Source: Promethearchaeota archaeon (GTDB lineage: Archaea > Asgardarchaeota > Lokiarchaeia > Sigyniarchaeales > SOKP01). From it: 37,137 nt of DNA. Below, one piece after another: positions 1 to 37,137 of the stretch (position 1 is the stretch's first letter; every line of letters begins with the position of its first letter). The position numbers and the translations under genes are program-made. Below the pieces are notes generated by a model, which saw only the letters and a list, made by a program, of their open reading frames with translations, searched no databases and had not been told where the DNA came from. The DNA is taken from the NCBI GenBank assembly GCA_011364975.1, contig RDOE01000032.1, positions 1 to 37,137 on the forward strand, in the 5' to 3' direction.

Positions 1-2
1 AA

Positions 3-1481
3 TTAATTGAGAATGGGATTTTTTCCAGGAATTGCATTACTGATTTTCCCGCAGTAACATATCCGACTCAAGACTCAATGATTACAGGCACTTACACAGG
101 TAACTATTTTAAAGAGCCATGTCATGGAGTTCCTTTATATTATTGGATGGAAAGAGGCGTAGCACCACCCCGTTTAAGAGATTATGGCAGTTATGGTTCT
201 AATCAATGGATACAAATTTATAAAATGAATGAAGATTTAGGTGATAATTGTAGAACTCTTCCGGAATTAATTAAAGATGGAAATAGTGCGAGTATTGTAC
301 AATTCATAAATAGAGGAACTACATATCATTTTCCTGAAACAAAAACTAAGTTAATTATTTATTATTTAATGTTAAATTATTTTCGAAATAGAATAAAGCA
401 CGCTTTTCAATCAAATCTTGTATCAATAAAAAAATTAATTGGTTTATTTTCAAAACCAAAAATGTTTTTTGAAACAAAGGAGCCACCATTAATTTCCTTA
501 CTTTTGTTTTTCACATCGGATGTGTTAATGCATATGTATGGTTACGACTCCCAATTTTACAAGTTAAACCTGGTTCATATTGATAAAATGATTGGATTAT
601 TAATTAAAAATTTAGAGAAACTGGGATATTTAGATGATACCGCAATAGTGATATCTTCCGATCACGGAAATTATAAAGCACAAAATATCGGAGATTTAAA
701 GGATTTCTTATCAAGAAATGGACTCACCCATTATTATCCACGAAAATACACAAAGGGTAATACTAATATAGCGGAATTTGGTGGTATTGGATTTTTTAAT
801 TTTAAATCTTATTCTAATTCTAATAATAATCAATGGATTCGTCCTAGCTTAAAAGAACTCAGAGATTATGGTCCAAAAAATGTAAATTTATTAGAAAAGT
901 TGTTTAAAATTAAAGGTGTTCGATTAATGTATTATCGCGATGATGAAAATACGTATCAAAAGGGCAAAATTCATTTGAAGGCAAGGGAGATAAAAACTCA
1001 TAAAATTATAACCGGAAACATTGAGTATAAAGGAGTAGGGAGGGAGTATATGACTAAATATTATATGGATGAGTCTACAGATGTATTTAATTATGGTAAA
1101 GATGAAGAAACTATTAAATTAATGGATGGTAAATTTCACACTATAGATGAGTGGTTAGCAGCAACATACCATCTCGATTTTCCTCTTTATCCGGATTTAA
1201 TTCCTAGACACTTTAAAAATCCTAGAAGTGCAGATATCATTATAAGTACATGTGGAGAGGTTATTTATAATATAAGTCACGGTAAAAAGAAAAAGGGAAC
1301 TAAATATACGCATGATATAGGCTTAAGAACTAATAGCGTGGTGCCGTTAATAATAAGTGGGTCAAAAAATATACCTGTAAATGAAATAAATTACTGTAAA
1401 ACTACAGATATAGTTCCTACATTAGTAAAAATGTTAGGGTTAAAAAGTCATGAAAGTTTAGTGGGAATAAGTTTAGTATAA
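3..1481 (+). CDS. Type I phosphodiesterase / alkaline phosphatase superfamily protein, 5' end beyond window
   Basis: This is the C-terminal 492 residues of an alkaline-phosphatase-fold hydrolase of the type I phosphodiesterase/nucleotide pyrophosphatase kind. The frame is open to the left edge, so the ATG at 78 is internal and not the start. Upstream of it the frame reads FPAVTYPTQDS, matching the nucleophile region of these enzymes (compare FPTKTFPN in eukaryotic NPPs); the Thr codon at 57-59 is the probable nucleophile. Further metal ligands are visible as SDVLMH, SSDHG (about residues 213-217 of the visible part) and a C-terminal ISHG before TTDIVPTLVKMLG. Family knowledge says two metals and hydrolysis of phosphodiester or phosphonate substrates; the substrate here is unknown. 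No membrane helix is seen in the visible part. The thioesterase gene follows 27 bp later on the same strand. Confidence 0.8.
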   Translation, partial: LIENGIFSRNCITDFPAVTYPTQDSMITGTYTGNYFKEPCHGVPLYYWMERGVAPPRLRDYGSYGSNQWIQIYKMNEDLGDNCRTLPELIKDGNSASIVQFINRGTTYHFPETKTKLIIYYLMLNYFRNRIKHAFQSNLVSIKKLIGLFSKPKMFFETKEPPLISLLLFFTSDVLMHMYGYDSQFYKLNLVHIDKMIGLLIKNLEKLGYLDDTAIVISSDHGNYKAQNIGDLKDFLSRNGLTHYYPRKYTKGNTNIAEFGGIGFFNFKSYSNSNNNQWIRPSLKELRDYGPKNVNLLEKLFKIKGVRLMYYRDDENTYQKGKIHLKAREIKTHKIITGNIEYKGVGREYMTKYYMDESTDVFNYGKDEETIKLMDGKFHTIDEWLAATYHLDFPLYPDLIPRHFKNPRSADIIISTCGEVIYNISHGKKKKGTKYTHDIGLRTNSVVPLIISGSKNIPVNEINYCKTTDIVPTLVKMLGLKSHESLVGISLV

Positions 1482-1508
1482 TTATTAAGTGAATGAGGGG
1501 TTAAATTC

Positions 1509-1955
1509 TTGGATGATTTAATAAAAAAAAAGCTTTTAGAGTTAAAAGATAGGATTAGAGTTAAAGTTAGATTCAATGATACAGATGCTATGGGGATAGT
1601 GCACTTCAAAAATTATCTTGTATATTTCGATGACGGTTTTGTTAGCTTTATGAATAAAGTTCTAGCTCCAAAGAGAATTGAAGAAACTGTAGCTGAAGGA
1701 ACTGCATTTGGTGTAAAAAAAATAGATATAATATATGAAGGTTCTGCTCGATTTGGAGATTACATTATTGTAGAAACCCAAATCAACGATATGGGTAACT
1801 CCTCATTGACATTCCAGCATAATTTATATCGGGAAGCCGATAATAAGCTCATTGCTAAAGTTGAGTGTGTACGCCTTGCGATGGAAGTAAGATCAAATAA
1901 ATTGGTAAGCGTTAATGAGTTTTTAAATAAATATTTAAAACTAAATACGGTTTGA
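1509..1955 (+). CDS. Hot-dog fold acyl-CoA thioesterase (YbgC/4HBT type)
   Basis: A 148-residue single hot-dog-domain protein. The N-terminal stretch RFNDTDAMGIVHFKNYLVYFD carries the 4HBT signature: an Asp followed by G-x-V-H and N-Y, with Asp23 or Asp25 as the likely catalytic acid. YEGSARFGD and the closing beta strands also fit the fold. Family members hydrolyse acyl-CoA thioesters in the cytoplasm, usually as tetramers. The start is TTG at 1509, supported by GAGGGG at 1495-1500 eight bases upstream; no in-frame ATG lies nearby. The gene ends one base from the stop of the convergent Fe-S protein gene. The acyl substrate cannot be told from sequence; the three acyl-CoA synthetases far to the right make fatty or aromatic acyl-CoA plausible. 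Confidence 0.85.
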   Translation: MDDLIKKKLLELKDRIRVKVRFNDTDAMGIVHFKNYLVYFDDGFVSFMNKVLAPKRIEETVAEGTAFGVKKIDIIYEGSARFGDYIIVETQINDMGNSSLTFQHNLYREADNKLIAKVECVRLAMEVRSNKLVSVNEFLNKYLKLNTV

Positions 1956-1956
1956 G

Positions 1957-3054
1957 CTATGAAGCGATAATCTTTGGAGCAGGAATGAAGACTTTTCTTA
2001 ATCCCGTATGGATTAATTGTATTGCATTTTCAGGGCATTGTTGTGCACAAATCCCACAACCAAGACATTTTGTCTCATTAATCTTGGCAATTTCATTACT
2101 AAGACTTGATGCTTCGATTGGACAAACTTCAACGCACGTTCCACACCCAATACAATGTTCTAAATTAATCCGAGCTATATAAGAAGTATATGTATGAGTA
2201 GGGGAAGTTCCACTATAAAATCCTTGAAAGTTGCCACAACAACATTTACAACAATTACATATAGCCATTTCCTCTAATTCGGGATTTCCCTTAATATGAA
2301 ACCCTTTATGCACTAATCCTAGTTTTTCTGCTTCTTTTAAAATTTTTAATGCTTGATTTTTCGTTATTTGGGTTGCAAAATTATGGTCGATAGCAAATTT
2401 AGCAGATCTTCCAAAACTTAAGCAATTTTTTAGAGGAGCATTTATTTTACAGGGGTCTTCTAGTAGAGATTTGCGATGTCTACAATAACAGTGAGAAACA
2501 CCAATAATTTCAAACTTATCCACAATTTTTGTAACATCTTCATAAGGTATAACTTCCTCTTCATTTGGTACTATCTGAGTTTCAATAGGGATAACTCTGT
2601 CAATAGGGGGTGCTTGTTTATAGGCATTCATAAAAACCTCATAATTTTTTTGAGTCATCTCTTTTGCATCATTAAAAATTTGTTCCCATAATTTTGCTAT
2701 CTTTATTTCTTTAGAACCTTTTTCTCCTTTCATTAGCGTAAATTCTAGTAAACCGGGTAAATATCCAACTAATCGATACACTATTAACCCAGAATTCCTA
2801 CTCGGAATTCCCGTGATCATTCCAATATCCATTAGCTCATTTAACTTTATGTGTAATTGTTCTTCACTTAGGTTAGTTTTTGATTTTAGCTCTTCAAAAT
2901 TTAAAGGTTTATTAAAGCATAGTAGAAATTCCATTTGCTCTTCATTAATTAGAGTCTTTAACAATTCAATTAAGGGTTCATTTATCGGAATAGGAGGCCC
3001 ACCACCTTTTAAAATGTTTTTAGCCAGTTTGTACCATAATTTTTCAGTCATCAT
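1957..3054 (-). CDS. Fe-S protein with winged-helix-like N-terminus and C-terminal 2[4Fe-4S] ferredoxin domain
   Basis: A 365-residue cytoplasmic protein. Residues about 35-95 resemble a winged helix (FEELKSKTNLSEEQLHIKLNELMDIGMI). A Cys-rich middle domain has C189-Y-C191-R-H, then C202 and C211, and a striking cluster at 266-273 (C-N-C-C-K-C-C-C). The C-terminus carries two classical ferredoxin motifs, CIGCGTCVEVCP (301-312) and CLGCGICAQQCP (330-341), enough for two [4Fe-4S] clusters. The upstream reverse-strand neighbour is a full-length paralogue with the same architecture, so the pair arose by tandem duplication. No substrate-binding domain is recognised. It could be an electron carrier or a redox-sensing regulator; the name describes the visible domains only. 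Confidence 0.8.
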   Translation of the reverse strand: MMTEKLWYKLAKNILKGGGPPIPINEPLIELLKTLINEEQMEFLLCFNKPLNFEELKSKTNLSEEQLHIKLNELMDIGMITGIPSRNSGLIVYRLVGYLPGLLEFTLMKGEKGSKEIKIAKLWEQIFNDAKEMTQKNYEVFMNAYKQAPPIDRVIPIETQIVPNEEEVIPYEDVTKIVDKFEIIGVSHCYCRHRKSLLEDPCKINAPLKNCLSFGRSAKFAIDHNFATQITKNQALKILKEAEKLGLVHKGFHIKGNPELEEMAICNCCKCCCGNFQGFYSGTSPTHTYTSYIARINLEHCIGCGTCVEVCPIEASSLSNEIAKINETKCLGCGICAQQCPENAIQLIHTGLRKVFIPAPKIIAS

Positions 3055-3092
3055 ATACTCACGGATTTATATCTAAATAATAAATAGATGAT

Positions 3093-4202
3093 TTAAGTAT
3101 AAGGGACTTTTTTGGGAGGCAAAAACACATCCCGAGGGCCTGTTCTTTTTAAATAAATGGCTTTTTCAGAACAGTGATGAACACATACTCCACAACCAAT
3201 ACATTTTTCTAAATTTATTCTTGCAATTGATTCATCCATCTCAATAGTCTCCATTGGGCAGATTTCGATACAATTTCCACAACCAATGCATTTATTTTCA
3301 TCTAATTCCGCTTGATATGATGTCAGGGTATGAAAAGGCATAACTCCGCTATAATAAAGCTGAAATGGACCACAACAACAAGAGCAACAATTACAAATTG
3401 CTTCCTCTTCTAATTCTGGATTAAGGTGGACATGAAATGCTTTATGGACTAATCCCTCATCAGAGGCTTTATTCATAATTGTTATAGCGTTCTCTTTTGA
3501 TATAGGGTGTGCGAATTTATGTTTAATCGCAAATTGAGCACTTTTACCCAACAAAAAGCAATTAGTTCGTTCATTTGTTGTTTTACAAGATTTTTCTAAG
3601 AGATCCTGTTGATGCCTGCAGTAACAATGAGCTACTGCGATATCATCATATTTTTCTATAATTTTTGAAGCTTCCTCAAGAGGCATAACCTTCTCAACGG
3701 GTATTTCCTCAATTTCTTCTTCTACAGGTATTATTCTCGTCAATGCAGGAAAATTCTGAAATTGCTTAGCGATAAAATCATAATTAGTCTGAGTACCCTC
3801 CTGCATCTCTTTGAATAATTTTTCAAAAAGTTTAGCTATTTTTTTATGTTTTTCATCAGTTTCCCCTCTTAAATTAGTGTATTCAAACAATCCCGGAAAA
3901 GGACCCATTAATCGATACACCATCATACCAGTTCTTCTGCTTGGAACGCCTACTATAATTCCATTATCCATTAAATCATTTAACATCTGGTCTAAGGAAA
4001 TTTCATCAAGATTAGACTTCTCCTTTATTTGATCGAAATTTAAGGAGGGTTTTTTAAATATTTGAATAAATTTCGCTTGGCTATCCGTCATTAGTGTTTG
4101 AAGTAATGTAATGAGTGTATCAGTTATCGGCATTGGCATTTGCCCGGCTTTAACGATTGTACGAGCCGCTTTCAACCAAACTTTATCAATATCTTCAGAC
4201 AT
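3093..4202 (-). CDS. Fe-S protein, tandem paralogue of the neighbouring 2[4Fe-4S] protein
   Basis: A 369-residue protein collinear with the gene at 1957-3054. The N-terminal winged-helix-like region covers about 38-95 (FDQIKEKSNLDEISLDQMLNDLMDNGII). The middle domain has C193-Y-C195-R-H, C206 and C215, and the same Cys cluster at 270-277. The two ferredoxin motifs are CIGCGNCIEICP (305-316) and CIGCGVCVHHCS (334-345); the second ends C-S rather than the usual C-P. The two genes lie 38 bp apart on the same strand and are probably co-transcribed. Conservation of every Cys between the copies argues that all bind metal. The DUF134 regulator sits just upstream on the same strand and may control the pair. 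The partner and reaction are unknown. Confidence 0.8.
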   Translation of the reverse strand: MSEDIDKVWLKAARTIVKAGQMPMPITDTLITLLQTLMTDSQAKFIQIFKKPSLNFDQIKEKSNLDEISLDQMLNDLMDNGIIVGVPSRRTGMMVYRLMGPFPGLFEYTNLRGETDEKHKKIAKLFEKLFKEMQEGTQTNYDFIAKQFQNFPALTRIIPVEEEIEEIPVEKVMPLEEASKIIEKYDDIAVAHCYCRHQQDLLEKSCKTTNERTNCFLLGKSAQFAIKHKFAHPISKENAITIMNKASDEGLVHKAFHVHLNPELEEEAICNCCSCCCGPFQLYYSGVMPFHTLTSYQAELDENKCIGCGNCIEICPMETIEMDESIARINLEKCIGCGVCVHHCSEKAIYLKRTGPRDVFLPPKKVPYT

Positions 4203-4321
4203 AACTTATTACGAGATGATTATTCTCTTTTTGCATATCAAAATTTCATTAAGATTATTTCTTAATATGTTTAAAATCAAATAAATAATGCTATTAGAAT
4301 TAAAACTTAATGGATGCTTAG

Positions 4322-4768
4322 TTAAAGAGGTTCTTTTATTAAATGATAAGTTTTTTCTGATTTACAATTTGGGCAAGAAATCTTCCTATTTTTAGAAGCT
4401 AGTTCATCTTTCCATTCAGCACCACAATTCAAACACCCATATCCATTAAAAATTTCTTTAACCTCGATATTTCCTCCAGAAATTAGGATATTCTTACCTT
4501 CAACAAGAGCTTGAGTTACCTTTTGATGAGCTTTATCTAAAATTCTTGAAAATGTTGGTTGAGAAACACCCATAGTTCCAGAACAGGTCTTTTGTCCATG
4601 TTCACCTTCTCCCTGAGGAAGATTTCTATAATGTTTCAATCTCATTGCTTCAAATTCAGCAATAGTTAATATCACCGATTTGTCTTTTAAAGAGTTGTCT
4701 ATATCTCTTGGAAAATAAAAATTACTAGGGGGAGGTCTAACAAATCTCATCCTAGTTCTGCGACCCAT
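4322..4768 (-). CDS. DUF134 family helix-turn-helix protein with zinc-ribbon tail
   Basis: A 148-residue protein. The N-terminal part (RFVRPPPSNFYFP, ILTIAEFEAMRLKHY) and the HTH stretch GVSQPTFSRILDKAHQKVTQALVEGK match DUF134, a family of small HTH proteins found in archaea and bacteria. Residues about 115-141 form a zinc-ribbon candidate: CLNCG, then CPNCK after about 20 residues. A short insertion containing EGEHGQKTCSG lies just before the HTH. It is most likely a DNA-binding regulator. It sits upstream of the two Fe-S genes on the same strand, separated by about 120 bp, so the pair is a reasonable target, but that is inference. Confidence 0.8.
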   Translation of the reverse strand: MGRRTRMRFVRPPPSNFYFPRDIDNSLKDKSVILTIAEFEAMRLKHYRNLPQGEGEHGQKTCSGTMGVSQPTFSRILDKAHQKVTQALVEGKNILISGGNIEVKEIFNGYGCLNCGAEWKDELASKNRKISCPNCKSEKTYHLIKEPL

Positions 4769-5064
4769 CTTTAAGAAGCACTCTTTTTATTATTATTTTG
4801 AAATGATTTGAAAATTTTATAATTAATTATTTAAAATCTTCATTTTAATAATTGGGTTATATAATATAAATCTCTATCTTTTACATTGCTATTTGAAATA
4901 TCACTAAAATTTTATGTGATTATGACTAGGTATTGGTTTCCCACTTTTTTAATATTTTAGATTTAATTATAGAAAGGAATACAATCAAAAATTAAGAAAA
5001 ATAAGAAATTTTATAATAAAATTAATTGACTATAAGATTAAAAATACAAAATAATGAATATTGA

Positions 5065-5268
5065 TTTCTATATACTGAAATATTCTCTTTAAACTACTTC
5101 TTTCAGGGGATTGACCAAATTATTTTCACAACAGTAGTTCTGGTGTATTTATATGAGATATTACCAAATTTAGATTATGCAGCATTTTCATTTATGTTAT
5201 TCTTTGTTCTTTTGCCATTCATTTTAAAAATAATATATCAAATCCGTAGTGATATTATGAAACAATAA
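5065..5268 (+). pseudogene. Possible small membrane-protein ORF or remnant
   Basis: The frame ending with TAA at 5266-5268 reads like a real protein C-terminus: one strongly hydrophobic segment (FSFMLFFVLLPFILKIIYQI) followed by a polar end RSDIMKQ, and an earlier hydrophobic stretch IIFTTVVLVYLY. It is open from 5065 but has no convincing start. The ATG at 5054 is in another frame and stops after 12 codons, exactly where a single frameshift would join it to this reading frame. It is either a decayed or frameshifted gene for a two-helix peptide of about 70 residues, or chance in AT-rich DNA. Confidence 0.25.
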
Positions 5269-5330
5269 AAATCTTTTTTATATCTTTATGATGAATAATA
5301 TTAATAATCTTGAAAAACCAAGTATTAGGT

Positions 5331-5340
5331 ATTTAAATAA
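5331..5340 (+). promoter_or_regulatory. TATA-like box of the aminotransferase gene
   Basis: ATTTAAATAA lies about 50 bases before the start codon, preceded by an A-rich stretch that could serve as BRE. Transcription would begin near 5362 and give a short leader. The call is by sequence only. Confidence 0.4.
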
Positions 5341-5387
5341 ATAAAGTTAGAAATTGATTCATTTTTAATTAACATTGAACTATATTG

Positions 5388-6572
5388 GTGAGCAAAATAA
5401 AAATTGAATATGCAAATCGTATAAAAAGACTTCCCGCGTACATTTTTGCTGAGATTGAGCAACTTAAATCTGAAAAGAAAAAAGAGGGTGTGGATTTAAT
5501 TCCGTTAGGTATTGGAGATCCTGATATAGCAACTCCACAACTTATTATTGATGAGATTATCAATCAACTCCAAATTCCAGAGAACTATAATTATCCAACG
5601 AGTATGGGAGAGCAAGATTTTAGAGAAGGTATACAAAGATGGTATAAGGTTAGATTTAATCTCGATTTTGATTCTGAAAGCGAAATTACTAACTTAATCG
5701 GAGGTAAAGAGGGTGTTGCTAATATAGCAAGAGCATTTATTAATCCAGGGGATATTGTATTATGTCCTAATCCAGGTTATCCGGTATATGAAAATGGTGC
5801 AACTAAATTATGTGATGGAGAACCCTATTTAGTTCCTTTATTAAAGGAAAATGAATTTCTTCCGGATTTTGAGCAAATAGAGAGTAATATCCTTAAGAAA
5901 GCTAAAATGATGTATCTAAATTATCCAAACAATCCAACTGGAGCTATTGCACCAAATAAATTTCTTAAAGAAGCAATAGATTACGCAGAGGATTATAAAT
6001 TCTTTATAGTTTATGATAACCCATATTCTGAATTTACTTTTGAGGATTACATTGCGCCAACAATACTACAATTGAATCCTTATCATATCGAAATTAATAG
6101 TGCTTCCAAAATTTTTTGTATGACCGGTTTCCGATGCGGTTGGGCGGTTGGAAATAATGAAATTATCAGCGGGATAAGAAAAGTAAAATCCCAGATCGAT
6201 TCAGGATGCCCAATGTTTATTCAAAGAGCTGTAATCAAAGGATTAAATGAATATACATCAGAAAAGAAACCTGAAATTGTAGATAAAAACATGAAAGTCT
6301 ATGAGAAAAGAAGAGATATCTTAATTAAGGGATTAAATGAAATTGGCTGGAAAACCGAAAAACCTAAAGCAACATTTTACGTATGGTCAAAAATTCCTGA
6401 AGGAGAAAAGAATAGTATGGAGTTTGTGAAAAAGCTTATTAATGTAGGAGTGATTTTAACCCCAGGAATAGGATTTGGTCAGTATGGAGAGGGATTCGTA
6501 CGATTTGCACTTACACAACCAATTGAAAAAATTGAAGAAGCGCTTGAAAGAATTGATAAAGTAATTAATTAA
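5388..6572 (+). CDS. PLP-dependent class I aminotransferase, LL-diaminopimelate aminotransferase-like
   Basis: A fold-type I aminotransferase of about 394 residues. PLIGIGDPD-type N-terminal sequence (IPLGIGDPDIATP), YNYPTSMGEQDFREGI, the Asn in YPNNPTGA, the Asp/Tyr in VYDNPYSEF, the Schiff-base Lys near residue 240 in SASKIFCMTGFRCGWAVGN, and the C-terminal Arg in GEGFVRFAL are all present. The closest family I can name is the LL-diaminopimelate aminotransferase group, which makes LL-DAP from tetrahydrodipicolinate in lysine biosynthesis; other Asp/aromatic aminotransferases share these motifs. GTG at 5388 is chosen over the adjacent TTG at 5385. It stands alone, without other lysine genes in view, so the substrate assignment is moderate. 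Confidence 0.75.
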   Translation: MSKIKIEYANRIKRLPAYIFAEIEQLKSEKKKEGVDLIPLGIGDPDIATPQLIIDEIINQLQIPENYNYPTSMGEQDFREGIQRWYKVRFNLDFDSESEITNLIGGKEGVANIARAFINPGDIVLCPNPGYPVYENGATKLCDGEPYLVPLLKENEFLPDFEQIESNILKKAKMMYLNYPNNPTGAIAPNKFLKEAIDYAEDYKFFIVYDNPYSEFTFEDYIAPTILQLNPYHIEINSASKIFCMTGFRCGWAVGNNEIISGIRKVKSQIDSGCPMFIQRAVIKGLNEYTSEKKPEIVDKNMKVYEKRRDILIKGLNEIGWKTEKPKATFYVWSKIPEGEKNSMEFVKKLINVGVILTPGIGFGQYGEGFVRFALTQPIEKIEEALERIDKVIN

Positions 6573-6603
6573 AAAAATAGTGTTAATAAAAAAATGATAT
6601 TTT

Positions 6604-6801
6604 TTATTTAGATCTTTTGTTATACTTCATCCTAAGATAAGCCATTTTTTTCTCATCTTCAGACTCTATGATCCCAGGATATGAATCTGAAATGTCGAAC
6701 ATCATCATTACAGGATTACTTTCCGAATTCCAATCTTTATAATAATCAAGGATCAAATCAGATTCCGATTGTTTTTCCAATCCTTTTGACGTATTTTTCA
6801 C
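6604..6801 (-). CDS. Small hypothetical protein, uncertain start
   Basis: A 60-65 residue hydrophilic ORF with natural-looking composition, ending in MAYLRMKYNKRSK, with an acidic middle (DISDSYPGIIESEDEKK). The first possible start is GTG at 6799-6801, but that codon lies inside a perfect Shine-Dalgarno-like AGGAGGTG. At the spacing where a start is expected (6790-6792) the codon is ACG, followed by TCA AAA GGA; an ATG there would give MSKGLEKQ. The next start codon, TTG, is too far away. It may use GTG or ACG, or be freshly inactivated. No family is recognised. The structured inverted-repeat block at 6857-6942 lies in its 5' leader. Confidence 0.45.
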   Translation of the reverse strand: MKNTSKGLEKQSESDLILDYYKDWNSESNPVMMMFDISDSYPGIIESEDEKKMAYLRMKYNKRSK

Positions 6802-6806
6802 CTCCT
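6799..6806 (-). promoter_or_regulatory. Strong Shine-Dalgarno-like site
   Basis: Reverse-strand AGGAGGTG, an essentially full match to the 16S rRNA 3' end, precedes the small ORF at 6604-6801. It is stronger than most ribosome-binding sites in this window, which supports translation of the ORF despite the lack of an ordinary start codon. Confidence 0.5.
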
Positions 6807-6856
6807 AATGTTTTGGATGAATTTCACGTCAAGAAAGAATTCTCCAGGCTTCCTAA

Positions 6857-6942
6857 TTCTTATAATTTAAGCAACATATTACTCCGAGAGAACAAATCCC
6901 GCAAAATTATAAGAAAAAGGAAGGAAAAGGATTTATTCTCTC
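6857..6942. ncRNA. Candidate structured RNA: two interlocked inverted repeats with pseudoknot topology
   Basis: Stem A pairs TTCTTATAATTT (6857-6868) with AAATTATAAGAA (6904-6915), 12 of 12 bases. Stem B pairs GAGAGAACAAATCC (6886-6899) with GGATTTATTCTCTC (6929-6942), 13 of 14 bases. The left arm of B lies in the loop of A, and the right arm of A lies in the loop of B, the layout of an H-type pseudoknot with connecting segments of 17, 4 and 13 bases. It lies between divergent genes. On the reverse strand it would form a leader about 50 bases before the strong ribosome-binding site of the small ORF. The strand is not determined; paired DNA-binding sites are an alternative. Confidence 0.4.
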
Positions 6943-7116
6943 TTCATAATACTGGTACTAAGGTAATAATGGCTCTCTGATAGCCAACCTTTGTAACAGT
7001 ATTATGTCGTGAAAAATTCATTATTAATAGTATTAAGCGAGTGTAACCTTATAAATTTACCCATTATATTCCCATTTGTTAAAATATCAAAGCAAGTGTT
7101 TTTCTATATCAATTTT

Positions 7117-7149
7117 TTTACTAGTAAATACATCAACTTTACTAGTAAT
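7117..7149. promoter_or_regulatory. Two tandem TTTACTAGTAAA palindromes, 21 bp apart
   Basis: The first copy, TTTACTAGTAAA (7117-7128), is a perfect 12-base palindrome. The second, TTTACTAGTAAT (7138-7149), differs only at the last base. The 21-bp spacing is two helical turns, so both sites would face the same side of DNA, as for a cooperatively bound dimeric regulator. They lie about 110-145 bases upstream of the membrane-protein unit at 7261. Confidence 0.45.
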
Positions 7150-7230
7150 AAGCTTTTAATGCTGATAAGAGCTTAAAATAGCTTTAAATATTGGCATACA
7201 ACATTTGTAATACAACTATATCCAAAACAT

Positions 7231-7241
7231 TTTTTTATAAA
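7231..7241 (+). promoter_or_regulatory. TATA-like box for the membrane-protein unit
   Basis: TTTTTTATAAA ends about 20 bases before the ATG at 7261. Archaeal transcription usually begins about 25 bases downstream of the TATA centre, which would give a leaderless or nearly leaderless mRNA. The assignment is by spacing only. Confidence 0.35.
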
Positions 7242-7260
7242 TGAGGTAATATAGTTTCTT

Positions 7261-8211
7261 ATGAAATCTAAAATGAAAGGAAATATTGAAGATAAGTATA
7301 AAAAAGCTACAAACATTTTATGGAAGATTTGGTGGTTTTTTGTATTTCTTTTTATTATCCCATCAGTAATAACGTTTTTAAGTTTTGTTATTATTAATTT
7401 TATCGCAGTTCGCATCGAAATTTTCGCAGGACCAGATATTTATGTTATAGTGGGCTTAACTGTTATTGTTTTCATCTTTTCTGTTTTGTTTTTTTATCGA
7501 TTCTTTGATAGATATCGAGACAAACCGATATTTTTTAACCAAGAAAATAATCTTGCTGCTCGGATTCATATACTATATCTCATTACGATTTTTTCTTTGA
7601 TTGTTACTCCCATTTTTGTATTTATAACCCCTGAAGAATACCAATTTGAATTATTACCGTTAATTTCATTTTGCCTCCTGTATAATATTGTCTATTTTTA
7701 TATTTCATTAAAACCAATTGATTATTTTAACGCATCAGAAAGAAGTTTTAAACGTGCGTTAAAGCTTTCACTCTCATTAAAACAACCACATAATTTTTTG
7801 ATTATTATCAATTATTTTATTCAAATAATATATCTCTCGTTAATTTTTCAAACTAGAATCTCTTGGCTTTTCGCGTTAATTACTAATCTACTTTTTTATA
7901 TAATTACATTGGGAACTACTAGTAAAATTCGTAAAGTTATTTCTAATTCTTTTAAAGAAGATAATAGATTCCTAAATGAACTTTCTTTATATAAAGAAAA
8001 ATTTGTCTCTTCTATTCTTAGTTTAAATTTTGTATTGCTGATTCAAATCCCGTTTGTAATAATAGGTGTGAATAGCTTTCAAGGAATATCTTACTCAATA
8101 ATGGATATTTTTAATGCATCTATTTATGCAATTTTGGTCTTCTTTCTGTATCTTAAATTTAGAATTTATTTAATTATAAATCATAAAAAATTTATCTTGA
8201 GTGTGAGTTAA
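7261..8211 (+). CDS. Polytopic membrane protein, about 8 helices, unknown function
   Basis: A 316-residue integral membrane protein. I count about eight hydrophobic segments, for example WWFFVFLFIIPSVITFLSFV near residue 25, IYVIVGLTVIVFIFSVLFF, ARIHILYLITIFSLIVTPIF, and a final SIYAILVFFLYLKFRIYLII. Hydrophilic loops are longer than in the giant neighbour, with a basic/acidic linker around KPIDYFNASERSFKRALK. There is no signal peptide and no recognised catalytic motif or domain. The stop codon is one base from the TTG start of the giant protein, so the two are almost certainly translated from one mRNA and probably work together. ATG at 7261 is taken as start; ATG at 7273 is possible. Confidence 0.8.
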   Translation: MKSKMKGNIEDKYKKATNILWKIWWFFVFLFIIPSVITFLSFVIINFIAVRIEIFAGPDIYVIVGLTVIVFIFSVLFFYRFFDRYRDKPIFFNQENNLAARIHILYLITIFSLIVTPIFVFITPEEYQFELLPLISFCLLYNIVYFYISLKPIDYFNASERSFKRALKLSLSLKQPHNFLIIINYFIQIIYLSLIFQTRISWLFALITNLLFYIITLGTTSKIRKVISNSFKEDNRFLNELSLYKEKFVSSILSLNFVLLIQIPFVIIGVNSFQGISYSIMDIFNASIYAILVFFLYLKFRIYLIINHKKFILSVS

Positions 8212-8212
8212 A

Positions 8213-11200
8213 TTGGGAGCTAAAAGCAATGATTTAGTAAAAAAGGAAAATTTGTCAAAATACCAAAAAATAAATGGATATTTATCTATTTTATTTGAAA
8301 TTATTATTATTCTGTTTTCTTTCTTTATTGGATTCCCTATAATCATTATACTTTCTTTTCCAATATTTGTGCTTCTAACAATTTATGAACAGAAAGTGGA
8401 TATTTGTCCAAGAGAATATAGTAGATTCATCTATCTAATTAATGTTCTTGGATTTTTAGGGTATATATGTTTTTGGCTTTTACCATTACTCATTCCAAAC
8501 ATCCTTTTTACAATACCCTTTATCGTATTCTTATTGTTATTTTATCTTTCCATGCAAATCTTTGCCCATAATGGATATTTTGATAAAAATAATGTTTTAA
8601 TATTTCAACATATTCTTGCGGTGGGAATGTTTATTACAATTATCTATTCCTTCTTCGATATTATCTCAACAGGATATATCAATTTTTCTGCTGAGACCGA
8701 GATTATAATTTTTGCAAACGTATTATTGCACATAATAATTAATCTTATAGTTCTTCTGATTTCCTTTTATTATTTATATGCAAGATATTTCCGTAATTTT
8801 CCTTGGAAAAATTTTAATCGGGCTATAATTACAAATATGTTATTAATCGAAATAACTGCATATATTTTAATTAATTTCAAGAATTTCTTTACTATAAATA
8901 TCCAAATGTTTCTGAATAACTTTCTCGTTTCTCTACTTGTATTTCCACTATTGTTCATTCTTTTTATTTTTCTAAATTATGTAATTGGTGCTTTTAGTAG
9001 GGATTTTAGTTTAAAGTATTGCTATTACTCTTGTTGGGTTATTTTACTAGTATCTGCTGCCTCAATCTTCTATATCTTTTTTGGAGATTTTGTAATTATA
9101 ATAGCTAATTTCTTGTATATTTCAATAGCTATACAAGTTTTATCGATGTTCGCATTAAAAATTAATAAAATTCAAGAAAAAACATTTCAGAAAATAAAGA
9201 ATTACACTGCTTATTCCATCTGGATCGAAATCTTTGTATTGTCTTTCTCTTTGTTTTTTAATGTACTTGAAGCTCTGATTATAAATCTAATTAGCAGGTC
9301 AATCCTTTCGGTGTATTTAGCCTTTTTGATCATAACAGCATTTAATATGATTGTAAATAAAACAGGCATTATCCCAGTTTCTTTACGAATTATAACAATA
9401 GACTTTGCCTTGTTTTATACAACATTTATAATTTTTTATTTCTCTCTTCTGTTAAACTTTAACACTTTTTTGGTATTTAATGTTCCAGCTTTATTATCTA
9501 GTTTATGGCTCTATCTACCCTTATTTAGGTTGAAAAGACGGGCTTCAAATCAAGGTTTAATAAAAAAGATAATTCAATTAAATGTAATTATTACATCGAT
9601 TACTTTACTTCTTATTCCTTTAATTTCTCATTTACAATTACAACTTCCTTTATCTGATTTCACACTTCTAAACTTAGTAAACTTTACATTATACATTTTC
9701 TATGGAATACTGACAGGGTTGCACATATTATCTCGCAGGCTTAATTTTAGGGAAGCTAGAAAAATTTTGATCTTAAAGGTTCAAATTGTTATTGAAATTG
9801 TCATAACAGGGACTACGGTGTTTTACTATTCTTTTGTTTTATTATTTGGTACCTACTTATCTTTCGTGTTACCTTTACTCTTTTCTTCACTCTTTCTATT
9901 TTTACCTGCTTTCTTTTCATACAAAAGGAATTTTTTCAATGCTAAAATACTAAAAAACATTATTATTTTGAACAGTATAGTACTTTGGGGCTGTATTATT
10001 TCCATTCCCTTTATGATAGGGTTTGATATATTTGGAATTGAAGTATTAATTTCTGAAATAGCAACAAATTTAATTATTGTAATTTTAATTTCATTTTTTC
10101 TGTTATTTAGTGCCTTAAAATATTTTGATAATCTTTCTAAATACCTAAAATTAAAGGATAATCTTATCATACGTTTAAAGATTACAGAAATTATTATATG
10201 GTTATCAATTTGCGTTTTAGTTAGTTATGGATTATATAACTTATTCTCGTTTGTTTCTACTGAGTGGCAATATATTTTAATATTGAGTGGTTCTTTCCTA
10301 CTTTTTTTCATAATTGATTTAGTAAATCTTCGATTACTTGAAGATCTGAAGCAAACTGTATTTGAAAGTGAAATTAGCAAGATTGATTATTATAAAATCT
10401 ATAAAATCTATGAATTTAACAAAAATTTAATTATATTTGGAATTTCATTCTCACTCTCTTTTCTTTTAACAACTTTCATTCAAATAATAAATATTCCAGG
10501 ATTATTATCGATAGAAAGTTTTCAATACTTTGATCTGTTATTTAATTTTTCTTTTTTCTTCCTCTTTGTATTGGGATTGATCAATCTTTTTGAAAAACTA
10601 GTTAAAATCGAATATGAAAGATTTAAAGAAATTCTTGAATTAATCGCTTGGTTATGCTTAAAAAGCTTAGTTTTAATAATATTTGCTTTATATCCATTTC
10701 ATATCTTATTTTACAACAGAATATTGTTAATTATTCTAATATTTTCGGTACTTAGTCCAATCACTCTTACCTATTTAAAAACAAAATTCTTGATTTTTGA
10801 AGAAACTCAATTGTTAATAAAAAAATGTATTGGATTAGTATTTTTTCTCTCCATAGTAAGCGCTTATGCAGAGATTTTATTGGATTATACTGGAATTGTG
10901 CCATTTTTTATAACAAATAATGATATATTAAGTATATATATTCTTTGTAAAGTTATCTTATTTGTATACTTCTATTTCTCGAGATTTAATGCTTTTTTTG
11001 AAAAAGATTCAGGTTTTCGTATTTATCGGTTAATGCTTTATTCGGTGATATTTTTAGGATTTTTTTCATTATTTTCACCTTTATTATCGTTGATTGGAAT
11101 AATATTGATCTTAATTAAACGAGCGAAGAATTATTTTCTCCGGTTTTTAAGTTATTTTTTAATTAGTATTACCTTATACATTGATATTCTCGGATTTACA

Positions 11201-14200
11201 GGATTTAGTTTATCTATAGCAAACATTAATTTACAAATTACAATCTATTTAGGGATATTTATCTCAACATTAATTCTTTCTATTTGTTCAAATCTCAAAA
11301 AAATTAATAATCTAGAAGAATTTTCGCTTTTTGTCTGTCTTTCTACCATCTCCTTCTTACTATTATATCCGATTATTCCATTACTTTATAATATCACTGT
11401 TTCGCTATTTATATACTTAAGCTTAATGGGCGTCTTTTATTATAATAAAAAGGATAAGAGATACAGATGGTTTGTTAAACCATGCATCCTTTTAGCAGTA
11501 TTTGACTTTATTAGTTTTATATCCTACACAATACTTTTTACTATTACTCCTTTTTTGGAATTTAATCAAATATTAACATTCACTTTAACAATATTTATCA
11601 CAGGTTTTCTCTTTGTTTTTCTTTATAATGATTCTCCACGTTTATTTAGAAAAAGTAGCTACTATATAATTCTAACTTTAAACACATTTTCTCTTCCAAT
11701 ATTTATATATTTCTTATTAATAGCCGCCTTTTCATTACCAATTTTTGATATAACTGTCTTCACAATTGCCATCAATATAGCTATTCTTCTTTTCTATTTT
11801 TCTATCGCTATTTATCAATGGAACATTTCATGGGCAATATGGAGCATTGGTTATAGAATTTGGATATTATTACCTATAGCAAATTATATGTTAATCAGTA
11901 AGGCTTTTACAGGCATTGATGTGTTTACTAATGCGCTTGACTTCTTTGGACTTAATATTTATGGTTCAAATATTATTGCATTTGTAATTTGTTTGTTAAT
12001 GTCATTACCCTTTTGGTACACCTGGATTAAGAAGAATTTTAATACAGTGCTGTTTATCGTATGGGGTTTAAGTTTAATTTTAATTTATTGGTTCAGCCAA
12101 AATGCATTTTTAAATGATATTTTTCTATTCATTTTATCATTTTTTGGAATCTCACTAATTTTTCTTATTCCCATTTTAATAAGAATGAAGATTTGGAGCA
12201 TTGGGTCTATATTATGGACCTTTTTTTCAACAATAATGCTGATTTTTCTCTTTAATTTCCTAAATGCCCATGGTCTGTTAATTCAATTGAATATTTCGGT
12301 GATTCTTATTGTTGGGGGAATTTTATTTATTATTTTATCATTTTTCCCTAGTCTAAGGGCCCAAAAAAACATTATTTTATTAATTTCTTTTATAATTTCA
12401 ATTAGTGGTGTATTTCTAATAATATTTAATATAATATATTTAATAACCTTCGAATTTTGGATTTCACTGTTTATATCTCTGATTATAATGTCTTTTAGTC
12501 TTTATTCATCAAGATTGTTAAAATTAAACAAAAGTTTCTTTAATACCTTAATTTCTAGTATCTTGATTATTAGTTTTACTGGTTTGACTTTCTTTACTTT
12601 AAATTTAATTCCCAACTTAGAGCTCCTTTCCTTTTATTTAGCTTTAACCGTTTGTGGAGCATCTTTTTTTGTATTTAATTACTATCGTCTCTTTGTTCCA
12701 GCAAAAAGAATAGTTCCGTTAACTATTTTATCTGTTGGCCTTTCACTTTCCGCTTCAACAATATGGTTGATGGTATTTCCTTCATCTTTATTTGTTATGC
12801 TTGCTATTTTTCTAGCTATTAATTTATTTTTCTTTAAGTTTGCGTTAATAAACCGAAGGTATATATTATGGTATTTAAGTCCAATTCCGATAACGCTTCT
12901 AATTTTAGAGCCTTTATCTTTTATTGAACTCTTTCAGTCATTATTATTATTTATTATTATGGGTTTGATGACGTATACTATTATTTTTCAGATATTAATA
13001 AACCTGTCTAGTAAAACTACAAAAGAAAGAATGCAGATTAAGTTAGTTAATTTAGTCTGTTTTCTTCTCATATCTACATATTTTTCTTTTTTGATTACCG
13101 CAATAAGTCCTATCTTATTAATATATCAAATTTTTGAGTTTTTAATTATCTGGTCAATCTTAGTATTATTTAGTACAAATTATCTTAAAAAATCACAAAT
13201 TACTTTTGACCTTGAAAATTTTGAGGTAAATTTAAAAAGATTTATCTCAATTGTTTCTATTTTGTTATATTTCGAAATATTTTCTCTTACTTTGGGGCTT
13301 TTGATTAATTATAGCCTATTAACTACCCTGGAAATTATTATAATCTCTTTTAGTTCCCTATTCCTCCTCACTGGGTTCGATTTAGCGATCTTAAGAAATG
13401 TCAATAAGAAATATTGTTTCCCTATTAATTATTCAACCTATTTGTTAATTTCTATACTATTGTTCATTTATTTAATACAATATGTTACCGATACATTTGA
13501 ATTTCTATTTTTGGATATAATTATTCTGTTAATTATGCAATATTATTCAATACTAGCGATTTTTTCTCATTTAAAGAGGTTAGATCGATATGAGATTACA
13601 ACATTAAATATTAGGCGTAAAGGATTGTTAAGTCTCTTAACAAACTCTATCTTTATAATAATAGGGTTGTATATATCCTCATTTTTGACAACTCTACTTA
13701 CCAACTTAAATCCGGCATTAGAAGGTTTTCCATCAACTTCATTTTTTATTATGGTTCTATCGTTTTTCATGTTCGTTTTAAATAATCTCCTTAAATATAA
13801 GTCAAAGAATTCAATATTATGGGGGATTTTTATAGTGTTACAATGCTCACTATCTACATTTTACCTAAGCTTATTAGCATTTTTCAATTATTTCAACATC
13901 TTTAGTATAATACTTCTCTTTCTCATTAACACTTTAATGAGCTTTTATACATTTTACATCCTCTCAAAGATTTACAAAGCACGAATAAATAAGGATACAA
14001 TTCGTAAAATCTATTCATTATTAATCATAATCTCATATTTAGAAATTTCCTTCACATTCTACGGACTTGCTAATCTTATATTTGATTATAGAGAAAGCTT
14101 CTTAATTTCTCAACTTGCTTTACTTTCCATTACTTTAGTGGAATTAAGCGTTGTGAAAAGAATCAGGAGGAAGTATATTCTAATTCTCCATACACTCAGT

Positions 14201-15787
14201 TATTTTAATGTTTCCATATCACTTTTCATGTTTTTGTTAATTCTTTCGGCCTACAATATGTCCTTACTAACGTTCTCAGTCGTCCTCTTTTGTCTAATGC
14301 AGTTCTATACAAATATCTCTTATTATAACACTAGAAAAGAATTCAATTTAGAGAAAGAAGAGAGTTTTCTTAGGTGGAAATTAATTAGGAAAAATTTGAT
14401 TGGGGGAATTTTTTATATTACTATAATCGGGTATATATGGCAAGTTCTATTTTTAGCAGGTTACGAAATTCTTTTAATGCTATTTCTTTTAATTATTCTC
14501 ATTCATGTATTAGCCATAATTGATAGGGTGGTTTTAAAATTTATTGGAAGGTTTTCTGTACACCTGATGAATTTTTCTTGGTTATTTTTAGTAGGTTTTT
14601 CATTGTTTTACTATTCAAGTTGGATTATAACATATTCTTTTTATGTTATTCCTGTGATTATCCTTCTTATTATCATAGAATTATCATATGGATATATGGT
14701 CAAATTAACGGATATATGGGCATCATTTAAAAATAATCGAAGGAAATTCAGAAATTTTTTGGTAATTATAACCTATTTTAACTTTATATCCTGGCCAATC
14801 TACTTTTTAAGCTTAGAGCCAATGATTTTTTGGGGATCCATATTACTTTCTTTGGGAATTGGATTAACTTTTACATTGATTGATAAAAGTATTAGAGCTT
14901 TTAATGAAGATTTTAGAGCGAGGTTATTTAAACTTTTATTTAGTAGCTTTGGAATCATTTTTTCTGTCGATGTTTATTTCCTTTTAGATGGATTAACTGC
15001 AAATAACTTCTTTTTTAATATTTCAGTCTCATTATTTACATTCGTTATATTTATAGGTATTCTTATTAATCCTTTCAAAAGAAATAGGTTATTATCATTC
15101 CTATATTGGACCATAACATTTTTTCTACTTAGTAGTATTTCATATAATGCCTATTTTACCGGGATAAGCTGGGCAATATTAATTATCGGTTTATTATTAT
15201 ATCCATTTATTTTTATGTTAGAAGAATTGAAACTCTTCTTTGAAAAATTTGTTGAAAACATTAGTATCCTTCTTAAGAAAATTGCAGCTTCTATAGGTAA
15301 ACTTATTACAGGAATATTCAATTTTCTTAAGAGGAACTATAAAGTTATACGTATATTTTTATGCGTACTTTTTGGAGTGATGGCGGGAATCCTGTTTTCT
15401 GATATTATTTTACATATCTTAAATCCCTATCACTCTTTATTGCTTGCATTTGCGATCTTTGGTCTGTTATATGGTATCCTTCCTTCAGAAAAAACTGAGG
15501 ATTATGACGAAATTTTTAAACATAAAATGACTAGATTCATAACACTCTGGGTGGGTATGACTGCATTTATTTTTCTTTTTATTTTACCTTATTTAGAGTC
15601 GGTACTATTTTCTTTTTTCCTTTTGTTGCTTTCAATTTTAGGTTTAGGAGCGATAATTTTGATCTACCTATATAGATTAGAAGAAAAAGAGCGGATCTCA
15701 ATCTTATGGCGTTTTTATACATTGATTACCTTCTTTATAATTTTAGGGATTGAAGCAGTAATTATAGTATTTTTATATATCTCTTAG
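8213..15787 (+). CDS. Giant membrane protein of 2,524 residues built from repeated two-helix hairpins
   Basis: One uninterrupted frame encodes 2,524 residues, nearly all membrane-embedded. By hand I count 75-80 hydrophobic segments. They come in a regular pattern: helix, short uncharged loop, helix, then a Lys/Arg-rich loop, every 60-70 residues, giving about 40 hairpins. The positive-inside rule would place the basic loops (KRRASNQGLIKK, RRKFRN) in the cytoplasm. Many first helices carry an acidic or Asn residue in a similar place: IWIEIFVLS (near 337), IVIEIVITG (528), LLYFEIFSL (1688), SYLEISFTF (1943), SYFNVSIS (about 2000). Near the C-terminus an amphipathic linker (about 2340-2370) precedes a slightly different ending, YKVIRIFLCVLFGV. 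The start is TTG one base after the previous stop. No catalytic or transporter motif, and no family I know. Confidence 0.85.
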   Translation: MGAKSNDLVKKENLSKYQKINGYLSILFEIIIILFSFFIGFPIIIILSFPIFVLLTIYEQKVDICPREYSRFIYLINVLGFLGYICFWLLPLLIPNILFTIPFIVFLLLFYLSMQIFAHNGYFDKNNVLIFQHILAVGMFITIIYSFFDIISTGYINFSAETEIIIFANVLLHIIINLIVLLISFYYLYARYFRNFPWKNFNRAIITNMLLIEITAYILINFKNFFTINIQMFLNNFLVSLLVFPLLFILFIFLNYVIGAFSRDFSLKYCYYSCWVILLVSAASIFYIFFGDFVIIIANFLYISIAIQVLSMFALKINKIQEKTFQKIKNYTAYSIWIEIFVLSFSLFFNVLEALIINLISRSILSVYLAFLIITAFNMIVNKTGIIPVSLRIITIDFALFYTTFIIFYFSLLLNFNTFLVFNVPALLSSLWLYLPLFRLKRRASNQGLIKKIIQLNVIITSITLLLIPLISHLQLQLPLSDFTLLNLVNFTLYIFYGILTGLHILSRRLNFREARKILILKVQIVIEIVITGTTVFYYSFVLLFGTYLSFVLPLLFSSLFLFLPAFFSYKRNFFNAKILKNIIILNSIVLWGCIISIPFMIGFDIFGIEVLISEIATNLIIVILISFFLLFSALKYFDNLSKYLKLKDNLIIRLKITEIIIWLSICVLVSYGLYNLFSFVSTEWQYILILSGSFLLFFIIDLVNLRLLEDLKQTVFESEISKIDYYKIYKIYEFNKNLIIFGISFSLSFLLTTFIQIINIPGLLSIESFQYFDLLFNFSFFFLFVLGLINLFEKLVKIEYERFKEILELIAWLCLKSLVLIIFALYPFHILFYNRILLIILIFSVLSPITLTYLKTKFLIFEETQLLIKKCIGLVFFLSIVSAYAEILLDYTGIVPFFITNNDILSIYILCKVILFVYFYFSRFNAFFEKDSGFRIYRLMLYSVIFLGFFSLFSPLLSLIGIILILIKRAKNYFLRFLSYFLISITLYIDILGFTGFSLSIANINLQITIYLGIFISTLILSICSNLKKINNLEEFSLFVCLSTISFLLLYPIIPLLYNITVSLFIYLSLMGVFYYNKKDKRYRWFVKPCILLAVFDFISFISYTILFTITPFLEFNQILTFTLTIFITGFLFVFLYNDSPRLFRKSSYYIILTLNTFSLPIFIYFLLIAAFSLPIFDITVFTIAINIAILLFYFSIAIYQWNISWAIWSIGYRIWILLPIANYMLISKAFTGIDVFTNALDFFGLNIYGSNIIAFVICLLMSLPFWYTWIKKNFNTVLFIVWGLSLILIYWFSQNAFLNDIFLFILSFFGISLIFLIPILIRMKIWSIGSILWTFFSTIMLIFLFNFLNAHGLLIQLNISVILIVGGILFIILSFFPSLRAQKNIILLISFIISISGVFLIIFNIIYLITFEFWISLFISLIIMSFSLYSSRLLKLNKSFFNTLISSILIISFTGLTFFTLNLIPNLELLSFYLALTVCGASFFVFNYYRLFVPAKRIVPLTILSVGLSLSASTIWLMVFPSSLFVMLAIFLAINLFFFKFALINRRYILWYLSPIPITLLILEPLSFIELFQSLLLFIIMGLMTYTIIFQILINLSSKTTKERMQIKLVNLVCFLLISTYFSFLITAISPILLIYQIFEFLIIWSILVLFSTNYLKKSQITFDLENFEVNLKRFISIVSILLYFEIFSLTLGLLINYSLLTTLEIIIISFSSLFLLTGFDLAILRNVNKKYCFPINYSTYLLISILLFIYLIQYVTDTFEFLFLDIIILLIMQYYSILAIFSHLKRLDRYEITTLNIRRKGLLSLLTNSIFIIIGLYISSFLTTLLTNLNPALEGFPSTSFFIMVLSFFMFVLNNLLKYKSKNSILWGIFIVLQCSLSTFYLSLLAFFNYFNIFSIILLFLINTLMSFYTFYILSKIYKARINKDTIRKIYSLLIIISYLEISFTFYGLANLIFDYRESFLISQLALLSITLVELSVVKRIRRKYILILHTLSYFNVSISLFMFLLILSAYNMSLLTFSVVLFCLMQFYTNISYYNTRKEFNLEKEESFLRWKLIRKNLIGGIFYITIIGYIWQVLFLAGYEILLMLFLLIILIHVLAIIDRVVLKFIGRFSVHLMNFSWLFLVGFSLFYYSSWIITYSFYVIPVIILLIIIELSYGYMVKLTDIWASFKNNRRKFRNFLVIITYFNFISWPIYFLSLEPMIFWGSILLSLGIGLTFTLIDKSIRAFNEDFRARLFKLLFSSFGIIFSVDVYFLLDGLTANNFFFNISVSLFTFVIFIGILINPFKRNRLLSFLYWTITFFLLSSISYNAYFTGISWAILIIGLLLYPFIFMLEELKLFFEKFVENISILLKKIAASIGKLITGIFNFLKRNYKVIRIFLCVLFGVMAGILFSDIILHILNPYHSLLLAFAIFGLLYGILPSEKTEDYDEIFKHKMTRFITLWVGMTAFIFLFILPYLESVLFSFFLLLLSILGLGAIILIYLYRLEEKERISILWRFYTLITFFIILGIEAVIIVFLYIS

Positions 15788-15866
15788 ATTAAATTAAATT
15801 ACCAATTATACTGTAAAAAAAGAAACGTCTAGAATAAAGGATCTATCTGATAAAAAATCTATAGAA

Positions 15867-16037
15867 TTATACCAGATTTTCTGTTTTCCACTTTTTAATA
15901 TAATCTTTAAAATAATCTTCAGCAATTCCAATAGAATTAAATTTCTTATTATTTTTTGGTCTTACAATAATGGGGTCTTCATCCTCGGTACTTTTAAACC
16001 CTAAGGCCCAATCTAAGTATGAAATTGCTTTTGACAT
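15867..16037 (-). CDS. Small hypothetical protein, 56 residues
   Basis: A complete ATG-to-TAA frame encoding 56 residues that reads like a real protein: MSKAISYLDWALGF, an acidic stretch STEDED, then VRPKNNKKFNSIGIAEDYF and a Lys-rich end. It contains Trp, His-free, no Cys, and no membrane helix. There is no clear Shine-Dalgarno; an AT-rich TATTTTATTA-like element lies upstream, consistent with a short leader. It faces away from the membrane-protein gene at 16195, with an inverted repeat between the two. No family is recognised. Confidence 0.5.
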   Translation of the reverse strand: MSKAISYLDWALGFKSTEDEDPIIVRPKNNKKFNSIGIAEDYFKDYIKKWKTENLV

Positions 16038-16084
16038 AATTTAATATTAACTCACTAATAAAATAAAGATCAACGGACTGCCAA

Positions 16085-16108
16085 TTTTCTAATACAAATA
16101 TTAGAAAA
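16085..16108. repeat. Perfect 10-bp inverted repeat between divergent genes
   Basis: TTTTCTAATA (16085-16094) and TATTAGAAAA (16099-16108) are exact reverse complements separated by CAAA. Its position between the starts of two divergent genes (56-residue ORF and membrane protein) favours an operator over a terminator, since neither gene ends here. Confidence 0.45.
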
Positions 16109-16194
16109 GTTAAGCTCAATTTTTTTCTCCTTAAAATTTTTAAGTCCTATTGATGAATAAAAATCATACAACTTAATTGATAAGGTTAAGAATT

Positions 16195-16740
16195 ATGGAA
16201 GAAGAAACCGACAATAAGCAAATTAATGTAAAAGATTGGATAATCCTTAGTACTACAATGATCGGTGCTGTTCTAACAATCCTTGCTCTTATATGGCAAG
16301 CCAGACCAAGTCGAGGTATTGTTACCGTTACTTTCTTATTAATGCTTTCCTTCATTTTTTTTGTTAATTCTGTATCAGCAAATTCAAGGGCAAATTTTGA
16401 ATTAAAGTTAAAGAATTTCGACATAAAGAAGGTTAATAAATTCGTTAAATTTGCAGAATACACATTTGGAATGGGATTTACCATAGTAATAATTGGGTTT
16501 TCGATCCTTGGCTATATGTATTTACTCGATTTTACCCTAGGTTCAATATATGCATTGATTTTACCCATAACATTTCTAGTTATAGCCTGGATTTTAATAT
16601 TAATCTATAACACAATAAATTATTCTGGTAAATCAGTCAAAGGATTAAGGAGTATGAAGAGAAATCTTTGGATATTGATGGAATTTATAAGTTTAATAGC
16701 AATACTTTTTGATTTCTTTATATTTGCCTTTATAATCTAA
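16195..16740 (+). CDS. Membrane protein with about 5 helices, unknown function
   Basis: A 181-residue integral membrane protein. Hydrophobic segments are WIILSTTMIGAVLTILALIW, GIVTVTFLLMLSFIFFVNSV, a third ending IIGFSILGYMYLL, SIYALILPITFLVIAWILIL and the C-terminal LMEFISLIAILFDFFIFAFII. A charged cytoplasmic-type loop (ELKLKNFDIKKVNKFVKF) separates helices 2 and 3. ATG at 16195 is preferred to the in-frame TTG at 16177 because AAGGT lies 6-10 bases before it. It stands alone and ends convergently with the TrmB-like gene. No family is recognised. Confidence 0.7.
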   Translation: MEEETDNKQINVKDWIILSTTMIGAVLTILALIWQARPSRGIVTVTFLLMLSFIFFVNSVSANSRANFELKLKNFDIKKVNKFVKFAEYTFGMGFTIVIIGFSILGYMYLLDFTLGSIYALILPITFLVIAWILILIYNTINYSGKSVKGLRSMKRNLWILMEFISLIAILFDFFIFAFII

Positions 16741-16758
16741 AATTTTTAGTTAAAATCC

Positions 16759-16766
16759 TTTTTTTT
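16759..16766 (+). terminator. T-tract terminator
   Basis: Eight T residues follow the stop of the membrane-protein gene by 18 bases, with a further T-rich run after. Archaeal RNA polymerase terminates at such tracts without needing a hairpin. Confidence 0.4.
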
Positions 16767-16782
16767 CTTTTATTCTTAAAAT

Positions 16783-17781
16783 TTATTCTATTATCGAATA
16801 AACTTTTTTTGGCCTACCAATCTCACCTTTAATTTTTTCTTCTTTTATTAAACCTTGATCGGTCAAATATTCAAGGATTTCACGTAATTTAGTTCCTGCG
16901 ATACTTGATTTAATACTTAATTCGCGAGTTTTAATATCCGGTTGATGTTTAATAAGATTTAGTATATTTTGAACAGGATCGGGATTTATTTCGACTGATT
17001 TTAATAATGTTTTTGCTTCAAACATTTTTTTAACACTTTCAGCAATATTGGGCATATAAAACCCATTGAAGTGAAAGCAGGAATCCTCAATAAATAATAC
17101 TGAATTGAAGTAATAGTCAATTAAAATTACACCCTCATTAACGATTAAATCATTAAATCGCACAAATCGACAGGATTTTTCACTAATTTCGATTATTTCT
17201 ATGTTGATGTTTTTCAAAATGTCGGTTATTTGCCCAAAATAATTCTCAATTGAATCAAAATCTAATTTAGAATAATATAATTTAATTTTGATCCCTTTCA
17301 AAAAAGCTCGATACAAAGCTCTTTCCAATTTTTTCAAGACAGATGGAGGTAAGGAGGATAAAATTATTTCATTTTCGGTCTTGCCCATCAAATTATAAAT
17401 ATATTCAAGACCAATATTTATATCCGAATGATGATAAAAGGTAATATTTCTTGTACAGATTCCTTTTTCGCTTTCAATTGTCTTTAAATCTTGCTCTAAA
17501 TCATTAATTTTCTCCAAAATCTTGTTATTTTTCTTTTTTAATATTTCTGTTAGAACTATTTTGGGATTTGTCCTAAAATATGTTTTAGGTTTGCCCTCAG
17601 AGGATGTAATAAAGTTTTGTTTCTCTAACAGGTTAATATTTTCTCTTACTTGAGCATAAGAATAATCCAAATCTTCTTTAATTTTTTCAATAGTACCAAA
17701 TTGATAATTAAGCAAATAACGATATATTTTGATTTGAATATCATTTAATCCAAATTCACTTAGGAAATTCAAATTATTCAT
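16783..17781 (-). CDS. TrmB-like transcriptional regulator with N- and C-terminal winged helices
   Basis: A 332-residue protein. Residues 1-75 form a TrmB-type winged helix (FGLNDIQIKIYRYLLNY, then YSYAQVRENINLLEKQNFI and a wing GKPKTYFRT). A coiled coil follows (about 80-105, KKKNNKILEKINDLEQDLKTIESE). Residues about 110-260 resemble the TrmB effector domain, which has a phospholipase-D-like fold and often binds sugars; the classic sugar-contact residues cannot be judged here. A second winged helix closes the protein (about 270-332, IKTRELSIKSSIAGTKLREILEYLTDQGLI). The divergent promoter region contains a long inverted repeat, a likely self-operator that would also control the Cys-rich/GyrI-like pair opposite. 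Confidence is good for the fold, low for the ligand. Confidence 0.75.
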   Translation of the reverse strand: MNNLNFLSEFGLNDIQIKIYRYLLNYQFGTIEKIKEDLDYSYAQVRENINLLEKQNFITSSEGKPKTYFRTNPKIVLTEILKKKNNKILEKINDLEQDLKTIESEKGICTRNITFYHHSDINIGLEYIYNLMGKTENEIILSSLPPSVLKKLERALYRAFLKGIKIKLYYSKLDFDSIENYFGQITDILKNINIEIIEISEKSCRFVRFNDLIVNEGVILIDYYFNSVLFIEDSCFHFNGFYMPNIAESVKKMFEAKTLLKSVEINPDPVQNILNLIKHQPDIKTRELSIKSSIAGTKLREILEYLTDQGLIKEEKIKGEIGRPKKVYSIIE

Positions 17782-17815
17782 TTTTGATAAACCATACTCT
17801 AATTATGTTAGGATA

Positions 17816-17873
17816 ATTTGTGAGGGCTTTTTTATGTAATTAATAAATACCACATTTATAAAAGCTCACAAAT
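17816..17873. promoter_or_regulatory. Inverted-repeat operator between TrmB-like gene and the GyrI-like operon
   Basis: ATTTGTGAG (17816-17824) and CTCACAAAT (17865-17873) are exact reverse complements at the ends of two 21-base arms that also share a CTTTT core. They lie 40 bases apart in the divergent promoter. The right arm overlaps a TATA-like TTTATAAAA (17856-17864) that could drive the rightward genes, so binding would repress them. The TrmB-like protein is the obvious candidate binder. Confidence 0.5.
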
Positions 17874-17927
17874 GATTATATAACTCAAATCTATAAAAAC
17901 TTAATTCAAAAATAAAAGTGATAATAT

Positions 17928-18062
17928 ATGGTGGAATATTGTCGTGATTGTAAATTTTACAAACCAATAGATGATACAAAAGGAGATTGCTTCGGACATG
18001 AAGTTCCAGCAACTCTTGAAGCTAATAAATGTCCCGCAAATGCTTTCCAACCAAGAACTTAG
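17928..18062 (+). CDS. Cys-rich mini-protein, 44 residues
   Basis: A complete ATG-to-TAG frame of 44 residues, too short for ordinary gene callers. It begins MVEYCRDCKFYKP, continues with KGDCFGHEV, and ends ANKCPANAFQPRT. The CxxC, C-x-G-H and later C make four Cys plus one His, enough for a zinc or Fe-S site. The CKFY...GDCFG pattern recalls the small Fe-S subunits of some glycyl-radical enzymes (benzylsuccinate synthase type), but no such enzyme is nearby, so I take this only as resemblance. The stop overlaps the ribosome-binding site (AGAAGGAGA) of the GyrI-like gene 13 bases downstream, so the two are translationally linked. Confidence 0.6.
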   Translation: MVEYCRDCKFYKPIDDTKGDCFGHEVPATLEANKCPANAFQPRT

Positions 18063-18075
18063 AAGGAGAATAAGA

Positions 18076-18699
18076 ATGCCAGCAAAAGTAGATTTTAAAA
18101 AAAAGTTAAGAGAGCTCTATCAACCAGATTCAAAAAAAGTTGTTATCGTTGAGATTCCTGAGATGCAATTTCTTATGATTGATGGCATTGGTTCTCCAGG
18201 TGGTTCTAAAATTTATCAAGAAGCTCTCGCTGCATTGTTTCCTGTGGCGTTTAAAACTAAATTTCTAAGTAAGAGTAAAGGCAAGGATTATGTAGTTCCA
18301 CCCTTAGAGGGGTTATGGTGGGCTGATGATATGAATGATTTTACAGAAGGAAATCGTGATAAATGGAAATGGAGCATGATGATAATGCAACCAGACTGGA
18401 TTACCAAAGATATGATTAGCGAATCAATAAATCTTACAAAAACAAAACATCCGGAAATATCAAATGTTCTTACTAAACTTAGATTAGAAAAATACCAAGA
18501 AGGAAAGGTTGCTCAAATCATGCATATTGGTCCATATTCAGAGGAAGGTCCTACCATTAAGAAATTGCATGATTTTATAAAGGATAAAGGGGGGATATTT
18601 GATGGCCATCAACAAAAGCATCATGAGATTTATCTTAGTGATCCAAGGAAAGCTAATCCAACTACTATGAAGACAATTATAAGACAACCTTATATCTAA
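18076..18699 (+). CDS. GyrI-like small-molecule-binding domain protein
   Basis: A 207-residue single-domain protein of the GyrI-like (SHV domain) type: KKVVIVEIPEMQFLMIDGIGSPGGSKIYQEALAALFPVAF, LEGLWW, and VAQIMHIGPYSEEGPTIKKLHDFI are typical of the pair of SHV repeats. These domains bind small hydrophobic ligands, and some hydrolyse cyclopropanoids or act as effector sensors. There is no DNA-binding domain. The start is ATG at 18076 with a strong AAGGAGA eight bases before it; a longer frame from 17971 overlaps the Cys-rich gene and is not used. Co-transcription with the Cys-rich mini-protein, opposite a TrmB-like regulator, suggests a ligand-responsive unit. Confidence 0.8.
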   Translation: MPAKVDFKKKLRELYQPDSKKVVIVEIPEMQFLMIDGIGSPGGSKIYQEALAALFPVAFKTKFLSKSKGKDYVVPPLEGLWWADDMNDFTEGNRDKWKWSMMIMQPDWITKDMISESINLTKTKHPEISNVLTKLRLEKYQEGKVAQIMHIGPYSEEGPTIKKLHDFIKDKGGIFDGHQQKHHEIYLSDPRKANPTTMKTIIRQPYI

Positions 18700-18710
18700 A
18701 TTTATTATAC

Positions 18711-18718
18711 TTTTTTTT
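18711..18718 (+). terminator. T-tract terminator
   Basis: Eight T residues begin 12 bases after the stop of the GyrI-like gene, in a convergent gap. Typical of archaeal termination. Confidence 0.4.
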
Positions 18719-18742
18719 AATTATTCCCTAAACTAAAACTAT

Positions 18743-19333
18743 TCAAATTTTTCTACATACTAATTCCCCTTTTCCAATGGGTATGATCAACGCATCTACT
18801 CGCTCATCAGCTAAAGCCTTTTCCAACATTGGTTTTAAGGTTTCATAATGGTTAATTGCATTATCAGCAACTAAAATACCACCTTTGATCATATTTGGGA
18901 CTAATAGATCATAACATTCACTATAGATTTCTTTTTCAGCATCTAAGAAGCAAAAAGATATGTTGTTATAATTATGAATGTATTTTAGAGCATTACCCTC
19001 AATCAATTCGATTGTATCTTTTGTATTTGTTAGTTCAAAGGTCTCTCTTGCTAGTCTTGCTTTATCTTTTAAAATTTCAAAAGTTATTAGTTTCCTCCCT
19101 TGAAGTCGGCATGCTAATGCTATCCATAAAGCAGAATAGCCACCACTTGTACCAATCTCTAGGAATTCTCCATCTGGCGCACTAGCAGCCAAAATTGATA
19201 TAAATTTTCCAGTATCAGGGGGTATTTGACGTAATCTTTCCATTCTATGGGTTCCATCCAACCTATCTTTCTGATCCAAATTTTCTAAATATTGCATTCG
19301 CTTCTTAATAGATTCTTCTATATCATGAAACAT
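18743..19333 (-). CDS. SAM-dependent O-methyltransferase family protein
   Basis: A 196-residue class I methyltransferase. SAM motif I is [16 protein letters not shown] (Gly61-Gly65 region); motif II region [19 protein letters not shown] ends with the acidic residue that contacts ribose; [13 protein letters not shown] and [11 protein letters not shown] match the catechol/caffeoyl-CoA type O-methyltransferase fold, in which the Asp-Ala and Asp-Asn residues bind a divalent metal. The substrate is not predictable. It is cytoplasmic with no signal peptide, and stands alone, convergent with the GyrI-like gene. Confidence 0.8.
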
Positions 19334-19883
19334 TTTCTATCAACTTTTATTATTAATTTTTTATCTATTAATTTATTTGTCAAACAAATTAAAATTAGTT
19401 AAATTAACAGATTTGAAATCATAATAATTTAGGAGAATTAAGTAGAAATAAGGTTAAAAGGATCAAGAAGATGCAATGATTACCCGAAGGTTTTCATTGC
19501 GCGTATTGGCGTTTCATACTAGAAGTGTGAAATTTTATGATATATCAATTCAATTTTTTTAATAGATCCGAAAATCTATCATCAAAATCTACATTCGGAA
19601 ATGTTGTATTTCTTTACAGAAACATGAATTTGTTACCAAATTCCTTTACCCAAAGGTAATTGAACTGGTAAAGATATATCACGGTTCCAATACTACTTCT
19701 CGATGTTCACACCGTTAGGTATGAACAATATATAATCTGAATCTTTTATATTTAAAGAAGACTATTAATGGATTATTAAATGCTTTTTGTGGCATATATT
19801 AATCATTCAATTTTTTTAGTCGTTATTGAGCTATAGGTAGATTGAATAAATAGCTTTTTTATTCTTTATTTATTTTACTTTAT
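19334..19883. other. Intergenic region of 550 bp holding a hairpin cluster
   Basis: No protein-coding frame is convincing. The flanks are very AT-rich, while the middle (about 19470-19730) has visibly more G and C and a dense set of inverted repeats, listed separately. Near the right end AGCTA (19829-19833) and TAGCT (19851-19855) followed by six T could end a rightward transcript. Confidence 0.5.
19473..19726. ncRNA. Candidate structured non-coding RNA (hairpin cluster)
   Basis: Five hairpins lie within 254 bases. H1: GCAATGA (19473-19479)/TCATTGC (19494-19500), enclosing ACC-CGAA-GGT across a symmetric TT/TT internal loop. H2: TTTCATAC (19512-19519)/GTGTGAAA (19525-19532), one G-U pair. 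H3: ATAGAT (19562-19567)/ATCTAT (19574-19579), competing with TCCGAA (19567-19572)/TTCGGA (19594-19599). H4: TTTCT/AGAAA (19609-19622). H6: GTTCA (19705-19709)/TGAAC (19722-19726), enclosing ACC-GTTA-GGT. A block with alternative TTACC/GGTAA pairings lies between (19633-19673). Local GC is above the flanks. It does not match tRNA, SRP RNA or RNase P RNA by the conserved motifs I know. Strand is undetermined. Confidence 0.4.
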
Positions 19884-20345
19884 ATGGCAATCTCATTTTT
19901 TGATGGAATGTTCCTTTTTATAGCTATTCTTTTGAATCTATTGATAATTTTCATTTTTATCATGAGATATCGGGGTTCAGAAGGATTAGAACACAAAATC
20001 GGATATTTTGTCATTGCATGCGCCTTCCCATTAGTTATAATTCTAATCAATTACATTTGGATTGGTATAGATTTATGGATTATTATTTATCTCATTATTA
20101 TTATTAATTTCTTAATTCTTGAAGCGATCTTAGATTACATCTTAAAAATAAAGTTCCGAAAAAATCCAAAAATTGTAGGTCCTTACATCTTGTTCTATTA
20201 TGTCGCGTTTTGGGGGTTGCTAGCAATCTCATTTGTTATTGATTTGGTGATTGGGTTTATTGTATTTGGTATTTTTATGATTAGTGTGGGTGTTACTATA
20301 TACACTCATAAAAAGGAAAAAGATAAAATGTTTAAAAAACAGTGA
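19884..20345 (+). CDS. Small membrane protein with 4 helices, unknown function
   Basis: A 153-residue membrane protein with four hydrophobic segments: MFLFIAILLNLLIIFIFIM, IGYFVIACAFPLVIILINYIW with WIIIYLIIIINFLILEAILDYI close behind, and the C-terminal pair FYYVAFWGLLAISFVIDLVIGFIVFGIFMISVGV. It ends with a Lys-rich tail (HKKEKDKMFKKQ). ATG at 19884 follows an AT-rich promoter-like stretch and has no Shine-Dalgarno, so a leaderless mRNA is likely. Its stop is one base from the end of the convergent polymerase gene. No family is recognised. Confidence 0.65.
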   Translation: MAISFFDGMFLFIAILLNLLIIFIFIMRYRGSEGLEHKIGYFVIACAFPLVIILINYIWIGIDLWIIIYLIIIINFLILEAILDYILKIKFRKNPKIVGPYILFYYVAFWGLLAISFVIDLVIGFIVFGIFMISVGVTIYTHKKEKDKMFKKQ

Positions 20346-20346
20346 A

Positions 20347-22761
20347 TTAGTCATTCTCTAAAAAACTAACTAAAGGTTTTTGAACAAATTTCCTACTATC
20401 CTCGGATTTCAATAAGTCCTCAAGTTCAGGAAATTGAAAAGGAAAGAGATTTTCAAAAGCTCTCTTGAGCAACTCAACATATTTCTTTTTATCATATTGA
20501 TGCCGTTTTTCATCATAGAGCTCTGTAAGAACTACCTTCTTTTCTGGAAAATCTGGATCAGCATCAGCATTAAGGATTATATACCTTACATTCTTCCCAG
20601 GGGAAGCAATTTCTCCTGAACGCTCCAACTGTTTAGCAGCAACAGCTTGATATGAGTTTACCTTGTAATTTGAGGGTTTTCTGGAAATTCTCTGACGTAT
20701 AGTAAGTTCTTCACGTGAAATCTTCCCGGATTCAATTTTATTGATATAATGAACAAATAGATTCTTTGCTTTAGGAATTAGCTGCATAAATTCCTTGGTG
20801 GTAGTTGCTCCTTTAAACACGTCAATAAGAGCATACTGAGCTTCTTTGACAACTTTAGGAATATCTCTACGCCTAACTTCAATACCTCTTACTTTAATTT
20901 CACCTTCACTTTTTATCCCCCAGTAGTGACTTAACGTAGGAATATCTGGTTCTGCTCTTGAAGGAAGAAATACAATAATATTGAAACGCCCATCCCAGCT
21001 CATGGGAATGTTGGTATGCTCAGTTATTTCATTAGCAATTTTTTTAGTAATAATATCGAACTCTTCAGGAGCCCTATTTTCTGTATCCTTTAACCATATT
21101 GAATCCACAATCCCATGTATGATCTTACAGCCATACTTTTGCGCAATTTCGGCAGAACGCATTAAAAATTCACGTGCAAAAGCACATACTGTTTGATGTG
21201 CTTCAATTTTCCCAAAACGTGCGTTTCTAAATCCTAAATACCCAAAACTTACCACAAGTACCCATTTTAGCGCAATGTCTGTAAATTTATAGCGAATTTC
21301 TCCAGTTTTCCTAACATGTTCCTTACAAAGTAATCGTTTTGTAAGGGGCAGCTTAATTGATTTAGAAATGATACCTTCCCGTTTAGAACAAATATGGAAA
21401 TCCAGTCCAGGTACCTTTATTCCGGTACCATCGCCTTTACAACATTTGCAATTAATTGTTTCTGAAGAAATATTATAATTAGCCATTAAAGAGGGATACA
21501 TTGAAGAAAAGTCTAACTCAACTACTTGATCATAGACACCAATTAACGGTTCGAATATGTGTCCCCCTCTATCACTCCTAATCAAATCGAACCCACTATT
21601 AAAACCTTCAGGACTTTTCTTGAATGGAGGAATTAGATGATCAAGTTTGTACGCATAATAATACTGTATAGATTGAAGTGCTCCGCCAATCGTTATGCGA
21701 CTTAGTCTTTGGAGGGGAACTCTCGAGATTCGTGCAACTTCTATTACTCCAGGAATATTCCCTTCAGAGAAATGAAGACTCGCATATGTGGCAGTATCAA
21801 GATGAAAACGGCCACTCAAATATACTTGCGTTTTTGAACGATGCCTAATAATGCCATAAGACATATAATGATCTGAGTTTCCAGAGAGCTCAAAAATGCA
21901 GCTTTTCAAGGGTGTTTTGTCTCGAGAAAGATAGAGTTCATTCAAAACACGGTTTTCTGAAGCGCGTGCTACCAAAAAAGGAAGAGAAAAATCATCTCCA
22001 TTAGATGTAAGAATTATATCAGGATCTAGGCGTTCAATTACCTTACTAATTGCCTTTATCGTTTCTGCTTCATTAGCTCTGTCAATCAGAATTCGCTTCT
22101 TCTTATATCCGTCAGCGCGAGGAACATTGTTCTCATCATTTTCTACAACACCCACTTCTGCATAAATCAGCGTGTCGTTATAGTAGGGTCTTATGCCTCG
22201 TTGGTGAACTTTAATATCTAGCCACACAGCTTTTAAAGGAGGGAGTTCATAGAAAAGTTTTTCATTATCATCTTTTAGATCTAATGAGATAAGGCGGATA
22301 ATTGACTTCTTTTTCTTCCTATCTTTTTGAATTTTTACTTTGAACTGACAAAGTGAGATAGGAAATAAATCATGTACATAAAAATACATCTGAGCGATAG
22401 GAAGATCGGTGTTATATAATGTAAAAAGCCCGAGTTCTTCGACTTCATGTATTGTTTTCTTAAACTCCGAAGGTTTTGTGACTGAAACACCTAGAATTCG
22501 CGTTTTCTTATGATCCTCTAACTTCACATATTTCTCGCAGATTCTTATGGATTTTACATTATCATTCTGCATAAGGATAGTCTTTAACCTCCTAAGATCA
22601 TTACCCGCATTCTTAGTTGGTACGGCAAAAAACTCTGGGTAATAATCATGAAAAATCCGTATAACTTTCTGTTCTTTTACTGTTTTTACCCACAGAATCA
22701 CACCATCACTATATGTAGAAACATCCAAAAGCCAACCTTTAAAGCTTCTTTGTATAGCCAA
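20347..22761 (-). CDS. polB2: PolB2-type family B DNA polymerase with altered catalytic sites
   Basis: An 804-residue B-family polymerase. Motif A is intact (LDFSSMYPSL, Asp417). Motif C, normally YGDTDS, is HGIVDSIW: the first Asp is Ile551 and only Asp553 remains. Motif B (Kx3NSxYG) is KWVLVVSFGYLG, with the Asn-Ser lost. The exonuclease site looks dead: ExoI D-x-E is LDIKV (182-184), ExoII ends in Ser instead of Asp (NGDDFS, 254-259), and no ExoIII YxxxD is seen. Cys residues at 438-441 and 457 may bind zinc. This pattern matches archaeal PolB2, described as an inactivated polymerase group, although a Sulfolobus member (Dpo2) has been linked to DNA-damage response and translesion synthesis. 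The small partner gene lies three bases upstream in the same operon. Confidence 0.85.
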   Translation of the reverse strand: MAIQRSFKGWLLDVSTYSDGVILWVKTVKEQKVIRIFHDYYPEFFAVPTKNAGNDLRRLKTILMQNDNVKSIRICEKYVKLEDHKKTRILGVSVTKPSEFKKTIHEVEELGLFTLYNTDLPIAQMYFYVHDLFPISLCQFKVKIQKDRKKKKSIIRLISLDLKDDNEKLFYELPPLKAVWLDIKVHQRGIRPYYNDTLIYAEVGVVENDENNVPRADGYKKKRILIDRANEAETIKAISKVIERLDPDIILTSNGDDFSLPFLVARASENRVLNELYLSRDKTPLKSCIFELSGNSDHYMSYGIIRHRSKTQVYLSGRFHLDTATYASLHFSEGNIPGVIEVARISRVPLQRLSRITIGGALQSIQYYYAYKLDHLIPPFKKSPEGFNSGFDLIRSDRGGHIFEPLIGVYDQVVELDFSSMYPSLMANYNISSETINCKCCKGDGTGIKVPGLDFHICSKREGIISKSIKLPLTKRLLCKEHVRKTGEIRYKFTDIALKWVLVVSFGYLGFRNARFGKIEAHQTVCAFAREFLMRSAEIAQKYGCKIIHGIVDSIWLKDTENRAPEEFDIITKKIANEITEHTNIPMSWDGRFNIIVFLPSRAEPDIPTLSHYWGIKSEGEIKVRGIEVRRRDIPKVVKEAQYALIDVFKGATTTKEFMQLIPKAKNLFVHYINKIESGKISREELTIRQRISRKPSNYKVNSYQAVAAKQLERSGEIASPGKNVRYIILNADADPDFPEKKVVLTELYDEKRHQYDKKKYVELLKRAFENLFPFQFPELEDLLKSEDSRKFVQKPLVSFLEND

Positions 22762-22764
22762 TTT

Positions 22765-23037
22765 TCACTCTTTTCCTTTTATTAGTTCTTCTAATTCGTG
22801 AATTCGATGCAATAATAGCTCGATTCTTTTTTCTTGTTCAATTGCGAACGAAATGAAAAGATGCTCTGAAAGCATGGGACGTGCCGCTAGGCTTCCAGCA
22901 TCAGCATGAATTCTTGCAAAGTTCATTAACTTATCAAAAACTTTTTGTTCCTCTGGTCTAAGCGCTCTTTTAAAGTCTTTCCAGCTTTCTATTTCATGCT
23001 CTAGAGCCGGTCTAAATGAAGGAACTGTTCTACCCAT
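22765..23037 (-). CDS. Small conserved PolB2-associated protein, 90 residues
   Basis: A 90-residue, mostly helical protein starting MGRTVPSFRPALEHEIESWKDFKRALR and continuing VFDKLMNFARIHADAGSLAARPML, then a helix ending in a heptad-like IELLLHRIHELEELI. The MGRTVPSFR start and the ADA-x(2-3)-AARP motif are, as I recall, typical of a small archaeal family repeatedly found next to PolB2. ATG at 23037 is used; a longer frame begins at TTG 23049. It stops three bases before the polymerase start, so it is translationally coupled and probably binds or regulates the polymerase. It has no enzymatic motif. Confidence 0.75.
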   Translation of the reverse strand: MGRTVPSFRPALEHEIESWKDFKRALRPEEQKVFDKLMNFARIHADAGSLAARPMLSEHLFISFAIEQEKRIELLLHRIHELEELIKGKE

Positions 23038-23241
23038 GATTATAACCAAAAATGATAATTGTTGCTAAAATTTAAAAAAAAATACTTTGAGAGTTTTTTA
23101 ATTTACTGCCGAAATGCCTTTATAGAAAGATTTTAGCTAAACGAGAATATTATCATAAAGAACATTGAAAGCCAATAACTTTATTAATCAATCTGCGTCA
23201 TTAATTGATATTAGAATTAGTCAATCGAGGGGATTATAGGA

Positions 23242-25608
23242 ATGAAACGAGTGAATATAACGCTTAATGATTTGTTGCCCAAAGGAGAACAATTAACTTT
23301 TTTAGTAGGTGCGGGGTGTTCCGTGGATGCCCCATCGTGTCTCCCGGCTGGTCGTCCTATGATGAACGCAATCATTAATCATGTGACAGCAGAATCAGAG
23401 CATGAGAAACTTGCGAAATTGCAGGAAATCCGTTTTGAATCATTGGTCGAGATCGTACGGGATAATCTCGATCCCGAGCTAAAAATTATTGATTATTATA
23501 CTCAATGTGATAAACCAAATCTCCAGCATTTCTTCTTAGCGAGTATGATTGAACGTGGGCATTTTGTCATGACTACAAATTTTGATCTATTAATTGAGCA
23601 TGCAATGTTACAATTAGGGATACCAATAGAACAAATAAAAGTTGCAATTACAAAAAAAGATTTTGAGAAACTTAATGACCCTGAAAAGCTTTGTGCTGAT
23701 GGATTCAAGACTCTTTACAAAATTCACGGGTCTACAGAAAACGTTTTAACCAAAGAATCAACTAGAGAAAGCTTGATTGCAACTATTCAAGCATTTGGTT
23801 CGAACAAGCAAGGATTAAGTGTGTTTCAAGTTGAGCCTTTTAAACGCACCCTATTCGATAATATATCTCGTGGGCGTTCTTTAGTCGTCATGGGATACTC
23901 TGGGAGTGATGATTTTGATGTGGTTCCCACTCTCAAGGTTCTTCATGAAATGAAGTCGGTGATATGGATAGATCATAGATTTGAAATAACCAATATACCA
24001 AATATATACGAAATCGAGATTCCGAAAAAAGTGGACAGTAAAAATGGGAGTAAGGTGGATCAAATTCTATTAGATATTAAACTCGCATCAAATATTCCTC
24101 ATGTTTATAAGGTTGAGATAAATACTTCTAGTTTTTCGGAATTTTTCCTCTCAAGAGAGATCTCTCTTTCAAACGAGAACTTTAAATTAAGCCTTCAATC
24201 TTGGTTGAGCGAAAATGTTAAGGTGGAAAATGAAGCAATGAAATATATAATTCCCCAACAACTATATCATGACTATAATCGCTATGAGGATTCATTACGA
24301 TGCATTGAAGACCTTTTGAAGCTCGCTCGCAAACAAATGGATCCTGTTTTAGAAATTCGAGCATTGCTTCTGAAGGGAAAAGTTCTTGATTCTGCAGGGA
24401 ATCACAATGATGCTATAAAAATCTTTCAGGACGCTCTCAAACAGGCAAAATCATTACAAAATGAGGAATGGTTAGCCGCATCTTTAAATAACATCGGAAA
24501 TGTGTATAACAGTAGAGCTAAATATGAAGAAGCGCTATCCTATTACAAGCAAGCACTCCCTATTTTCCAAACGAGGGGGAGCCTTTATGAAGAAGGTATC
24601 GTGATGCGAAATATGAGCTCAATTCTCAAAAATTTGAATCGAAACTCGGAAGCTTTGGAACATGCAAGAAGAGCATTGGAAATTTCAGAAGTGTTTGGAA
24701 AATTATCAGATAAAGGAGATATTTTAATGATAATTGGCATGATCGAGACCAGCATGGGAAATGTACAAGATGCAATCACGCATTATGAAGAATCCCTAAG
24801 AATAAACGATCAACTACATGATTACGATGCAAAAGTAGGCGTTTTGAATGTATTAGGTGATTTAATGATGAAACTAGGAGATTTTAACCGTGCTCTGACA
24901 TACTTTCAAGATTCATTACAAGTATCTGAAAGTATTAATGATCTTTCTGGAAAAGCATCAACTTTAAACAATCTGGGAAGACTTTACACAATTTTATCTG
25001 ATTTTTCACTAGCAATGAATTACCTGACTCTTGCAAGGAATTTAGCAAATGAAATTCAAGATAGTCTTATTGAAGCAAATAGTTCTTCCAATATGGGACT
25101 TGTATACTATTATCAAAGTGAAATGGATGAAGCATTAAAAATTTGGGAAAACACTTTAAAGATTTACGAAGCGAAAAAATTTGAGCTTGGAAAGGCAACT
25201 ACTCTCATTAATATCGGAGATGTCTATTATCAAAAACAGAAATATAAAAAGGCTTCTCAGGCTCTCGAAGAAGCATTAAGAATTGGTAAGGAATCAAACG
25301 ATATGGGTATTCAAGCCAATTCATTACAGAAATTAGGTATGATTTTGCAGGATGAAAAACAGTATGATAATGCAGCTTCTCTTTATCACAAGGGGTTAGC
25401 AATCTGCCAGCAAATAGGGGATATTGTAGGAATTGCTACATTCATAAATAACCTTGGTGCTATAGACTTTTCTCGTGAAAAATATGACGTTGCTCTTCAA
25501 AAATACAATGAAGCTTATAATCTTCTAAATCAAGTAGGATTGGGAGAAAGTCCATTAGCTTATACCATCTTAAGAAACATTGATCATCTAAATCAGCTTT
25601 CAAAATAA
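23242..25608 (+). CDS. SIR2-like domain fused to an array of TPR repeats
   Basis: A 788-residue two-part protein. Residues 1 to about 300 form a SIR2-like (NAD-binding) domain: GAGCS (23-27), TTNFD (111-115) with the Asn that is catalytic in NADase members, KIHGS (His162) and GYSGSDDFD (218-226). The zinc-binding Cys pairs of true protein deacetylases are absent. From about 335 to the end there are about eleven 40-residue TPR units (for example WLAASLNNIGNVYNSRAKYE, ASTLNNLGRLYTILSDFS). SIR2 domains joined to repeat scaffolds occur in bacterial and archaeal anti-phage systems, where they destroy NAD+. AGGGG at 23227-23231 precedes the ATG. It is divergent from the polB2 unit. NADase activity is inference. 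Confidence 0.8.
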   Translation: MKRVNITLNDLLPKGEQLTFLVGAGCSVDAPSCLPAGRPMMNAIINHVTAESEHEKLAKLQEIRFESLVEIVRDNLDPELKIIDYYTQCDKPNLQHFFLASMIERGHFVMTTNFDLLIEHAMLQLGIPIEQIKVAITKKDFEKLNDPEKLCADGFKTLYKIHGSTENVLTKESTRESLIATIQAFGSNKQGLSVFQVEPFKRTLFDNISRGRSLVVMGYSGSDDFDVVPTLKVLHEMKSVIWIDHRFEITNIPNIYEIEIPKKVDSKNGSKVDQILLDIKLASNIPHVYKVEINTSSFSEFFLSREISLSNENFKLSLQSWLSENVKVENEAMKYIIPQQLYHDYNRYEDSLRCIEDLLKLARKQMDPVLEIRALLLKGKVLDSAGNHNDAIKIFQDALKQAKSLQNEEWLAASLNNIGNVYNSRAKYEEALSYYKQALPIFQTRGSLYEEGIVMRNMSSILKNLNRNSEALEHARRALEISEVFGKLSDKGDILMIIGMIETSMGNVQDAITHYEESLRINDQLHDYDAKVGVLNVLGDLMMKLGDFNRALTYFQDSLQVSESINDLSGKASTLNNLGRLYTILSDFSLAMNYLTLARNLANEIQDSLIEANSSSNMGLVYYYQSEMDEALKIWENTLKIYEAKKFELGKATTLINIGDVYYQKQKYKKASQALEEALRIGKESNDMGIQANSLQKLGMILQDEKQYDNAASLYHKGLAICQQIGDIVGIATFINNLGAIDFSREKYDVALQKYNEAYNLLNQVGLGESPLAYTILRNIDHLNQLSK

Positions 25609-25661
25609 TTAATTCAAATTAACAAAAATTTTTATTTGCTATGATTAATAGGTATTGTTAT

Positions 25662-26075
25662 ATGAGTATATATCTAAAGGATCACGCTCCATGTGGAATA
25701 TATTGCAAACGATGTCCCGGTGTTGAAACTTTTAACTGTCCGGGATGTAGAGAAAAAAAGGGACAAATACTAAAATTTCCTGTTTGTAAGACCTATGAAT
25801 GTGTAATGAAGAGAGGATATACATTTTGCTATGAATGCAAAGATTTTCCTTGTGAGAAATTGCAGCCAATAGTTAATTTCGAGATATTCCAGCCTCATAA
25901 TTCAAAGGTTTATAACCTAGTTATGATAAAGAAGCATGGTATTGCAAAATGGAATGAAATGTGCGAAGAAGTATCAGATTTATACTATAAAGGCCGTAAG
26001 GTTCGATATGGTGGAGACCCTTTGACTTTAGAGGAAAAAGATCCAAATATGTATAAAAAGAAGGAAAAAGACTAA
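25662..26075 (+). CDS. DUF3795-type Cys-rich protein
   Basis: A 137-residue protein with the DUF3795 start APCGIYCKRCPG and further Cys pairs (NCPGCREKKG, CKTYECVMKRG, FCYECKDFPC), nine or more Cys in the first 80 residues, likely binding zinc or an Fe-S cluster. The C-terminal half is charged and Cys-poor. Function is unknown in the family. The ATG at 25662 fits the family's usual N-terminus and a TATA-like TTTTTATTT about 30 bases upstream; ATG at 25641 would add seven residues. Its 3' end overlaps the convergent RecA-like gene by four bases. Confidence 0.75.
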   Translation: MSIYLKDHAPCGIYCKRCPGVETFNCPGCREKKGQILKFPVCKTYECVMKRGYTFCYECKDFPCEKLQPIVNFEIFQPHNSKVYNLVMIKKHGIAKWNEMCEEVSDLYYKGRKVRYGGDPLTLEEKDPNMYKKKEKD

Positions 26076-26827
26076 AAGAAACAATCTAAAGTCATATTTT
26101 TTGTGGAATTTGATAAGTTTTTTTTCGAAGTTTGTGGTTTCCATTTTAGCAAACGCTTTTCCGGTAAGAAGGGATGCTGTATAAGCTGATACTCAATATT
26201 ACGCTCATTTTCATTGATTAGTATGAGGACACTTCCAAAGTGGGAGAGTATTTTTCCTCCTTTTGGCCTGTAGAGCGAAAATTCATTTAATGGCGCAGTA
26301 AGGATAATGAGGGGTTTAGTGTTAGAAAGAATTGTTTTGATGCCGTGGATTGCTTTTAATAGGTCCTCGAAGGTTTGTTTTTCATAGGTCTGAAAAAGGG
26401 TCGTAATTCCAGAGATTAAAACCACCTTAACATGGTCGAGTTTGGCTAATCTATTCTCTAAAAGCTCCACCATTTGATCCCAAGTGAATGCGCGAGCAAT
26501 AAGAATATTTTCTAATACTTGCCGTGGAGATAAACGAAGAGACACAGCAAATTTGCTAACATTATATGGGTTGAAGCGGTTGTTTCCATCAATGAAGGCA
26601 ATCTTAATACCTTCCCCAAGTCCTCCATTAACGAATGCTTTCTGTGCGATTACTGCCGTTGATAATAAAATGTTTGTAGTTCGGTTTTTATCGCCATAAA
26701 GGAGATATATCAAATCTTTATGAAATCCTTCTCCTCCCAGTAACTCATCTAGCGTCGAATCTCCGCTTGAAACCATTGGAATTCGACTATTTTTTCTGTA
26801 AACTCTAAACCCAGAATTGAATGGCAT
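26072..26827 (-). CDS. RadA/RadB-like RecA-fold protein with degenerate nucleotide-binding motifs
   Basis: A 251-residue protein aligned by eye with the ATPase core of archaeal RadA/Rad51 paralogues: IPMVSSGDSTLDELLGGEGFHKDLIYLLYG, IAFIDGNNRFNPYNVSKFA, and especially VLENILIARAFTWDQMVELLENRL (compare the NIxxARAxxxxxQ motif of RadA). The Walker A loop, normally GxxxxGKT, is GDKNRTTN (45-52): the GK pair is missing. The Walker B strand VKVVLISG ends in Gly where Asp is expected. ATP hydrolysis is therefore doubtful and a structural or regulatory role is more likely, as for some Rad51 paralogues. It could also belong to a KaiC-like branch. The neighbouring PolB2 supports a repair role. Confidence 0.65.
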   Translation of the reverse strand: MPFNSGFRVYRKNSRIPMVSSGDSTLDELLGGEGFHKDLIYLLYGDKNRTTNILLSTAVIAQKAFVNGGLGEGIKIAFIDGNNRFNPYNVSKFAVSLRLSPRQVLENILIARAFTWDQMVELLENRLAKLDHVKVVLISGITTLFQTYEKQTFEDLLKAIHGIKTILSNTKPLIILTAPLNEFSLYRPKGGKILSHFGSVLILINENERNIEYQLIQHPFLPEKRLLKWKPQTSKKNLSNSTKNMTLDCFF

Positions 26828-26933
26828 ATTAGAGGATTTGATTCCTTAAAATAAAGTGTAGTTACCCCGACAATTTTCTAGACTTTGCTCTTTATATAGT
26901 AAAGATTAACAAAAAAAGTTAGATATTAGAAAG

Positions 26934-26957
26934 AATCTTACATTTAAATGTAAGATT
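26934..26957. promoter_or_regulatory. Perfect 24-bp palindrome
   Basis: The half AATCTTACATTT (26934-26945) is followed directly by its exact reverse complement (26946-26957), with no spacer. It lies between the divergent RecA-like and MBL-fold genes, 107 and 167 bases from their starts. With no loop it is a poor RNA hairpin and a good dimer-binding site. The half-site AAATGTAAGAT recurs at 28620-28630 upstream of the zinc-ribbon GTPase gene. Confidence 0.5.
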
Positions 26958-27123
26958 GTTTTATGGAGACGGAGAGAGGTCACTGGAAGTAGAAGAAAGG
27001 TTAAAATATATTGAATTTCTTAATTTCTGATGAAACCTAAACAGATATTTTATATAAAATTTTTATAACCTATAAGATATTAACTAAATAAAGCTATTAA
27101 TATAAGGTCTAAGGAGAAATTTG

Positions 27124-27954
27124 ATGGTTCAAGAAGAGGATACAGTAATTTTTCAACCACGATTGATAAAAGAAGATGATATCTATGGTAAAAATGGTTA
27201 TACTCTTAATCTAATAAAACCAAATGTATATCAATTCTATTCAGGAGGGGCAGGCTCCCATGTTTATCTTATTATCGGAGAAAATTTAAATGTGCTTATT
27301 GACACAGGGATCATCACTAAGTTTAATAGCCTTAATTATCTACTTACAACTGAAATAGGTTTAAAAGTGGAGGATATAGGTTTGGTAATTAATACTCATG
27401 AACATTTTGATCATATTAGTTCTAATGCTTATTTTCATTGCCCTATTGCTGCTCATCGATGGGCTGCAATAAAAATACAACATACCGATGAATTAATTAC
27501 TAAGGGTAAAAAATGGGGTGTGGACTTATCAAATATGAAAATTAATATTTGGTTAGAGGATAGAAATATAATTGATATTGGAAATGTATTATTAAAGATT
27601 ATAGAAACTCCTGGGCATACATCAGGATGTATTTGCATATATGAACCCTATCTACAATATATTTTTACTGGTGACACCTTATTTAAAGAGGCAACAACCA
27701 ATATCTATGAATCAGGCTCTATTTCTGAATATATAGATTCTTTAGAAGTTTTAAATACCTTAAGAATTAATAGTTTTTACCCTAGTCATGGAGACTTAGT
27801 TCTTGGACAGAAAAATGTTAAAAAACAAATTGATTATTCAATTGAAAATGCAAAAAAAGAGCTTAATGCTTTTATTAACAGACTTAAGAGTAAATCTATT
27901 GACGGTGTGAGACCCCCTCCATCTTTATACAGAAGAGAAGAAGAAGATTTATAA
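27124..27954 (+). CDS. Metallo-beta-lactamase-fold hydrolase
   Basis: A 276-residue MBL-fold enzyme with the full metal set: THEHFDH (HxHxDH), the third His in PGHTSGCICIY, the bridging Asp in FTGDTLF and the final His in PSHGD. This supports a di-zinc or di-iron hydrolase of the glyoxalase II/lactonase type. The C-terminal helix region NAKKELNAFINRLKS and the end RPPPSLYRREEEDL are not typical of known subfamilies. ATG at 27124 is preferred over TTG at 27121 because AAGGAG lies eight bases upstream. It stands alone between a palindromic site and the convergent GTPase gene. The substrate is unknown. Confidence 0.85.
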   Translation: MVQEEDTVIFQPRLIKEDDIYGKNGYTLNLIKPNVYQFYSGGAGSHVYLIIGENLNVLIDTGIITKFNSLNYLLTTEIGLKVEDIGLVINTHEHFDHISSNAYFHCPIAAHRWAAIKIQHTDELITKGKKWGVDLSNMKINIWLEDRNIIDIGNVLLKIIETPGHTSGCICIYEPYLQYIFTGDTLFKEATTNIYESGSISEYIDSLEVLNTLRINSFYPSHGDLVLGQKNVKKQIDYSIENAKKELNAFINRLKSKSIDGVRPPPSLYRREEEDL

Positions 27955-27995
27955 GCATAATTTTACACAAAGCTTATCTATTAATATCTGTATAA

Positions 27996-28583
27996 TTAAG
28001 CGACTTCTCCACAATAATTACAAATTTTCAATTTTGCTGAAAAATAATTACCACATTTGCTACATTCCTGTAATTGTTTTTCAATTATTGCATTGACGAT
28101 ATTCAAAAAAGCATTTTCTACATTTTCACTAGTTTTAGAAGAAGTTCCAATTGGTTCCCCATAACAATTGAATATTTTACTTGCTTTGATAGCATCAGTT
28201 TTTGATATCTCACGTTGATCTTTTAAGTCGATTTTTGTTCCAATTATGACTTTAATAATATCTTTAGAGTTTTCATCAATAATTTTAACCCAATTTCCAA
28301 TATCATCTAATGATGACTTTTTAGTCGTATCATATAACAATAATGCTGCTGTAGCACCATTTACATAAGCCGGAAAAAGGATGCGGTATTTTTCCTCGCC
28401 ACCAAAATCCCAAATATTTAATTCAACATTTAAATCTTCCTTAATTCTTACTTCTTTTCTCTTAAAAGCAACGCCTATAGTTTCTTTGGTTTTTTCATTA
28501 AAGATATCATCACAATAACGAGCAATAAGTGAACTTTTCCCAACATTTTTAGCTCCGGCAACCACAATCTTATATTTTAACAT
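27996..28583 (-). CDS. Ras/Rab-like small GTPase with C-terminal zinc ribbon
   Basis: A 195-residue P-loop GTPase. G1 is GAKNVGKS (10-17), the switch I Thr is T35, G3 is DFGGE (59-63), G4 is TKID (116-119) in place of NKxD, and G5 is TSSK (147-150). Rab-like features include WDFGGEEKY and LLLYDTT. Glu63 stands where Gln usually helps hydrolysis. After the G domain the tail ends CSKCG (174-178) and CNYCG (188-192), a rubredoxin-like zinc ribbon in the place where eukaryotic Rabs carry prenylated Cys. It should bind GTP in the cytoplasm; the tail may bind a partner or nucleic acid. Expansion of such GTPases is typical of Asgard archaea. It faces the acyl-CoA synthetase gene divergently. Confidence 0.9.
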   Translation of the reverse strand: MLKYKIVVAGAKNVGKSSLIARYCDDIFNEKTKETIGVAFKRKEVRIKEDLNVELNIWDFGGEEKYRILFPAYVNGATAALLLYDTTKKSSLDDIGNWVKIIDENSKDIIKVIIGTKIDLKDQREISKTDAIKASKIFNCYGEPIGTSSKTSENVENAFLNIVNAIIEKQLQECSKCGNYFSAKLKICNYCGEVA

Positions 28584-28599
28584 TAAAGAGCAAATAATC

Positions 28600-28699
28600 C
28601 TTAAAATTTTATATTAGATAAATGTAAGATAAAAATAAATTAATAGGTTTTCATCCTCAAAAAATAATTCAAATATTCTTAAAATTCTATATATTAGAT
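28600..28699. repeat. AT-rich direct repeat in divergent promoter region
   Basis: CTTAAAATTTTATATTAGAT (28600-28619) recurs as CTTAAAATTCTATATATTAG... (28678-28699), differing by one base and a two-base insertion. The copies are 78 bases apart in the region between the GTPase gene and the first acyl-CoA synthetase gene. They may be TATA-type promoter copies or regulator sites. Confidence 0.3.
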
Positions 28700-28841
28700 T
28701 CTCAACACACAATAAAAATTTTGAATATCTATAGGGGTTTTCTAATTGAATGTTTTCAATAATCAATAAATATAACCAAGATTTATATTGATCTACATCG
28801 AATTAATATTCACAATTTTGAAAAAACTAGATTGAGTTAAA

Positions 28842-30620
28842 ATGAGTGATGAAATAGTTAGATATTGGGATAAGAATTGGCCCGAAGAAACACCTAAACA
28901 TGTAGATTATAACGTAGTTCCTTTAGGAAATCTTCTAGATAAAACCGCTGAAACTTATCCCTATTCTCAAGCAATATTTTTTGAAGGTTTTAGAATGGCT
29001 TATAAAGAGCTAAATACACTTGTCAATCAATTTGCTACTGGACTTTCGAAATTAGGGATTAAAAAAGGTGATGTTGTGTGTATTGATTTACCTAACATAC
29101 CTCAATATGTGATAGCTCATTGGGCGGTACTAAAATTAGGAGCAACATCTAATCCGATATTACCAGTAAATAGATTTGTTGAAATAGTCCATCAGGTAAA
29201 TGATTCAAAAGCTACCACCTTATTAATCTTAGATTATTTATTTGCAGAACATCTGGAGGGTAAAGATCTAAGTAAAATGCCTACCTTGAAAAACATTATT
29301 TTTACAGGACTTGCAGAATATTTGCCTAGTATGAAAGCAAAATTGGGTACAGTTTTGGGGAAAGTCCCAAGAATGAAAGAATGGCCGGAAAAGATAGGTG
29401 AGAAAAAAATCCATAAATTTCAAGCTATTTTACAAGATGGTTTTCAAATCAATATACCAAAAGTTGAATACGATCTTAAAAAGGATATCGCTATTTTAAT
29501 ATATACCGGAGGTACTACAGGTGTACCTAAAGGTGTAATGATTTCTCACTATTCTATGGTTGTTAATGCTTTACAAACAGATATCTGGGCTACAACTCAA
29601 TTAAAGCGAATGGAAGAAACAAAGGGCAAAGGGGGAATGTTGTTAGTCGTTCCGCTAGCACACGCTTTTGGTAATATTGGTATGACTGTTTCGGTTCTAG
29701 AAGGATGGAAAATGATTCTATTACCCCGACCTCCCGATAAAATCTCCAATATATTAAAACATATTATGAAAGAAAAAGCAACTTATATGCCGGGTGTACC
29801 CACTCTTTATATTAAACTTAACCAAGATCCAGATTCGAAGAAATACAAAGGAAAACTGGACTCACTTATCGCTTGTATTAGTGCAGCGTCAGCAATACCA
29901 GAAGAGGTTAAAAATGAATTTGAGAGAATTACAGCTGCTAGTTTGGTTGAAGGATATGGTATGTCAGAGTTTTCTCCCGTTGTTGCCCTAAACCCTTTCA
30001 AAACTGAGCTCCAAAAAATAAATACCGTCGGCTTTCCATTATCAGATACACTTTTAAAGATTGTTGATGCTGATTCAGGTACTAAAGTATTACCACAATG
30101 CCCCAATGAAAGCTGTGAAAATTGTGGTGCTGATGAATTTCAATATATTGGTGAAATATGTTGTACTGGTCCGCAGATGATGCTAGGTTATCTAGGAAGG
30201 CAAAAAGATACCGATTATGCGTTAAGGAAGGATTCGAAAGGTATTACATGGTACTACACCGCAGATATTGGATGCATTGACAGCGGTGGTTATCTTCGAA
30301 TTAAGGATCGAAAGCGAGATATGATCAAATATAAAGGGCATGGTGTATTTCCTCGAGAAGTTGAAGATTTACTCTACATGAATGATGCAGTCTTAGAAGT
30401 GGGCGTAATAGGAATCCCTGATCCAGAAGTTGGTGAAAATATCAAAGCATTTATTGCTTTAAAACCAGAATACCAAGGTAAGGTTACGGTGGAAGATCTG
30501 AGTATTTGGGCTAAAGAAAACATAAGTCCCTTCAAATATCCACGCTTAATCGAAATTGTACCCGAATTACCAAAATCAGTAGTAGGAAAGATTTTAAGAA
30601 GAGAATTAAGAAAATCCTAA
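28842..30620 (+). CDS. AMP-forming acyl-CoA synthetase (with Cys-rich insertion)
   Basis: A 592-residue adenylate-forming enzyme. The P-loop motif is YTGGTTGVPKGVM (about 226-238), followed by VPLAHAFG, the aromatic/gate region EGYGMSEFSP, the Asp of YTADIG, the hinge KDRKRDMIKYKG and the C-terminal catalytic Lys in PKSVVGKILRREL. It should convert a carboxylate, ATP and CoA to acyl-CoA, AMP and PPi; the chain length or ring type is unknown. Unlike its two neighbours it has an insertion with CPNESCENCG followed by EICC, a possible zinc site, just before the TGP-x-MLGYLG segment. Its spacing to the next gene (144 bp, with a T-tract) suggests its own transcript. Confidence 0.85.
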   Translation: MSDEIVRYWDKNWPEETPKHVDYNVVPLGNLLDKTAETYPYSQAIFFEGFRMAYKELNTLVNQFATGLSKLGIKKGDVVCIDLPNIPQYVIAHWAVLKLGATSNPILPVNRFVEIVHQVNDSKATTLLILDYLFAEHLEGKDLSKMPTLKNIIFTGLAEYLPSMKAKLGTVLGKVPRMKEWPEKIGEKKIHKFQAILQDGFQINIPKVEYDLKKDIAILIYTGGTTGVPKGVMISHYSMVVNALQTDIWATTQLKRMEETKGKGGMLLVVPLAHAFGNIGMTVSVLEGWKMILLPRPPDKISNILKHIMKEKATYMPGVPTLYIKLNQDPDSKKYKGKLDSLIACISAASAIPEEVKNEFERITAASLVEGYGMSEFSPVVALNPFKTELQKINTVGFPLSDTLLKIVDADSGTKVLPQCPNESCENCGADEFQYIGEICCTGPQMMLGYLGRQKDTDYALRKDSKGITWYYTADIGCIDSGGYLRIKDRKRDMIKYKGHGVFPREVEDLLYMNDAVLEVGVIGIPDPEVGENIKAFIALKPEYQGKVTVEDLSIWAKENISPFKYPRLIEIVPELPKSVVGKILRRELRKS

Positions 30621-30630
30621 TTTTTTTTTT
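30621..30630 (+). terminator. T-tract terminator
   Basis: Ten T residues directly follow the stop codon of the first acyl-CoA synthetase gene, with more T-rich sequence after it. Typical archaeal terminator. Confidence 0.5.
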
Positions 30631-30764
30631 CTTTTAATCCTTTTAATTCATTTTTTGGATTATTTATTAATTTTCTTGATCATTTTAATCAAACTTTATA
30701 ACTAATTCCAACAATAATAATATTTAACCATTTATTAAATCAAAAAAAAGTTAATGATCTAAAA

Positions 30765-32474
30765 ATGACTAGTCCATATGAAACCCGGTTCTGGATGAAG
30801 AACTGGGATCCGAATGTGAAGGATATTGATCCAAAAGAGTTTGAAACTACATATCCCGCATATATTAGAAATATATTCGATAAATACCCCGATAATATGG
30901 CCCTATCATATCAAGGATTAGAAATTACGTTCGCAGATGTAGATAAACGTTCTAATCAATTTGCAAATATGCTTATTCAAAATGGGTTTAAAAAAGGGGA
31001 TGCAGTGGGTATAAATTTGCCTAATATTCCAGAATATGTTTATTCATTGATAGGTACGCTTAAAGCAGGGTGTATTGTTTCAGGAGTTAGTCCTTTGATG
31101 TCTGATATCCAAATGCATTACCAGCTGGATGATCTTAGTAAGGGTGGGAAAAAAGTAGCATTAGTGACTCTTGATGCTATTTTCGAACATCGTCTGAAAA
31201 AGATTGCATCCACCTTACCTCATCTTGAGGTCGTTATTGCTACAAGCGTTATCGGCTCATTTCCAAAGGAACAACAAGAAAAAATTAAGGCCGTTCAAGA
31301 AATTCCATCGGGAATAGTAACTACTTTAGAGGGAAAATCTGTTTATAACTTCCAAGATGATATTTTAGCAAAATTTTCAGATGAATTGCCTAAGGTTGAG
31401 ATTTCTCCAGAGGATATAGGATGGATTCAATACACCGGAGGAACGACAGGACCACCCAAAGGCGCAATGTTAAGTCATCGTAACTGCATGTCTAATATGA
31501 TAAGTATTAGAAAGTGGCTTCAATGGGAAGAAGCTGATGGAATGTTGCTATCAGGATTTCCGATGTTTCATGCCGCAGGTTTAACAGTATGCGAGAGTGC
31601 TCTTGCCTTAGGATGGGGGCAAATCCTTATTGCTAATCCTAGAGATGCATTACATATATGTAATCAAATGAAAGCTTATAATCCAACAGTACTTGTAAAT
31701 GTTCCATCTTTATATCAGATTTTGATTAATTTCAAAAAATTTAAAAGATTAGATCACAATCAATTAAGAATGTGTATTTCTGCTGCAGCACCATTTCCGA
31801 AAGAATCGCAAGAAAAACTAGAGGAAATAGTAGGTCAAGGAAAACTGTTAGAATTGTATGGAATGACCGAACTTTCACCAGTAGCTACCATGAATCCCTC
31901 TTTAGGCAAGAAAAAGCTAGGAAAAGTAGGGTTACCAATACAAAATATAATGTTAAAGATTGTTGATCCTGATTCCAATGAAGAAGTTCCTTTAGGACAA
32001 CCTGGGGAAATTTGTGTTGCAGGTCCCTTAGTGATGAAGGGATATTACAACAAGCCTGAAGAAACAGCAAAAGCTGTAGATAAAGATGGGTATATGCACA
32101 CGGGAGATGTGGGATTGATGGATGAAGAGGGATATGTGCAAATCGTCGATCGAACGAAAGATATGATTATAGTAGGAGGTTTTAAAGTATTTTCAGCAAA
32201 AGTAGAAGATACATTAGTTAAACATCCTGCGATAGGCATGGTTGCATTAATTGGAACTCCTAATCCAGAAAGACCTGGATCTGAGATTGTAAATGCATAT
32301 ATCCAACTAGATCCTGAGTTTGAGTTTGATGGGAATAAAGACGCATTAAAGGAGGATATTCTTGCATTTGCCAATAAAGAATTGGCTCCCTATGAAATTC
32401 CTAAAAAGATAGAATTTTCTGAAGAATTACCATTAACGGTCATAGGAAAGATAGATAAAAAAGCCTTACGTTAA
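30765..32474 (+). CDS. AMP-forming acyl-CoA synthetase, paralogue 2
   Basis: A 569-residue member of the same superfamily: YTGGTTGPPKGAMLSHRN, FPMFHAAG, ELYGMTELSP, the Asp of MHTGDVG, the hinge VDRTKDMIIVGG and the C-terminal catalytic Lys in LPLTVIGKIDKKAL. The N-terminus TRFWMKNWDPN...DPKEFE matches the next gene. It is closely similar along its whole length to the gene at 32657-34363 and more distant from the first synthetase, so the latter two are the recent duplicates. Substrate is unknown, probably a fatty or aromatic acid. ATG at 30765 follows an AT-rich TATA-like region without a Shine-Dalgarno. Confidence 0.85.
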   Translation: MTSPYETRFWMKNWDPNVKDIDPKEFETTYPAYIRNIFDKYPDNMALSYQGLEITFADVDKRSNQFANMLIQNGFKKGDAVGINLPNIPEYVYSLIGTLKAGCIVSGVSPLMSDIQMHYQLDDLSKGGKKVALVTLDAIFEHRLKKIASTLPHLEVVIATSVIGSFPKEQQEKIKAVQEIPSGIVTTLEGKSVYNFQDDILAKFSDELPKVEISPEDIGWIQYTGGTTGPPKGAMLSHRNCMSNMISIRKWLQWEEADGMLLSGFPMFHAAGLTVCESALALGWGQILIANPRDALHICNQMKAYNPTVLVNVPSLYQILINFKKFKRLDHNQLRMCISAAAPFPKESQEKLEEIVGQGKLLELYGMTELSPVATMNPSLGKKKLGKVGLPIQNIMLKIVDPDSNEEVPLGQPGEICVAGPLVMKGYYNKPEETAKAVDKDGYMHTGDVGLMDEEGYVQIVDRTKDMIIVGGFKVFSAKVEDTLVKHPAIGMVALIGTPNPERPGSEIVNAYIQLDPEFEFDGNKDALKEDILAFANKELAPYEIPKKIEFSEELPLTVIGKIDKKALR

Positions 32475-32488
32475 GAGTATAAATTTCA

Positions 32489-32498
32489 TTTTTTTTTT
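32489..32498 (+). terminator. T-tract terminator
   Basis: Ten T residues start 15 bases after the stop of the second acyl-CoA synthetase gene. Supports separate transcription of the third gene. Confidence 0.45.
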
Positions 32499-32656
32499 AT
32501 TTCTAAATTGTAAGTTTTTATAGTTCTATAATAAATTATGATTCTTCATTCTATTTCTTTTAAAAATATGAGTCTATAAAATTAAACTAAAATACTATGT
32601 ATCAAGTAATATCATAAAATCAATATTAATTTTAAAAAACGAAATCAGTGAAAAAT

Positions 32657-34363
32657 ATGTCTTATAGTAGTAGATTTTGGAAAAAATCATATGATAAAGG
32701 AATTAATGATTTAGATCCTAAGGAATTCGAATTTTCATATGTAGATGTCATGAGGCGTACTTTTAACGAACTTCCAGATAAATTAGCCTTAGCGTTTTAC
32801 GGAACTGAAATTACATATGGAGAGTTGGATAGACTTTCCAATGAATTTGCGCATATGCTAATTGAAAATGGGTTTAAGAAAGGAGATGTACTTGGAGTTA
32901 ATACTGCTAACATTCCTGAATACGTAATTGGATTACTTGGTGGGTTGAAAGCTGGGCTAATTGTATCAGGAGTTTCACCACTTCTCTCAGCGGTTCAAAT
33001 ACAATATCAGTTGAGTGATTTAGGGTCTGGTGGTAAGCAAGTAGCATTACTAACACTTGATGCTATTTTTGCAGGCCATATCACAAAAATCGCTTCAAAA
33101 TTACCTTCATTAAAATTAGTAGTTACCACAAGTGTTGCAGGATTTATGCCTAAATTTTTAGGAGTAATGGCAAAACTGCTTAAAAAAGTACCTAAGGGAA
33201 AAGTCACACCACTAGAAGGAATTATAGTTTTAGAATATCATAAAGATGTAAAAGGTAAGTATTCTGATGAATTACCTAATGTAAAAGTAGGACCCGATGA
33301 TATTGCGTTTATTCAGTATACTGGTGGAACCACAGGACCTCCTAAAGGAGCAATGTTAACCCATAGAAATTTTGTAAGTGATGTTAAAATCTTTCAACAC
33401 TGGCTTAGCTGGGAGTTTGGAATTGGAGGAGGATTATCAGGATTCCCATTTTTCCACATAGCAGGATTATTTACGTGTGCAAATGTTATAATGTTAGGTT
33501 GGAGTCAAGTTTTGATTCCTAATCCGAGAGATACAAATCATATAATTAAAGAGATGATCAAATATAGACCTAGTGTCTTAGCAAACGTACCAACATTATA
33601 CCAAATGTTATTAGCAAATCCTAATTTTAGGAAAGTCGATAAGGATATGTTAGACTATGTGATATCCGCAGCAGCTCCTTTTCCAAAGGAATCCCAAGAG
33701 ATTCTTGAAAGTGTTATAGGAACGGGAAAATTAATTGAGTTATATGGTATGACGGAAACTTCTCCATTATCTTGTGGAAATCCCTCTAAGGGTAAAAAGA
33801 AGTTAGGAAGTGTTGGTTTACCTTTACCCAATGTTGATCTAAAATTAGTTGATCCTGAATCTGGAAAAGAAGTCCCCCTTGGAGAACCAGGAGAAATATG
33901 TGTAAAAGGCCCAGTCGTCACAAAAGGGTATTATAATAAACCAGATGAGACTAAAAAAGCTATTGATTCTGATGGATATATGCACACAGGAGATATGGGT
34001 ATTATGGATACCGAAGGATATGTAAGGATAGTAGATCGTACCAAGGATATGATAATTGTAGGGGGCTATAAAGTCTTTTCCACAAAAGTAGAGGATACGC
34101 TTACTCAACACCCCGCTATTGCTATGGTAGCTATTGTTGGTTTACCGAACCCTGAGCGTCCTGGCTCTGAGCTTGTTAAAGCTTTTGTTCAAATAGATCC
34201 CAGTTATGAATTTGATGGAAATAAAGAAGCTCTAAAAGAAGAGATTAGTGTTTTCGCTCAAAAAGAATTGTCACCATATGAAGTTCCTAAAATGATTGAA
34301 TTTATCGATGAACTACCGTTAACAGTTGTAGGTAAAGTCGATAAAAAAGCACTAAGAGGTTAA
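32657..34363 (+). CDS. AMP-forming acyl-CoA synthetase, paralogue 3
   Basis: A 568-residue enzyme nearly collinear with the preceding gene: YTGGTTGPPKGAMLTHRN, FPFFHIAG, ELYGMTETSP, MHTGDMG, VDRTKDMIIVGGYK and the catalytic Lys in LPLTVVGKVDKKAL. ATG at 32657 is chosen over the in-frame GTG at 32648 because it aligns with the start of paralogue 2 (SRFWKKSYD versus TRFWMKNWD). The Lys of the GK motif is the residue whose acylation switches off such enzymes in bacteria and eukaryotes; the convergent sirtuin gene begins just beyond this gene's end. Substrate difference from paralogue 2 cannot be told from sequence. Confidence 0.85.
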   Translation: MSYSSRFWKKSYDKGINDLDPKEFEFSYVDVMRRTFNELPDKLALAFYGTEITYGELDRLSNEFAHMLIENGFKKGDVLGVNTANIPEYVIGLLGGLKAGLIVSGVSPLLSAVQIQYQLSDLGSGGKQVALLTLDAIFAGHITKIASKLPSLKLVVTTSVAGFMPKFLGVMAKLLKKVPKGKVTPLEGIIVLEYHKDVKGKYSDELPNVKVGPDDIAFIQYTGGTTGPPKGAMLTHRNFVSDVKIFQHWLSWEFGIGGGLSGFPFFHIAGLFTCANVIMLGWSQVLIPNPRDTNHIIKEMIKYRPSVLANVPTLYQMLLANPNFRKVDKDMLDYVISAAAPFPKESQEILESVIGTGKLIELYGMTETSPLSCGNPSKGKKKLGSVGLPLPNVDLKLVDPESGKEVPLGEPGEICVKGPVVTKGYYNKPDETKKAIDSDGYMHTGDMGIMDTEGYVRIVDRTKDMIIVGGYKVFSTKVEDTLTQHPAIAMVAIVGLPNPERPGSELVKAFVQIDPSYEFDGNKEALKEEISVFAQKELSPYEVPKMIEFIDELPLTVVGKVDKKALRG

Positions 34364-34395
34364 AACACCTTCAAATATAATAATCTTAAAGTAAT

Positions 34396-35178
34396 CTATT
34401 TTTTTTTATTTTCTAGTATTTTTTTTTCAACAATTTCAATAATTTGAGGAAGAATATCTCCAATTTTTTGATGTATCACAATTTCTGCATCATCATCAAC
34501 ATCAGTTTCCTGAATGTTAATAATAGCTAATTTAGCGCCCATAGATAATGCTTTGCGAGGGTAAAATGCCACCGGATATACCAATAAAGAACTGCCAAGG
34601 ATGATAAAGAGATCACATCCTTCTATTAGCTCATCAGCTTGTTGTAATACTTCTGATCGTAATGGTTCACCAAAAAATATCGCATTAGGTTTTAATAATC
34701 CGTTACATTGCTCACATGAAGGAGATGAGCCACTAAGAAATTTATTCACCATAACCGTAATTGGAACTACTTTATTACACCGCATACATATTGCTTCAAG
34801 AGCAGTGCCATGTAATTCTATCACGTTCTTACTTTTAGCTCTAATATGCAAACCGTCAATGTTCTGAGTCAAAATTCCTTTTAATTTGCCTAATTTTTGA
34901 AGTTTAGTCAATGCTTTATGTCCCTTATTGGGACGGGCACTAAAAATATGCTTACCCATCTCCAACATGAAATTTAAATTTTTTCCCGTATTTGCTACGT
35001 AGGAACTTACACTTCCAAATTCATAGGGATCTACCTTTTCCCAGAGTCCTGTTCCAGGACTGCGAAAGTCAGCAATCCCACTTTCAGTACTCATTCCTGC
35101 CCCTGTTAATACCACAATATTTTTCGCTTCAAGTATGAGCCTTGCAAGTTTTTGAATTTTCATGTCTAAATCAGTCAT
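34396..35178 (-). CDS. Sirtuin, NAD+-dependent protein deacylase
   Basis: A 260-residue Sir2-family enzyme with all hallmarks: GAGMSTESGIADFRSPGTGLW (from Gly26), TQNIDGLH (Gln105, Asn106, Asp108), catalytic His123 in ELHG, and the zinc-binding CxxC pairs at 131/134 and 155/158, then GSSLLVYPVAFYP. Members remove acetyl or longer acyl groups from Lys using NAD+, as in archaeal histone/Alba deacetylation and bacterial control of acyl-CoA synthetases. It ends convergently with the third acyl-CoA synthetase gene, 32 bases away, an arrangement that points to those synthetases as possible targets. It differs clearly from the SIR2-TPR protein at 23.2 kb, which lacks the zinc site. Confidence 0.9.
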   Translation of the reverse strand: MTDLDMKIQKLARLILEAKNIVVLTGAGMSTESGIADFRSPGTGLWEKVDPYEFGSVSSYVANTGKNLNFMLEMGKHIFSARPNKGHKALTKLQKLGKLKGILTQNIDGLHIRAKSKNVIELHGTALEAICMRCNKVVPITVMVNKFLSGSSPSCEQCNGLLKPNAIFFGEPLRSEVLQQADELIEGCDLFIILGSSLLVYPVAFYPRKALSMGAKLAIINIQETDVDDDAEIVIHQKIGDILPQIIEIVEKKILENKKK

Positions 35179-35195
35179 TATTTTTTTGACTCCTA

Positions 35196-35224
35196 TCTAA
35201 TTTTATATTGCATTCGCAATTAGA
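35196..35224. repeat. Inverted repeat upstream of the sirtuin gene
   Basis: TCTAA (35196-35200) pairs with TTAGA (35220-35224), and inside it TTGC (35208-35211) pairs with GCAA (35216-35219) around ATTC. It sits 18-46 bases upstream of the sirtuin start codon, where an operator or leader hairpin would act. Confidence 0.3.
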
Positions 35225-35383
35225 CAAAATATTTAATATAATTATTTTTATTTATTGATTATAATATAATATTTATATTACAAAACATAATAACTTAAGA
35301 TAATTGAATCATCAGAGTTATTACAGAAAATAAATTTAAATTAGGTAAATAAGAATATAATTAGAAAAAATTATTCAAACAAT

Positions 35384-35944
35384 GTGGTGATTGGGTCGAT
35401 TTCAGTCCAGAAATCCTATATATATAAAATTTGCATTGTAGGAAATGGTGGTGTTGGTAAAACTTCAATGGTTCTTCGCTACTGTGAAAATGCTTTTAAG
35501 GAAAATTACATAATGACGATAGGTTCTAACTTTAGCACTAAAACTGTCGATCTGCAAGAATACCCCCATTTCCAAGTAAAGCTGCAGATATGGGACTTAG
35601 CTGGACAAAAACACTTCAGTTTTGTAAGACCTCCATTCTATCGAGGAGCAACAGGAATCATATATGTATTTGATTTAACTCGTAGATCTTCTTTTGCAGA
35701 ATTACTTGAATGGAGGAATGAAGTAGAAAAAGTAATTGGCCAAAAACCTAGCATAATTGTAGGAAATAAGCTTGATTTGGCCGATCAAGGAAAACGTGAA
35801 GTTTCATATCAAGATGGAGAATCGCTGAAAGGTGAATTGCATGCGAATAACTATTTTGAAACAAGCGCTAAAGTAGGTGATTCAATTGATAATGTTTTTA
35901 AAATATTAACCTTAGAAATTCTAAAAACATCTGGCAAAATTTAA
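35384..35944 (+). CDS. Ras/Rab-like small GTPase
   Basis: A 186-residue Rab-like GTPase with canonical motifs: G1 GNGGVGKTS (20-28), switch I Thr45 in YIMTIGSNF, G3 WDLAGQ with Gln75, G4 NKLD (128-131) and G5 ETSAK (159-163). YRGATGIIYVFDLTRRSSF is typical of the Rab/Ras family. It ends TLEILKTSGKI with no Cys, so it lacks a prenylation motif and any lipid anchor seen in eukaryotic Rabs. The start is GTG at 35384, with a second GTG next to it. Unlike the GTPase at 28 kb it keeps the catalytic Gln and NKxD. It precedes the proteasome alpha gene on the same strand with an 80-bp gap. Confidence 0.9.
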   Translation: MVIGSISVQKSYIYKICIVGNGGVGKTSMVLRYCENAFKENYIMTIGSNFSTKTVDLQEYPHFQVKLQIWDLAGQKHFSFVRPPFYRGATGIIYVFDLTRRSSFAELLEWRNEVEKVIGQKPSIIVGNKLDLADQGKREVSYQDGESLKGELHANNYFETSAKVGDSIDNVFKILTLEILKTSGKI

Positions 35945-36024
35945 TTTTTAAGGTATAAACCATAAATTAAAATTGGTTAGTTAATTTTTAAATTATAAAA
36001 TTCAATTACTATTAGGTTAAAAAG

Positions 36025-36746
36025 ATGTTTGGTGGTGGAGGCGCTCGTACCTACGATCGCGCTTTAACGGTTTTTAGTCCAGAAGGAAGGCTTTTTCAAG
36101 TTGAATATGCTTTAGAAGCTGTCAGACGGGGTACTTTAGCTGTTGCAGTCAAATCAAATGAGGGAGTGTGCTTAGCAGCACAAATTAAAGCCCCATCAAG
36201 ACTGATGGATGCAGATTCGATAGATAAAATCTTCCAAGTTGATGATCATATCGGAGTTGCGATTTCAGGATTACATGCCGATTCAAGAGCATTAATAAAT
36301 TATGCTAGAGTTCAAGCACAATCTTTTAGATTAACATATGATGAGCCCGTACGGTTAAACATGTTAGTAAAAACGATTGCAGAACCCAATTTGGGGGCAT
36401 AAGGCCATGGGGGTGTGCTCTTTTCTTTATTGCTATTGATGCAGGTGGATCACAAATTTATACTACCTCACCTAGTGGTATTTATCGCTCGTTTAGAGCC
36501 TATGCATTAGGAAGTGGTGAGGCTACTGCAAGAGAATATTTACAAGCTAATTATAAACCTGACCTTCCTTTTGAAGAAGTAATAAAACTTGCCTTAAATG
36601 CGCTTAAGGAATCGATCGATGAAGAAGCGTCTAAGGAGAACATAAGGCTTGCGTATATTAAGGCCGAAGATAATAAATTCCACATGTGCGATAAAGCAGA
36701 AGTAGAGAAATATTTAGCAGCATTACCCGCATTACCAGAAAAATAA
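36025..36746 (+). pseudogene. psmA: 20S proteasome alpha subunit, frameshifted
   Basis: The first half (36025-36402) encodes the alpha-subunit N-terminus: the gate sequence YDRALTVFSPEGRLFQVEYALEAVRRG and VAISGLHADSRALINYARV. It then stops at TAA 36400-36402. The second half continues in another frame from 36384 as TQFGGIRPWGCALFFIAID through to a normal end KYLAALPALPEK, stop at 36744-36746. Family members have a D-x-x-Q-x-Y stretch between the IA of VKxIA and TQ; here only two bases lie between these codons, so 16 bases are missing relative to the family. Both halves are otherwise intact, giving about 240 residues, so the lesion is recent or an assembly error. The product would be part of the 20S core. 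Confidence 0.85.
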
Positions 36747-36877
36747 TTCTAATTTTTTCTAGATGTAGTCATCCATAATACTAAATTTTCCTCTAAAATC
36801 TAATTTAAAATTCAAAACCTAGCTTTATATAAATTAGATTTTATTTTAATCTAAAAATTTTTGAAATAATCGAATGT

Positions 36878-37137
36878 TTAATTCTTATTTAACATTCGTA
36901 CAATTCGATTTACATCCTCTTTTTGTTGAAAATCTTGGGAATCTAAATTACTGGTTAGTAACCAGATTAAGTCTTCCCTGTTTTGCTCGTGAAGTTCATC
37001 TATTAAAATTATCTTTTCTAAAAGTTCTGAATCAATTGATTGAATTATATTCAGTAGTACTCGAGGGATGTATTTTATAATTCTTCCTCTATGATAATTT
37101 AACTCATCTAAAATTTCGTTAAAAATTATTTTCTTTA
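36878..37137 (-). CDS. C-terminal part of an unrecognised protein, cut by the window edge
   Basis: The reverse strand holds an open frame from the right edge to TAA at 36878-36880, 85 residues, which reads as a real helical protein: NEILDELNYHRGRIIKYIP, LLNIIQSIDSELLEKIILIDELHEQNREDLIWLLTSNL, and a Lys/Asn-rich end. It has far better coding character than the forward frame that overlaps it. The start is outside the window. I do not recognise the family; the length and helical content do not settle anything. It converges with the proteasome alpha gene. Confidence 0.55.
   Translation of the reverse strand, partial: KKIIFNEILDELNYHRGRIIKYIPRVLLNIIQSIDSELLEKIILIDELHEQNREDLIWLLTSNLDSQDFQQKEDVNRIVRMLNKN

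Follow-up and report, generated by a model that had tools for sequence, protein, structure and literature searches.

What kind of protein is an archaeal chain that consists of hydrophobic helices from end to end, and what might it do? The question is raised by a 37,137-nt stretch of Lokiarchaeia DNA (hereafter, the window), in which one open reading frame encodes a giant membrane protein, referred to below as the giant. Lokiarchaeota are archaeal relatives of the eukaryotic ancestors, and the role of the giant in Lokiarchaeia matters because this lineage is central to work on the origin of eukaryotes. The predicted number of membrane passes is two to three times the 38 of PIEZO, all in one chain that hardly extends beyond the bilayer. 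This raises the questions of how the cell inserts and folds a protein of this kind and how its topology is kept while its length changes by even-helix blocks. The wider group has cultured members (PMC11316595), and experiments would thus be possible if a cultured strain carries the gene.

Frame and predicted topology of the giant

The giant is encoded by a single open frame of 2,524 codons with a TTG start (Table 1), and the opposite strand contains many stops and no overlapping gene of note. Leu, Ile and Phe make up 47% of the protein, and mean hydropathy is at least 0.75 in every 100-residue block. On the single sequence, a Kyte-Doolittle analysis gives 72 helices at a cut-off of 1.6 and 78 at a cut-off of 1.2. 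With a topology model that applies dynamic programming to hydropathy and Lys/Arg content averaged over 34 aligned family members, we obtain 81 passes when charge is included and 80 when it is not, with the N-terminus predicted inside and the C-terminus outside. In the charge-aware topology, the mean number of Lys/Arg residues is 1.5–8.3 in every inside loop (40/40) and at most 0.85 in every outside loop (40/40). When the loop charges are permuted (15 runs), the topology score falls from the observed 2108 to a mean of 1957 (s.d. 16), and the number of outside loops with a Lys/Arg value of at least 1 rises from zero to ~11.

The density of one pass per ~31 residues extends over the whole chain, with no soluble domain. 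The longest outside loop is predicted to have ~10 residues, and the longest loop of all lies on the inside, in a region that forms a continuous helix (residues 2318–2374) in the AlphaFold2 (AF2) model. AF2 was run on two pieces of the giant, residues 383–1560 and 1349–2524, and both models are almost wholly helical (pLDDT 74 and 72, pTM 0.39 and 0.36, respectively). They contain ~64 helices of at least 16 residues over positions 383–2524, to which hydropathy adds 11 helices before residue 383; the low pTM makes the packing between blocks unsure. Taken apart from its function, we consider the architecture of the giant described here and below very probable. The original prediction of about 75–80 helices and no sizeable soluble domain is borne out, with 81 passes predicted rather than a number far below 60.

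Table 1. Positions in the window of the giant, its parts and the adjoining reading frames
Feature	Giant residues	Position	Strand	Basis
N-terminal part as separate ORF, 316 aa, 8 passes (in-in)		7261–8211	+	similarity to fused orthologue
Giant membrane protein, 2,524 aa		8213–15787	+	open frame, topology, AF2, orthologues and dN/dS
N-arm repeat copy 1, 4 helices	394–514	9392–9754	+	local alignment
N-arm repeat copy 2, 4 helices	525–649	9785–10159	+	local alignment, profile-profile
Conserved core	~1085–1480	11465–12652	+	alignments A1, A4, A5, conservation profile, core profile
C-arm repeat copy 1, ~8 helices	1626–1875	13088–13837	+	profile-profile
C-arm repeat copy 2, ~8 helices	1880–2128	13850–14596	+	profile-profile
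Longest loop, inside, ~41 aa, amphipathic, Lys-rich	2337–2377	15221–15343	+	topology
C-terminal motif, G A I ... Y .. E ..... S. K/L W R	2479–2500	15647–15712	+	alignments A1, A3
187-aa ORF, ~5 helices, downstream of giant		16177–16740	+	conserved neighbour in genus

Family distribution, core and arms

Among the window's own and related genomes, a sequence search recovers homologues in 34/58, while a profile search finds them in ~60/79 genomes of the window's order; the 149 Asgard genomes from outside this order yield none. In a GTDB-wide scan with one strict peptide pattern, which distant relatives could escape, the named records are all Candidatus Lokiarchaeota or Lokiarchaeia. Full-length, intact orthologues are present in more than 20 genomes at identities from 50% down to ~21%, and the dN/dS of the whole ORF is 0.14–0.34 for non-saturated orthologue pairs, which points to purifying selection on the giant. 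A chance ORF is ruled out by the same intact orthologues and dN/dS values. The giant is nevertheless missing from some near-complete genomes of the order, such as G026 (99%) and G029 (96%), and it is thus dispensable rather than essential to the order.

When the window protein is compared to Pfam with hmmscan at E ≤ 10, the only match is COX14 (E = 0.61), which is meaningless, and 14 diverse members have no Pfam match at E ≤ 0.05. NCBIfam and PADLOC yield no family match for the giant, and the family profile has no match among PDB sequences. A Foldseek search of both AF2 models against the PDB gives no match at E ≤ 0.001, with PIEZO not among the best 50 listed, although this is weak evidence because the models have low pTM; the soluble alpha-solenoids and other large chains that Foldseek does list (E ≥ 0.02, TM ≤ 0.27) were judged meaningless. 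In the open-licence literature, we found no paper on such a protein. The remaining claims of the original prediction, that the gene is intact under selection, that its homologues are restricted to related archaea and that it has no recognised motif, agree with these results, in which no profile of a characterised family matches. That reading is supported as a whole; it lacked the upstream N-terminal part, the build of a core plus two arms and the duplication of even-helix blocks.

Conservation along the giant peaks in the core, inside which no duplication is seen. The positions invariant in alignment A1 are W1210, W1217, P1221, N1224, G1251, S1252, P1266, W1284, W1293, F1299, P1320, W1328, W1335, F1345 and P1379, and a set of W, P, N, D, F and G-S residues stays unchanged down to ~20–36% identity between distant members. 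The core profile has one match per genome, always in a giant-ORF member, and no stand-alone core was found with it in the genomes searched. The columns of the C-terminal motif are likewise invariant or nearly so. By these alignments and searches, the giant belongs to a single-copy family that is restricted to one order among the Asgard genomes searched and is composed of a ~400-residue core and two long arms.

The arms contain tandem helix blocks. BLASTP self-comparison of the giant returns only the trivial match, and windowed alignment was then used for repeats. In the N-arm, the local alignment of the two copies scores 132 (null, 75) at a shift of 131, and in a profile-profile self-comparison of the family, residues 375–500 match 501–635 with a probability of 99.3%. 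The C-arm copies match each other with a probability of 99.6% (shift of 250–254), and weaker repeats are seen as well. In relatives, the tandem blocks are 121–134 aa (4 helices), 179–184 aa (6 helices) or 246–256 aa (8 helices) long, where the helix number is ±1 if a block edge cuts a helix, and the copies are up to 95% identical and much fresher than those of the window protein. The second N-arm copy is a site of lineage-specific expansion in relatives, and their extra C-arm copies map to residues 1876–2271 of the window protein; all mapped expansions fall in giant residues 215–610 or 1876–2271 and none in the core. Between most repeat copies, dN/dS is 0.12–0.32, and the copies are thus kept functional, with the exceptions being a 250-aa copy pair in L082 (0.6) and a boundary pair in L047 (969–1096; 0.62).

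Member lengths span 2,524–4,296 aa and pass numbers 81 to ~129, with up to 3,331 aa (~105 passes) in one genus and 3,932–4,296 aa (121–129 passes) in another family of the order. The largest member seen, at 4,296 aa and with ~106–129 predicted passes, is encoded on a single 4.36-Mb contig (G042, L130 5156–18046, minus strand). Compared across members, the aligned sequences show that the arms lengthen and shorten by in-frame tandem duplication of even-helix blocks flanking the core. Because the blocks have 4, 6 or 8 helices, the predicted N-in/C-out topology is kept. All members that were run singly (16/16) indeed have an odd number of passes (81–129) with N-in and C-out, which fits growth by even-helix blocks only and is partly expected, as the termini are homologous.

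The giant is preceded by a further part of the protein. The upstream 316-aa ORF stops 1 nt before the giant and is 46% identical to residues 1–304 of the fused orthologue L035 (E = 2e-78), and both parts are found in one chain in G016, G012, G030, G036, G024, G025, G032, G039, G045 and others. Judged by this similarity, the 316-aa ORF is part of the same protein as the giant. In split members, the break is always between the first 8-helix part and the remainder, the start of the giant overlaps or adjoins the stop of the first ORF, and a Shine-Dalgarno-like AGGAGG precedes this start in several genomes. This arrangement suggests translational coupling of the 316-aa-type ORF and the giant, and because of it, a programmed frameshift joining the two was rejected. 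On the core tree, the split or fused state changes at least 4 times (5–95% bootstrap range of 4–4).

Candidate functions and gene neighbours

By analogy with PIEZO, the best explanation of this build, which we put at a probability of about 0.35, is that a functional core is surrounded by a helical scaffold or tension sensor embedded in the membrane. The arms would then be a helical solenoid within the bilayer and would link the core to the tension, curvature or lipid state of the membrane, in the way that the four-helix-unit blades of PIEZO serve its pore. The core, rich in Trp, Pro, Asn, Asp and Gly-Ser, would be a gated, conducting or assembly module. Nearly all of the protein mass is predicted to sit in the bilayer. 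The four-helix units are in favor of this explanation, as are arms whose length varies freely around a core whose length does not and the lack of a recognised soluble catalytic domain in the chains examined. Proteins of the SPFH/flotillin family are membrane-domain scaffolds, and in one genus (G046, G050; L131 12961–14202 and L132 15966–17189, both minus strand), a flotillin-like (SPFH/Band-7) gene immediately precedes the 3.9-kaa giants, which is also consistent with this explanation. Counted against it are the lack of a sequence or predicted-fold match to PIEZO or any mechanosensitive channel, the unsure inter-block arrangement in the AF2 models (pTM 0.36–0.39), the two copy pairs with dN/dS of ~0.6 and the absence from near-complete genomes.

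No neighbour type is universal across the family, and because the neighbours differ by clade, the context does not point to mechanics. The 187-aa-type ORF is a same-strand neighbour in G015, G004, G016, G020, G021, G018, G012 and others, and it matches neither Pfam nor NCBIfam. Several genomes of the genus also encode, right behind the giant and in the opposite orientation, a protein of 265–320 aa that carries a TBP domain at its C-terminus (L033 3054–4016, L037 2468–3430, L040 1864–2661).

Other neighbours are in line with the main rival explanation, in which the core is a transporter or flippase whose substrate is a sugar, glycan, polyisoprenoid or lipid. The arms would serve as lipid-facing extensions or as a conduit whose repeated sites hand on a long substrate that is hydrophobic or a glycan. 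In several genera, a GH4 glycosidase is encoded directly upstream of the giant and an MFS gene lies two or three genes upstream, while the window has a TrmB-type regulator, of a sugar-responsive family, near the giant. In one subclade (L069, L070, L071, L075, L077, L081, L084, L085, L095, L097), a Liv-type ABC transporter is encoded directly downstream on the same strand, with LivH/LivM-like permeases and a binding protein (Peripla_BP_6 in L140). Conserved polar N, GID, GS and QN motifs in or beside the core helices would also suit a transporter. However, these neighbours are partly in a stable syntenic block with unrelated genes (DNA polymerase B and the aminotransferase found upstream of the giant in several genera), and there is no ATPase or soluble energising domain. 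The window protein matches no transporter in Pfam or NCBIfam, the 14 diverse members match none in Pfam, and no transporter fold is matched at E ≤ 1e-3. On balance, we regard transport as somewhat unlikely.

Genes directly downstream in other clades would fit a receptor or signal platform, in which the giant would detect a signal from the membrane or a lipid and relay it to a clade-specific soluble partner encoded next door. These are PAS-HisKA-HATPase genes by Pfam in G024, G025 and G033 (with a 752-aa gene placed like the PAS histidine kinases as the putative counterpart in G032), a zinc-ribbon gene in G036 and G028 (gap of ~28 nt) and, in one family of the order, a zinc-ribbon gene with a WD40 beta-propeller in G045 and G039 (L050 3757–5802, minus strand; L051 14458–16206, plus strand). 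We consider such a platform improbable, as no such partner lies next to the giant in the genus of the window, no single partner type is common to all and these types may be common in the genomes concerned.

Much less probable again is neutral drift, in which weak constraint on a large hydrophobic protein lets tandem duplications change its length without any function that needs this length. The range of lengths, the patchy presence and the lower conservation of the arms than of the core are in line with drift. Against it stand the low dN/dS of both the entire ORF and most pairs of repeat copies, the more than 20 genomes in which the frame is intact, the lack of any arm-less or core-only member among those found and the strict charge alternation along all 81 passes. 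Finally, an assembly or ORF-calling artefact has a negligible probability: the data are from MAGs, and a proteasome gene frameshift on the same contig shows that small errors happen, but the artefact is already refuted by the same long frame in dozens of independent assemblies, including the single 4.36-Mb contig and contigs of 334 and 649 kb, and is opposed by purifying selection at the codon level.

Elsewhere in the window, the proteasome alpha subunit gene (36016–36746, plus strand) is broken by this frameshift: the frame 36016–36402 stops after '...IAEPNLGA', and the protein continues in another frame at 36345–36746 ('...QFGGIRPWGCALFFI...'). This is probably an assembly indel and possibly a real lesion. 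A 788-aa protein (23242–25608, plus strand) has an N-terminal SIR2-like domain (SIR2_2) and a long TPR array, with weak SIR2/TPR matches in PADLOC, and is a possible defence protein. Two Ras-family small GTPases (27996–28583, minus strand; 35384–35944, plus strand) are expected for Lokiarchaeia, and three acyl-CoA synthetase-like (AMP-binding) genes are found in tandem at 28842–34363 (plus strand).

Comparison with known systems

The family of the giant may be a new class of membrane protein, namely an expandable membrane solenoid of ~81–129 passes with a conserved core that is found in only one Asgard order, senses or shapes the cell membrane and has an origin independent of PIEZO. We hold this to be possible, at somewhat less than even odds. 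Internally repeated polytopic transporters usually have 10–24 passes and one or two duplications. They share with the giant family the internal duplication of helix blocks, whereas the giant family is an open-ended array with lineage-specific copy number and no transporter profile match.

PIEZO proteins are mechanosensitive channels of eukaryotes that form homotrimers with a mechanically gated cation current, and their chain is ~2,500 aa long. According to a review, no other membrane protein has as many transmembrane passes as PIEZO, with 38 per chain and 114 per trimer, and the PIEZO blades are built from four-helix units (PMC9256749). The giant is similar in having a very large chain, many passes, arms of repeated four-helix units and a functional module that is separate and conserved. 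The PIEZO-like array takes the form of 128–134-aa blocks with 4 helices and is an analogy for which homology was not found. Unlike PIEZO, with its 38 passes, extracellular cap and intracellular beam, the giant family has ~81–129 predicted passes, no outside domain and a core that sits mid-chain. The PIEZO-type cap after the penultimate helix is absent from the giant, whose outside loops do not exceed ~10 residues, and the PIEZO Pfam profile has no match in the window protein or the 14 diverse members. Because there is neither homology nor a cap, we do not file the giant as a PIEZO.

Giant prokaryotic ORFs with predicted membrane helices are also found in Omnitrophota, where that of Velamenicoccus archaeovorus has 39,678 aa and 42 predicted helices, and these giants often have large extracellular domains and are poorly conserved (PMC10066038). 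The giant has neither large soluble or extracellular domains nor a low number of helices for its length, and in contrast to the Omnitrophota proteins, the Lokiarchaeia family is nearly pure membrane and conserved across its order. In predicted passes per chain, it is far above both PIEZO and the Omnitrophota giant.
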